NCBI GenBank assembly: GCA_027575765.1 | Contig: JANBPT010000005.1 | Coordinates: forward strand, 62,001-126,000 | DNA: 64,000 nucleotides | Source of the DNA: Tieghemiomyces parasiticus | Lineage: Eukaryota > Kickxellomycota > Dimargaritomycetes > Dimargaritales > Dimargaritaceae | Direction of reading: 5' to 3' | In this document: positions 1 to 64,000 of the stretch, in pieces | Position numbering within the stretch: position 1 is the first letter of the stretch | Layout of the letters: every line of letters begins with the position of its first letter | Made by a program: the position numbers and the translations under genes | The notes under the pieces: model-generated | Told to the model about the DNA's origin: nothing | Seen by the model: the letters and a program-made list of their open reading frames with translations, nothing else | The model's database searches: none

Positions 1-353
1 GTTCTATTGAAATGCCATCCGTCAAGTAACAGCCACGAGCAATAAGCGATATCATCTGGTTCAACCATACAATAGACTGCTCCTAAGACGGATGCGTAGA
101 TCGAAAATGGTGCACAGGCACTACAAATTATTAGGGAATTATAAAGGTGGGAAGAGTTGGAACAATGGAGCCAAGTATAAATGCGGCCACTTGTTATGAG
201 CTGGGAAGGGGGAAGGGATTACAGGGGGGGAGGAAGTAAATAAAAAAGAGGTGCCTACGAAAAACCAGTGTGGGTAGTTTGGACGTACCTGTGAAGAGAG
301 ACACGGGGGGAAATTAATGTGTAATAGTACAGGAAGTGCGAGGGCACAACCGT
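1..353. other. 3' flank, no gene seen
   Basis: AT-richer stretch next to the 3' end of the minus-strand sorting nexin gene. No open frame with the codon bias of the neighbouring genes is present. It probably holds the 3' UTR and polyadenylation region of that gene. A TATAAAT string near 175 is not followed by a credible gene. Confidence 0.5.
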
Positions 354-3300
354 TTACAAGGCCTGGGTACCGTGATTCGTAGGTAATGTGACGGGCTCTA
401 ATCCTTGCAACTCGGGAAACAGGTGGAGGACCACCTCATCAAGGATATGGTATACGAGGTTTTCGTTGAGGTAGGGGTTCTGCAGTAGATTGAACAGCCG
501 GCTGGCCCCGCGGCAGGCGTTGCGCCGACCCACCATATTACCCACCAGGCTGGGGACAAAGAAGAGCCATTTAGCGGCGGCGGTGGAGCGTGCCTCAAAC
601 TTTGCCGCGTCACTTCGCGGGGCCGGGGGGGTGAAGGGCGCCGCATTGTCAGGCCAGAAGGTGCGGTGCAGGATGCCGAGGTAGTTGACCAGAGGGCCCT
701 GGCCCAAGACGCCGTCAAGAGCGTCGCGGAGGCGGCGCTCGATAGTGCCACCTAGTACATTGCGCAGAAGAAGGGTGATGGCCCGCTTGCGGAGCCAGTT
801 GCTTCGTTCTTTCAACTCGAAGATCTCCAGGACGAGATCGCACAACGGATCGGTAAACGAGGTCGCCCCCGTTGCGGAGGCACCGGCCGGGGCGGTTACA
901 GAGCCAGTGGGGAGGGTGACGGACGAATCGGCTAGGCTGGCCACTTCCCGGCCCAGCTGCTGACTGACCAGATCCAGCATGAATGGCCCGCCGAGGATGT
1001 CGGCCAGGCCGTCGGCGATGGTCTGCTGGATGGGCGGGAGAAAGCCAGCCGGGTCTCGAACGACGGAGGCGGGTAGTGGTGCCGGGGAAAAGGTCAGGGA
1101 TGGGGCGGACGGCCGGCCAGGCGTAGACGGGGACTGGAGTAGCAGGGGTTTTTTCGGTATGGCCAAATTTTGGAGGGGTGTTTCGGTGGGGTCAACTGTG
1201 ACCCGTTGTTCCCGCCGGCGCGGTCGGCGCGGTGAGGACGTGCTTCCGCTGCGGTGGCGTGCATGCTTAAATGTCCCCGAGCCAGACCGGTGCCGGGTCC
1301 CTGTAGTGCCTGCGCGGGGCCGGGCACGGGTCATAGCAGGCATGGGACTGTCCGTGCGGAGTGACCCCCTGGAGCCCGGTGAGCTGCCGCTGGCGGTACA
1401 CGGACGTGCGGTGGGAGCTGTGCCCAGGTCTAGCTCCGGCTGCTGTTGAGACAAGAACCGACGGAGCTCATAGCTGTGACACACTTCCTCATGGCGGGTG
1501 ACGTTTTGGAGGTAGCGTTCCAGTGCTTCGCGGCGGCTTTCTACGTGGGCTGGCCAAGAACGGCCCTTGCGGGTGCCCGATCCTCCGGTAGCGCCCGGAC
1601 CCAGCGGCCAGATCTGGGTCAGGGTCGGTAGGTGGTGCTTGCGCGGGAAATCGTAGGTGCGCACAACCGGGAACCGCTGGCGGAGCTGCTGGTGCAGGGC
1701 CGAGAACTCGCGGTAACGGCGGGCCACTATCCAACCAGTGTCGTAGTCACCATCGGAGGCCATCTGCTGCACCTCAATCAGGTAGAGCGTGTAGGCCGTG
1801 ACAGCCAGATCGTCCGTGTCAGCCTCCGTCTCCGGGGTGGTGCAAGGTAGGCCACCGCCCGGTTCCCCGTCGGTGGCGGACCGGGCCCGAGCAAACCCGC
1901 GGGTACAGCTCGGAATGGCTATCCGCGTACTCCCCGGCACGATAACATTCTCGGCGGCCTGTCGTTCATACTGTTGCTTCTGGTAAGCCAGTAGCTGGAT
2001 CTCGCGGGCTAGGGCTGACTGGGACCGGCGCAGGATGCGGAGTTCGTTGGCTTTGCCCAGCTGGTCGGCCTTGGCGATGAGGGTCGTCACGATAGCGCTC
2101 TGCTGGCGTTTTCGATCCAAGTCCTGGGCGATCTGCGCCACCTTGGCCGGTAGGAGGAGGTCCCCGGGCGGCGCGTAGTGCACGTGGTCGGCTGTGGGCG
2201 AGGCTGGAGCCCCGCTAGACCGACCGTCAAGGTCGTCGTCGCTGGTGGAGTCCTCACCCTTACCACAAGGCCCCGCCGGGAGGCCATCCGTGGCGGCCGG
2301 GGGTGCTACAGGTGATTCAGGAGGCGGAAGTGTCTCCGGGTCAACCTGACTGGCATTAGTGCCGAGGTTAGGTAGGATCTGGGCCAAGAGACCGGGGCGT
2401 TTCGCCGTGTCGCTCTCGACGTCCCCGGCGTGGGGCCACCAGCGCGCATAGGAGGAGACGATATCGTAAGTACCCTGGAGCAGCGAGGCTGAAGGTGGCG
2501 GTGGGTGCAAGGGTGAGCCGGAGGTCGGTGTCACCGGGGTCGACCCCGAGCCGTCTGCGAGGGAACGTTCGTCCAACTGGGCCTCGGCCCCCTCACTGTT
2601 GCGCGTGGCCGATGGCCCTGGGGCACCGGCTCCTTGCCCTTGGTTACTCTGAATAATAGACGATAGGGCGGCTTCCACGGCCTCGACAGCCCCGGTCGGC
2701 AGGAGATCGGCCTCGGGGATGTCGATAGGTTCGGGTGGCACCTCGTGCTCAGCGTCGCTACGTGAGTGGGATGACATGGGAGACTGGCGAGGTTCCGGGG
2801 AAAGAAGGCTATCTGGTGCAGGCGAGGTAATCACCGTGTGCTGGATGGAGGGCTCGCGACGCGGAGGTACCGGACCCAGGAGGCTGGGTCGGGATCGGCG
2901 GTCGCCAAGCATGAGCCGGTCAACCAGGGAAGGGGTTGCGGACTTGGTACTACCAGACCGCAACTCCGGTTCGACAGAAGGCAGGGCGGCGGAGGACTGG
3001 ATACTGACGGTGGCTGCGGACAACGTAGTGGAGGCCAACGACTTATCACCCGCCGGGACGGTGCCGCGAAGCCGGCCCAGCAGATCGGGCGGGCGGGTCG
3101 TGGTGATGGAGCCAGCACGCAGTCCGCGTGACATGGTGCTGCTACTGATGGATGGGGACCGACCCAGGCGGTGAGTACCCAGGCTACGCACGCTGGTGGC
3201 GTCGGACGGGCGGATCGAGGTCGGCCGTGTCCGAGGGGTGGTGGGCACACTGCCAATGGTGATTGGGGCAGTGACCGAGCCGTTGAGGCTGGGACTGGGC

Positions 3301-5441
3301 AGGGCATCTGGGCCATGCGGGGCGTAGGCGGTTAGGAACCGATAATACAGGCCGCTGCGCAGAAACAGGGGGTAGTAATTCTCTTTCATGTACTGAAACA
3401 CATCGTACTGGGCGGAAATCACGAGTTCGAACAGGTCTTGGCTGCGCGCGGCGAGGGACTCGGTATCCGAGTCCCGGGTCACGATGGCTGGTAATGCGCT
3501 CGGCGCATCTTCCTCAGGTGTGCGATGGGATCGGTGGAACAATGCCAGTCGGGCACGGAGGTCTGCGTCAATCTCGGCAGCCAGATCAAGCTCGTCGACA
3601 GTATCAGTGGCAAAGTAAGTACGGTAGATGGCGTGAAGGACGGTGGCCAGCCCTGGGCGGTCGGTACTGTGCGGGTGGCGCTTGAGGCCCTCAACGGTTA
3701 GCCAGAACTGTAGATCGATGACCTTACCAATCAGGTCCATGTACTCCGTAAAATAAGAGAGGGCCGTGTGGTTGCTTAGGATATCATGGAAACTGAGTCG
3801 CGGGCTGGCCAGGTACGGGTGGGCGGGTCCACTGGTACCCGGAAGGGCCCGGGCGGCCGGAGAGGTCGTCGCAGGCGCACCACTCTCTAGGGTTAGAAAG
3901 TAGCTGCTGTACCTGTCCTTCTGGTACACTTCACGCCCCAGGGCCAAAATGCGCTTTTCGGCCAGTCGTTTGGCAACCACCAGCCGGTTGATGTACACGT
4001 GCAGGTCCTTGACGCGGTCGCCATGCACAATGTCGCTCGTGGCCTTACCCTCGACTAGAATGCGCTTGGTACGGATCTGGGCCACGATCTGGTTGCGAAC
4101 CTGTTTGACTTCCTCCAGGTTGCGGCAGTGTTTGATGCTTTCGATGAAGCGGTCGAAACTGGGGACGTCGCGGACCGAGGAGCGGGTGGAGAACGGTAAG
4201 GCGTGGGCAAGGGCGTGACTAGCGGCGCCCTGTAGACGGGCCGCCATGGTGGTCAGATTGCCCGGGGCAGTCTGGGAGGTGGGGCCCAGTAGGTCCACAG
4301 GCGTGGACTGCTCATTCAGGGCCCGCCGCAACTGAGCCACCATGTTTTGCTCCTCAATGGCGCGGGTCAGGAACTGGTCCACCTGGAGGTTCCAGGTGTC
4401 GGGGTCGATCAGTGCCAAACACACCGGACGCAGGAGCGCACCGGCCATCAGCTCGCGAATGGTGAGGGCCTGCAATCGGGATTCTAGCGTATTGGGCGGA
4501 CAGATCAAGGGCAGAACCCGGCTCACCAGGCGGCGTAGGTAGGCAAGGGACACGCGTGGCACCGGCCAGGTCGCTTCGCCGTCCCCTGTTATATTGGTCG
4601 CCGCAGGTGAAGGAGTCGGAGTGGTTCGAAGGGCTGGGTGCCGGTGTTTCGGATGGTAGTACTCAAAGACCAGGGCGTCCCAGGCGGCCTTCTCGTGGGG
4701 CGGGGCGAACCAACTTTCACCGGGAACCATACCCGGCCGGTCAGTGGGTCGCCTCCCGCCGGTCCCACTGCTAACAGACTCCGCAGAGTGTTGGTCTACG
4801 GACCCGGGGTCGGCGCGTAGCGACCAGGCTTTTCGCGCCCGCCGCTCGGCCAACCGGAACTGGTGGAGATGGCGTGTGACGAGCGGGATCAAGCGGGCAG
4901 CCACCAACGTAGGTAGATCGAGGCGGTCTGCCCGGCGGGCTGCCTGTCGCAGCACGGTCGTGATCTGGGCCCGTACGCTGTGCGGAAAGCGTCCGTCGGT
5001 ACTCAGAGTTTGGAACCAGCTACGTAAGAAGTCCCGGATCACATTATCTAGCAGGGCATTGATCTGTGCGTTGAGGCGGGCGGCGTCAGGCAACCCGTCG
5101 TCGTCGTCGCCGTCAACCGTCGTGCGCAGCTGGTTGGGCTCAGGGACCACCTCACGGTCGGTGCTGGGCAGGTGGGTCTCGTCTTCGTCGGCCCAGGCCG
5201 GTTCCGTATAGGTGAACTTTAGCGGTGGAAGTGGAGGATACAGCGTCGGAGAACTGGTGAACAGCCAGCGCGACCGCCGTCGCAGTTGCCGCCGGTAGAG
5301 ATAATAGGCGACTAGGAAGTTGAACAAAAGGAAAAGGACGAGAGTGCCGACGACTAGGAAGAAAGTGCGGAGAGCCAGGGCGGCGTAGGTGCTCAAGGTG
5401 GCCAAAGGGCCAACGTAGGAAACCCCGGCGGGTGCCGACAT
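354..5441 (-). CDS. MDM1: PXA-RGS-PX-Nexin_C sorting nexin (Mdm1/SNX13/SNX14/SNX25 family)
   Basis: A single open frame of 1695 residues. An N-terminal membrane segment (about residues 24-48) is followed by a PXA region (about 120-370, interrupted by a low-complexity insert). An RGS domain starts near residue 547. A long Ser/Pro-rich linker leads to a PX domain near 1210-1330 with the phosphoinositide-binding motif RRYREF (about 1239), and a Nexin_C domain lies near 1525-1665. This order defines the Mdm1/SNX13/14/25 family, whose members tether the ER to vacuole/lysosome or lipid droplets. The start is the first ATG of the frame, just before the membrane segment. The long linker, with a coiled-coil-like stretch near 1110-1170, makes the protein longer than most relatives. 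No intron is needed. The family call is firm; the exact member is not decided. Confidence 0.93.
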   Translation of the reverse strand: MSAPAGVSYVGPLATLSTYAALALRTFFLVVGTLVLFLLFNFLVAYYLYRRQLRRRSRWLFTSSPTLYPPLPPLKFTYTEPAWADEDETHLPSTDREVVPEPNQLRTTVDGDDDDGLPDAARLNAQINALLDNVIRDFLRSWFQTLSTDGRFPHSVRAQITTVLRQAARRADRLDLPTLVAARLIPLVTRHLHQFRLAERRARKAWSLRADPGSVDQHSAESVSSGTGGRRPTDRPGMVPGESWFAPPHEKAAWDALVFEYYHPKHRHPALRTTPTPSPAATNITGDGEATWPVPRVSLAYLRRLVSRVLPLICPPNTLESRLQALTIRELMAGALLRPVCLALIDPDTWNLQVDQFLTRAIEEQNMVAQLRRALNEQSTPVDLLGPTSQTAPGNLTTMAARLQGAASHALAHALPFSTRSSVRDVPSFDRFIESIKHCRNLEEVKQVRNQIVAQIRTKRILVEGKATSDIVHGDRVKDLHVYINRLVVAKRLAEKRILALGREVYQKDRYSSYFLTLESGAPATTSPAARALPGTSGPAHPYLASPRLSFHDILSNHTALSYFTEYMDLIGKVIDLQFWLTVEGLKRHPHSTDRPGLATVLHAIYRTYFATDTVDELDLAAEIDADLRARLALFHRSHRTPEEDAPSALPAIVTRDSDTESLAARSQDLFELVISAQYDVFQYMKENYYPLFLRSGLYYRFLTAYAPHGPDALPSPSLNGSVTAPITIGSVPTTPRTRPTSIRPSDATSVRSLGTHRLGRSPSISSSTMSRGLRAGSITTTRPPDLLGRLRGTVPAGDKSLASTTLSAATVSIQSSAALPSVEPELRSGSTKSATPSLVDRLMLGDRRSRPSLLGPVPPRREPSIQHTVITSPAPDSLLSPEPRQSPMSSHSRSDAEHEVPPEPIDIPEADLLPTGAVEAVEAALSSIIQSNQGQGAGAPGPSATRNSEGAEAQLDERSLADGSGSTPVTPTSGSPLHPPPPSASLLQGTYDIVSSYARWWPHAGDVESDTAKRPGLLAQILPNLGTNASQVDPETLPPPESPVAPPAATDGLPAGPCGKGEDSTSDDDLDGRSSGAPASPTADHVHYAPPGDLLLPAKVAQIAQDLDRKRQQSAIVTTLIAKADQLGKANELRILRRSQSALAREIQLLAYQKQQYERQAAENVIVPGSTRIAIPSCTRGFARARSATDGEPGGGLPCTTPETEADTDDLAVTAYTLYLIEVQQMASDGDYDTGWIVARRYREFSALHQQLRQRFPVVRTYDFPRKHHLPTLTQIWPLGPGATGGSGTRKGRSWPAHVESRREALERYLQNVTRHEEVCHSYELRRFLSQQQPELDLGTAPTARPCTASGSSPGSRGSLRTDSPMPAMTRARPRAGTTGTRHRSGSGTFKHARHRSGSTSSPRRPRRREQRVTVDPTETPLQNLAIPKKPLLLQSPSTPGRPSAPSLTFSPAPLPASVVRDPAGFLPPIQQTIADGLADILGGPFMLDLVSQQLGREVASLADSSVTLPTGSVTAPAGASATGATSFTDPLCDLVLEIFELKERSNWLRKRAITLLLRNVLGGTIERRLRDALDGVLGQGPLVNYLGILHRTFWPDNAAPFTPPAPRSDAAKFEARSTAAAKWLFFVPSLVGNMVGRRNACRGASRLFNLLQNPYLNENLVYHILDEVVLHLFPELQGLEPVTLPTNHGTQAL

Positions 5442-6601
5442 GACGGGGGCAGAAGTCGGGCGCGGTGAGACAGAGGGGGCCAGTGGGTAGGTCGAGGGCG
5501 GTATTTAGTGCGTTAACAGCGGCTGTGCGTGGCAGGCAAGGAGGCGAGTGAGCGGGGCTCGAGGTTAGGCGAATGCGGGTTGGAAAGAAGCGGTGATACT
5601 ATGAGAGGCGCAGGCCCATTAGGTGGTAGGCCAGTCCGTTGTGAAGGCAGGCAGAAAGTGGCAAAGTCTAACAGGAAGGTGGGCTGTGCCCGCGGACGCT
5701 TCGGTGACCACAACGAGAGCTGCTCGAAAGGTTGGCCGTATGTGATGCCCAGCGGGGTGACCCGGAGCGGTGGACAGTGGGCACAAGCGGGTAGTAGCAG
5801 GGGAGGGTGGAGTAGACCGCCGGCGGGGGCAGAAGGCAAAGCGCTTGTTTGTGGAATGTGGTGGTGCCGGGCACTCGGGCATTCAAAAGTCAGGCCACCC
5901 GGTGGAGATGGGGGGACGGTGGAATGTGGGGGCGAGGTAAGCTGGGCGTCAGCTGAAAGTAGCCAGGTGATAATAAGGAAGTGGAGACGGGCGAACGTGC
6001 CCACCCTCGCGGTGCGGGGTACCAGCTTGAGGCCAGCCGGCGAGCGGAGTACCAAACTGGTATGGCATGTTTGGTGCAATGCTCCCCGTCTTTCAATGTT
6101 GAGAGAGGAGAAAAAATGAGGCGGTTTTACCAACGGCGAAGCCCCTCATGGCTCCTGTCCCTCCCACAGCTGGGAAGGGAGCAATCTGACACTTGAACTA
6201 CACCACTTGAACCGGCCGGCGATCCATAGACACTAGCAGGCCGCGGGCCGTCTTTACTGTGGACAGCTTGGTGGTGATGTTTGGACGGCAGGGTGCCGAT
6301 GCGAACGGCAAAGCACGCACATTAGCCATATTGCCTGGCATATTGCAGGCTGGTCTGCGTTTTGCTTGGCCGGTATTATTGTGCCGTGGCCATACCCGTT
6401 TTGTGACTGCGGCGTTGCTCGGGGTGCAGGCACACTAGGTCCATTGATTAGGCCCACCACTCCTTTCCTAGTGCCCTGCCGTCGGCTAGTCCTTCCCATT
6501 GCGCCTATCCTGAGGGCCGTGCCCTAGTCTCAAGTTGGTGGACGAACCCTAACCCAACTCCAGCCATCCGCCTATCTTACGGTATAGTAGCTTTTGCGCT
6601 T
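5442..6601. other. Upstream region of sorting nexin gene, no gene supported
   Basis: The stretch carries open frames on both strands between 5513 and 6133, but neither resembles a known protein nor shows the C/G third-position bias of real genes here. It most likely contains the promoter and 5' UTR of the minus-strand nexin gene. From about 6200 the sequence becomes stop-rich in all frames and grades into the relic-bearing island. Confidence 0.4.
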
Positions 6602-7110
6602 ATGGACAATTATTTCCACTCGAGCCGCACCCGTTACCGTAGCCACTACGGAGCAGCTGACGGCTTGCACTACGTGGCCGAATACCTCTGGAACTGCCTA
6701 CGCTCCTAGGTCGAATCCGTCATGAACCCCTCTACGGGCGTCCCCTGCACGATTAATCTGACCGGCCGCTACGACGTGTCCAAATCCCCCCTTTGCTCTA
6801 TTTAACGCCCCAACAGCAGCAGTGGCTGGCAACAAAGAAGTCGGCTGCGCGAGGATCGTTGGCTTTGAACGATGACTGGGTCTATGCAGTGTGCAAGGTG
6901 GCTCTGGAGAGCTTCACCGCCAACCGGATGGCGCCCATCAGCAGTCTAGTTCTCAACTGAGCCTAGGTGTAGTTTACACACGGCGAGGATGGCAACGTCC
7001 TCCATAAGATAGTCCCACGATGACTGTAAGTCATTACTGAACTGGCCTGTCGTTAGCGGCCAGTTGGACAGCTACTTAGCCTGCAAGGTCCTGTTCACGC
7101 CCAGTTGCTA
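6602..7110 (+). pseudogene. Heavily decayed protein-coding relic, unknown family
   Basis: From the ATG at 6602 the frame runs about 35 codons with strong C-ending codon use before a TAG. It resumes in frame for about 32 more codons (including the text GRYDVSKSPLC) to a TAA near 6803. Coding-like text then continues in a shifted frame near 6870-6957 (for example DDWVYAVCKVALES) with further stops to about 7110. The third-position bias matches intact genes of the window and contrasts with the surrounding noise. I read this as one gene broken by several stops and at least one frameshift. I do not recognise the family. A multi-exon gene is less likely because stops fall inside the coding-like blocks without good splice sites around them. 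Confidence 0.45.
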
Positions 7111-9827
7111 AAGACGACCAGCTCCTGGTTTCAACCGCGTATGGGTGAAGAGGAGAGGCCGTTAAGAGAAGGGTAAAGATTGATGGTGGTCGTTCTCAGA
7201 CCTATATGGGATAGCTGCTTCCTTGGTTATTTTGCTTCCCACTGCCAGGGATGGAAGAAAATCCCATCGTGGCTTGTATAGAATCTGGGTGCTAGGAAGG
7301 TGAGTACAACGTGCCGTATCTCCCTACCATTTTGCTTTATCCGATCCCGGCCCAGGGGCCGCTCGTCGAGAGGTACTGGCAGGATCAGAAATGAGAGCGC
7401 GTCGGACCCCTCGACGGTCGCCCAGCGGCGAGAAGACGAATGGCTATCTACGTGGTGATTCCTAATACTGCCCCATCAAGCAAAGCGATGACAATCGCAT
7501 GAGCCCACGATAGTGCCTAGCAACGTTCGTATCTAGACCGGTCGCGATGGACTCTCCAGACGCGCCACACCAGGCGGAGGAAAGTTCAGCGTCACCCCTG
7601 GCGGGTAAAGGGGACAGGATTGAATGACGATTTGAAAATCGAAAAAGGTAAGAGGAGTGAATTGCCTGGTTGCCGCTAAAAGTTGACCTGTTATAACCTT
7701 TAGCCTGGTAACGACCCCTGGTCCCTGAAGTATATCATACAGCCGCGTCATAGCTTCCCCTTGGCGTCTACCCCTGGCACGTTGACGGCTATACCGTATG
7801 AACGGAATAAAAAACCAACTAAATATCCGTGGTGGTAGACCTGTTTGTCATTAGGTAACTAACACGGACTAGACAACCCACCCCTAACCCTCAGCTTTTG
7901 CCCTCAGCAGGGGACGGTACTAATTTGCTAACCTAATCCGTACCTCTCAGCTGACACCATGTAGAAACACAGCCGCTGGGGAAGATACAGGGGCGGGGTA
8001 CAATATTGTGTCATGTACGGTGTAAACTGTGGGTAGGCATTACTTGTCAGGCTATTAGGTACTATGAACAGCGCGTTAGTCACCCCCTGTAGACAATCAC
8101 GTACGGGATACCAGATGGGAATGTCGTCATCACGAGAAGCTGTTGTGGTAGGCAGACATCTGGCGGAGTCAACGAGCACTGCTTTGCAAAAAAGAAATTG
8201 ATTCCGCGCTTACGTGGGGGTTGGCACGATTACGTACTGTTTCTAACGACCCCCTTGAGCGTATCCGCTGAAGTTCAGAGAAAAACTTTCCGTGAGCTAA
8301 TATTATCGAGGACCCCTCCGATCAGCAGGCAGTGAGATTGCTATGGTAATATTCTACTCCACATGCCAACAGGGTTGGCGGGTTACAGTGCTTTCCCAAT
8401 GCGGCTAGGACTGGGAAACTAGGCTGGCCGTCCGTTCTCAACGCGCTCCTCTTTCAGTCCATTACTATCTGGAATCAACGTTTCTCTTCCCAATAAAAAC
8501 AACAGGCGCACACCGTACCAATTCTCTCATTAACCATGGTTCCTTGTGGCGTTGCCCCGTAAATAGGTATCAGCCATTTGGAGGAAAACTGACTAGAGCA
8601 TCGAAATATGAAACGACTGTAGCCCGGAAAAATCTATGAAATCCGTCCCAAAGGGGTACAGGCACATTCATATCCTGGCTCTGCTCTAACCCGAGCCTTA
8701 CCTCGTTACTCGCACCAGTCCTGCCAATCAATATTCATAGGGCCCACGCACCCGGTCACCCTGGATTGATCGATGTCGGCCGCCTTGCCCTCGACCCCTC
8801 CTTGCTCAGTCTAGGTAAGGTGATCGAGTTCCTGGACACGGATGAGGCTTCTATCCCCGGCCTCAGCATTACCGAAGGGGAAGGGGGTACATTGATACAC
8901 TCAGTCGACACAGCTTCATGTCAGCCAGATTATCCTGGCCTACTTCCTCCGATAACATATTGACACTTCATCTAATGATATCCACTATTTTAGCGTATTC
9001 AGAGACTGGCATGTCTAGCCAAATGAGAAACACCTTAAGTGTTAGATTAGTCTATGGCCATTGTTTGAAATATATCGCTCTTGTTGGCATGCAGGTGTTA
9101 AGATGACATGATAATCAAGCCTATCGGCTGTATAATTGCGGATCCGCTATCGTGTCGCATCAGACCACGATAAGCATCTAGAGCCGCGTGATCATATTAC
9201 GGCACGACCCGGCCTTATCTTTATACCCTCTCATCCTCCAGGCCCACGTCTTTGTATCCTGTAGGTGTAACCCCACCTCCGCCTTGTTAATAACGTTGAA
9301 TCCTGGGAGCACTTTGAATTCGTATTAGATGCCGTAATGTTAAGGGACGCAAGAAGGGCTTAGACATCTAACGACGCAGGCCCGCACGGGAAGCACCGGG
9401 ATATAGTACTGTATACCGAAACCTCGGGGTCTAGGTGTCTAAGGCGTAAGGGGGTATCGCATGGTGTCACTACAGCGGTACCAAGCTTATTTTCGTCGAG
9501 CGAGAAACGGACTGACGAACTAAGACACAATTGGGGGGTTCACCAGTTTAAGCACACCGAGCTCATATTGTATTGCTGAAACCTGGCTGTCCTACTCTTC
9601 CCAAGCCAATCCAATTCCCCATATTAGCACGCGGTTCCCAATCGAGGCGACCCACTACTCACATCCTGGTCCCAGAACTCTATACAAGGCCCTGGATATG
9701 ACCATGCAGTCCACTTCCTCATCTTTAATCCTATCCGATTATACGCTACCTCTTAGCAACGACCTTTATTGGTCATTTCCAGGTTCTACACCCACCAATT
9801 CCCCCTTTCCCGCACCACCCAGCCACC
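7111..9827. other. Gene-poor island, mostly without readable content
   Basis: Stops are frequent in all six frames. The only coding-like piece is about 8757-8900 on the plus strand, reading roughly GLIDVGRLALDPSLLSLG and onward with C-rich third positions before the bias disappears. It may be another short relic. The sequence just before 9828 (CT-rich, ending in a good context for an ATG) looks like the 5' leader of the pseudogene that follows. Confidence 0.4.
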
Positions 9828-10276
9828 ATGCGGACCACTTTCACTCTCACTGTAATCAGCATCCTGGCTCTAATCGGCACCGTTATTGCCACCCCGACCC
9901 GCCGCGGTTGCCCTGACGAGTCTGATGGAGTTGATACTGCGGGCGACAGGTTCGATGTCATTGAGGATATTTACGAGAAGATGGCCATCGCTGATGCCAT
10001 CGACGACATCTTTCCGGACATCGGCATGTTTAAGTAGACCGCTGACAAGGGAATCGGTGCCGCGGACTCCCAATCGGCTTCGAAGGGGACTTTCTCAACT
10101 CTGTCGAGTTCGAGCCCGTCAATAAGGAGGGTCCATTTGACAGCGACGAGGTTGATAAGTAGGCTGGTGAAAACTAATCGAATCTATTAGCTGATTGGTA
10201 CTCGTACCTTCTCAACTTCGGTCAAGAGCTTTCATCAGCCTTCGTTACCTTAGCTTGCCAGTCTTTCTCTGGGTAG
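9828..10276 (+). pseudogene. Broken small secreted protein gene
   Basis: The ATG at 9828 opens a clear signal peptide (MRTTFTLTVISILALIG, then TVIATPTRR, a dibasic site). An acidic mature part follows to a TAG ending at 10037. The same frame continues coding-like (TADKGIGAADSQSA) to about 10078. The continuation then lies in another frame (from about 10082, GDFLNSVEFEPVNKEG and onward) to a TAG at 10160-10162. That second frame goes on past two stops with coding-like text (ADWYSYLLNFGQELSSAF) to 10276. A premature stop plus a frameshift inside otherwise biased coding sequence indicates a pseudogene, although the first 69 codons could still yield a short secreted peptide. No family recognised. 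Confidence 0.65.
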
Positions 10277-11362
10277 GTGGTAGGAGGAGCCACACTAATT
10301 TTAATTATATTTACCAGGAATGGGAATTAAACGCCGAGTTATACCGCACTGAGCGATAACCTTCACAAGCTTTTCAGAGGCGGCATTGCATAGCTTGGAA
10401 TGATTGGATTACTCAGGCTATTAAGTACCGCAACCTGAAGCGGACTACCTTCATAGAATTCACACCATCCCACTGCGCTGCTTAGCCTAATACCTTGATA
10501 AGCCAAGGAGCTAGAAACATCAATCGGGTCAGCCTTAGGTATTAACCTTTCTACCGAATACGACAGAATAGTCCAAGCGACCAAGTCAGAGGGCGTGAGA
10601 CCAGTCCGTAATATATACAGCTTAACTTGCCAAAATTGCATCGATGCTTTCCAGGGCTGTGTCTTACTTCGGGAAAAAAACAATCATTCACCTGAGATCT
10701 GAGGGTAGAGATGAATATATTATCTTGGATCGTGACCTCTTACATCTCCTTGTCGACAATTCAACCGGGGGAAGTTAAAATCCCACTCCGGTGAAACTAT
10801 CGCGCTGTGGACATGGCGTGTCTCGCCAGCCGCTGTTTTGCGAAGAATTGTGTGATGTCCGATGTCGCTTACAACTCTGTCCAAGCACCTCAAAGGCTGT
10901 GTTGCCTTATCGGCGAAGAAAGGGGAATTCTGCGGATACTGTAGATATGTCTCCTTGGCCTTGACGAGTCTTGGATCACCCGTCTCGCCTTTGGGCTAGC
11001 AATCCCACGTATTACCCCCCCCCTGTAACCCCGAGGGACAGATACAAGCTGGACCACAATCCGCCTGGGCAATAGAAGACGACGGTGCATGAGCTCGGGG
11101 CTGGCCTTTTATATCCTAGGGGTGGGGTTAAACTTGCGGGGTAAACGTAGCCACTCTAAGCAGAGGGCAGTTCTTGGCTGCTTAGTGCGCCGTGCATGCC
11201 GTCCCGGTCTTTAGAAACGAGACTGGTAACAAGGGATCAGGCCAGTGGGAGATGGTGTACACGGCGACTTGCAGGTTTGGGTCGGTCGACCCACCATATA
11301 GAATGAGATGCCAGGAACCGACACTGGAATAACGGGCGAGGAACTGGTAAACCACGAGTAGA
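10277..11362. other. Intergenic stretch, nothing recognised
   Basis: No frame shows the codon bias of the window's genes. The 106-codon minus-strand open frame at 10363-10683 lacks that bias and I leave it out. The end of the stretch leads into a TATA-like run. Confidence 0.4.
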
Positions 11363-11372
11363 TATATATATA
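11363..11372 (+). promoter_or_regulatory. TATA-like run upstream of a secreted-protein relic
   Basis: A (TA)5 run about 50 bases before the coding-like frame at 11415. Position and pyrimidine-rich downstream sequence fit a core promoter, but the gene it would serve is broken. Confidence 0.35.
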
Positions 11373-11414
11373 CCTATCCTTTATTTCACCTTTCGCTGTA
11401 CTTCACAACTATAA

Positions 11415-11816
11415 TTGACACTTCGCCCCCACCACGGCAAGCCCAACCCCATACACCTTTGCTTCAATTTCGCCCTGTGTTTCACCATTCTCTTCGTCGC
11501 CCTCGATCTCCTGAGCCTGGCTTTCAATACCAGTTCCGCCCCGACCGGTCAACTCCACTCGGGCGAGCCCGTCCACAAATCTAAAGTCGCCTCTTTCTGG
11601 GGCCACGATAACGTCGATGAAAGCAAGTCCATCGCCCAGGAGATAGCCGAAGCCCGCGCCGAAATGCGAATGGTCATGTTCAACGAGGATATCACCGCTG
11701 TTGCCCTTTAATGAGGACCGCCTGCTAAGCGTGACTTTTGCCTGGGTGACGTCTTCGCCCGCTTCAGCCAGTTGGAAACGTTTGACCCTACCGGTGCCTT
11801 GAGCCGCGGCATCTAG
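11415..11816 (+). pseudogene. Probable decayed small secreted protein gene
   Basis: The frame contains a hydrophobic leader (CFNFALCFTILFVALDLLSLAF) followed by a polar, C-ending-codon-rich region with SFWGHDNVDESKSIAQEI. It is interrupted by adjacent in-frame TAA TGA at 11709-11714 and then continues in the same frame with coding-like text (PAKRDFCLGDVFARFSQLE) to a TAG at 11814-11816. There is no ATG in a good position; the open frame starts at a TTG, so the original start is probably lost. The leader, the KR site and the small size suggest a secreted peptide precursor that has decayed. No family recognised. Confidence 0.5.
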
Positions 11817-13454
11817 CCTTGACCCTAAAGGGTCTCAGTGGTGATGTAGCGTGCCTCTATACTGGTGGTGAGTTTTTTCTCCCATGGTTCCTCAACGGCG
11901 CGGCAACGCGGTGGAAGCATGGGGCTGACTGCTTAGGCCTTGCAATACGGCAATACCGCCCTCTTTAGAGTCGGTACGACGGTCATTTTCGATACTTAAT
12001 CTATCAGTGATGTAGGATTAAAAAAAATGCTATACGCGCACTGGTGGGCAACGTTTCAGCCATCGCTAGGAATGTTGAATTGCCATGTAAAAACTATTCC
12101 GTGATGGTAATGTCCAGCACGGTCACCACAGGAAAGGGGTAATCAGGAGTCGACGCGCCTCCGAACGGGTGACCAATATGGACGTAGGATCTCCTAAATC
12201 AGACAGCGACTTTTCTACCATAGGCGTGTTAGTAAAACCAATACCCCTGACTGTAATCCAGGCGGCTCCTGTATCGGTTGGTGCAAAAGCCCACAGGCCG
12301 ATGGTAAGTAGGGGTTGCCGCCCGCAGGAGCCGTAGGGCGTAGTAACGCGGAAATTTAGCAGCTTCTACTTCCGACATGTCGAATTCTGAAAGCTATTGC
12401 CAGTACACGACTGCCGACCGTACAAACTGGAACCTCCTCTAAAATTTTTGATCGAGGTAGTCAGCCACATCGTTTTGGCTGCCAATCCAGTCTGTAGCAT
12501 GAGATTTCAAGTGGAGTCGGTATCGTAGATAAAACTATAGTATTCCGTTTCCAGAAAGGCCTGCTGTAGCCGACATCGGAATCTCTAGCGCCCTGCTTAT
12601 GTAGATGGCCTTATTAGTGAGATTGACTGGGCCATGATATGCTGGCGAAAGCCGGACGACCCAAACTCGTATTAATGGCGACTCCGCTCGCTATCACATT
12701 TTCAGGCCAGTAAAACCTACATTGAATTATACACGGTTCACTAAATGATGTGCGCTCGACGCTGCAGGGTGCTTTACTCTGAAGCACACGACTAGGCTAT
12801 GCAAATTCGATGTGATCGACCTTACCATGCCGTCGGCCAATCGAACAGTTTAGTGTAGTTCCTGATCACTACCGCGATCTCATCCCAGGTCCTTACTTAG
12901 CCCTGAATTCCACTGATAGAAACGAACCTCCGTGGCCGTAATCAGTCAACAATTGAGAAGGGTCAGGGTTTAGCGTGCGGACTCACGAAGGGTAGGGTAG
13001 GCGACATAGAATGTATCCGCAGTAGGTGCCCCGCTGATGACTGCAACAGCAGGATCAAAGGGCGAAATGGAGCCTGCCCATTATGCCACTGCCAATTGAC
13101 GGGTCGCCGACTTAACAGCTCATTGACCAACGCGTCCGGATCTCCTCAGCCCATTAATATGACTCTGACCATCCCTTCGTATGCGCATCTGGCCGGCGGC
13201 CACCCAGATCGACTGCCATTCGACTCGTCCGTTCCATCGGACCCAGGGTTCAACAGTGCGAATTCAGGGTCCTATATCCCTTACTGGTGTCATACCGTTG
13301 GTTACGGGTTCCAATGACTGTGGTCAGTAAGAATTAGGGATTCAGTAAGAGCATGCCCTCAGGGTCCATTATCAGTAGGCCACTAAAGCGCTGAAGGATC
13401 GGCCAGTGCGTGCAGATGCGGTCTGCCAAAGGGTCTACGGTTGGATTGAGGAGC
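11817..13454. other. Gene-poor island, no gene supported
   Basis: Mostly stop-rich in all frames. The open frame at 13096-13317 (73 codons from a TTG) has some coding-like composition (SYAHLAGGHPDRLPFDSS) but no start, signal or recognisable family. It may be another relic. Confidence 0.35.
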
Positions 13455-13560
13455 CAAGACACACAGGACACGTACATGAGAACGTGGACACTTAACCCAC
13501 ACGGCGACACCACCACGCTAGAGGTAGGTTTAACGGCACCGGTATGGTCCGGAACTGAGG
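13455..13560 (+). other. Possible degenerate relic of the downstream peptide repeat
   Basis: In the frame that crosses this segment the translation contains QDTQDT, then 13 residues later TTTLEVGLTAPV. The intact gene 300 bases downstream has QDTQDTK followed by [11 protein letters not shown] in its repeat units. The six-residue match is exact and 15 of 18 bases agree, but the second block is only loosely similar. It could be a decayed partial copy of the repeat, or chance. Confidence 0.25.
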
Positions 13561-13568
13561 GTATAAAG
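13561..13568 (+). promoter_or_regulatory. TATA box of the Kex2-repeat precursor gene
   Basis: GTATAAAG, about 180 bases before the ATG at 13745, followed by a pyrimidine-rich leader. TATA boxes are seen in this window mainly before secreted-protein genes, which fits regulated expression. Inferred from position only. Confidence 0.45.
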
Positions 13569-13744
13569 AGCAGACAGGCGGACAGTGCAAGCAAAGTCGA
13601 TATCCAATTCTCCGCCTTTTCTCTTCTGCCTCACCAGCAGGATCACATATCGCCCTTCCCCTTTCACGAACCCTCATTACTAGCTATTACCTTTTCACCC
13701 TCTTTTCTAACGACCCCCTTCTTCACGAACCCAGACTTATAACG

Positions 13745-14950
13745 ATGCGTTTCACCACCACCTTCGCCCTCGCCGGCCTTCTGGCCGCTGCCGCCGTGTC
13801 GTGTTTGCCCGCCGACCTGCCCACGAACCTGACCCCGATGAGTACAGATATGTCCCCCATGGATAACTCGCTGGCTGTCAACCCCATTGACGCTGCCGAT
13901 GCCGATGCCAACGCTGATGCCGTTGCCAATGTTGACGCCGATGCTGATGCTGACGCCGATGCTGATGCTGATGCTGATGCTGACGCCGATGTTGATGCCA
14001 TGTCCGAAATGGATGCTGACGCTGACACTGATGCCGATGCTGTTGCTAACGTTGACGCCGATGCCGATGCTGACGCCGATGCTGATGCTGATGCTGATGC
14101 TGACGCTGATGTTGATGCCATGGCCGAAATGGATGCCGATGCTGACTCTGATGCCGATGCCGTTGCCAATGTTGATGCCGATGCTGATGCCGATGCCGAC
14201 GCTGATGCCGATGTCGATGACATGGCTGATCTGGCTGACCAGGACAATGAGGATGCCAATGACATGGATGCCGACAATGACAACGATGATGATTCCGCAA
14301 ACATGGATGATAATGTGGACCTGTTTGAAATGGATTCCGAGGATCAGGCTGACCAGGATGACCAGAACATGCTCGTCAAGCGTGGCAACCCGGGCATTCA
14401 GGGCACCCAGGATACCAAGGAGACCTCCCTCGTGGTCGCCGTGCCCCTTATCGCCAAATCAAAGAAGCAGGCCACCTGGCTGGAGCGTCACCGTCGACCC
14501 ATGTCTGGTGGTCGCCGCATGAAATACGGCCCTGGCAGACCCCGCCGCCACCGGTCCTCCCACCGCAGTCCCGCCCACTCCAAGTCCTACGGCCGCTACA
14601 AGCGCAGTGTCAAGGGCCCCCATGACACCCAGGACACCAAGGAGACCACTCTCGTGCTCGCCGTGCCCCTGATCTCCAAATCGAAGGAGCAGACCACCTT
14701 GTTGGGGCACAAACGCCCGGGTCATGGTGGCCGCTCCAAGAAGCACGGCCCCGCCGGCTCCAAGGCCTACGGTCGGTACAAGCGCAGTGTCAAGGGCCCC
14801 CAGGACACCCAGGACACCAAGCAGACCACTCTCGTGCTCGCCGTGCCCCTGATCTCCAAATCGAAGGAGCAGACCACCTTGCTGGAGCGCAAACGCCCGG
14901 CGCACGGTAAGCACGGTCGCCCCACCAAGTCCCGCCACGGCAAGTACTAG
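13745..14950 (+). CDS. Secreted Asp-Ala repeat pro-protein with three Kex2-delimited basic repeats
   Basis: 401 residues from an ATG followed by a clear signal peptide (about residues 1-20, [20 protein letters not shown]). Residues about 49-160 are three copies of an about 40-residue unit made largely of alternating Asp-Ala, each containing AVANVD and the first two ending in VDAM(A/S)EMD. An Asp/Asn/Met-rich region follows to residue 210. The strongly acidic half ends at LVKR (near 213). The rest is strongly basic and consists of three repeats, delimited by VKR and RYKR, each with a conserved core [19 protein letters not shown]. Each repeat also has an internal KRP or RRP, which Kex2 would cleave poorly. 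This is the build of a Kex2-processed secreted peptide precursor whose acidic pro-region neutralises the basic products. Function unknown: pheromone-like, antimicrobial and wall-associated peptides are all possible. No intron. Confidence 0.85.
13889..14225 (+). repeat. Three tandem 120-bp units coding Asp-Ala repeats
   Basis: Units start at 13889 (123 bases), 14012 (120 bases) and 14132 (about 94 bases, shortened). Each is built from GATGCT/GACGCC-type hexamers encoding Asp-Ala, with a non-repetitive landmark GTTGCCAATGTTGA. Synonymous differences between units show the amino-acid pattern is kept while bases drift. The array is prone to slippage, so length may vary between strains. Confidence 0.9.
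14384..14947 (+). repeat. Three tandem repeats encoding the basic Kex2-delimited peptides
   Basis: Repeat 1 is 14384-14605 (74 codons), repeat 2 is 14606-14785 (60 codons) and repeat 3 is 14786-14947 (54 codons). Repeats 2 and 3 are nearly identical at DNA level over about 100 bases, which points to a recent duplication. Repeat 1 is more diverged and has a longer Arg/His/Ser-rich tail. Confidence 0.9.
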
Positions 14951-15333
14951 AGGCTTATTTACCTGGCCTTTCCGTCCACTACCGCACCCTCCATTGGGTG
15001 TCCTGTATATCTGATACCCTCCAATCAGTCACGATTGCTCCTTTTGACGCGTGAATCACAGTGTGTTGTTTGTCAACAGTCCACTACATACTTTGTGGAT
15101 CTACTCTCATTTCTATTTTCTACCTCCAGTTTTTTGAATCTACCCTTTGTTCCCCCTTTGTAATGGCTACCAAACATCTAGAATAAAAATGTTTATCGAA
15201 TGACGGGTAAGACGGTGGTAAAGGTAGGAAATTTATAATATATATTAAAGATTAGACCGCATCATAAGCGACGTGTATATTTTTTTGTTACTGTGGTGCA
15301 ACTTGCTATGATGTTGGGCAGTTAAAATGTTCT
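14951..15333. other. 3' flanks between convergent genes
   Basis: AT-rich stretch between the stop of the repeat precursor (plus) and the stop of the Mpo1-like gene (minus). It has several AATAAA-like and T-rich strings that fit polyadenylation of both transcripts. No gene seen. Confidence 0.5.
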
Positions 15334-15933
15334 TTACTGCTTAGCAGACTTGGTAGGACTGCGGGCGGCTGCCTGGAACTGCTGCAGCCTAGACTCAATT
15401 AGGGCCTCGACTTCAGCTTGGAACCGAGGACGGTAACCCAGCATGAAGAGGATCTCAATAAAAACGAAGAGCGGAGCCATCAGCAAGGCCTGGCTCAGAT
15501 TGTCGGTCAGGGCTGGGGCGCGCTTCTCCCAGACAGCGTGGCTATAGAACTGGGCCATCCAGCTAACGATGTGTACACCGGCCCCGATGGCCAGGGCGTG
15601 CGGATGGGTGGCTGCGAGTGAGGTAGACGTGTAGTAGAAGGTCAAGAGGAAGGGCAAATACAGGGTGGCGGCTACGAAGTCAAGCACCAGGTAGTACAAG
15701 ACGTACAGAACCAACATGAAAAAGGGAAGGTGCGGCTCGAAGCCCAGGTGGCGCAGCGTCTGTGCTAGGCAACCGTCCATGGACACCCCGGGCAGCGGGC
15801 CGAGCAGGGACGCCATGACCCAGAAGCTCCACAGAATGGCCGGCACAAAGACAATATGGACCCACATGTTGCGGTGGTCGTGGTGGTAGGAGCCGTAAAA
15901 GGCAAACTGTTCCTTGAGATTGAAGATGCTCAT
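15334..15933 (-). CDS. MPO1: Mpo1-like (DUF962) ER 2-hydroxy fatty acid dioxygenase
   Basis: 199 residues from the ATG at 15933. The frame is open further upstream but that part is proline-rich and not family-like. The N-terminus MSIFNLKEQFAFYGSYHHDH-RN and the downstream W-H-I-x-F-V-P pattern match the DUF962/Mpo1 family. Yeast Mpo1 is an Fe(II)-dependent dioxygenase in the ER that degrades 2-hydroxy fatty acids from phytosphingosine. Conserved histidines are visible in the YHHDHRNMWVH region, and HAVWEKRAPAL near the C-terminus is also typical. Four hydrophobic segments are present. Slightly longer than yeast Mpo1 (174 residues) because of a C-terminal tail. Family call secure; the activity is inferred from yeast. 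Confidence 0.9.
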   Translation of the reverse strand: MSIFNLKEQFAFYGSYHHDHRNMWVHIVFVPAILWSFWVMASLLGPLPGVSMDGCLAQTLRHLGFEPHLPFFMLVLYVLYYLVLDFVAATLYLPFLLTFYYTSTSLAATHPHALAIGAGVHIVSWMAQFYSHAVWEKRAPALTDNLSQALLMAPLFVFIEILFMLGYRPRFQAEVEALIESRLQQFQAAARSPTKSAKQ

Positions 15934-17701
15934 GTCGTCAGCGAGGGGAGGGGGCGGTGGTATGGGTATGTGCGGGTATGGAATGGGCCAACGACGGGGC
16001 TGACAAGCGAAGGACACGGCCAAAGCGGGTATAAGAAAGGCGGGATCGGCAGCAGCCTTGAGTGGGGCGGCAATGCGAGGTCAGGGCACGAGAAATGGTT
16101 CGGGCGACAGAAGCTTGATGAGGAGAGAGGTGGGAGGGAGTTAGGTGTTTGAAGCGGGTGAGGTGCGGAGGGAACGGGGAGCTAGAGGGGGGAAAACAAG
16201 GCGGGAGTTCAGCCCTTAAATGACGGGTGACTGCGAAGCCACTTTACCAACCGCGGCTGGGTTGGTCAGAGTTTTCGGGCGGAGGAGACGCGGACAAATG
16301 AAAGCACGCAAGTTAATTGTTACCGTGCCACAGGATTATTACGCACCAACCGCCTTTATAACAGAGCCTGTCCGGCAGCCATTGACTCACCCCGCCCACC
16401 CTTCGGTCGCCACAGGACACATCAGCCCATAGGATCGACCTGGGCCACCCAAGAACGCGTATTTTCTAGCAGAATGGGATGCCCTGTGCGGCGCCGTGAG
16501 AGAATAGCTATCGCACCGATATGCACGGCAAACCTCAGCATGCCGCCCCTGGGGCTTCCATTCGACCGGCTGCTCGATATGCGTGACCCAAAGGCCAAAT
16601 GTACTGGTGGACGAGGGAGTATCGATCTTCATCCATACCCATCGTTTCCTAGGGGGTAAGCGCCTGCCCATAGTGACGCCCGTGGACGACGTACGAGTAA
16701 CTAAACTTGGCTGGCCAGAGAGGGGCCTTCATTCGTCGGCTTCTGAATGGGCAAGCTCCCCGCCCGCTGTCACCTCCGTTCAATAAACACAACTCGACAC
16801 TTAGTGGTTAACTCATCATGGAAGCCTGGACCGGTCGGGCAGGAGGCTGGACATAAAAGAACGAGCTGTTGCTCGGCCCTGGCGTTGTGGTCGTCTAGTG
16901 AAGCACCTCAGCTGCTGGAGGTGGGTGCTTATATTTGCATATCTAGAGTCACTGATTCGTATCCCATTTCTGTATCCATGACATAAGCAATACGTAGTGG
17001 CCAGAGGATAACCTGGTACCTAGCAGCTCCACACCCCACCTACGAATGGCCATGTGCGCCCAGTTAGTGCGGCCGATGGATAGAACCATCTGGGGATCCG
17101 CAGGACCTCGATTGTTTCTGGGATCGTACTGTATGGTACTAGAACAACGGTGTCTACGTGGCCCACGTCTGATATAGACTGAATCGGACAGCGCCACCGT
17201 TCCCCTTCCCTACAGTGACACCTAGATCACGTACCCTGTCAGCCTCCCCGACATGGGTTGCTTTAATAATAATATTCTGTAAATCCCTGGTCATTGTGAG
17301 TAAACCCGAGGCAGGTGAACAAGCCGACCGGCGGGAAGACCGCTGAGCGTAAAGCAGACGCACTTCCCCCAAGTCATCGGCCGTACCTCCTGGGGCTATC
17401 GCCGGCCGTCCAGTGGCCGCCCCCCTAACGGACGAGCTGGCCCAAACACTACAGCTTGGCAAATGGCAGTCCCAACTAACTTGTCCCATCTGAACCAAAT
17501 ACTCGCTTGGCGGGCCCTGGGGCTATGGACACCCGCAGTTGGAGCATGCGGCGCATCCTGTCCCAGCGTCAACTTTCTGGCCTTGGAAATTGACTTTTGT
17601 AACGCAAACCTATGTTAACCTACCGACCACATTCACTTGACTTCGAAGCTCACTTGTACACCTTCCGATCAGCCAAGTACCGTAACTAGTCCAATCCCTC
17701 C
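15934..17701. other. Intergenic region, divergent promoters
   Basis: Lies between the starts of the minus-strand Mpo1-like gene and the plus-strand cyclo-ligase gene and should hold both promoters. Several short open frames occur on both strands, none with coding bias or a recognisable product. Confidence 0.45.
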
Positions 17702-19081
17702 ATGGCCGCCACTCCCGCCGCCAAGGCTCAGCTGCGTCAACGGCTGCGGCCGTTACTGGCTGCCCTTCCTGCCGCCACCGTCGAGACCCAGTCGTCGCTG
17801 GTCACTCAAACGGTACTCGGTTTAGAACAGTACCGGCGCGCCACCAATGTGTGCATCTACCTTCATATGGGCGGCGAGGTCATGACCCATCGGCTCGTCG
17901 AGGCCGTGTTTCGTGACGGTAAGGTATACCCGCTGCCGGGGAGAATACGTGACGGCCGGAGTTATGATACTAGCGACCAGGGTGCCACCGATAGTAATGA
18001 CATTTCCCCTTTGTACGATTGTACTACCCTTTCCCGCACCTTGACTGGATGTAGGTAAAAGCTGCTTTGTACCACGTTGCACAAGGGCTGATATGACCAT
18101 GGTGCAACTGGACGACTTGGCTGACTACCGCAGCCTACCGCGAAACAAGTGGGGTATCCCAGAGCCTCCGATGACCCCAGTACGCACGAACGGTGAGTAT
18201 CCAGATACTGGAGCAGCTAATCGACTGCCCGGGATATTCATCTAGCCAAGATTCCCCGGCTAGCCACCAAAAATCCAGGCTGCTGACATTACTGTATTTA
18301 TATCGTATTCTATTTCTCCAGTATTCGAAGCCGGCGGCCCCGACCTAATTCTCCTTCCAGGTAAGTCCACCTGTACTGGGTTTTCTCAACGGGATCTACC
18401 CCCAAGAGATTTAGGAAGGTTTATGCCACAACGGTGTTCGGTTACCTGATCTTAGTATGCAGTGACCCTACCCCGAGCACCCTTGCTCACCAGCGGCTCA
18501 TTAATTGCCATTTTATGTGGGCCCCCTTGCCACCGCTATACACTATCCTCCTTCTATAGGACTGGCTTTCGATCGCCAGCGGAATCGACTGGGTCATGGC
18601 AAAGGGTAAGTTCCAATACTATACTACTCATGGGAAGGCCCACATCTACCCGACCATCCACTCCTATTAGCTGTCTGTTAACAGTTTAAGACCCCCTATA
18701 CCCACCTGGACCATCACGTTAGCTACTACGACAAGTTCATTAAACATTGTCGCCAGTACACGTCGGACACTGGCACCACTATGCCTGCCCTTGGTAAGTG
18801 ACCAAACCCAAGTCCGAAACACCACGGTGACTACATTCACCCTATTTCCTTAAAGAGCAACTAAGCTGCTGTTGATTAACCCCCTCCCCCTTTGTATGGA
18901 TGACTGGCATTGTCCATTCCCCTCCCCAGTCGCCCTGGCCCTCACTCAGCAAATTCTAGACGAGGACTTGCCCCACGACGCTCTGGACGAACTGCCAGAC
19001 CTGGTGGTTCACCCCGAAGGCGCTTATGGCAAGCCCATAGCTTGTGTTAAACAGCCGGAGTCTGAAGGCCTGCAAAGTTGA
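17702..19081 (+). CDS. FAU1: 5-formyltetrahydrofolate cyclo-ligase
   Basis: Six exons inferred: 17702-17918, 18055-18192, 18322-18360, 18560-18605, 18723-18793, 18930-19081, giving 220 residues (human MTHFS has 203). All introns have GT...AG ends and phases that restore family motifs. Exon 1 carries CIYLHMGGEVMTHRLVE. The first junction gives FRDGKSCFVPR, then DMTMVQLDDL and WGIPEPP. Later exons give GGPDLILLPGLAFD, NRLGHGKG and YYD, the ATP/folate-binding signature. The enzyme converts 5-formyl-THF to 5,10-methenyl-THF using ATP. The 39- and 46-base exons make gene prediction error-prone here; an automated call may stop in intron 1 at 18058. Confidence in the family is high, in every splice site moderate to high. 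Confidence 0.93.
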
Positions 19082-19645
19082 GCAGCTTACTCGATCGATG
19101 TGGGTTATTGACGGCCATCATCCTAGAAAGCTGCAAGAATAGTTTAAAAATAATAATAAGTAAATGGAAACGAGTAATCGGGGTCAACCTAAGCACGTCG
19201 GTTTACTGGTAGAGAACAATAGATTATCATCCATAACCCTTCACTATAGCTGGCTGGCGGCTATAGAGTGGCTCTGTCTACATTTTTTCAGTAATACCAG
19301 CATAATCATGACAGCACAGGCTGGAACTAGCCGAGGGTTGGGCCAACCATGTGGCACCAGAGTTCTCGCCAAACCTGACCTTGCCTGCTCTTTCCCGCTG
19401 CTTCACGTGCTAATGGTGGCAGCGAACCCCTCTTCTCACCCTCCTGCTGCTCCGAGCATTTCCCACATGCTCGCAACCCTTAGACAGCTCCGGACACTGT
19501 CGGTCTGTTATCAGCGTTCACCCTTTCCTCCTCTCGCACCGCCATCCTGGCTTTTGCCCCCTCGGCCGCATTTACTCAACGACGCTGTACCTACTATCTG
19601 CACTATTCATTTCCGCCGACTGTCAACGCTCATTCCAACCCCACC
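19082..19645. other. Intergenic, PEX7 promoter region
   Basis: Between the cyclo-ligase stop and the PEX7 start. The 194-codon open frame at 19164-19748 overlaps PEX7 exon 1 in another frame and has no coding bias, so I treat it as a shadow. Pyrimidine-rich leader before 19646. Confidence 0.45.
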
Positions 19646-20935
19646 ATGCGAACCGTACGTACGACAGGCTACAATGGCTACTCGGTCAAATTCAGTCCCT
19701 TCTTTGAACATGTCGTGGCTTGCGCCGGGGCTGCTAACTATGGCCTAGTCGGCAATGGCCGTCTCAGCATCGCCAACGATACCCCGACTGGGCTCCAGCT
19801 GGACAAGGCGTAAGTTGCCTGAACGTCACGGTCAGAACCGGATCCTAGGACGTTTCCTTCGTCGGCTAGTCAGTCTGGGGCCCAGGTCTCGCCCCGCCCC
19901 GCCCCGTTAGTCCGGCGAGCCAAGCCACCCGTGTCATACCCAACAACCTACCTTCCAACTGACTAGTCGTCTGCTTTGTTGACTGCGCTGCATTTCATAT
20001 CCCCCTAGCTATGACACCCAGGACGGCACGTTCGACTGCAGTTGGAACGAGCTCAACGAAAACCAGATTGCCAGCTGTGGGGGTGACGGCTCGGTCAAGC
20101 TATGGGACTTAACCATCCCCCACCAACCCATCCGGAAGTGGCAGGAGCACCGTCGCGAAGTGTTTTCCATTGAGTGGAATTACACCAAGAAGGACACCTT
20201 TTTGACTAGTTCCTGGGACTTTACCATCAAGTTGGTAAGTACTGTGGTGATCTTTACGGCCAAGCTCACCTCCGCCGGTTAAATCAGTGACGGCCCAAAG
20301 TTACCCACGCCGCTTATATACTGACTCAAGCGCCATCGGTCATTGCTGTCCTTTCCTCTTTGGCCACCTTCCCACTTTAGTGGCACCCAGGCCAGCCAGC
20401 CTCCCTCCGAACATGGGCTGAACACAGCCAGTGTGTCTATTCCGTGTCCTGGTGCCCGCGCCAACCGGACGCATTCCTATCGGCCTCCGGGGACGGTACC
20501 GTGAAACTATGGGATGTCAAACAGCCTCGGTCGGTTCAGAGCGTTTCGGCGCACGCCCATGAGGTCCTGAGCGTCGACTGGAGCAAGTACCGGGAACACG
20601 TGTTCGCCACGGGGTCGGCAGATAAAAGCATTAAGGTGTGGGACGCCCGGCATACCCGGCACGAGGTGGAGACCCTCCTTGGCCACCAGTACGCCGTGCG
20701 CCGGGTGCGGTTTTCACCGCATCACGACGCCGTCCTGGCCAGCGCGTCCTACGACATGACCTGTCGCGTCTGGAATATCGACGCGCCCATGGGCCAGCCG
20801 CAGCGCGAACTGCTCGACTACCATACCGAGTTTGTGTTTGGTGTCGATTTCAACCTCTATGTGCCCGGCCAGCTGGCCACCTGCGCCTGGGACGAGCAAC
20901 TCGCCGTGGTAACGGTGCCGGGTCTGGTCTCCTAG
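19646..20935 (+). CDS. PEX7: Peroxisomal PTS2 receptor Pex7 (WD40)
   Basis: Three exons inferred: 19646-19809, 20009-20234, 20381-20935, giving 314 residues (human PEX7 has 323). The N-terminus RTTGYNGYSVKFSPFFE and the ANYGLVGNGRL pattern are Pex7-specific. They are followed by WD repeats with SCGGDGSVKLWD, SSWDFTIKLWHP, SASGDGTVKLWD, TGSADKSIKVWD and SASYDMTCRVWN, and the typical C-terminal HHTEFVFG-like motif (here YHTEFVFGVDF) and CAWDE. Pex7 binds PTS2 signals of matrix proteins and delivers them to the peroxisome with a co-receptor. Intron 1 is 199 bases, intron 2 is 146. Both boundaries restore the WD reading frame. Secure call. Confidence 0.95.
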
Positions 20936-21446
20936 TCGTCTAGTAGGGAGGGGGAGGATGCCACACCGATAAGAACTATGTATTTTGTATTGATAAAGGT
21001 GATAGGCACAGCGACAGGTTTTAATTAGATTATACTTAGGCAGCTGGGGGCGACCGAAAGTTGAGCTTCCCAGCCACTAAAACGGTGTAGCCTTCGGGTG
21101 TGTGGCACAGCAAACGCAGTTTATGGAATGGAATACCCTTCCCCCCCCCATTCCCTTCGCGTTAAATCGCGCAGGCCACCGCACCGAATCACTGGCACTT
21201 TAGTCCCACGTAAGCTGCCCCTACGTCACAATGGCGGGGTGAAACGGAATGTACAGGAGCAGCGAAGGTCATCTCACGCCTCCCCATTCCCAGTTACCCA
21301 GTTATTCAACGTTAGACATTAGCGCTATTGCAGCTCTTGTTAATTCGCGCTGTTCGCTTTGTAGCTTACTCTGCCACTACATTCCCACGTGCCTACATTT
21401 GAGCAACCTCCCTGGGTTATTTTCCCCACCATTTACTCTATTGACA
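20936..21446. other. Intergenic, no gene supported
   Basis: 3' flank of PEX7 followed by the probable CMC4 promoter. Short open frames at 21098-21470 have no coding bias. Nothing else recognised. Confidence 0.4.
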
Positions 21447-22113
21447 ATGGTAGGTTTGACGTACTGTTAGAGATGTCACTCTAGGTACCCAAGCGTTCAA
21501 GAACGGTCACGGTCAGGCCACACTGTCCTTATCTTGGCTCGACAGACCAATACCATTGCCACGCACGATCGAGCCACTGATTTCACGCAGCTGCTGACCC
21601 CATACGTTGCTCACTTTGTTGTGGGTGAGCGGACCGGGAGACTTAAACAGTGGCCGGCGATACAATGGGCGGCACAGACAGGGGGGAATTGACTGAGCTC
21701 AGACCCTGGTCTGTAATGTATCTTCCCCTTACCAATCCGGAAGTAGCCTGGCCGATGTGATTGCTTCTCAGCCTGGGGACCATATTGTGGAATTTCTCCG
21801 AATGGGACGTGCCCAATCTGCTTCACCGGGCCTAGCATTCTCGCTGACCTTCCCCTCTCCCTACCCTTGGCACTGACTCCCGTTATCGCCTCTATCCATG
21901 GACGCCTTTATCTCTATGACTGTATAGGCCGACCCAGTCCCCCCTTGCCAGAAGGAGGCGTGTGCCATCCAGGATTGCCTCCAGCGGAACAACTACCAGG
22001 AAACCCACTGCAAACAATTCATCGAACGCCTCCAAAAGTGCTGCGCCGATCTCCTGACCAAAGGCGGCAGCTCGCCATGCTGCTCCAAGCGGATAGGCGG
22101 ACAGAAGACCTAA
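21447..22113 (+). CDS. CMC4: Twin CX9C mitochondrial protein Cmc4
   Basis: Exon 2 (21928-22113) encodes a full twin CX9C domain: C-x9-C starting at residue 8 and C-x9-C starting at residue 29, with PCQKEACAIQDCLQRNNY matching the Cmc4 family, then KCCADLLTKGG and a second CC. No ATG lies in frame between the domain and an upstream TAG that sits exactly at the splice acceptor (TATAG). The best model is an exon 1 holding only ATG (21447-21449) followed by GTAGGT, which joins to GCCGACCCA to give MADPVPPCQ and a 62-residue protein, close to the human size. Cmc4-type proteins are imported into the intermembrane space by Mia40 and oxidised to a helical hairpin. The domain is certain; the start exon is inference. 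Confidence 0.78.
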
Positions 22114-23728
22114 CCAAATTGTTTATGGAAAATTGTGGGCAGATTCTGAGCGGCCACGCTCCCCTGGTGTTGATCCTTCTTGACCGTGAACCAGATATTA
22201 AATTGTGTACTACCTTATGCATGAGTACCTTGTGACTGGACTAACTTTCCTATTCAACGCCCCGCTTTAGTACAGCAAGCGGGCTGAGGTTGTCAAACGC
22301 ATTCCCTTGAGGCCTTTCGCTGCACGATGAGAGTAGACGAGCGACCCTTCTCCATCACCCAATCCCACGACAGTCGTAACCTAACCCCTCAATTATACAA
22401 CGACCGAGAACCTCGGCCATATTCTCGAACTGCAAGGTTAGAGCTGGGCGGGAAAGGAAAATGGCTACTGGAAGGAGGTAATATTAAGTAGAATGAATGG
22501 GGCGGTAGGCGACTGGCCAAGGAAAAAGGGGGAGACGAATGCAGCCCACGACCTTCTAAAAAAATAAAGTTCCACACAATTGATTGACGGATTAATCTGG
22601 CCACACCGTCGGCCTACCATACGCAACCCAAACCTTACGCCCTCAGGTTGAGATTTTGCACCTGCGGTCCCTCCCACATTGACCGGTATCGTTCAGGGCG
22701 GAAAAATAAAATACAAGGAAACCTTGAAGAGGGTTTGTGAGCTCACTTCACCATTGAGCGGCTGGCTCAGACTAGCCGGAGTTCAATTTTTACCAGCCGT
22801 GCTACTGCAGTCATACCGTTGGAGTAAGTCAGATGGAGAATAACATCGGATCTGCAGTAGTTTTGGGCCGGTAATCAACCGGCTCTGGTTGCTTATCAAG
22901 CGGCGCGCTCGACCGCCAAGTACTTATTCACAAGACAAAGCGGATACTTTAACTGGCCCCTTTACTGGTAAACTTGGTCCCGCCGATCCTTCATTTAGGT
23001 ATCCGAGCCCCTCTCCCCTTCGGTTGCCTCCATACGACAGGTTTGCTACCGGGACTGCACGGCGCTGCCTCAATGCCTTCCCGTGGCTGTGCATCATAGG
23101 TAAAGCAGAGGGGCCGACCACCAAGGGGAGTATGTGTACTCTGGCTGGATGGCTTGGCAATGTAGCAGGCAAGCTATGTGGGCTGGGTATCGCCGGTTAA
23201 CCCTTTGGAAATTCCGCCCTCACCCGGTTTGACGAGGAGACTTCAGTAGTAACAGCAAGGTAGTATGTTGTCAGGGGTCTCGTAGGGGTAAAGGATAGTG
23301 GTCGAAGGCTTTATCGCTCAGCTATGGGGAGGTATAGTTAACTCGGAGGACGTGGATGAGCCGGGGGGAGAGCGAGGTGTCGCAGGTAGCCCATGCTAGT
23401 TAGGTAGTGTGGGGAGTAACAGAGGGGAGGTACCAGAAGCAACAACAAAAGGGGCACAGGAGAGAATCGAAGCGAGGTAGTGGCCATCACTCCTCTTTAC
23501 TCTCTGACCCCGCGTCCAGGGTTTGGTTACCAGCCATCACGGGACATGGTGGTGCCTGTAGGTTTTGGTAACTGCTAGCGGGGCATCTCCGCCCACGCGT
23601 CTTGCTATGCGTCTCGACTCTCTCCGCTCTCTCCTTTTCATGACGAAGTTCACGGCGAGAACTTTGGAGTAAAGGAGGGGGAGAATACTATGAACAGGTG
23701 GGTCAACCCCAATCCTCAGACACGCTGC
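22114..23728. other. Intergenic region, no gene supported
   Basis: About 1.6 kb with only short open frames on both strands (such as 22889-23200) lacking third-position bias. The right part presumably includes the promoter of the CAP-protein gene. Confidence 0.4.
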
Positions 23729-23737
23729 TATATAAAA
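23729..23737 (+). promoter_or_regulatory. TATA box of the CAP-protein gene
   Basis: TATATAAAA, followed by a 300-base CT-rich leader to the ATG at 24035. The long leader could hide a 5' UTR intron. Confidence 0.45.
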
Positions 23738-24034
23738 TAGAGACGCGCTGCCTCAGCAAGGATAGAGACTACAACTGATCCGTTCCCTGCCCCTCCTATT
23801 CCCCTTCAACAACCCCGTCACCCATGTCCTGAATTTTGCATCCTTGCGCATAACTATCAATTATCATTGCGGCCTGGTTGCCCAATCCCTCACGTTGTTA
23901 TTTGCACTCGTCCAACAGCTGACCACCCAACAGCAGTCATCAAACCCAAGTATCCTAGAATTAGGCCTACAGCGTCGGGCGACAGTCCCTAGAACACACA
24001 CGACCCCATCGCACTTATACCTACCCGGATCAGA

Positions 24035-24673
24035 ATGGTTTCCCTCCGCCAGTTTGCCACCCTGACCGTGGTCACGATCCTGGCTGCAGCATCGGCGATC
24101 GCCCACCCAGTCCTGTTGGCCACTCGCGGCGAGAGCAACCTGAACATGCACAAGATGCTCGATTTGATCAACCATGAGCGGATGCAGTATGGCGTCCCGG
24201 CCGTGTCCTACGAACCTCGTCTGACCCAGGACGCCAACCACCACTCCGGCTACCAGTCCCGTATGGGCACCATGACTCACAACGATAGCAACGGCAATAC
24301 CCTGTCCCGCCTGGTGGAAGCCGGTATCGATGCCGTGGCCTGCGGCGAAAACGTGGCCTATAACCAGAATGACGAGGACGAGGTCATGACGGCCTGGATG
24401 AATTCCCCTGGCCACCGTGAAAACATCCTGAACCCGGATTACACTCACGTCGGCGTGTCCCACATCAACGGATACTGGACTCAGGTCTTTGCTACGCTGA
24501 AGGGCGGCTCCAAGGGCAGCAGCTCATACTCTCCCGGGGGGTCTACCTACACATCCGAGGAGGACATGGGCTCACCTAAGCCTTTCCTAGGTCTACCTCT
24601 CACCAATGGCCTCTGGTCCACCGTTAACAATAACTACCGCCGCTCCCCCGCGGAACTGCAGCATCGCTTCTAG
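24035..24673 (+). CDS. Secreted CAP/PR-1 (SCP) domain protein
   Basis: 212 residues with a signal peptide (MVSLRQFATLTVVTILAAAS, cleavage near 23). The CAP domain spans about 38-158: NHERMQYGVPAVSYE-like helix 1, the MTHNDSNG histidine region, ACGENVAYNQ, and the signatures WMNSPGHRENILNPDY and YWTQVFA. CAP proteins of fungi (Pry/PR-1) are secreted and several bind sterols or fatty acids. The pair of His and Glu residues of the CAP cavity (H in MTHND, E in CGEN, H in GHREN) is present. Only one cysteine is seen, so the usual disulphides of Pry proteins seem absent. A Ser/Gly-rich tail of about 50 residues follows the domain. No GPI signal obvious. Confidence 0.92.
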   Translation: MVSLRQFATLTVVTILAAASAIAHPVLLATRGESNLNMHKMLDLINHERMQYGVPAVSYEPRLTQDANHHSGYQSRMGTMTHNDSNGNTLSRLVEAGIDAVACGENVAYNQNDEDEVMTAWMNSPGHRENILNPDYTHVGVSHINGYWTQVFATLKGGSKGSSSYSPGGSTYTSEEDMGSPKPFLGLPLTNGLWSTVNNNYRRSPAELQHRF

Positions 24674-25762
24674 TCCGACTGCGCGACCGTCCTGCTTCAC
24701 GGCCCCAAGCGAGGGTTGGGGGGGGGCAGGACTGCTGCGAGTGGGAGTAGGGCAATGGTCCCTCATACATGGCCATAAATGGGCAAACTTGGCGATATAT
24801 TGAGGGCCTCGGAGGGGAGCGCGTCCCATACTAACGGTCTATTCCTGCGTGCACGCGCTCTTCCCGTTCGGAGATGGCTGGATCCAGACTCCGTATTGCG
24901 CGGTCTCTCTATTTAAACGTAGCGACGAAGATCGTCCCCCATCTTGCGTAATCCCCTCCAGAGACCTTTGAATCTGGCCGCTTCGCCTTTTTTATGATAC
25001 CATCCACTTCTTTTATCAATCTACTATACTTATATCCATTCCTCCTCTACTTTACCTAATCCTCTTTGCACTCCATCCCCTTTTTTCATCATTATCAATT
25101 CCGTCTTCTTTGCCTTGTATTTCAATAAGCCAGCTTGACATCCCACAATCATACCCACATCTCAACCAATCTTTCATACCTATTCAGTAAACCATAAAGC
25201 ATGCTCCATACCAAAAATGCCCACGAGATAGCAGATATCATACTACCTTAAAGTGAACACGAGTTGTATGCTTCCGCTGCCACTGAGTAACATTAGGACC
25301 CACTCTACCTCTTAATCTATTGACATCCATATACACCTCGTGCTACCAAGAATAGGCCCTTCACAAGGCAGGTAAAACGGCGAATGAGAGATGCGCTGTC
25401 ATCCACACAAGCCACGCGAGGCGCTTCCGACTCTCCAATCCGGCCATTAAAACCTCAGCTAGGGTATCTCGAAGTTGCGCGAGCTCAAACGGACCTCTCC
25501 TGTTCGATTTTAACCTGCCAACACAGGGGGGGGTCAAAACATTTGGCGACCTTACCCACCCGCTTAAGCAAGAGATACAATATTGCCGCTTAGGGGATTG
25601 CTAGGTTTTATTCGACCAGAATACCGCGGGCGACAGACCGAAGTAGGCGTGATGGAGAATTACAAGAGGTGGAACGAATTTAACCTCAGGCAAGCAGGGA
25701 AGTGAAAGAAAGGATAGGGGGTGCTGTGTGGTATGACGGTCAAGTTTCCCAGGCTCTTTTTC
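24674..25762. other. Intergenic, 3' flanks of convergent genes
   Basis: Convergent 3' ends of the CAP gene and the eL30 gene. AT- and CT-rich sequence around 24950-25200 fits 3' UTR material. The 69-codon frame at 25384 has an ATG but no coding bias; I do not call it. Confidence 0.4.
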
Positions 25763-26095
25763 TTACTCCTCATCGACCTTGATGATGTCCGAGTCACCGG
25801 GGTTGGTGATGGACAGGCAGCCGACGCGGAAGTATCTACCGCAGGCAGTGCCGAGATCGGTGTTGTTACCGCTGTAGTGGTGCACGGAGGTCTTAGAGAG
25901 CATGGCGTAGTACTCAAGCTCAGACTTGCGCAGCGGGGGGCAGTTACCGGCCACCAGGATGAGCTTGGACTTGCCGGAGCGCAGAGACTTGATGGTGCTC
26001 TTGTAGCCCAGGGAGTACTTGCCGCTCTTGGTCACGAGGGCCAGGCGGGAGTTGATGTTATCCATCGCCTTCTTCGACTTGTTCTTGGGAGCCAT
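25763..26095 (-). CDS. RPL30: Ribosomal protein eL30 (L30e)
   Basis: 110 residues, close to yeast (105) and human (115). [52 protein letters not shown] and [14 protein letters not shown] are characteristic of eL30 of the 60S subunit. The ATG at 26095 is the family start; the longer frame upstream is untranslated leader. That leader is pyrimidine-rich on the coding strand, with an acceptor-like TTACCAG just before the start, so a 5' UTR intron is possible. Uninterrupted coding exon. Yeast L30 controls its own splicing; whether that happens here cannot be seen. Confidence 0.97.
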
Positions 26096-27093
26096 TGCGA
26101 TAATCTGGTAAGTCCGGGAGGGGAAGTGAAGGCAAGAGAACGAGATAGCCAGAGCGGTTAGCCTAAAGAGCAAAGGAGATTCAGTTTTGAGGTGGGCGGC
26201 CTCGCTAGATTCACCCGGTCTGTGTGAATGTCAGAGTCCCCGGGATCGGTTCGATGGCGGTAGTCAGCCGATCCACAGGCGTCTGGCATTCCTCCGACCG
26301 AGTAGGAATCTACAAACCGGTTGGTCTGGCTGCTGCACTGTCCGCTAGGTTCTCTCACCAAGCTATCCGTTCCTATCCATCCTGTGCCAGGGTTCGTAGT
26401 TCATAATTCGGCTATTAGAGTGATTACGGTCAGACAGACGGATGGATGGATGGACGAGGCGATTGATGGATGGATAAACGGATCGGACAGTGCTGCGTCG
26501 AGGCCGAGGCATAGCGGGCGGGTGGTGTGCACGGTAGCGACGACATACCGGTTCAGTAGGTGAGTACTAGGGGGAAAAAAGTACAGGACTAGCGACCTTG
26601 AAGGAGGATCAAAAGAGGGAGAAACTGTCGGGTGCGGTAGGTCCGTCAATATTAAGCCGCGACCTAACCACACACAATTGACACCAGCGCACTTCTTAGG
26701 GCGAAGGGTGAAAATGAGCCGCGCGGTGGGGTGGGGAGACCACAATTGGGCCAATGGAAAAATGTCGCGCATTAAGGCCGATTCTAGGCGTGATGATTTT
26801 CTTTTTTCTATTTTTTTGGTGGGCTAAGCGTCAACGTTCTTAGCATTGGGCCAGACGGTTTAGGCTGCACCAGTCGTCCACATACCCATAAACAGAAACC
26901 ACCTCCCCCGACGTTCGCGATACGAGGGCCCGTCGACATCACCACCTGGGCCCATCCAGTGTTCATTTTTACACCAGCTACCCATTTCATGTCTCGTTTG
27001 GACCCTGGACGCACCCTTATTCCCGTCCGGCGCTTCGTATTTCGCCACCCCCTCCTAGCCCGGCCGCCTACCCGCACCCTGACCAAGGTCGCC
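26096..27093. other. Divergent promoter region of RPL30 and TOE1
   Basis: Nearly 1 kb between divergent starts. Contains a GGAT-type microsatellite (26440-26476) and a T-rich run near 26800-26820. No gene supported. The TOE1 frame is open upstream to 26959, including another ATG at 26989. Confidence 0.45.
26440..26476 (+). repeat. Short GGAT microsatellite
   Basis: Imperfect tandem GGAT tetranucleotides in two blocks separated by a few bases, in the RPL30/TOE1 divergent region. Confidence 0.7.
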
Positions 27094-28883
27094 ATGGACT
27101 TCCGACATCTCGAAGTTAACCGGGAGAATGCGGTTCAGGCGGCCCCGCATATTAAGAAGGCACTCCGACGGGCCGACTTCGTGGCGATGGACTTTGAATT
27201 CACGGGTCTGGGCCAAATGGGCCCGGAACCGCTTATCAACGGGACTCGACTCAAGTCCGGCAACTGGTCAACCCGCGCGACCGACATGGAGGAGCGCTAC
27301 GAGGCGTACCGCAACATCATCCAAAACCACTCGGTTCTATCCATGGGGCTGAGCACGTTCCGCCGATCGACGTTACCGTTGGGGCCCGGCGGGACGGTCA
27401 CCCTTGGGGTCCACTACCTTGTCCAAACCTTTACCATCACCATGTTCCGCGCCGATACGTTCATGGTTGATGCCGGCACGCTACAGTTCCTCCTCAACCA
27501 CGGCACCGACCTTAACGACACGTTTCGGCACGGGATCATGTTCAATCCTGGGACCCTAGGCCCCGAGCAGTTAGAGCCGTCGCGCGGGGTGAAACGTAAG
27601 AAAAACGCACCCGCCGAACCACCATTGGGCACTACCCCCGATCTGAACGTCCCCGATGGAACCGAGTGGTTGCGTAGCCTCTTCCGTACGCTCCTCGCCA
27701 ACCAAGCCTGTAAACTAGTCGTCCACAATGGGATTTACGACCTTACCTTCATGTACCACTCTCTGTACGCCACACTGCCCGATAAGTTGGGCACCTTCGT
27801 CAGTGACCTCAACAGCATGTTCCCCGGGGGTATCTACGACACCAAGTACATCGCCGACTTCATGGCGCAGGAGCCACGGACTTACCTGGCTTACCTCTAC
27901 CACCTACGCAAGCGGATCAGCGACCCCTCCACCCCAGCTAACGAGAAAGGGGGACCACCACCGGCGACGGAGGTGGGCGGGGTGGCCAACGGCGGTGCAG
28001 CGGTCACCGACAAAACCGAGTGCTTGGATTTGGCCAAGGTTTTGGTCGAAACAGACGAGTCCGGAGACGCCACGGTAGCCGGCAGCGAGATGTCACCCAC
28101 AGCTCCCGGCGTAGCGTCCCCCGGCCCTCCCGCCGCGCGTATTGGCCAACCCTACTGCATGCAGTACATCGTAAGTGGCGTACCCCCCCCGAGTCTACCG
28201 ACTTAGGGTCGATAAGAGCTCATCATAGGCTAAATGGCCTATGAAACCTAACACAACCATTCCGGACCATCCTTTTTAATATGTTTGTTTGCCTACATTT
28301 ACCTTAACCTATAACTCCTTACGTACTTCTTATCCCCGAACAGAACTACGGCAATTGCGAGTTGGGCGACAAGTGCTCAGGTTCCCACGACATTGCACGG
28401 TTCCAGGCCGGCCCCGGCCGGCATCCGGGGAAGTACCAGCGGCGGCTATTTACGCCAGCTCCGGTAGGGGACGGCAGCCTAATCCAGCCCGTCGTCGTCG
28501 AACACCAAATGCTGTGGCAACCGGTTCCGCCGGCGAAGCAGACACAACATATTTCCTCGGAGTCAGCCCAGTCGGCACCAGCCACTCTCCAGGCGCAGGC
28601 TTCCGAGATTCTACCCAACCTTTACCATACGTCAGGATATGACGCCTACATGACGGGCTACCTCTTGGCTAGTTACTTACATGACGGTAATCATGATATC
28701 GTTGGCCAGGCCCGGAACAAAGTTAACCTCATGTATAAGGCTGACCCATTGGTCATCGTCGCTAGCCAGTTCAGCCCTGTATCCGAGGAACACGCTCGGC
28801 TTCAAGCCATGTACCCGCCCGCGGCGACGCCGGCAGCGGCTAAACCCGAAGGACCACCCCCACCCACCAGCAAACTAGAGTGA
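27094..28883 (+). CDS. TOE1: TOE1-type CAF1 deadenylase with CCCH zinc finger
   Basis: Two exons, 27094-28170 and 28344-28883, giving 538 residues. DEDD catalytic motifs: AMDFEFTGLG (D33, E35), VVHNGIYDLTF (D216) and YHTSGYDAYMTGY (H454, D459). A CCCH finger C-x8-C-x5-C-x3-H (C355, C364, C370, H374) sits between the second and third catalytic blocks, as in human TOE1. The C-terminal NKV-L-KADPLVIVASQFS stretch also matches TOE1 rather than PARN or Pop2. TOE1 trims 3' tails of snRNAs and other small RNAs in the nucleus. Start chosen at the ATG whose following residues align with the family; an upstream in-frame ATG at 26989 would add 35 basic residues. The only intron lies inside the zinc finger, between I359 and N360. 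Confidence 0.9.
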
Positions 28884-29252
28884 GACAGTCATAATATATT
28901 GATATGGTCAATTACAACTATCATTGGGTTGAGAGACAGTGTCCATTATATCGAGTAGCGCTGAGAAAGGCAAAATAATAGAGATTCGGACGGGTGAGAA
29001 GACGAACAGTTGGAGAGAGAAAGAGTGGAGAATTGCGACAGACGTCAGCGGCACACGCCGAGGCCAGCCCAGCAAGGTGCACACGGCCCCCGAAGGAGAC
29101 CAACCGGAGGTCCGCGACAGGCAAATTATCAGTGTCCCAGTGAGGTGAAAAACAGCGAGGTCTGACAACGTGGGCGGGAGGTACAATGGATGGGGCCGGT
29201 TAATGACGCTCGGCTCCCATCGGTGACCCCACCCATCAAAGACAAGTCTAAA
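28884..29252. other. 3' flanks between convergent genes
   Basis: Short convergent spacer between TOE1 (plus) and the GDP-mannose transporter (minus). The frames seen here lack coding bias. Nothing else recognised. Confidence 0.45.
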
Positions 29253-30260
29253 TTAATGGTCATTCTTGACGCGGACGTTGATGTTCTTAACAGGCTCCAT
29301 GGAGATGGGGGTGGGCAGGTTGACCTGAGAGGCACTATCCTTCTTCTGTAGGTTCTTGGCATGGGTGTACACCAGGCCAGCACTGAAGCCGAGGGCGACG
29401 GCCAGGACCCCGCCGGCAGTGACGGGGTCGTCAAAGTAAACCATGGCGAACACGGCGATGGGCAGCTTGTTGAGGGCACCGGCCATGCTGTAGGTGGTGG
29501 AGCTGGTGGTGCGAATGCACCAGGCGGTGCAGTAGCTGATGGCGAAGGCACAGATACCGCTAAACAGGTTGGAGCGCACGAAGGACCAGTATTCGGCACG
29601 GTGTTCGGTGGCGTCGTAGTAGGCAAGAAACTCGCCCCAGTTCTCGACCACAATGCTCAGTACGAAGAACATGGGGGCGGTGAGCAGATTGTTGTAGTAG
29701 ACGGTATCAAAGTCCTTGAAGTTGACCACCTTCATGACGCGGCGCATGTGCAGGACGAAGAAGGCCGACGAGAAGCAGTTCATGGCCATCCACATGTAGC
29801 CAAGCAAGTTGAACTGGATATCGTTCCACCCGCCAACGATCGAACTGAGGACCATAAGTCCGAAGGCCGCCATCATGAGTGGGGTCACGATGGACTTGAA
29901 CATGAGCCGCTCGCCGTAGGCCACCAAGATGATGGTTAGGTTCTTGAAGATGGTGAAGAGCGGCACGTTGAGGTACTGAAGACTCTTGCCGCCCGTGTAC
30001 AGCATCACGGCCTGGGTCACTGACACAGGTAGCCAGGCCCGCGCGTCAGCCATGCTCATGCTCCGGTACTGCAGATTCAGGAACTTGCTTGACACCACCA
30101 GTAGAACCACGCTGGACAGGGCCTGGATACCCAGCATAAGGAAGACCATGTGGTGCTGGAACCCCGAGAGAACGAACTTGTTGACCATCGTCATGGTTAT
30201 GGACGACAGGCAGTAGGCCAGGATCGGCACCGCCGAGGCGAAGGCGGTGATGGAGGCCAT
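29253..30260 (-). CDS. VRG4: Golgi GDP-mannose transporter (Vrg4/GMT)
   Basis: 335 residues (yeast Vrg4 has 337) with about ten hydrophobic segments. Diagnostic motifs are FKNLTIILVAYGE (from residue 105), YYNN (188-191, equivalent to the FYNN guanine-binding motif) and GALNKLP (261-267, nucleotide-sugar motif). The protein exchanges cytosolic GDP-mannose for GMP and supplies Golgi mannosylation of proteins and lipids. The ATG at 30260 gives MASITAFASAVPILAYC, the normal start of the first membrane segment; the open frame upstream is leader. The Lys/Arg-containing C-terminal tail fits COPI-dependent Golgi retention (inference). No intron. Confidence 0.95.
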   Translation of the reverse strand: MASITAFASAVPILAYCLSSITMTMVNKFVLSGFQHHMVFLMLGIQALSSVVLLVVSSKFLNLQYRSMSMADARAWLPVSVTQAVMLYTGGKSLQYLNVPLFTIFKNLTIILVAYGERLMFKSIVTPLMMAAFGLMVLSSIVGGWNDIQFNLLGYMWMAMNCFSSAFFVLHMRRVMKVVNFKDFDTVYYNNLLTAPMFFVLSIVVENWGEFLAYYDATEHRAEYWSFVRSNLFSGICAFAISYCTAWCIRTTSSTTYSMAGALNKLPIAVFAMVYFDDPVTAGGVLAVALGFSAGLVYTHAKNLQKKDSASQVNLPTPISMEPVKNINVRVKNDH

Positions 30261-31905
30261 GGTGAATGGACGGAGCGTGGCGAGGGTTGGGAGGCGGGAA
30301 AAGGATGCAAAGTGATGGGAGGGAACTCCAATAGGGGTAGGTGGGATGGGAGTGGAGTCGCAAGGATCAACTGGGCAGCCCGAAAAGCGTGGAGTGTCGG
30401 TTAGTAAATGAGGCAAGCCGTAGGGGAAAAATTCAGAACAGCGACCGGTACGGGATGTGCATAAGCGGAATGTGAAGCCTCTAAGGTAGCACAGGACAGG
30501 CCCTGCGATAAAGTTTTTTATTTTTTTATTGAGTAGTTGTGGCCGGCCATGTGCGGACTTTGCTAGTGTTAGGCCTGCGGGGCACAGGCATACTGGCCAG
30601 TGCGACTAAACATCGATCCCACCAGGCGGTCCGATCATAGCCACTGGCCGAAAGACTTGCATGTAGCGAATGATAATAGCCGTCAATCCCCCTGTCGGAT
30701 CATTACCTTACTTAACGAGAGCGCCTGGGTAGATGAGGTCAGATGGTCTATAAGGTCCACGTCCAGAGCGGCCTACTATTATGGGGTAATTCCATTGCCA
30801 GCTACCGCCGACGGCTGGGTAGTGGGTAGCCTCTGGAGATCAGAACGCGCCGATGATGAGTTTGGGAGAGCACAGGCCGGGCGGTGGCCGACTGCCTGAA
30901 ACCACGCCAATGCATCCGCCCCTGCCCTGCGGATTCAGGGCCAAGCAATTGCTGGCTCGCAATACTTGGGCTTGGTTCGGGATATTTGCCAGGTGAATAG
31001 ATCAAACCCGGCCCGTCCAGGCTACACTATTAGGCAGGTGTACCGTTGGCATATTTCGGAACTACGGTGTTTTTATCAAAACGAACCCGCTAGCCGTTGG
31101 GAATTAGCTATATGCCGAAGCATGGACGTCGTCGACCCTGAGGAAATTTCAACCACACGAGCCTTTGGCATTCAATTTATAGGGACAAGTTTCAGACGTA
31201 AAACGGGAAGGTGCACTGCGGCAGAAACCTACTAGGCACCAGATAAATGCCGAGGCAGCAGTGGCCTACGGTCGAAGCCCTCGGCCATCTTCCCAAGTGT
31301 CTCACCTCCCACACCTCCACTGCCGCCACAGGTTTCATATGGCTACGAAAAGTGGACGGGTGCCTTCCGAGTTTTCTGCAGGCCCAAAAGGCAATGACTG
31401 TGCTCAGGCCTCCGGCTCCGTTCACTTGTTGCTCTCGCTGTACTGTTATCTACCGCATGGCTGTATTATCCACTTGACGCTGTTCCCCCCCCCCACACCC
31501 TTCGATCCGCTTGGCTCGCGCTCCTTGGCTCGTTCACAGCCCCACGCTTTTCCACCTCGCCACACTATTTATAATCCCACTACCTCCACCAGGCCCAGGC
31601 AGGCTGATCACAACCCCCGTTTCCCGCATACACACTCGGGGCACCTTCACTCCCCTGACGACGCCCGAGCCCCACGCCCCTGCACGTTGGTGCACTAGAC
31701 CCGGACCTTATTGGACCTGGCCCGCGTTCCCTTCCGGCAATCTCCATTGACCACCTGGGTAGTTGCCATTACCGCCTCCCGGCGCCATACTTGCCACTCT
31801 TTCCGCGTTTGTGCGCCGGCCGCCGCAACGCTTCTTGCTTTCCCCCACGGCTCCGACTTGCCCAACGACATCACCTGTACCATAGCCCGCCTTTCACCTT
31901 CCCTC
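30261..31905. other. Divergent promoter region, no gene supported
   Basis: Lies between the starts of VRG4 (minus) and the RalGAP-beta gene (plus). T-rich run at about 30513-30535. Open frames at 30600-31477 are unbiased and unrecognised. CT-rich leader from about 31480 to the ATG at 31906. The 66 codons upstream of that ATG are open but begin at TTG, so I treat them as leader. Confidence 0.45.
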
Positions 31906-34900
31906 ATGGATTTCTTTAACCGCGTGCGGCCACGGTCGTTCGCGCGCAAGAAGCGGACGTCTGCCACAACCCCGGCCACACCAACTGCCGCCGCTTCCTC
32001 TCAACCCGCTCCGCCCCCACAGCCCAACGACATTGAACACCACAGCTACTCGTCGAGTCCTGGCCCGGCCTATAACGAAGCGATTGCCCTGGAGCGTAAC
32101 CTCGCCGCACACCGGCCGCACGTCTCCACCGAATCAGCGGCGTCGAGAACTCAGCCTGCGTCGTACAGTCCGGCACGTAGCAGCAGCATGCAGTCCGCCA
32201 CGAGCGACGGTCCTACTCAACACCTGGCTGCCGGTCCGGCCGTAGCCTCCGCCACCCACAATTTCAGCCAGAGCCTGTCTTACTCACCGGTCCCGGCGTC
32301 CGGACCGGGCACCGCCGCCGAGCGGCTCGAGAAGGCCAACCGTAAGACGCGGTACATTTTTGACGAGCAGCAAAAGGCCAGCGTACGGTTCACGTACCTT
32401 TGTGCCTTCCTGGAGAGCGCCGACCGTAGCGAGAAAACATGGTTCTTCCGTATCCACGCCGACACGGTCTTCGCTGTAGTTCTGGCCACTGTGGTCGACC
32501 AGCTCGACCGGCTCCGCCGCCGCTCCGAACTACCAGACTCGCCAACCGCGAAGGAGATCGTCGCCTTTCTCAAACCCTACGCTGTATTGCGCAAACTCAT
32601 CTACTATTTGCCCGAAAAGGTGGAACAAGGTTGGCACGCCAAGGAAGTAGCTTGGATGCTGTCAGCCCTCCTGGATCCGCTAAATCACCCCCAGGTGGTC
32701 CGTGAAGGTTTTCTGCTCCTTCTGGAGTGGATAAATATGCAGGGCCACTACGACAGACTGACCGCCCACCTTTACCGGGACACTCTCATCCAGCGCGTAT
32801 TCCTATCCGAGTTCAACACCCAATCCGCGCAGTCGGCCAACCTACCCACGGCCGACGCCCGGCTGCGCGCTCGTACCAGTCTGCCGCCGCCTGGACACGG
32901 ACTGGGGTCCCTTACGCCTGGCCGGCTACCCGTCGCTGACTCGCCGCCCCCCCAGTCTGTCCCGCGTGCTCCGGTCCACCAGCCCGCCCGGTCGGACACC
33001 CTACCACATGAACGCCGCTCCAATTCATCCAACGAGGACCCTCATGATGCCTACACCAATCCGGCGGGCCCGATCACCCGCCAAGCGCGGCCCCTTACCG
33101 CCGCCGATACCCTCGAACTGGTACAACTCGTCCTCAGTAACCTCAAACTATTGACCAACGCCTCAGCCCTCAGCTCAGCGCCCGAGATCCCTGCCTCATC
33201 CCCGTCCATGCGTCGGCGCAGCCGCGTCATGGAACAAATATACCCCTGGCGGTTGGTCGGGTCCGAGGCCTTGGTCACCGCGCGTTTCATGTTCACCATG
33301 TTTAAGGACGCGTGCTTGCTTAAACTGTTTCCCACCTGGGCCCACCGCCACGAGAACGTGGCAAGTTCGACCTGGGCCACCAAGGATTACGGCAGCTGCC
33401 ACCCCATCCTGCTGCGACCCCTGATCCAGTTTCTGGTCGACAGCAGCGTCGCCCGCTCTGCGGAGGCCTACGGTATCCACCAACCTCCACTCTCCAGTCG
33501 GTTATGCCAGGTCTTACCCGAGGCCGATGGATCTCCCACTTTACTATCCTCACCGTCACAATCAATACCACCACCACCGCCGCCGCCCGCCTCGGCAGCC
33601 CCGCACCGTTACCCCCTGGTGAACCGTGCAATCCTCAGTCGGGTGGAGGACCTGGACCTGCTGTGCGAGATTCTACGCCAGGTACTGCGTCTTCCAGCTG
33701 GCCGTGCCGAGTACGCCGACCTCCACACGGGGGCCATCGGTGTGCTACGGAACTGGCTATTTAGCCGCGTCGACGGGATACCCTTATTCCTAGCCTTCTT
33801 CAACCCATCCAATTTTACACCGGCCCCAGTCGCGAGTAGACAGACCCAGGGGCGGCGCCACTCCGCCGCCGTACCTACCAGCCAACCCCCCGCGACATCA
33901 CCCTACGGCCCGGCTTTAGGAACTGCGGCTGCCCTCTCCCAGCCGACCCTGCCCCCCCTGGGGACCACGCACGAGGTACCCAACTCTACCACGCCTACCG
34001 GCGACTGGTGGCATGGGCCGTGTGACCGCTACGTTAGCGCCTTCCTACAGATGTTAGCTGAGCCCTTACGGGATCTGTTCTCGGGCGGCGATTTTATCCC
34101 GCCCACCACGGTGACCACCTGCTGCAAAGTCTTTGATTTCCTACGTGCGCTGGCCGCCGAGCAGCCTGTCCCGCTAAGTCCCGACAATTGGGAACTACTG
34201 GTGGCCACCTTGGTTGGCATCTACGAGTCCCTACCGATGAATCACGTCTACCGGTCAGCCCGCGAATTTGGTCTGGCCGCTCCCGAACCCGATCCCGCAG
34301 CGAAGTCCCACCGACACCGGCAATCCAACGGTAGTTCTCGCAGTCATGACACGGTCGGCAGTCACAGTAGCGGTACCCCGGCGGCGCCGGTCAAACCGGC
34401 CAACCCGGAGCCGTCCTTAGTCATCGAGGACATGGTGGGTCAGCTCGTGGAAACCATCTTCATCTGCGCCATCGCCTCGCGTTCCCAGAACGCGGCCCTG
34501 TGGCGCCGCTTAACCACCTCTTTCTCCTGCAACCCCAATTGGCGCAGTTTAGTCGGATTCTGGGGGTTTACCGTCAGCCGGATCGCCGTCGTGTGCTCCC
34601 AGCAGTTCTTTACGCATTTTCCGCTTCCACCTGCTCTGGCCGAACCACCCACTTCTGTGGCGTCCGACAGCGAAGGGACCGCTAGTGCCGATACCATCGA
34701 GAGCTTGGCCAGCGTAGCTTCGGAGGGCCCCGATCCACCGCCAAGCCCCCACCGATCGGTCACCGCCCTCATGGGCCAGGGCTCTGTTGCCCTTCCTGAC
34801 CGACTCCGTGACAGTCGCAATAACCGGAAATTACGGTACATGACCCTAGATTTTGATAGTTCGCGTCAGCGCCGGCACTCGCGGGCCCTGTCCTTGGGCA

Positions 34901-37900
34901 CGGGCGAGGCCGTCATCCATGCGAACGCCGCCGCAGGGTCCAGCGCCGCTTTGCTGGACCACAGCCGCGGCCGAAGTCTAGATCAGCGTCCCAGATCTCG
35001 GTCACCAAGGTTCCCGAACTCACTGCAGCCGCCACCGCGCCAGCCATCACCAGTTACGCGTGGCGGATCAGCCCCCGTCTCGCCTGTCCATTCTGAAGGC
35101 AGCACGCCGACTTCACCACGCTCCCCGCTCGGGTTCACTACCCAAGCCCCCCGACCCGGTCGGCGCGTCCGCGAGTTTATCTCCAACCAGGCGACCGCAT
35201 CCTTCCCCCAGAGCCATGGACTCATCATTGAGAGCGCCGAGCGGGACTACAGCCAACTCCGCCCGCGCCACTCGGCCACCCGGAATGGCATCCGGCCTGC
35301 ACCCGCTGGCACCGCCAAGCCGGATGCCCGAGGTCGGTCGCGCGGGGCCTCGTTCAAAGCCGCTATTAGCCGTGATCGCCGTCGCCTCGTCCCCAAATAC
35401 TTTCGGCGCCAACTGCAACGATCCTCGGCCCTGGTTAATGAGGTCGACGGGTCAAATGCGAATAGCCATATTAATACCCCGCCATTATCCACACGTGGTT
35501 TGGGGCCAGGTGAAGCTCCCGGAGACATGGCTGATTCTCAATACCCACTGGGACTTCATTCAACGGTCAGCTCCATGCGGGGTGCGATCAGCCGGGAACC
35601 CAGCCACCAACCCACTCAGTCGGCCCTTGTCCTCCGGTCGCTGGATACCCTGCCCACGACCGCCCTTATCGCCGAGGGCGCCCTCAAGGACCGCCTGGGC
35701 CCCCATACGGACTGGGACGAGACTAGCTACGCCCAGCAACTACTGCTCGACGCCCAACTGTACGCGCACCCCACGCAGACTAACCGGGCGGCCCATGGTC
35801 GGTTCGTCCTCGGTACCCTCGACCAGCCCTGTGTGGGGCTCACCACGGGGGTCAGCGCCCTAGTGTACTTGGAACGCCTGGTGGACAGTGTGAACTGGTA
35901 CGAACGGGAGTCGGTGTACATTTGGTCCCAGCTTCTCTCGGTGATTGGCCACCCCAACCAGATCCTGTACGTCCCGCTCCTGCTGTCGATGGTACGCGGT
36001 ATAATCCGGGTGTGTGACACGTTTAACTCGGTCAACGGGCTTCTGCACTCCCGGTCCGCCGCTTTCCGTCGGTTACCCTACGAGGTCGTGGTCAACCATC
36101 CCAAGATCCGGTATTTATTAACTCCACAGCCCGTGTCCGCGTCCCGGACCGCCCCATCCCTTGCAGCGGATGCACTCCCCGCCAGAGACGACGTCTGCCC
36201 GCTCGATGCCATCCTGCTACATTACTCGCCTTGGGCCTTAGCCCCTTTCCTGTTTGAGGTCTGCTTCCACCCTGACGTCCGCTCGCGCTACCAACGCGCT
36301 CGGCTCATGGACCCGGGTCCCCACCTGGATCCGGCAAGCCAACCCGGCAGTGACCCCTTCACCCTAGCCGGGATCCATGGTCTGATCGGGGCTATGCCGG
36401 CCCCTATCGACCTGGCCCCCGGGACCAAGTCAGACCTAGACTGCGACTCGCCGACCTGCCGGGCCTATCCGCTGGCCCTGGCCGCGCTCTGCCGCCTCAT
36501 GTGCCGTGTCCAACCAGCCAATGTACCACTCACCTACTTGGCACACTTTTACCACCTCATTATTACCTCCCTGGCCACTCGCAAACCGGCAGTCCTCAAC
36601 ATCATCTATAACCATTGCTACCCCCTCTTCTCGGTAGCCTTGCCGCATGTGGAGATACTCGCCATACCCGTGGCGTACAGCGTCCGTCGCCTCCTTGTTT
36701 ACTCGGAGGGATTAGAATCGAGCGCCCGGGCCAACGCCCTCCGCCTCCTACTCGCTATCCAGCTCTATTTACAGGCCCGCCCTGACCGGCCCTGCCAGGT
36801 TTTACGCACCAACGAAACGTACGCCCTGACCTTCACCGCCGGTGTTACCGTGACCGCCGGGCAGCTGAACGACGAGCTCATCCGTACGGTGTTCGAACCT
36901 ATCCTCTTCGCTAAGGAAAACTGGGACACAACCGAGCCCGGCGTGTTTCTCATCGTCCGCGAGCTCGTGCATGGGATCGCTCTTTTTACCGTCACCAACT
37001 TGCTCGCCGTGCGCCCGGCCTTCACCCCCGAGTTGATCCGGGCGACTGTACTCCGGCTGGCTCGCCTTCTAGCGGATGACCGGCTCGAGGTAATCGATCT
37101 AGCGGTCCAGGCCCTGCTCGGGATTATCAACGTGCCCAACGCTGCCCAGCGGCTGCCGGCCACCCTCCATGTAGACTACTTACACATGGTCCTATGGACC
37201 ATCCATATTCAGTTGGATCGGTTTGCGTGTCAGCCCACCCGGCCCCGGGCTAACATCGTCATGGATGCCATACGGTGTTTACTGGAGTGGCTCATGCGGC
37301 TGCCCATAACTTTCATGCATAACCACCACCTAAGTTCCTTGGTCTGGCCCACTTTGGAGCGCGTCTTTTCCGTGGACGCCGAGGTCGTCGGTCTAGCGGA
37401 TTCCCCCGGCAGACCAACGTCGCTCGGCCTGGCCACGCACCTGGCCCGTGTGTACAGGGAACTGGAGCAGTTAGTGGACCAGATCAGCCCGGGTGAACCG
37501 GGTTCGACGAATCGTGATGACCTTCAGACGGGGATCCGGGTGACCCCAAGCAAACTGCTTGGTTACTTCCCGCAGCAACCCCCGCCTTCGCCGCCGGCCC
37601 CGCTCGCGGCCGAAGATCCCGAACAGGCGAAGGAACTCTGCCGGTTGTTGCGTGATACTGCCGCGGTCGCGATTGACCACCTGCTGGTTCACTACGATAA
37701 TTTCCCGCCACGCCGCGGGGTGGAATACGCCCGCAGCTCCATCACCGAGCCTTACCTCGATTCGGACGACCCCGATGATACCGACAACATGTTCTTGGCT
37801 CTTAATGCCCGAAGCCTGGTCACCTTCTTGCGTCCCCAGTCGACTGGCTCAAGCCCGATTATTATGATCCGCAATGCCGTCGGGAAGTTCCAGTTTGTGG

Positions 37901-39377
37901 AGCATACCTACCGCGTAGTGCAGGCCTTAGAGGAGCAGTCGACCCGTTCACGGGCTACGTCCGTCGACGAGACCTCCTTGGCCTACGGGTGCGACGTGCG
38001 TTGCTGTGTTAGCCAAGGGAGTGGGCCTGGGGAGGATGGCGTCGGCATCCTACGGGCCCCCGCGGGATCGACCGTTCCGACACCGTTTTCCTGGCCCAAA
38101 CTCCGTGACGACCTGCCTGAGGCGGCCGCCGAGCCTCATTACGATAAGATGGCCCACGATGTCCAGGAGTTTGCCGAACTGGAGGACCAAGCACTGGAAG
38201 ATGAGTCCCGTCAGGCGGCCGTCCAACCTTCGCCGTACCTTCCCATGGAACACCGGTACGCGACGGTTGCCTACCGCGATAGTCGCTCCCATGAAGACCG
38301 GGCCACCGACCATCTAATCTATCCATCCAATCTCTTGCCCTCAGGACCTGGTATGGACGGCGCCAGCGTTAAACCAAGGACGATCATGCCGGACTACGGC
38401 TGGTGCGTCCTGTCCCGGTCTAAAAACCTCTATCGCGACATCCGCCACTTGGACACCCTAAACCCCCTAGAGTGTTTCAAGGTGGCCGTACTGTACGTGG
38501 GTAACCAGCAGATCGATGAGACCTCCATCCTGGCCAACACCGCCGGCAGCCCGGCCTATGAGACGTTCGTAAAAACCCTGGGCTGGGAGGTGGATCTCCG
38601 CACCCATACAGGCTATACCGGCCGACTCCTGCGTAATGGCAGCGATGGTGAGACCGCCATCTACTACTGCACCTCGTTCCTCGAAATCATGTTCCACGAC
38701 GCCACACGGATCCCCACGGACCCCCGTGACCGGCAGTGTATTCGCAAGGTAGGTCGTGGGCCTCACCCTGAACAAGTTTGGCTTGTGGTCTGTTATCAAT
38801 AAGCTGGCCACTGCACTCTTGCCGCTGTTTTCATTTTAGGCTAACCCCTGACCTGCTTCAAACTTTGGCTACCATGTTGCTTAACCTGTCTGCCACCCTC
38901 CCCGCCCCTTTCCCGTTTTCTCAGAAACGCCACGTTGGTAACGATCACGTCCACATCGTCTGGAACGAAAACAATATGGATTTCATCCCAGGGACCATTT
39001 CCGGTGATTTTGGTAACGTCCAGATTATCATCAACCCACTTAGCGAGGAACTGTGTGGGATCCGGACCTTCCACGACAGAAAGGTGTCCACCTACGGCCC
39101 ACTCATGGACGGCACGGTGGTCAAGTACGAGTCCTTGGGTCCTTTAGTCCGCGCCACAGCCATACACGCCCAGCGCGAAATCTTCCGCAACCGTATGCCC
39201 CACGCCCTACCGCCATACGTGGTCCGCCGCCGCGAAATCTCCAAGCTCGCCGAGAAACATGGGCTTGCCAATTTATCAGCTCCGACCCTCGGTGCCGGGC
39301 TGGCTTCCGAACCCCCTGAGTATACTAATGAGCAATCGGCCTCGCAGAGCACCACTTCCTTCTCATTCTTCCGGTAA
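31906..39377 (+). CDS. RALGAPB: Ral GTPase-activating protein subunit beta
   Basis: Two exons, 31906-38748 and 38925-39377, giving 2431 residues. The C-terminal Rap/Ral-GAP domain (about 2180-2400) begins NPLECFKVAVLYVGNQQIDE, continues GSPAYETFVKTLGWEVDL and, across the junction, reads KKRHVGNDHVHIVWNENN. The pattern HVHIVW and the following GPL-DG-VV-Y-----VRATAI fit RalGAP-beta better than tuberin or RalGAP-alpha. N-terminal helical region near 150-300 also fits. RalGAP complexes act on Ral/Rheb-like small GTPases; beta is the shared scaffold subunit in animals. Much longer than human (1494) because of Ser/Pro-rich inserts near 380-420, 760-800 and 1000-1260. The first exon has 2281 codons without an intron. 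The single intron falls just before the GND segment. Confidence 0.9.
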
Positions 39378-40253
39378 ATTGCCGGTGTTTAGTGGAACAG
39401 ACAACTTCTGGGGGCTTTAGTGTAGTCATCCTAGTGATATGGTATACAATAAATGGGTCCGTGAATTTTTTGAGAACTGTTGGGGTTACATTTGGGATTT
39501 ATTGTGAGGAGTGAAGATCTTGGCTTAACTTGGGAATGCTGCCTCGGTATTGTCTTGATCATGGCATCCCATTCTTTGGTCGATATGTTGGGCTGAGCCG
39601 TCCATCGAACACCCCCTTCCCCCAGCTTTACATATATATATATATAAATATATTAGTTGCCGCAGCATCATCCCATGAATCGACGGCGGCTAGTTCGGCA
39701 TATGGAAAGGCCCCTCCTAGGTTCCATTTAGAACGGCTGAGGCGTCCAGTGGCATGGATGCTTCGACGGCTATATTGTGGCACAAACCCCGCCAGCGCAG
39801 TACGAGTATGTAGTACCACTGAGATGAAGTAGATTTTAACAATAGCCACACCGCTGACGAGGCTCGTTTACTACAGCAGCAAGTGGCCTTCGAGAAACAA
39901 TAACCTTCACCCTTCGGCGTCCAGGTCGACCGTGCTATTAAAGGCGAGCCGTAGGGCCCATCCTCACTCTACAATCCGTCCCCTGACATCGTTACACAAG
40001 TATCCTTCCTGTGGCCGATTCCTCCCCGTCATAGCTAGGTCACCATCAACCGTCCCTAGGCGTCTCCGTCTTCCGCCTCGCTGCCAAGCCTTAACCTCCC
40101 TGACCCCCCCTCGCCGTTACCTTACTCGTATAGCTCATCTCACTTCGCCTTTAACCCCATTCCAACTTGGTCGCCGCCTTGCCTCGCTTGCTTACTACTA
40201 CGCGCTTCAAATCTCCCCCCCTCGCTGCCTTCTTTATCCTCCCTACACCGGCG
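39378..40253. other. Intergenic with AT microsatellite
   Basis: Between RalGAP-beta and the SPRY-protein gene. Contains an AT dinucleotide run (39631-39655) and a long CT-rich leader up to the ATG at 40254. Short open frames lack coding bias. Confidence 0.45.
39631..39655 (+). repeat. AT dinucleotide microsatellite
   Basis: About 24 bases of alternating A and T with one interruption. Confidence 0.8.
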
Positions 40254-41159
40254 ATGCCACTCTTCTCATTTAGCCGTCACGGCCAGGACGACGGTCATCG
40301 CCACAATTATCAGGCGCCAAACGGTGGCCTCCCGACCTACAACCAGGCCGCCGCCTGCCCGGAACCCAACTACGCCTTTTCCCCCACCAAGAACGCCTCC
40401 GTCGACAAGTTTGAGCTCGGCCGGACCTTCCAGCGACAGTTTCCCCCGGAGCGCCACCTGATCAACCTAGCGCCGCAAGACATGGCCCGGCTGCAGGACC
40501 ATGGCTTGGCCACTCACCAGTTCGTGTTTCCCCCGCTGTTCGGCCGACGCAACACGCCCACCGAGATGTACGACTACGGACAAGGCCCTAATAACGTGAT
40601 CTTTACCAGTCCCACGTCGTTTCGGTTCCAGTACGAACTCGACTCGTGCGTCCAGACCGACCTCCCGCTGCCGAGCACCATCCTTGATCATTACGAGCTC
40701 GACTCGTACGAGGTCACCATCCGCTCCAAGGCTGCCAATACCGTGGTAGCTGTTGGCTTGGCCACCCGGCCGTACCCACCATTTCGTCTCCCCGGATGGA
40801 ACGCCGAGAGTGTCGGGTACCACAGCGACGACGGTCGCAAGTATTATAATGATCCCGAGGGTGGTCGGGACTACGGCCCACCCTTCGGCCAGGGTGACAC
40901 CATTGCCGTCCAGTACTGCAAATCCCCCGGCCAGGTCGTATTTTACAAGAACCAGCAGCCCCTAGGAATTGCATTCAGTAACATCCGCGCCCCGCTGTTC
41001 CCGACCGTTGGCGCGGATGGTCCATGCGAGCTGAGCGTCCGGTTCTTTCCTTCCCAAAGATCCCCCGATAACGCCGGACCCGCCCCGGCTTACCAGCCCA
41101 CCGCTGGTTTCCCTCAGCGTGACAACAACAACCTGCCTCCGCCGGCCTACACTTCCTAA
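40254..41159 (+). CDS. SPRY-domain protein with C-terminal PPxY motif (Ssh4/Ear1-like)
   Basis: 301 residues from the ATG at 40254. The SPRY domain spans about 105-265, with LPGWNAESVGYHSDDGRKYY, DYGPPFGQGDTI and QVVFYKNQQPLGIAF as typical strands. The C-terminus ends NNLPPPAYTS, a PPxY motif of the kind that binds WW domains of Rsp5/Nedd4 ubiquitin ligases. Yeast Ssh4 and Ear1 are SPRY proteins with PY motifs that recruit Rsp5 to endosomal and vacuolar cargo. Unlike those proteins this one has no membrane segment near the N-terminus, so it is soluble as read or lacks an upstream exon. RanBP9-like function is less likely because LisH/CTLH domains are absent. Confidence 0.82.
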   Translation: MPLFSFSRHGQDDGHRHNYQAPNGGLPTYNQAAACPEPNYAFSPTKNASVDKFELGRTFQRQFPPERHLINLAPQDMARLQDHGLATHQFVFPPLFGRRNTPTEMYDYGQGPNNVIFTSPTSFRFQYELDSCVQTDLPLPSTILDHYELDSYEVTIRSKAANTVVAVGLATRPYPPFRLPGWNAESVGYHSDDGRKYYNDPEGGRDYGPPFGQGDTIAVQYCKSPGQVVFYKNQQPLGIAFSNIRAPLFPTVGADGPCELSVRFFPSQRSPDNAGPAPAYQPTAGFPQRDNNNLPPPAYTS

Positions 41160-41595
41160 AGCGGAACCGGAGAGGGATTGCACCTTTCACGGCTGGCAGC
41201 TACCTCCGAGTATCGTTCGATCCCGATCCGGTCCAAAGGTGCCGCTATGCACTTTTCATTAATTTTGTACAATCATCATAAAATTTTCGGGTCCATTGCT
41301 ACGGAGTAGCGAGAGTGTAGTGTACAATGTGTGTTATTGCTCGCGAGTGCGGGTAGTTAAATACACTGGACTGTACCCGTACCCGTGGGTCAAAGGAGAT
41401 AGGGGGGCATGGAGGGGCCCCTGGTGTGGCGGATGAATCATGAGCGGTGTTACTTTGGGTATGAGCGGGTGGACCGCAAATGTGTGACGAGGGGAGAGGT
41501 AAGAAGTACAGGGGAGGGGCGAGAGGGTGACGGGTAACCCCGAGTGTTGCCCAATGGACCGAATTACGGTCGATTAGAGAAGTCGGTAGTCTAGG
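41160..41595. other. 3' flanks between convergent genes
   Basis: Spacer between the SPRY gene (plus) and the Nem1-like gene (minus). No gene seen. Confidence 0.45.
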
Positions 41596-42791
41596 CTATG
41601 TGGCTTTCTTGTCCGAAAATAGGCGAAATCCGAGGACAGATCGGATATCTTGGGTGAACCGTAGGGCATCAAGGAACGGCAATAGGTCCAAGAGGGCCTC
41701 GTCCTTGGCGTTATTATTGTACCAGGCCAAAATGGGAATTCCATTCTCTATAAAGAGTGTACGGTAGGGATTAGGATGCGCCAAAAGTAGGGTTAGGATG
41801 AGCCTCACCAGTGTAAGAATTGGATGTAATACTCGGGTTGCGGCCTGGGCCAGAGCAGCGGGCCTCTCCAGCGTAGGGCATCGTGTCAAAAAACTTGTCC
41901 GCCCGATGAAGTAGGTACACGTGCGCTTACCCTTATTTAAAGCGTAGGATACGGGTGAGTTGTCAATCAAACACACGTGGGATAAGTCGGGTTCGACAAT
42001 GGCCAGGTCCTTGACAAAATTAGTTCCTTGCTGGATGCAGGACTGTTGTCAGATACACCGCAGTGAAAAAGTGAGGGGAAGGCCGAGTGAGAATAAGGAA
42101 AGGTTACGGACGAGGAGTCAGTCGGGTTACCAATAGCTGAAAGGTGTGAAGAACCAAGCCGAGCAGTCGGTTATGGTAGATCTGGGACCTGTTACTTACG
42201 TCGCGAAAGTAGCGCTGGTGGATGAGAGTCCCCTTCGGGTCCAAGGAATCGATGACGGGGTCGGCGTACTCCATGATGGAGGCGGTGAAGACGACGACGT
42301 GGTACCATTCGCTCACCTACCGAAGTACGCGCGGGGCGGTGTGTGGTTGGTAGAGGTCCATAGGGGAGAGGGCGGGAGTTAGATTAACGAACTGTGTTTA
42401 GCAACGGGTCGCGTAGCAACCTACAACGACCTGTCGTGGTCCACGGCCTACTCGCACCTCAAAACCTGACGTATAACCGTACCTTCTTGAGAAAATAGTC
42501 AACGTGCGGCCGCTTGTAGATATAATATAGACAGGATATGTCGTCTACGAACACCTCGACGACGTGGCTGTAGGAACCCGACCCGCCCAGCAGTGAACCG
42601 TGGATGAGAGTCTCATCCAAGTCGAGTACCAGGGTTTTTTTGCGTAGGGCCGGTGACTTGCCGACCGACGATGGCGGAGTAATGGAGGCACTGGGGCGTT
42701 GACTAGACCGTACGTAGGACAGGTCGCCCTCAGATAGGTACGAGCGGTGTATGGGGCGCATGGGAGACGGTTTATACTGGTTGTCCGCCAT
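41596..42791 (-). CDS. NEM1: Nem1/CTDNEP1-type lipin phosphatase (HAD, DxDxT)
   Basis: Four exons inferred on the minus strand: 42791-42483, 42316-42200, 42042-41931, 41747-41596, giving 229 residues. The catalytic DxDxT motif is in [11 protein letters not shown] (57-61), followed by [24 protein letters not shown], a LIDNSP motif and, at the C-terminus, [17 protein letters not shown], which is specific for CTDNEP1/Nem1 rather than the SCP or FCP1 groups. Nem1 with Spo7 dephosphorylates the lipin Pah1 at the ER/nuclear envelope and turns phosphatidate toward triacylglycerol. The N-terminus is short and has no clear membrane segment, unlike yeast Nem1 (446 residues, two segments). An unseen upstream exon is possible, since the frame is open above the ATG to about 42890. 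Confidence 0.9.
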
Positions 42792-43837
42792 GACGTGAGG
42801 AAACGAATGGGGCCGCGGACGGAATAGGTAGGAGGGATCGCGGGGATGACCGATGGGGCTAAGGCGGCTGAAACGTAAATGAAATACCAATGCCTAGGGA
42901 GGAGTAAGGTGGTGGGGACCAAGGGACGTGTGGAGGTGGAAGTTCCGCGGAGGGGTACTGACAGTCCCTGTCCTGCTGGTCGGGGCTCAATTATGTGGCG
43001 TACCGGGTGGCCACGTCAGACGACACCTCCGCCCTCCGCCTTGATCTTCAATCCGTAGTGCGGGCATTGAAATCGTGGGATAATGCTTTGTGTATGGCCC
43101 TGAATATTCTACCGCTTTTTACAAACGGGTATGTGCCGTACCGATGTTGTGTAGCACACCACCCGTGTGTAGTATGTGCGTTTCAATGGATATGAATTTT
43201 GTGTTGTAACGAGCCGGGCCGTTTGCATTGCTAAACACATGGTAAAGTGAGAAACGTTAGCACGATGGGCAAAGGTCGAGCCTGTTAATACGTTGTCCCA
43301 CAGCAGGCTGCAGTTATTCATTCCATTTCTTAGATGAGGCTTCTCTGCCCAGCCATCAATGACATTGACCTAGGCTGGTCTGGTAGGTAGCGTCTACCTG
43401 GCACTGTCAGTGCAGCTCGAGGACTTGGCGGCACCAACAACTACAGGCGCAACGCAGGATCCACCAGTTCTGGCGTATAATGCGACGACGCATACTAGCT
43501 GGCCACAGCCCGTGCAAACAACGTGTTACCCAATGCGCGCAGTTGGCGAGTGAGTAGCGCATACTTCCCATCTCAGCAGGCGCAAAACTAAATCTGCTGC
43601 TATGCGAACACCACTGCAAAATACAAAAGGATTGAGAAGGTCGCGAGATATGAAGGGTTGACGTCGTTTGCGCAACGGATAGATAGTCTCGGGTGAGGGG
43701 TGGGTAGTTCGCGTGCATCTCAGTCACACCCCAGTTATTCATGAGTGCAATTAAAAGTGAACCATAAAATGATCGACGGTATATACTACTCTATTAGATT
43801 AAATGGGGTTTTCTTAGCTTACGTGTCCGCCTCGCGG
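42792..43837. other. Intergenic, no gene supported
   Basis: Promoter of the Nem1-like gene on the left, 3' flank of TMEM245 on the right. Minus-strand open frame 43407-43742 is unbiased and unrecognised. No RNA gene seen. Confidence 0.4.
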
Positions 43838-46800
43838 CTAGTTCGCCCCCACGATAACCTGTCCCAAGAGCTTGTACGCCGCCGGTAGGCATGTCATGGC
43901 GAGGGGGCCCAGAAGGAGCCCGTGTGGGCCAAACGCCCAGAGGCCGAGGAGGACAGCAAGGGCAGCGAAGAACGGGTTGGTATCAGGGATGGCCGCGTAG
44001 AATACTGGATCAACAACCCATTCGACCAGGATGTGGGCGCCGAGGAGACCACCGGCGGTCAAAAACTGACCCTGGGCGAGCAGCCAGAGGGTGGGTGGGA
44101 CGGCGACAAACCATGAGTTAACCACAGGGACGACCGCGATCGCGCCGGAAGCTAAGGCGCAGGTATAGACCAAGGCGCGGATCCCCCAGTACCGCAGGGT
44201 AACCCAGGTGAACAGGGAGTGGAACACTGCCATCTGGACCGAGCATAGGAGGATACCACCGATGCTCCGTTCGATGGCACGCCTCAGGTGTTGTTCCCGA
44301 TCGATGAAGACTAGCACGCGACCCAGGGAGTGGAGGACCGACTGGTCCTGGACTAGCAATGAGTAGAGGGTAACGAAGAAGAGCAAAATGCGGAAGAGCA
44401 CGTCAAATCCCACACTGAGGATCCGGACTAGCGTCAGGAGGCTGGCGCTGAAGGCCCGCAGTGCTTCCGTACCCAACCGGCCAACCGTGGTAATGGCTGC
44501 CCGGTGCAGGTCGGCGACCAGGTGGAGTAGGTGAGTGTTTTGGGCGATCACGGCGGACGTGGTCAACGTATAGAGCTCCCGAAGGGCATTCGGGTACAAG
44601 GTGGGCTGCAGAAGCGAGGACCAGGTACGGGTGCGGAAGGCCTGAACGAGGAAGGTAAGGGCTGGGGGATGACATTCCGGGTCACAGGCGGTGGCCCCTG
44701 GTGCGAAAGGCGAATCGACGGGGCACACTGCGCAACCTTCACCGTAGGCGGCCGGCACGGACAGGGAAATGGATTCAGGCGTCGAGGACCAGGCCGTCCT
44801 CAGGTTATCGGTGGCCGCTGTCCGGTCAACAGGGGTGGTCGCATCGGGTAGCGACGGTTCGTGCAGATGAAGACCAGCGGCTTGGAGGCGCGGCCGGTCG
44901 GCAATGATGGAACCGAGGTGCTTGAGGGCCATGATGTGGCTGTCGCGGTCGGCCGGGTCAAGTATAGACTCAGCGGTGACCGGGTACGGCTGGTCACCAC
45001 TGATAACCGGCCGTGGCGAGCTCACCTCACCTTTGAACGCGAGGTACTGGCGGCGGAACCGTTTGAACAGGGCGGCCGCGGTGACATTACTGCCGGGGTA
45101 GTGCTCCTGGAGCTGGGCGTTGGCCCAGGTGGACAGCTCACCCTGGAGCCCAAGGGTGAGCGCGATGAGTTGGTGGGTCAGGGTTTCGGACACCCCCGTC
45201 AGGTTGCTGGCCAACCATGGGTGCCGACGGTGGTCGAGTCGGTCTCCAGGCGAGAGTGTACTGACGACTCGAATGAACTGGTAGGAATCGTCCAGGAACT
45301 GCGCCGTCTCCTCGGCGGCTTTGTAGACCAGAAAGCCAAGGGCCACCGTACCCACCGTGGCCACACCGCCAATGAGGAGGGCCGCTACCAGTCCGTTGAG
45401 GGAGCTGATTAGCCTCCGCTGGAGTGAGCGGTGGACGGCGGCCCCAACACGGCCCATACTGTGGATAACCAACCGACAGGCCAGTAGGAAATGCGTCAGC
45501 AGCGTGTAGGGCATGCTAACTATGAAGCCGGCGCAGGCCCAGATCCGGGTCCGAAATTTGGCGACTGGGGAGTTCACAGGGGGAGGCGCAGGTACGGGCA
45601 GATTGAATTCCGCCATGGACAGCTCACCACTCGATACGCCGCTGTCGCTGTCTCTACTCCAGCCGGTCGGCGTGGGTGGGGATGAAGGTTGAACCAGAGG
45701 AGTCGATGAACACGTGCAGGGCGAGCGCTGACGCAGGCGGAACTGGCGCATAGTACGTTGGATACGAACAACCATGGGCTGAACAACATTGGTGGCTAAC
45801 GCAGCCAGGATGTAGACCCGTACGAGGCGGAGGCCGCCGCGTAGGGCGATGTGACCTAGTAGCATACCGAGTACTAACAGGGCCGGCGTTTGTAGATCAG
45901 CCGCTTGAATCTGGCCAGTCTGAATGGCCTCCGCCAAAAGTGAAAGCAAACACAGTCGGAACACAGCGGCGATCCACCACCACGAGGCCTTAGGGTCCAC
46001 ACTGTCGGCTTGCGGATCCAGGGATTCCGTAGGGCCTGCGGACTTGGCGTGGTTATTAATCGCCGACCGTCCTGGCAGGTGGGACCCAGGGTTCGGCACG
46101 CGGAACTGGTCGCCGAAGGTGAAGGGCGGCACGTTGGGTGCGCGGAAAATAATGGGTGAGATTCTATCGAGGAAGCGGCGCTTAACGCTATACGCGGCAT
46201 CAGGCCGGTGGAACAGCCTGGGTGGGGCCGGGCTGAAGACGCCGCTAGACGAGGGTGCGAATTGGAACGGGACAGGGGATTTGGGTACGGTCAAAAGTGA
46301 CGCCGATCGGGTCGGAGGTGATGAGGATACGGAGACGGTAGGACCCACTGGCTCAACTTCGCATGCCTGGTTCGAACCCAGGACGCGGTCGATAGTTAGC
46401 GGGGAGATGGGCCCGGATTCTAAAGACCGGCCGGGCAGCGCGATAGGGGAGACAGGGGCTTTGACCGTAGGAGACGACAGTCCGAAGGGCGGGGAGAGGG
46501 GTCGCCGTGCCGCCAGTAGCGGACTACGCGGACCGGTTGGACTACCTGGCCGACTACCCGGGTTGGAGCCAAATAAGCGCGGCGAAATGGTGAAGTCGGA
46601 CGCTGGAAAGGCCGCGGTACCGAAGCGTGGCATGGCCTCTTCCTGCGCCACGGGGTTGTCCTTGCGCTTGGGCGGGCGGGCCTTACGGGCGGACCGTGGC
46701 AACGTATTACGCGGGCGTTCCCGCCAGCCGGCACAGGTGTCGCAGCGAGTTCCGGTCGGTGAGGTATCGGTGTCATTATCGGGTGCGCTAGTTGGTACCG

Positions 46801-47077
46801 TGAGGACTTTGGGCGGTGAAACCCTTGCCAGATAGTCAATGAGGCCGACGTACTCTCCGAACCCTAGCGCCAGGAGGGAGCTGAGTCGTGTACCGAGCAG
46901 TACGGCGGACAGCATACGTAGGTGGTGCCGTAGAAGCCACGGTCCTAGCGCCAGGCCCGGGGTCGACAGCTCCGCACGCAGGTGGGTTACAATGGCCGCT
47001 TTGAGAGAGTGGAGGGGCACTGAGATGGCCGCCGCCCAGAATAGGGCAGAGAAGTAGGGTCGGAGGCTGGCAAACAT
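43838..47077 (-). CDS. TMEM245: TMEM245 / AI-2E-transporter-like multipass membrane protein
   Basis: 1079 residues in one exon. N-terminal hydrophobic segments (about 5-85), a long Ser/Pro-rich hydrophilic region (about 95-350), then several membrane segments and a C-terminal block (about 895-1079). That block has alternating hydrophobic helices containing VPVVNSWFVAVPPTLWLL, AHILVEWVVDPVFY and FGPHGLLLGPLA, the pattern of the AI-2E transporter/UPF0118 superfamily as found in TMEM245. Substrate unknown. A second soluble part near 700-850 contains short cysteine-bearing text (EGCAVCP). Long antisense frames inside the gene are shadows. Start is an ATG right before the first hydrophobic segment. 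Confidence 0.87.
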   Translation of the reverse strand: MFASLRPYFSALFWAAAISVPLHSLKAAIVTHLRAELSTPGLALGPWLLRHHLRMLSAVLLGTRLSSLLALGFGEYVGLIDYLARVSPPKVLTVPTSAPDNDTDTSPTGTRCDTCAGWRERPRNTLPRSARKARPPKRKDNPVAQEEAMPRFGTAAFPASDFTISPRLFGSNPGSRPGSPTGPRSPLLAARRPLSPPFGLSSPTVKAPVSPIALPGRSLESGPISPLTIDRVLGSNQACEVEPVGPTVSVSSSPPTRSASLLTVPKSPVPFQFAPSSSGVFSPAPPRLFHRPDAAYSVKRRFLDRISPIIFRAPNVPPFTFGDQFRVPNPGSHLPGRSAINNHAKSAGPTESLDPQADSVDPKASWWWIAAVFRLCLLSLLAEAIQTGQIQAADLQTPALLVLGMLLGHIALRGGLRLVRVYILAALATNVVQPMVVRIQRTMRQFRLRQRSPCTCSSTPLVQPSSPPTPTGWSRDSDSGVSSGELSMAEFNLPVPAPPPVNSPVAKFRTRIWACAGFIVSMPYTLLTHFLLACRLVIHSMGRVGAAVHRSLQRRLISSLNGLVAALLIGGVATVGTVALGFLVYKAAEETAQFLDDSYQFIRVVSTLSPGDRLDHRRHPWLASNLTGVSETLTHQLIALTLGLQGELSTWANAQLQEHYPGSNVTAAALFKRFRRQYLAFKGEVSSPRPVISGDQPYPVTAESILDPADRDSHIMALKHLGSIIADRPRLQAAGLHLHEPSLPDATTPVDRTAATDNLRTAWSSTPESISLSVPAAYGEGCAVCPVDSPFAPGATACDPECHPPALTFLVQAFRTRTWSSLLQPTLYPNALRELYTLTTSAVIAQNTHLLHLVADLHRAAITTVGRLGTEALRAFSASLLTLVRILSVGFDVLFRILLFFVTLYSLLVQDQSVLHSLGRVLVFIDREQHLRRAIERSIGGILLCSVQMAVFHSLFTWVTLRYWGIRALVYTCALASGAIAVVPVVNSWFVAVPPTLWLLAQGQFLTAGGLLGAHILVEWVVDPVFYAAIPDTNPFFAALAVLLGLWAFGPHGLLLGPLAMTCLPAAYKLLGQVIVGAN

Positions 47078-47211
47078 TCATAAGGACGGTGGCCGACAAG
47101 TAAGGACGAATCAATTAGCGGGAGTTGATTTACCAGGTGGTCTAACGGGGCACCTGCCAGCCAGCCAGAACGTGTATGGGCCACCTATGGTATCCATTAG
47201 GGCTCAGCAAC

Positions 47212-47424
47212 TTACAGTAGATAGTTCAGCCAGATGGCCACGAGAAAGGCCAACCCGACGACATTGACGATAAAGTGCAGTACGGCAACTTTCACCTGGT
47301 CGCGGTCCACAAGGGGGTGGTTTAATAATAAGGCTCGGGTAGTAGGGCTACCGGGGACCTGGGCAGCGCTCATCGTCGCGCCAATTGGCATCGGCCGGCC
47401 GCTGAAGAGGGATGAGCTGCGCAT
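47212..47424 (-). CDS. Small tail-anchored protein, unknown
   Basis: Up to 70 residues with strong C/G third-position bias, so very likely a real gene. ATGs at 47424, 47391 and 47376 are all in frame; I cannot decide among them. A polar N-terminus (ATMSAAQVPGSPTTRALLL) leads to a C-terminal membrane segment (VLHFIVNVVGLAFLVAIWL) ending NYLL, with almost nothing after it. This is the layout of a tail-anchored ER or outer mitochondrial membrane microprotein. It lies 134 bases upstream of TMEM245 on the same strand. I do not recognise the family; small Tom subunits and ER complex subunits were considered, but no motif matched. An upstream exon is possible. Confidence 0.6.
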   Translation of the reverse strand: MRSSSLFSGRPMPIGATMSAAQVPGSPTTRALLLNHPLVDRDQVKVAVLHFIVNVVGLAFLVAIWLNYLL

Positions 47425-48158
47425 GCCGGCCCACGGGAAATGACAGCGTGGCCTGTAGCGCCCCCCAGCGGTTCGAAAAATCGGTTCTTAGGTCTCCAGT
47501 GGACGAGATAAGCTGGGTGCATATACGAATGCTGATTTTCGAAGCGGGTGGTTTGCGGGATCGAAGAGCAGATTAGGCAAACCAGCGTGTGCCGAACTAG
47601 TTGAGGGCATGCAACATGCAATGCGTACTAAGGGGTACGTTGTAAAGTGTTTGTATTGGAGATATAGTAAAGGACCGTTCGATATCAAGCATTTACGGAT
47701 AGGACAGTAGGAAAGGCCGGCCTGAACATAGTGGTCAGCTGTGGTAAATAATGGTAAAGCCTAATCCACCTATGTGATTGGGCTCCCGCTGCCAGTTTTG
47801 GTTAAGGCTGCTGGACGAAAAGTCCAATGGGCATGGCTTCCCGCCCCCCCCCCTCCTCAGTGGGTGGTTAAGTTTAGCCTTGGCCCTGCCTCCTCCACGA
47901 CCTCCTCGCATAGCGATACACTGAGGCTTTCTCGGCGGACTTGCGACTGGGCCTAGATCGGCGCGTACATGGGGATGCACAGAAGCACGCGACACAGTAT
48001 TAATGGGGAAGAGCTGGGTGGTGAATAGGATAGTTAGGCATGGGGCCAGCCTCCCTCCTACCAAAATGGGATCAGTATTGCCACTGGTCTTGAACCCCAA
48101 CGGGCCATTCGCTACGCCCCCACCAATTGGGTTCATGCTCCCGGGAGAAGCCCTTCGA
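47425..48158. other. Intergenic, no gene supported
   Basis: Upstream of the microprotein and downstream of POT1, both minus strand. Frames at 47370-47688 and 47735-48211 lack bias and overlap real genes. C-rich homopolymer near 47845-47855. Confidence 0.4.
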
Positions 48159-50375
48159 TTATGAAACCAGCTCGGTGGCGAACAGGCTGTATCGTCGCTG
48201 GCGGCGGCCATCCACCGTCACCTCGTACGACTTGATGCAAAGGTCGATAAATGGGCCCGCGACTACCGTGAGCTGCGGCACGGCCTCTGGGGCAGGACGG
48301 CGGGCCGCCCACGCTGTAGTATAGATCTCGGGCATGACTGGTCCCAACCGCCGTAGCACGCTATCATAGGCTGCAGCGTCCTGGTGTAAGTTGGTCGGTT
48401 CAAGGTCTCCGAAAAAGTATAGCGCGTCGGCCCCAAAGACCATGACCCGTAGCCGGTCTCCGGCTGCGTCCTTGAGCAGCAGGGTGGCGTTATACACCAT
48501 GTCCCTCGGGACTAACGGGTTCTTGCAGTGGGTACACATAGCTGCCGATGCGTTAGTTGCGGCCTGGCTGTGCTGGCACCCGGCGCAAAAGTACTGGGTC
48601 AACGCCGCCAGGAGTTTTGGGGCGCAGGCGGTGATCTGTGCGCGCAGGCGGAACTTCCAGGTGGGTTTCGCAAAGTTGAGCACGTCAGCGATTGGTGTGA
48701 TCGGCTGCTTCGGGAACTTAATCCGGGTGAGGGGCGCTTGAACCACAGGTGGAGCCGGGGCCGGCGTTGCCACTGGGCTGGCACGAGGAGGCGAAGGTGA
48801 TTCGAGTCCTGCGTCGGGTTCCTGGGCTGGTGAAGCTGGGATGGGCGAATCGAGGGCTATAGCCGCTAGTTCGGTGGTGACACGCTCCAGGTAGGCTGCC
48901 CGGCGCTGGACCATTCGGCCGGCCTCTACGCTGGTCGGCTCGTGGATCCGACGATGGGGTTTATCCGGGTACTGCATGTCGGCACTGAGGATCAGCACCA
49001 ACTCGCCCTCGAGGACTTTGGTTGTGCAATTAGTAAGGGTTACTACCGTGCCCGGAGAGCAGTCCTGCAGAGCCTGGGCACGGACGCCCCAGGCCTTGCA
49101 CGAGAGTACCCGCCGGCCGCTGATACGGTGCGGGTACTGAGGGTCTGGGGGTACGTAACTAAAGTGGTAGGGGGTAATAGGAAGAGGCAGAAACAGTCGG
49201 GATTAGGAGGAAGAAGTGGTACGCTTTGGGAGGGAGGGGAAGTTTACCCCCTCCATGGGAGGAATTGCGTAGGAAACCGACTGGACGCCGTTAAAAGGGC
49301 AAGTATGTTGGTATGGCCGGCCACACCGACGTCACCTGCTTTCACTTACGGAAGAACGTTGTTCTCAGTGTAGTCGGTCACGGTAAATTTGAGAACAACC
49401 TGATCAACGGGGCCCTCGATGGAACGCTCGTTCTCCACGATCTAGTCGCGGGTGTAAAACGAGCGGATGGGTAGTGGTGGGAAAGCAAAGCGACATGGAT
49501 GTTCAGCCGCCACTTCTTCATCGGCAGATCACGCGGACCTGGCGAATATGGCCGGGCGGCCTCCTAATGATCCTCAACTTGGGCCAAACCGATAACCCAC
49601 CTACCTGTACAAAGACATCCACGAATTCGCCCTCGCGAAGATCAGATATGAGACGCAACGGGCGGTATTGGCGTGTGGAGACCGGGACAGACGGTAGTTG
49701 CCCAAGCCGAGCTTGCAAGTCACCCCCAACATTGCGTCGAATGTAGGCCCACCATGCACGGAAGAACAGCACCTGTGCAGCCAGGTCTGAAGACTCCAGG
49801 GCGTCGGGGCTGAGCCCGTGCTTCAAAACGGCCTGGCTGAAGGTCGGCGGCTGCGCGTGGCGCTCGAACTCGGCACGGTCGCTGAAGACTTCGTCGGGAA
49901 ATTCCTGGTCGGGGCTGTGCACCACCAGGTAGCGCGAGTAGTGAGTGGACAGGGCCTGCCAGTTGCCGTTGTAAGGCCTCATGTTAACAGCCTGGCAGAT
50001 CATAATATCACCGACCCGCTGCACCGGGGGAAACATGAGGACGTCCGGGAAGAAAATTAGGGCCGGAATGCTGGGTAGGTTATCGTAGCCGCGGACGTCC
50101 CAGTGATCGACGCACTCATCGTTAGGTAAGACATAGAGCGCCACGGTGCGGGAGAGGTCCGAGCCGCGCGATTCGGTGATGGGCGTGAAGGACCGGACCA
50201 CCCCAACGAAGCTGACTATATTCGCCTGGTGACCAGACAGACTGCTCTGAATGGCGGCCGGGCTTACGAGAGGTGGCTGGGACTTGAGCGATGCCGATCG
50301 ACGACCTCGTGCCGGGGCTGTGGTGTAGGGTTTATAAGGCACATTGGCTGGGAGCTTGAACCGGGGCGGGGGCAT
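48159..50375 (-). CDS. POT1: Telomere single-strand binding protein POT1
   Basis: Three exons inferred: 50375-49605, 49441-49350, 49158-48159, giving 620 residues (human 634). The first OB fold (about 50-155) has IVSFVGVVRSFTPITESRG-D and RVGDIMICQAVNMRPYNG, typical of the telomere-binding Pot1 domain. OB2 (about 245-345) is completed by exon 2 (VVLKFTVTDYTENN). The C-terminal part starts KFRLRAQITAC, carries two CxxC pairs (C479, C482, C496, C499) and ends FIDLCIKSYEVT, which parallels the C-terminal OB/zinc region of human POT1 that binds TPP1. It caps G-strand telomeric overhangs. The acceptor of exon 3 was chosen among three AG sites because only 49158 keeps the frame. Secure call at family level. 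Confidence 0.9.
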
Positions 50376-50964
50376 TGCGAAGGACGGTGCAATCGGAGAA
50401 GAGATTCGGTGCAGAACTGAAAATGGGACAATTCAACAGCAAGGAAGTCGAGGTGGGCGGAATGCGGGTGAATCTCTAAGTGGGGTTGTCGGGGAACAAA
50501 AAAAATATATCTATCTATCTATAGGAATGGAAACCGGTCGCGTCCGCAGCAGAAACATACGGCTCCGTGCCTGCGCCTGGCAAAGGCGAGGAGCGGCGCT
50601 TGAACCGCCTGCAACTCCCAACAGTGAGAGCTACGTGTCGAACCTGCTATCCACCCACGGACTTGCCGTATCCACTGTGATTTGAGTGCGTGCGCCCGGT
50701 TCAGGGCCCACTCCCTTCAAACCATGCCTACACATTCAGCCCTCATCGTCCCGGGGGGTCTGACAGCTGCTATCCCCTCCCCCCTCATCCGCCCAGCTCA
50801 CTTGTTCAAGGCTGGCCTCCTGATTGCCTCACCATCCATCCGGCCGTTAACTTTGGACCTTTTCGTATTCCAACCCACGCGGCCCCTCGCTCGTATTCAT
50901 CGCTCACTGGTGGACTTGGCCCCATCCTCATCCCTCCACCCTCAAGCCGCCCAGTATCTCCGCC
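50376..50964. other. Divergent promoter of POT1 and the Gea/GBF1 gene
   Basis: 589 bases between divergent starts, with an ATCT microsatellite (50505-50523) preceded by an A run. CT-rich leader before 50965. No gene seen. Confidence 0.5.
50505..50523 (+). repeat. ATCT microsatellite
   Basis: Four tandem ATCT units directly after an A-rich run in the POT1/GBF1 divergent promoter. Confidence 0.75.
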
Positions 50965-53900
50965 ATGACTCTCCCCGCATCACCACTATGCAACGAGTAC
51001 TATGCCCTTCTGAACTGCCTGCGGCGGAGTAACGCCTGGCGTCGCACCTCCATAGGGCTGCCTTTCGGTAAACTGGGCATCCAGCTCGGCATGAGCTCCT
51101 TCGGCCCAGCCTCCGAGCGCCAGGCCGGACCAGCTGTCAATTCGACTACCACCTCCAACACCGCGCCATCTGCCGACTGTCGTAGTGCCCAGCTGCACAG
51201 CTGCTACGCCCGGCTGTGCACCGACGCAACAGCTGCATCAGACCCCACCGCGTACCGCCGGGCTGCCCTCGAAGGTACGACGGTGGTCCTGGACACTCCG
51301 ACCGCCCGGGCTCACTTTCTAGACGCCATTGAAGTCCTGCTTGACGTGCTTCGTCTGTCTCCCGCAGGACTGGAAGGCCATCTACTCGACCTCTTGTTCC
51401 CGCTGCTGGTAGTCCTGCGATCGGGAACCACGGGCAACATTACACTGGTGGCCCTCCAAAGCCTGCAACGCATCGTGGCCAGTGGCGCATTAGAACGGGC
51501 GGCTCGTATCCCACTTGGTAGCGATAAGGCCCAGCTCACGCCCGCCTCGACCGACCTGCCAGTCGCATTGGATTACTACCGTACCCTAGCGGCCGTGGCC
51601 GCGGCCGCCGCTCAGTGCCGGTTCGACTCGACCGATGCGGCTACTGATGAACAGGTCCTAAGTCGCGTCCTCGAGCTTATGGACGCCGTACTGGCACGAC
51701 CTGGTGGCACTTTCCTAGGGGACGACCTGATCTGCACCATGCTTGAGACCACCATTAGTCTGGCCTGCCAGGGTAAGGTTAACCCGTTACTGCGCACCGC
51801 CGCCGAGTCTACCTTGCTCGGTTGGGTGGACCGCCTGTTTGGCGACCTTCAAGCCCAACTGGTACGTGCTGAGGCCACTTCAGCCCCGGCTGGGGAGTCC
51901 GAAAAACCCGGTGCAACGACCCGTCAGCGGAGTGACAGCATCCCGGTGTTGCGAATTAACCCCACCGAATCCGCCGGTCACCGCGAGCCTGTCCCTGCCC
52001 CGGAACCCAGCCAAACTGCGGATGGACCCGCCGTTACCCCACCGTCAGATGATCCCCACGCCGCCTACGCCGTCCTGCGGGCCGAACGCCACGGGGTCCC
52101 CTGCCTTCTGGAACTGCTGCGCGTACTCGCCGCCCTCGCCGACCCCCACGACGTGCAATACACCGACGGCATGCGCCTGATTGCCCTGCACGCCTTGGAC
52201 GCCGCCTTCGCCACCGCTGGCCCGGCGCTGGCCACGCATCCAGCCTTCCATGAGATCATCACCCAGGCCCTACTCAAACATCTTTACCGGATCGTGGAAG
52301 CCGACTTTCTGCCGTTGATGCCCGCAGCCCTGCGTCTCGTCACCGATCTACTCCCCGGGCTACGCACCGTCTCTCCTACGTATTTCCACACGTTCTTCGC
52401 CCTCCTCCTGGCCCGGTTGCATTTACCACCTCTAGCGAACACCACGGCTGTGGACCCTATCACTGCGACGGGGGCAGACGCGGCCGCCCTGGCTGCTTGG
52501 CTACCCGAGGCCACGACGGAAGGCGCCGACGGGCTGCCCACGTTCCGCTACGCTCTGCTTACGGCACATCTCCCGCCGGCACTACTCCAGCGTGTCCGCC
52601 CGCTCCCCACGCCACAGCACCGCCTGCTCCTTGCCCGGGCCGTTGACCAGCTGGCTGACAGTGACGGTGCCGCGGGTGAGCTGTGGGCAGCGTATGACAC
52701 CGACCCGTACGCCGGGAATCTGTGGGAACTTTACATTGCGTATCTGTGCCGCCACGCCGTTCCGCAGCTCGAGCGGGACCTAGTGGGCGCCCACTCCAGT
52801 CGGAGTGGCGAGTCGACTACGACCCCTGCGGCGCCACCAGCTGCTGACCCGGCCCGCTTTCCGGACGTGACAGAGCGTCCCTTAGCCACCCTCATCCCAC
52901 TCCTGATTGCCTATAACCTCCCCGAGCACTATACTGCCCAGTCTGGGGCTTGGGACGTGGCGTTCCGAGAAGAAGGTCGGCTCTGCCTACAGCGACTCAC
53001 AGCACTGCTAAGCGGCATGCTGACGCGGACCGGCGGGGGGGCGATCACCCGGGACCCTTGGGCCGCCCTGATGGCTGGGGTGACGAACGGAGACGACGAG
53101 CCGCTCTCGGTAGACGCCCCAGTCCCGACCGCGGAGGAACGGGCTGGCCTGGCCGAGCTGGTACGTGCCCGCGCTCGCAAGGAGACGCTCTGCTTCGCGG
53201 TGGCCCTTTTCAACGATGATCCTAAGCTGTGTTTGCGGTTCCTACAGGACCGCGGCTGGCTACCATCCACCGCTGCATCCACGGACGGTGAAAAGGGCCC
53301 CGCCGACCTGACCCCCGATCAGGTTGCCATTTGGGCCCGGTTCCTCCGCTACGCACCGGCACTCAACAAGGCCTGTCTGGGTGACTACCTGGCTCGCCCT
53401 CAGCAGCTCCCGGTCCTCCAGGCTTACGTGGGGCTCTTCGACTTCACGGGCCAGCGCCTGGATGAGGCCCTGCGTCAACTGCTCATCGAGTTCCGACTGC
53501 CTGGCGAGTCCCAACAGATCGAGCGTATTGTGGAGACTTTTGCGGCCCACTACCATGCGGCACAGGGCACCTCGGAGGTTGCCACAGCGGACGCCGGATT
53601 TATACTGTCGTACGCGGTAATTATGCTTAACACTGACCAGCACAGCCGGCAGGTCAAGGAACGCATGCGCCTGGAGGATTTCAGCCGTAACCTTCGGGGC
53701 GTCAACGGTGGTGCAGATTTCCAGCCGGAGTATCTGGCCGCCATCTACACTGCCATCCGGACCCGCGAAATCATCCTGCCTGAGGAGCACGACCGGGCCG
53801 ACCGGTTCGATGAAGTGTGGGCCGGCCTCCACCCAGACCGGCAGCCCGACACGGACAAAGCGCTCGTGGTTGCCCCGACCCTACCGGTACTCCGCCCCAC

Positions 53901-56742
53901 CGTACGCGACGCCTTCTTGTTCCGCCTGCTCTACGGGCCGGTCCTCCTGACCTACTCCCAGGTTCTCCTCAAGTGTGGCGACGACCGAACCCTTCAAACC
54001 ACCCTGGAAGGACTCTACCTGAGCTCCCGCCTCGCCGCTGCCTACGGCGTACCCGGCGCCATGGCGACTCTAGTCAGCCACTTATGCACCGTGGCTGGCA
54101 CCCTGGAGGACTCCGCCCAGGCAGACCTGCATGACCCTCAAGTAGTCACCGATCCTCATGATCCCGCCACCTCGCTGGCCCTCACCGAGCTCGGGCTCCA
54201 ACTGGGTCGCGACTACCGTGGCCAGATCGCCTTGATCCTCTTGCTGACCTTGGCCCGGCAGACTCCTACCCTCCTCGGCGATAGCTGGTTCTTGGTGTGG
54301 CGGACCGTGCGCAGCCTTGTGGCCGCCGATCTAGTGGATCCGGCGCTGGTCCGCCTGGACGCGTACCCAGGCTTGGATTCCGATGTTGCTGGCCAACCCA
54401 TTAACATGACTGCCTCGCCCTCCGGTCTCGGTCGCGACGGTGAGACCCCAGACTCCGCTCGGAGCACGCTTGCCGCCGGCCTGGCCCGTCTCCCTGACGA
54501 CCTCTTTCCTACCAGCCTGCCTCTGGTCCTGTCGACTACCGATCCCATCGCCTACCTGCCGGACCCCAAGACTGAGGAACGGTTCCACGAGGGTCGGTTT
54601 GCCGAGGCCTACGAGACCCCCGCCACGCCTGCCGTGGGCATTACTGGCGAGTCAGCCGAGGGTGACGGTTCCCTCTTCTCGACTCTCTCGTCTTACTTCC
54701 TATCGTCCTACACTCCCGTACCCGAGAAGTCTGGTGCTGACCCCGTGGCACCCACAGCCGCAGCCCTGAGCAGTGCCACTACCCCTCCGACGGTCGCGGG
54801 TGGCCCGTCATCGGCGGCCGCGGGTCGTCGTCCGGCTTCCTTCCGCCGAGCCGAGTCTGGTCCCTTGCGTTGGGACGCTTCGCTGGATCTACTCGTGCAC
54901 CTCACTCGGAGCGCGCGCACTGCCGCCCTGGCCTGTCGTCTTCCGGACCTGTTCGCCAGCCTCGCTCGCCTCGACCCGGCCTCACTCGTCCCGGTGCTCG
55001 AAGGCTTGGCCCCGCACCTACCCCACACCGACAGCCCAGTCACCCGCCATCGGTACGACCGCGGCCAGGCCTGCCTCTACGAGCAGTGGCTGCGCCTCGG
55101 ACTAGCCAACGCCCACCGGCTCTCCGCCCTGTGGCCTGTCTGGGCCCCTGCCGTGGCCCACGTCCTCGACCACGCGCTGGCCTTCCCAACCTGCCTGGTG
55201 CGCCGCACCTTAATCGTGCTATTCCAATTGGCGAAGATAACCACCACCACCGATGACGACCCGACCGCCCGCGACGCTGTCCTCAATCGACTGCAAACCA
55301 CCCTGCTCTACCTGCACGCCCCGAATCCGGACGCCGACCCGGCCCAGTCGGTCCTCCACCACCCGTCCTTAGTCACCCCCGTTGTGGCCGGTGCGTGGGA
55401 CTTATGGCGGGCCGTCAAGACCACCGCCCCTGACGCGCTGGCGCGAGCAACTGGTGACCAGCCCGGCGAGCTGGGCCCTCTCTTTCGGGTCGTCACCGAT
55501 CAGGCGCGTTACTACTTGCCCAGCCAGCCGCTGGCCTGGCAGCTGCTACGTGCATGGCTGACAGCCGCCCTAGAAGTGCCCGATCCGGTGCTGTATGTCG
55601 ACCTTGTCCGCCGGGCGGCCGCCTATCTACCCACTAGCTGTCCCGGTGCCACCGCTGCTAATCGCGTCAGCAGTTCGAACCAGGGTGGGACGGGTCCGGC
55701 GGCTACGAGCAGCCCAGTATTTTCCAACGACCGTACGGAACTAGCCTTGGCCGGTGCTATATTCGACACGGCCCTCCGTCTGATGATGCGCACCCCACGG
55801 GCCGCTGAGCGACTTGAGTGGGACACAGCCCGGGCCTGGGCCACGGCTGAACGGCCCCTGTTGGCCGTACTCTTGCGACCCTGTATCCACCCGCACCGTG
55901 GCGTGCGCCAGCTGGCCACAGCACGGTTTCAACAGGCCTTGGCCCAGGTTTCCTTGGTACCCACCGTGGCTTACGATGTGGGCGTGGTGCGTGTAGTGTG
56001 GGCCGACGTCTTTGACCACCTCTTTTTTCCCACACTGCAGCAGCTGCTGAGCCCCGCCGTCATGATGGAGTTTGACGCCCGTGGGTACGAGGAGACCTGT
56101 ACTCGCCTGGTCTCCCTCGTCTCATCCTTCTTCTTACGACATCTCCACGGGCCCGTGCTGGACACCCTAGCCATCACCCCGACCGCAGACTCTTCCGCCG
56201 CCGGGGATTCCGAAGTCACCACCACCCGGCCTTTCCCACGCGTGTGGCTGACCTGGCTCGACCTGGTGGTGGCCTGCCTCAACCGCATGGAGGAATGGGG
56301 CCTATCGAAGGAGGTGGTGGTCGAACATATGAAAAATATGCTACTCATCCTGTCATCCCTACGCGCTTTTGATGGCCCCGCGATGGCGGACCCCGCGTCA
56401 CCCCCTCGAAACCCCCTGTGGCAGGCCACTTGGAACAAGATTGGCTGGGTTCTACCCGACCTCAAGACCGAGCTGTTCCCGGACCTGGACGACGACAAGG
56501 CTGAACCGGAGGTCGAGCCCGTGGCGACCAAGACACGAAACACCTCGCCGGATATTGACCAGCCCGAAGCCGTCGCCCCTCCCTCTACCGCCGAAGCGTC
56601 TCCCTCGGTCACCGAGGACCTGGCCAGCGATCAGGTTTCACCCGTGATGCCTACCGTTCAGCCCGTGTCCCCAAAAGCCGCTCCCACCAATACGGGTACC
56701 TCAACGCGTATCATTGTCCAAACGCCAGCACTTACCCCGTAA
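50965..56742 (+). CDS. GBF1: Large ARF guanine-nucleotide exchange factor, Gea1/2-GBF1 type
   Basis: 1925 residues in one exon. N-terminal DCB and HUS regions (to about 700) are followed by a Sec7 domain (about 735-930) with the catalytic glutamate finger in FRLPGESQQIERIVE (E848), the strand YAVIMLNTDQHS and NLRGVNGGADF. Long HDS regions follow, and the C-terminus is low in complexity and Pro/Thr-rich. The order and the HUS-like stretch place it with Gea/GBF1 rather than Sec7/BIG. It activates Arf1 at the early Golgi and drives COPI recruitment. Start is the first ATG of the frame; the N-terminus matches only loosely, so a small upstream exon is not excluded. The Ser/Ala-rich insert near 1235-1300 is lineage-specific. 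No intron in 5.8 kb. Confidence 0.93.
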   Translation: MTLPASPLCNEYYALLNCLRRSNAWRRTSIGLPFGKLGIQLGMSSFGPASERQAGPAVNSTTTSNTAPSADCRSAQLHSCYARLCTDATAASDPTAYRRAALEGTTVVLDTPTARAHFLDAIEVLLDVLRLSPAGLEGHLLDLLFPLLVVLRSGTTGNITLVALQSLQRIVASGALERAARIPLGSDKAQLTPASTDLPVALDYYRTLAAVAAAAAQCRFDSTDAATDEQVLSRVLELMDAVLARPGGTFLGDDLICTMLETTISLACQGKVNPLLRTAAESTLLGWVDRLFGDLQAQLVRAEATSAPAGESEKPGATTRQRSDSIPVLRINPTESAGHREPVPAPEPSQTADGPAVTPPSDDPHAAYAVLRAERHGVPCLLELLRVLAALADPHDVQYTDGMRLIALHALDAAFATAGPALATHPAFHEIITQALLKHLYRIVEADFLPLMPAALRLVTDLLPGLRTVSPTYFHTFFALLLARLHLPPLANTTAVDPITATGADAAALAAWLPEATTEGADGLPTFRYALLTAHLPPALLQRVRPLPTPQHRLLLARAVDQLADSDGAAGELWAAYDTDPYAGNLWELYIAYLCRHAVPQLERDLVGAHSSRSGESTTTPAAPPAADPARFPDVTERPLATLIPLLIAYNLPEHYTAQSGAWDVAFREEGRLCLQRLTALLSGMLTRTGGGAITRDPWAALMAGVTNGDDEPLSVDAPVPTAEERAGLAELVRARARKETLCFAVALFNDDPKLCLRFLQDRGWLPSTAASTDGEKGPADLTPDQVAIWARFLRYAPALNKACLGDYLARPQQLPVLQAYVGLFDFTGQRLDEALRQLLIEFRLPGESQQIERIVETFAAHYHAAQGTSEVATADAGFILSYAVIMLNTDQHSRQVKERMRLEDFSRNLRGVNGGADFQPEYLAAIYTAIRTREIILPEEHDRADRFDEVWAGLHPDRQPDTDKALVVAPTLPVLRPTVRDAFLFRLLYGPVLLTYSQVLLKCGDDRTLQTTLEGLYLSSRLAAAYGVPGAMATLVSHLCTVAGTLEDSAQADLHDPQVVTDPHDPATSLALTELGLQLGRDYRGQIALILLLTLARQTPTLLGDSWFLVWRTVRSLVAADLVDPALVRLDAYPGLDSDVAGQPINMTASPSGLGRDGETPDSARSTLAAGLARLPDDLFPTSLPLVLSTTDPIAYLPDPKTEERFHEGRFAEAYETPATPAVGITGESAEGDGSLFSTLSSYFLSSYTPVPEKSGADPVAPTAAALSSATTPPTVAGGPSSAAAGRRPASFRRAESGPLRWDASLDLLVHLTRSARTAALACRLPDLFASLARLDPASLVPVLEGLAPHLPHTDSPVTRHRYDRGQACLYEQWLRLGLANAHRLSALWPVWAPAVAHVLDHALAFPTCLVRRTLIVLFQLAKITTTTDDDPTARDAVLNRLQTTLLYLHAPNPDADPAQSVLHHPSLVTPVVAGAWDLWRAVKTTAPDALARATGDQPGELGPLFRVVTDQARYYLPSQPLAWQLLRAWLTAALEVPDPVLYVDLVRRAAAYLPTSCPGATAANRVSSSNQGGTGPAATSSPVFSNDRTELALAGAIFDTALRLMMRTPRAAERLEWDTARAWATAERPLLAVLLRPCIHPHRGVRQLATARFQQALAQVSLVPTVAYDVGVVRVVWADVFDHLFFPTLQQLLSPAVMMEFDARGYEETCTRLVSLVSSFFLRHLHGPVLDTLAITPTADSSAAGDSEVTTTRPFPRVWLTWLDLVVACLNRMEEWGLSKEVVVEHMKNMLLILSSLRAFDGPAMADPASPPRNPLWQATWNKIGWVLPDLKTELFPDLDDDKAEPEVEPVATKTRNTSPDIDQPEAVAPPSTAEASPSVTEDLASDQVSPVMPTVQPVSPKAAPTNTGTSTRIIVQTPALTP

Positions 56743-57304
56743 TTAACAGTACAGGACAACAAGGTGGCTTTATTTTCGTTTACTATTATCTAGTGGCCTT
56801 CCAGCCGCATCGGGGAATTGAATCCCCGCCCGTTTTGGAATATACAACTTTACTATCAACCTCTAAAGCTGCCAACGGAGAGTATTTGAGCCAATATGCA
56901 CCCGCACCCACTTGACAGATGTACATTAGGGTGGACCAGTGTTCTACCTTACCATGTTCATGTGCAGTGCGCGTTTAAAATAGAATCGTGGCCATACCCA
57001 ACTTCACCTCATGGCGATTTATAATTATTATCAATCAAAGTACGGATAGCCGTCACGTAGTCGAACGACACTGTTCAATTTGGTCGAATTCTAAGCATTC
57101 ATCTGGTTTATTCAGTTGGCTATTCCCTTACAACTAGAGGGGGCCAATGAGCAAGGGATACATTGATCGTCAATGAATAGGGGGGCTGAACAACCAGAAC
57201 ATTAGTGAGTGCATAAAAAAAGTACGCCATGAGTCAACAGGCTTAGTAACACCGGGTGCAACCAAAGTGGACGGGACAATTGCAAATTGCGCGATAGGTC
57301 ATTC
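56743..57304. other. 3' flanks between convergent genes
   Basis: AT-rich spacer between the Gea/GBF1 stop and the stop of the minus-strand beta-barrel protein gene. Includes a perfect 6-bp-stem inverted repeat at 56811-56828 close to the GBF1 stop. No gene seen. Confidence 0.5.
56811..56828. repeat. Short perfect inverted repeat
   Basis: CGGGGA and TCCCCG flank a six-base loop, about 70 bases past the GBF1 stop. It could form a small hairpin in the 3' UTR. On the minus strand it mimics a tRNA T-arm, but no other tRNA parts are present. Confidence 0.6.
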
Positions 57305-58123
57305 CTATTCAAGCATGGACCAGGAGACCTTGTTGATGCCGTCGGTGATGAACTTGCTACCGAAGTAGTCGGCAATCTGGCGGCTCACGTCGATGTTACC
57401 GTGGGGGCACTCAGGGCAGGTGTTGGTGATCATGGCCTGGACGGTGACCCCGTTGTAGGTGACTGCGACCTTGCGGAAGCAGTTAGGGTTACCCCAGCTC
57501 TGGCTGCCCATCTGAGGCTGGTTCATGGCAATGGTGAACTCAGTGCCGCTGCCCATGTTGCTGCAAGAATGCTGGCCACTCGAGGCGTCGTAGAAGGTGG
57601 CGGTGCCAGTGAACGAACCATGAATAGTCTGCTCCCCGGTGGGGGTGTTGGTCGGGAGGGGACCGACTTTCATGCCGGAGGGCGCGGTCGGGGTAGATTC
57701 GGGAACGGCCACGACGGACGAGGACGGAGTAGGGTTGACGGAGGACTCAACCGGGGTGGTGGTGGTGGTGGCACCAACGTTGTCTTCGGGGGCGGAGAAA
57801 GTGGGCACCTCCGGGGTGTAGGACAGAGTCGCACTGGCGGTGGTGCTGGTCAAGGAAGACGAGTCAGCAAAGTTGGTGGAGGAGCTGATGACATCGACGG
57901 TGGTCGATGGGACGGGCTCCTCGATGTTGGATGAAACCTGGGGATGGCACTTGACGGGATTGCGGCGGACCAGCGAGCCGCCAGCTTGAGGGCCGTTAGT
58001 ACCGATCGATTCGGAGCAGCGTTTGAACAGGTCACCGCGAGAGTCCGAGTCCAGGGGAAGGGAAGCGACGTAGCTAGTGGCCACCAGGGCCGAGATGGTC
58101 GCGAGGGTCAGGGTGAGCTTCAT
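57305..58123 (-). CDS. Secreted RlpA-like double-psi beta-barrel (expansin-like) protein
   Basis: 272 residues: signal peptide (MKLTLTLATISALVATSYVAS), a Ser/Thr/Pro-rich and probably O-glycosylated linker (about 55-165), and a C-terminal double-psi beta-barrel domain (about 168-272). The domain has GTATFYDASSGQHSC, FTIAMNQPQMG, and VQAMITNTCPECPHGNIDVS. The last motif carries the aspartate conserved in barwin/RlpA/expansin domains, and cysteines fit two or three disulphides. Related fungal proteins (loosenins, riboflavin-aldehyde-forming-enzyme-like) loosen or bind cell-wall polysaccharide, usually without hydrolysis. No carbohydrate-binding second domain is present, so it is not a full expansin. 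The ATG at 58123 directly starts the signal peptide. No intron. A TTTAAATAA string about 300 bases upstream (58426-58434) may act as core promoter. Confidence 0.9.
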   Translation of the reverse strand: MKLTLTLATISALVATSYVASLPLDSDSRGDLFKRCSESIGTNGPQAGGSLVRRNPVKCHPQVSSNIEEPVPSTTVDVISSSTNFADSSSLTSTTASATLSYTPEVPTFSAPEDNVGATTTTTPVESSVNPTPSSSVVAVPESTPTAPSGMKVGPLPTNTPTGEQTIHGSFTGTATFYDASSGQHSCSNMGSGTEFTIAMNQPQMGSQSWGNPNCFRKVAVTYNGVTVQAMITNTCPECPHGNIDVSRQIADYFGSKFITDGINKVSWSMLE

Positions 58124-60634
58124 AATGAATAAGAGGGCGGGATACCGAAGGGGAAAAGGGAAATGTCGCTGGGACGGTGGATTGAATGCCAGAGATTAAA
58201 CTGTTAGATAACTATAACCAGATAGTTGTAAAGCGGTGAGTCGAAATTAAAGCAGATTAATGAAAGTTGCTTGGAGAGAGTCGGCAGATAACGTCACAGA
58301 TGTTGTCGTTTGAACGGAAGCGGTCAATTAGGGAATGAAAACTTTGCGTACTTTCCAGAAGTAGGCAATGAAGTAAAATTGAGAGGTGGTTGAATGTCGG
58401 ATAATAGGAGGGGGAACTGGCGAGGTTTAAATAACCAGCTGAATGGTCGCCTGAGAGCGCCGCTGTTCCTTTCCCTCCCCCCTACTCTCCCTTTCCTGGT
58501 TCGAGATGAGAGCTGGATAGTACAACGGCGGCTGGTGATGTTGATGCGTCAGCGGCTCGACCAGGCGAGAAGACGGGTGATATGACTCCAGGCGGGCTTC
58601 AGACCTTGAATACCTCTTCTGTATCTTTCACTCTCACGACGACCCCCCTCCAACCGACCTCACTGGCTTATACACGCTTGCGGGCGCTCCCGATGATTTA
58701 CCCCCCTCGTTTCTGCCTTTTGCCGGCTCCAGCGGCGCTTCGTCACTGCTGACGATCGCTTCCGACTACCATTCCTTCCGGTGCTTCTGTCGTTGCCTTC
58801 CGATAAGAGAAGGTGATCCATGATACCACTTTGAAACCTCTTTGGGGCTCCGACGGTGCGATACAATGCCAGCGTCGTTGGCTTACGTCTAGTCGTTGAC
58901 ACGAACCAACCATCGAAGTACATGACGGGTGGCGCTATGCAAGCCACAGCACCGCTACCATGAAAATAATAGTAGCATGGCAGCTAGGGTACCAGGTCTA
59001 CATGTGCAGATTGGTAGTTTGCTAACATGGCTCTCAGTATCACATCGTACCTTCCATGGTCATAGGCTCGCCCCCCCCCTTATGCTGTTTATCTTTCGTT
59101 TTTTTATGGTTACCACCGTTGCCTTCCCGAAAGGATAGAGCACTGGTCAGGAACATAGACGAGCGGTGACACATGATACCCCAATGCCAGTCTCCTCGTT
59201 CGAATGACACAGGATTACCTACATCCTAATGGTGATACCGCCCAGACCGCCACTCCAGGCTCCCCACCAACGCAGCTCGCCAAAAGTGCTTGAGCGACTA
59301 GCTATCACTCGCATCAACCTTCGGTGTATGGCTTCCGTATATGGTCAATTAGCGCAATGAACTAACCTAATTTGGCACCCTGGTCCGGGGCTAATCCTTG
59401 GTTAGGCCAGGGAGGGGGTACCATGAGGAGACGCGAGGAACAGAGACAACTGGTGAAGGCTAGGTACCCATCCCAAGATTGGGACTGGGCTAAGCTTACG
59501 GCCGGCAACGTTTTTCACCATAGGGAGGAACTTGCCGTGGCCGGCAATTCAAACTCACTGGGAGACAGGGGAAGGTGCCAGGCCGATTAGGAGTGATTTG
59601 CCACCCTCGCAGTCCTCACTAGTGGCAAGATGGTCGTTACTCACCTCTGTAAGCGGCAATCGCAGAGACTGGCTCTTTTGGAGCGCTCATGGCAAGATTG
59701 CTGATTCGTAATCCAGCCGCATCTCGGTTGTACCCCGGTTAATGCCCTTACCTGGCCCAGCCTTTTTACCCCTGCGTTGTAGTCAGCCCCCCCCCATTGG
59801 AACTTTCCAAGCCTGGATTACATCCTGGCTTATCTAACCAGAGCCGAATCGACTGCCCCAGTGGAGTTGCTGCTATGCTCTAATAAGGCCAATCATCCCA
59901 ATTAGCGGACTGTACCACTACTTCCTATTGCGGACCTACCGAACGAACGAAGGTGTTGATTGCCCACCTACCCAATTAGGATTCTACCTGAAGCCTGTGT
60001 AAGGCTGCCAGTATTCACGTCGCTCTACACTCTCAATTTCATACTTGGCCAATATGGTGCAAGTTACTTGCATTTGACTTCACAGAATTCGACTCGTCCA
60101 TACGTGCTGGTCACCTTTCGTGGTCAACTGGCCAACACTGACCTTGGCGTCGCCATCACACACCACACTGACGAATGATACCCTATTCAGACCGGGTCAT
60201 ACATAGAGCGCAAAATTGGGTTGCCAAACGAGCAGAAATCCATCCTACATTGCTCATCAGCCGCCATGTTGTGCTGAGACCGAACTTGGGTTCACACAAG
60301 CTGACAGTTTTGCTGCCCGGCTACTGGCTGAGGTTTTAATACCGGCAGAACCCCTCTTTCACAAACAACCTGTCCACGTTTCGTGGGCGAGTGTAGCCAC
60401 ACGCATAGAAAAGGTAGGATCCGTGGCAACTTACAAGGTGAGTATCATGATGAGCGAGTATAATGTTCTTTTAGTGAAGGTACAGGGTAGGAATTATGAA
60501 CGGGGGAGCGACCTCGATATTAAGGTGTGCAGAGGGGAGGGGGTGTCGACCAAGGATTGAAGATGAGGGCGTTAACAGCTCACGGTTGGCAGGCAATTTC
60601 TTGGCGACGCAAGAACTAGTTATGATCCTCATAT
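58124..60634. other. 2.5-kb intergenic stretch, no gene supported
   Basis: Left end is the promoter of the beta-barrel protein gene. Several open frames exist (58660-58947 minus, 59372-59590, 59960-60178 and 60216-60560 plus) but none has the third-position bias or a recognisable product. Homopolymer C runs near 59070 and 59790. A lineage-specific gene with introns could be missed here. Confidence 0.35.
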
Positions 60635-61420
60635 TTAGGCAAAGTGACCGATACCGGCCTTCCGTACCAAGTTACGACGGAGCTCGTGCACCTTGTCCTG
60701 GTTGACGTTCCAAATCCCAGCGACGCCAATACAGACACCGCTCGCGATGAGGGCAGGCTTAACACCAGCGGTGGACTTGAACAGCAGCCCAGAGATTCCC
60801 GCAGCCGCCAAACTGTTATACACGTCGTGTTGGCCACGGTACGCGCCGATCAATGCGTTGGTGCAGTTATACAGCATGGTAACAACGCCAAGGGAGTTGG
60901 CCAAGAAAGGCCCGCGACGGGTGCAGGCGTTGAGCACACCGTTCAGCCGGATCTTGAAAGGACGGCCTTGCGTCTGCCGCATACCTTCCAGGAACCCCCA
61001 GACACCACCTGTAGAGAGACCTAAAAAGTATAGGGCCCCCGTCCCGTAACACAGGTCATCCGACCACCCGCGACTCGGAAGCGCTCCGGGCTGAGCCCCT
61101 GGCAACAGGTTCGATGCCTGATCGTCCAGCATGAGGTACTCCACCGCCTTACGATCTGAACCCAGCACCGTCTCCTTAGCTCGTTCCGTATTCAGGTTGG
61201 CCGTGGCGAAGATGTTGGACACATCAAGGGACTGTTGGTACACATTCGGGGTGGTCGGAGTGGGGGTGCCGGGGGCAGGATCGTGCATCGTCGAAGTGGG
61301 TGGTGTGGCCGGATCCTGGCCCGTGGGGATGGCGTCGGCCGTAGCGCTATTGGTGCCATTAGAAGTAGTGTCGGCCGGTGGGGTCTGCGAGCCACGCGTG
61401 AAGACGGAAAAGATACCCAT
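60635..61420 (-). CDS. TIM23: Mitochondrial import channel subunit Tim23
   Basis: 261 residues from the ATG at 61420 (MGIFSVFTRGS). A hydrophilic Thr/Pro/Ala-rich intermembrane-space part (about 1-75) and a segment ending EYLMLDDQAS precede the Tim17/22/23 domain. Within it, GTGALYFLGLSTGGVWGFLEG and RLNGVLNACTRRGPFLANSLG are the family signatures (Gly-rich helix 1 and the RRG region). TVLGSDRKAVEYL just before the domain is typical of Tim23 and separates it from Tim17 and Tim22. Four hydrophobic helices. It forms the presequence translocase of the inner membrane with Tim17 and Tim50. No intron. Confidence 0.95.
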   Translation of the reverse strand: MGIFSVFTRGSQTPPADTTSNGTNSATADAIPTGQDPATPPTSTMHDPAPGTPTPTTPNVYQQSLDVSNIFATANLNTERAKETVLGSDRKAVEYLMLDDQASNLLPGAQPGALPSRGWSDDLCYGTGALYFLGLSTGGVWGFLEGMRQTQGRPFKIRLNGVLNACTRRGPFLANSLGVVTMLYNCTNALIGAYRGQHDVYNSLAAAGISGLLFKSTAGVKPALIASGVCIGVAGIWNVNQDKVHELRRNLVRKAGIGHFA

Positions 61421-62191
61421 GGTCAAATAGAATGCGCGTCACGTTATATCGAGCTATGCAAGGGAACAGGAAAAAGGAGCGCTTAAAGTGTCTATGACAG
61501 GCTCTAGGTGGGTCGGGTGGGTTGAATTGACAAGGGGGCCGAAAGAGGGGCGGATTGTAACGGACAGGAAGGCGTCCCAAAAGGCATGGGCGGTGAAACA
61601 GGAAGGCTGGCGAATAGCTGGGGAATGTAATGACAACGCAACAGATAGGGGTTAGAGTGGGGCGATATCGATGCTGACCGGCGTGGCTCGGCGTGAATCT
61701 CGGAGGGTGGCCGGATTCGGTAACAGTGGTATCGTTCTAAAGAAAAAAAAATAGCGCCTAATTCATGGCCTCGTAATAGGGAGAAACCTCTCCGCTAGAC
61801 GTCAATTGAAATACGACAGCTTGAATATGACCACCAATCGACCCCCAAGCAACACAGCAACCAGCATGCCATTTCAGCACCCTACCCAACCACGTAATCC
61901 GGGGGCCAAATTATATCACGTGATTATACCCGTTCTAGGCCTCCGAATCCAGCAAAGGGGATATCCTGTGTCCCCCCCCAGCGCTACTGATCGCCTTGGC
62001 TCAATATCTGGTTGAGTGCAGTACGCTCAACCTCCAAACCTTTTTACCATCGTCAGAACATTTAATTAACTTCCGATGCAGCGTGAAGGATTAACTGTGG
62101 AGAGTTCCCCTCCATGCAAGAAAAAAATAAAATAAAAACAGTATAGCAGCAAGGTATAATACATGGATTCTCCACCCCCCCCCTCCATCGA
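61421..62191. other. Intergenic, no gene supported
   Basis: Promoter of TIM23 (minus strand) and 3' flank of the Mdm31 gene (minus strand). A-rich run near 61740-61750 and C-rich run near 62175. No coding bias in the short frames. Confidence 0.45.
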
Positions 62192-64000
62192 TCAGTTCAG
62201 CTCCGGCTCATGCACCAGGCCCAAGTAATGCCAGAACCCACGCTTCCCACGGACGTAATCCAGGACGTTGATGAGGTTCCGCAGGACGGTCTGGACTCCC
62301 CACAAGCCGACACGTTTGAGCCGGCGATTGCGTTCGCGTTCGTCGTAAGCCAGCTGCACGAACCCCTTACCAATCTCGGCAGAGGCCCGATCAACAAACC
62401 CAGAATCGTAGAAACTCCAAGCCCCGTCGAAGGCCTCGTACGGCATGGTAAACCGGCATGGGATTGCCGTGGCGGTGCGGTGGGCATTGACAAAGGCTAC
62501 GATGGGGCGGATGAGGGCGTTGTTAAGGTACGAGAGGTCGGCGGTTTGAAGGGGTACAGACGCCCGCGTATTGCGGAGAGTCACCTGCAGGTCGAAGCGC
62601 AGTTGCATCGGTGGGTCGTGCCCATCGGTCGTTGAGATTGTCGCTCCGTCCGGGGTCGGCCGCAGGTGGCGGCGGCGGCGGCGGCGCAGGGAAGGTAATA
62701 GGAAGGGATCGCCGCTGAGACCATAGCGAGCCGGGTCCGCGTTGACGACGCGGTGTACCTGGTCGAGACTGGGCAACCGGGCCTCATCGCCGGGTTGAAC
62801 CGCAGCGGGCGAAGATGGGGATGACGCGGGGTCGTCCAGGAAAGCCAGCCGAGGGGATTGGGTGATGGCTTGTTCGAGGTCATCGGCAAGCTCGTTAACA
62901 AGCTTCTTGAGGGGTTCGGCGTGGGGGTCCACCGGAAAGGTGATAATGGCATCTACGTCGACCTGGCCGTCGTGGATCCAGCCGAAGGGACCTTCGGCAC
63001 CAGCGTTGAGATGACTAATATTGACTCCGTCGATCCGCAGGTGAGACTTCTTGACGGTGCTCCCGTGATCCGGGGCGATAAGGCAACGGCTCTGCTCGGC
63101 GGCATGGATCAGGGAAGACGGGTCGACATGGTTGGGGAGCTGGCCCTGGACGTTGACGGAGGGACGGCCAGTGGGTAGTGATGGCTGCGTGGAAGAGGCG
63201 GTGGCGGTGGTGGCAGCAATACTGGTCGACGGATCTTGGGCGCGGTGGATGCTGAACAGGCAGTTATCGTAGGTCCCCACCATTGAATCGGCCGAGATAA
63301 TATCGAGGAGTAGCCATTGCTGGCGGAGCTGCGGGAGGGACGCCGAGAAGATGGAGATGGGGAACGCTGGGAAGTTATCGGGGTAATGCACATAGATCAG
63401 AGCATCCTCAAGACGGAAACTCTCCAGTTCGAAGTGGCCCGGCCGGTGGCGCGCCCTTTCCTCCGCCGGAATATAGGGCACGTCTGGGTCCCAGAACACG
63501 TGGGTCCGATCGACCACTCCGCGGATGCCTTTGACTCTACAGTCCTTGACCAGCCCTTTGCCGTCCATCCATCGCCATAGCGAAAAGGTCACATCAATCT
63601 GGTCCACCTTAAGATCGTACATGGTATAGTTGAGGGCGTTACGGTCGAGCTGGTGGGCCGCTGGGTCACCGTGGCCGTGATCGACACCGTCGGCCCCATC
63701 AACGTGGTAATGGTCGTCGAATCGGGTGTAGCGACCTTGCGACCGGGGATCGTTGGTCTGCCGCCGCCGTTCCCGTTCGGCGTACTCGGGCCCCAGGTGA
63801 ATCGATACATTGCGTAGTGAGATGTGGCCGTTACGCCAGCTGGGGGATATCGAAGATTCAAAGGTGAAGGTGGCACCCGTCAGGGTCATGAGGTATTCGC
63901 CGAGTTTGTGGGCGACATAGTCCTCGAAGGACAGGCCGTTAGCGATGGCCAGCACGAGACTGAAGAAGGTGGTGGTACCGATTAGCACGAAGAGGGCATT
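62192..64000 (-). CDS. MDM31: Mdm31/Mdm32-family mitochondrial inner-membrane protein (5' end beyond window)
   Basis: About 602 codons are visible and the frame runs off the window's right edge. The visible start NALFVLIGTTTFFSLVLAIAN is the membrane segment that in Mdm31 follows the presequence, so the true ATG lies outside. Next come FEDYVAHKLGEYL, FESSISPSWRNGHISLRNVS, YTMYDLKVDQIDVTFSLWRW and KDCRVKGIRGVVDRTHV, all diagnostic of Mdm31/32. The C-terminal part FTMPYEAFDGAWSFYDSGF also matches. The protein works in lipid transfer and morphology of mitochondria. Two low-complexity inserts (charged/His-rich near 80-110, Ser/Thr-rich near 260-285) distinguish it from yeast. Mdm31 fits better than Mdm32, but I cannot separate them with certainty. 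Confidence 0.92.
   Translation of the reverse strand, partial: NALFVLIGTTTFFSLVLAIANGLSFEDYVAHKLGEYLMTLTGATFTFESSISPSWRNGHISLRNVSIHLGPEYAERERRRQTNDPRSQGRYTRFDDHYHVDGADGVDHGHGDPAAHQLDRNALNYTMYDLKVDQIDVTFSLWRWMDGKGLVKDCRVKGIRGVVDRTHVFWDPDVPYIPAEERARHRPGHFELESFRLEDALIYVHYPDNFPAFPISIFSASLPQLRQQWLLLDIISADSMVGTYDNCLFSIHRAQDPSTSIAATTATASSTQPSLPTGRPSVNVQGQLPNHVDPSSLIHAAEQSRCLIAPDHGSTVKKSHLRIDGVNISHLNAGAEGPFGWIHDGQVDVDAIITFPVDPHAEPLKKLVNELADDLEQAITQSPRLAFLDDPASSPSSPAAVQPGDEARLPSLDQVHRVVNADPARYGLSGDPFLLPSLRRRRRRHLRPTPDGATISTTDGHDPPMQLRFDLQVTLRNTRASVPLQTADLSYLNNALIRPIVAFVNAHRTATAIPCRFTMPYEAFDGAWSFYDSGFVDRASAEIGKGFVQLAYDERERNRRLKRVGLWGVQTVLRNLINVLDYVRGKRGFWHYLGLVHEPELN

Follow-up and report, generated by a model that had tools for sequence, protein, structure and literature searches.

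The tandem-repeat gene described here, from the fungus Tieghemiomyces parasiticus, raises the question of whether its product is a secreted precursor that is cut into several related peptides and, if so, at what these peptides are directed. The gene lies in a stretch of 64,000 nucleotides (contig JANBPT010000005.1, positions 62,001 to 126,000, forward strand; hereafter the window), to which the window coordinates below refer. On the basis of the comparisons that follow, the probable answer is that the product belongs to the Kex2-processed repeat proteins (KEPs) and is a secreted precursor of several peptides, with an outward-directed role of the peptides as the highest-ranked function.

Organization of the precursor gene

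The precursor is encoded by one intact ATG reading frame of 401 codons and a stop codon on the forward strand of the window; its parts are listed in Table 1. A preliminary description of this locus had read it as a signal peptide, an acidic half of Asp-Ala repeats and three basic repeats bounded by VKR and RYKR sites, and these elements were recovered, the signal peptide as a leader-like start: after MR the protein has a hydrophobic stretch reaching to about residue 19-20 (judged by eye), the Asp-Ala array was located by TRF with periods of 6, 18 and 120, and one LVKR and two RYKR sites delimit the basic part. The predicted products, which had been expected to measure 50-70 residues, are indeed three related units, but their sizes range from 54 to 74 aa. 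A long Ser-Ala-rich frame on the opposite strand (13723-14304) is the mere complement of the Asp-Ala array. Leader-bearing proteins are also encoded elsewhere in the window, namely a CAP-domain protein at 24035-24673 on the forward strand (PF00188, E 1.3e-19) and, at 57305-58123 on the reverse strand, a protein with dibasic sites near its start and a weak match to DPBB_1 (E 0.0024, under the cut-off).

Table 1. Features of the precursor gene and its surroundings (window coordinates)
Feature	Position	Strand	Basis or remark
TATA-like TATAAAG 5' of the precursor frame	13562..13568	+	seen directly in the sequence
Precursor reading frame, single exon, 401 aa and stop	13745..14950	+	frame also intact in the second haplotype (C101)
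Leader-like start, MR and hydrophobic stretch, cleavage expected near residue 19-20	13745..13804	+	by eye
Acidic pro-region up to LVKR, net -69 including leader	13805..14383	+	charge count
Asp-Ala hexanucleotide array (GAY GCY), higher-order period of 120 bases	13894..14213	+	TRF
First proposed Kex2 site LVKR/GN, P4 Leu, residues 210-213 (KR 212-213)	14372..14383	+	site comparison; PMC8528282
Unit 1, 74 aa, net +16, long basic tail, end YGRYKR	14384..14605	+	unit alignment
Proposed Kex2 site RYKR/SV after unit 1, KR at residues 286-287	14594..14605	+	site comparison
Unit 2, 60 aa, net +9, end YGRYKR	14606..14785	+	unit alignment
Proposed Kex2 site RYKR/SV after unit 2, KR at residues 346-347	14774..14785	+	site comparison
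Unit 3, 54 aa, net +8, without terminal KR, stop after GKY	14786..14947	+	unit alignment
AATAAA 3' of the precursor frame	15182..15187	+	seen directly in the sequence

The conserved hydrophobic core that had been described for the repeats is present in all three units, as one 14-residue sequence in units 2 and 3 and as a 14-residue variant of it in unit 1. In every unit in the window K.Q.T.L and a basic tail come after the hydrophobic block AVPLI, and an alignment of 11 units of the precursor family retains P.I...K.Q.T.L....P as invariant positions. The window has 52 ATG frames of 100 aa and above, and three or more mutually similar fragments delimited by dibasic sites occur in the precursor only. 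After shuffling, such fragments were found in 1 of 52 frames when all dibasics were considered and in none of 52 when only KR was, and 300 shuffled versions of the basic half never gave three similar KR fragments, as opposed to four in the real sequence.

By the published definition, and as far as its sequence shows, leader prediction excepted, the precursor fits the KEP class. Similar fragments of at least 8 aa, none longer than 100 aa, between KR, KK, RK or RR sites number three when the protein is cut at all dibasics and four when it is cut at KR (at least three are required), the units account for 188 of 401 residues (at least 15% of the protein is required), and a kexin, which the KEP mechanism needs, is encoded in the genome; the counts come from our own script, which uses BLOSUM62 and omits the published 40-residue seed step (definitions in PMC7329392 and PMC6339444).

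A paralogue, presumed alleles and the extent of the family

A search of the T. parasiticus genome (46.5 Mb, 1363 contigs) with the precursor returned 17 matches at E up to 10: one was the window gene itself, two belonged to a copy on contig C101, three to contig C688 and two to contig C1098. The nine matches elsewhere (E 4.2e-6 or weaker) covered the acidic half in seven cases and the basic tail of unit 1 in two. None of ten loci inspected, those of these nine matches and one more (L002), has a frame of at least 90 aa bearing an Asp-Ala run by the pattern used.

The frame on C101 is intact and encodes 411 aa. C101 aligns end to end with window positions 5149-19700 at 91-92% identity over 14.8 kb, bar about 190 bases, and we read it as the other haplotype of the window locus; because it aligns in this way, we judge a segmental duplication less likely than an allele. 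The gene on C688 is a paralogue: its 290-aa product, which is the annotated public protein IWQ60_006471 of T. parasiticus, consists of a leader, a short acidic stretch, an LTKR site and four units, and is 39% identical to the window precursor over the basic half (E 2.9e-8). C688 and C1098 match at 90% identity along 4.65 kb, and a protein of 236 aa with three units, IWQ60_002140, is read as the other allele of the paralogue; it differs from the C1098 reading by two residues near the end of that contig. The record of IWQ60_002140 lies on a contig of 82,163 bases, whereas C1098, at 73,209 bases, breaks off within the gene (L022, 7007-7210). A decayed third member of the family follows the C688 gene at a distance of about 3 kb downstream, in both haplotypes; one of its units is readable, and its matched frame contains stops (L021, about 8515-8685, forward; L022, about 4060-3894, reverse). 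From the identities of 91-92% and 90% the assembly seems to comprise two haplotypes that have diverged by about 8-10%, which accords with the statement that a related Dimargaris may be nonhaploid (PMC10386755).

When the protein collection was queried with the family at E up to 1, only two T. parasiticus proteins were returned among the best 7997 candidates scored by shared words; no member was returned from Dispira, whose proteins the collection contains and which has orthologues in it of the Mpo1-like gene neighbouring the precursor (closest record IWQ60_010805). Residues 205-401 alone, scored against 2109 candidates, gave no hit at E up to 10; this search was of short reach, as it missed the known paralogue too. 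Neither the window precursor nor the C101 protein was returned by the collection, so that the public annotation may lack the window gene and unannotated relatives elsewhere are possible.

The preliminary description had stated that no family of this make-up was known, which holds for the sequence in the libraries searched but not for the kind. In Pfam the window protein matched CRIC_ras_sig alone (0.006, under the cut-off), which we take as chance, and the paralogue matched no family. In NCBIfam the acidic array matched seven families, among them Ser-Asp adhesins, TolA and EntC, all far under their cut-offs, and the paralogue matched one (E 0.024, likewise far under the cut-off). A profile search of the PDB with the units gave no hit at E up to 1, Rfam gave nothing at gathering scores in the window, and such a precursor is not named in the titles and abstract openings of the literature surveyed. 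As a kind, however, KEPs are published (PMC7329392). Thus the kind is already known, and the family is new within the searches made.

Cleavage sites and processing

The proposal that Kex2 releases the peptides gains strength from several observations: the plan of the precursor is kept at the second locus, the dibasic sites that bound units differ from those inside them, the terminal units stop just short of where KR would stand, and the genome encodes a kexin. Release of the peptides by Kex2 is thus well supported as far as sequence comparison can take it. The whole genome contains one P-domain match, located in a kexin-like protein with S8 and P domains that matches kexin in the PDB at E 6.6e-158. 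Serine carboxypeptidases (S10), candidates for a Kex1-like enzyme, are represented by 10 matches on 8 contigs.

At the RYKR sites P4 is Arg and not an aliphatic residue, and Arg in this position suits furin-like enzymes. Proline at P1', for its part, blocks Kex2. All 13 unit-bounding dibasic sites of the four precursors (two loci, two alleles each) have G, S or D as the next residue, versus 2 of the 18 other KR or RR sites; in the remaining 16 the next residue is P, M, H, R or K (Fisher p 5e-7). With a single allele taken for each locus the figures are 7 of 7 versus 1 of 9 (p 0.0014). Both p-values overstate the contrast, since neither alleles nor repeats are independent of one another. For Kex2 substrates a preference for acidic or small residues at P1' is reported (PMC2515848); the counting of G and S as small is our extension, and the residues listed there, D, E, A, V and L, alone give 6 of 13 versus 0 of 18. 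The pro-region sites LVKR, LTKR and LAKR all have Leu at P4, where Kex2 is described as preferring Leu or aliphatic residues (PMC8528282). Additional RR sites inside unit 1 are potentially cleavable.

In each of the four precursors the last unit is without KR and ends in K-Y followed by the stop codon. Inner units end in R-Y-KR in seven of nine cases and in HHKR in two, namely GHHKR in place of RYKR at the end of the first unit of the paralogue and of its presumed allele. The last unit thus stops at K-Y where the inner units mostly continue to R-Y-KR, so that its end is of the kind that Kex1-like trimming would expose. The pattern YG[R/S]YK[R/S] is encoded seven times in the genome, each time within the precursor family, and the reversed control pattern four times.

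From this conserved anatomy we infer that the peptides are cut, trimmed and secreted. The leader would route the precursor into the secretory pathway, and the endogenous kexin would cut it in the late Golgi, after LVKR and after both RYKR sites. A Kex1-like carboxypeptidase would then trim K-R from units 1 and 2, so that all products would end in a basic residue and Tyr (GRY, GRY and GKY). The mature products would be three related peptides, linear, cationic and probably disordered, with about 72, 58 and 54 residues. In line with this, an AlphaFold prediction for unit 3 with the 11-row unit alignment gave a mean pLDDT of 58.9, no secondary structure and no stable fold.

The preliminary description had called the precursor charge-balanced and had pointed out that acidic pro-regions often neutralize basic peptides until cleavage. 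The charges do not balance: leader and acidic part carry -69 and the three units together +33, which leaves -36 for the whole precursor. Nor is neutralization a conserved principle, since in the paralogue leader and acidic stretch comprise 55 residues with a net charge of -7, as opposed to +42 in the units. Because the paralogue manages with this ratio and the length of the acidic part differs between the haplotypes (213 versus 223 residues up to LVKR, 401 versus 411 aa in total), the acidic half is better regarded as a removable spacer or carrier of drifting length. Acid-base pairing is a trait of one locus and not a defining mechanism.

Divergence between haplotypes

The haplotypes differ by four synonymous and no nonsynonymous changes in the first 64 codons, by 24 nonsynonymous and 16 synonymous changes in the 188 codons of the three units (omega 0.48; Fisher p 0.035 for synonymous versus nonsynonymous change; omega 0.84, 0.65 and 0.22 in units 1, 2 and 3), and by nine nonsynonymous and 14 synonymous changes in the 198 codons of the Mpo1-like neighbour (omega 0.18). 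The dN of the units, 0.059, exceeds that of the first 64 codons (0; p 0.001) and of the neighbour (0.020; p 0.004). Nonsynonymous change in the units is nevertheless not in excess of synonymous change: omega is below 1 and positive selection was not seen. In the array of the acidic half, which is difficult to align, dN is 0.067, and in the part preceding LVKR it is 0.070. The acidic half thus changes as fast as the units, and the rapid change is no peculiarity of the peptides.

Relation to known repeat precursors

With the KEPs (Le Marquer 2019, PMC6339444; Umemura 2020, PMC7329392) the precursor shares a leader-like start, judged by eye, and at least three clustered similar units bounded by dibasic sites; it differs from them in its Asp-Ala polymer pro-region, in that no relative was returned outside T. 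parasiticus, and in units that exceed the 9-24 aa class given as the commonest in most Dikarya (PMC6339444). KEPs are listed for all 16 Zoopagomycota strains surveyed, with 185 in total or 11.56 per strain (PMC7329392), and PMC9769878 calls their functions largely unknown. Rep1 of Ustilago maydis is cut by Kex2 into repeats, which measure 35-53 aa and are called amphipathic (PMC4617103); Rep1 has twelve units instead of three to four, and the units of T. parasiticus are strongly basic. Dikaritin RiPPs of the ustiloxin type also derive from repeats cut by Kex2, and their cores are short and cyclised, unlike the long linear units predicted here. A search for UstYa (DUF3328) in the genome gave no match, with an equally silent control.

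Possible functions of the peptides

Our best guess from the sequences is that the peptides are secreted cations whose target is either other fungi or the surface of the hypha; we rank an outward role first, a surface role like that of Rep1 second and a pheromone role low. Within the favoured reading, outward-directed peptides that bind other fungi and harm or reprogramme them, in mycoparasitism or competition, are a tentative proposal, though a better one than any of the alternatives below. It takes first place because the units are basic (+8 to +16), the order is mycoparasitic (Dimargaritales are described as haustorial parasites mostly of Mucoromycota; PMC10386755) and the knockouts of six KEPs in Coprinopsis are reported without a phenotype in axenic culture (PMC9769878). 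The higher dN of the units relative to the first 64 codons and the neighbour, a unit number that varies between the presumed alleles of the paralogue, and the failure of Dispira to return a family member point in the same direction. On the other hand, the units are only weakly amphipathic: in every third 11-residue stretch of three units the helical hydrophobic moment is low (0.05-0.43), which disfavours a membrane-active amphipathic helix. An omega below 1 and an acidic half that changes as fast as the units also speak against this role, and the latter led us to rate it slightly lower than at first.

That the units instead assemble on the hyphal wall through their hydrophobic block, as surface peptides, is less probable and we would give it rather low odds. 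The plan and the sizes resemble those of Rep1, whose Kex2-released peptides are reported to form amyloid-like fibrils (PMC4617103), and AVPLI recurs in each unit of the window; however, the units are strongly basic and hydrophilic outside this block, the block itself contains Pro, and the structure prediction for unit 3 is empty.

An intact structural or metal-binding polyampholyte, in which acidic and basic halves stay together and the dibasic sites are incidental, appears improbable. The long acidic half is kept in both haplotypes and its array has changed mainly synonymously (dS 0.59 versus dN 0.067, with the alignment difficulty mentioned), as such a protein would have it, but the paralogue has retained KR-delimited units with only a short acidic stretch, and both the confinement of YGRYKR-type sites to the family and the P1' pattern argue for cleavage.

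That the units serve as an intraspecific signal or pheromone, passed from cell to cell, is more doubtful still, and a signalling role finds no support here. Ascomycete alpha-factor precursors follow the same general plan, with tandem units parted by KR and a last unit that stops where the others meet KR. KEPs occur in early-diverging fungi, where their roles are given as unknown and pheromones as largely unknown (PMC6339444). We nevertheless rank this role low because units of 54-74 aa far exceed the 9-24 aa of alpha-type pheromones (PMC6339444), starts of the Ste13 type (XA/XP), the spacer of alpha-factor precursors, follow none of the 13 bounding sites, and the units are less conserved than the first 64 codons, which include the leader. 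Ste2 and Ste3 were unmatched in the genome, where the controls were equally silent, so that this is not evidence of absence.

We would attach very little probability to the notion that the gene is a mycoparasite-specific effector cassette in which one precursor yields a polyanion, the Asp-Ala half with -69, together with three polycations, which after cutting by Kex2 form a charge-assembled deposit for peptide delivery or as glue where hypha and host meet; if true, one fungal gene would encode both partners of a secreted polyelectrolyte pair. A spurious frame produced by tandem repeats, which the low-complexity array and the absence of the protein from the results of the collection search might suggest, is highly improbable, given a frame that is intact in two haplotypes, the exclusively synonymous change in its first 64 codons (p 0.004) and a paralogue that is an annotated protein.

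Implications

KEPs are reported as numerous in early-diverging fungi (PMC7329392), and the family described here offers two loci, two haplotypes and clear predicted peptide ends. In the search made, its distribution is restricted to a single species within a mycoparasitic order. Judged by its sequences, the family appears to add a new, fast-changing member to a class of peptide precursors that is widespread in fungi.
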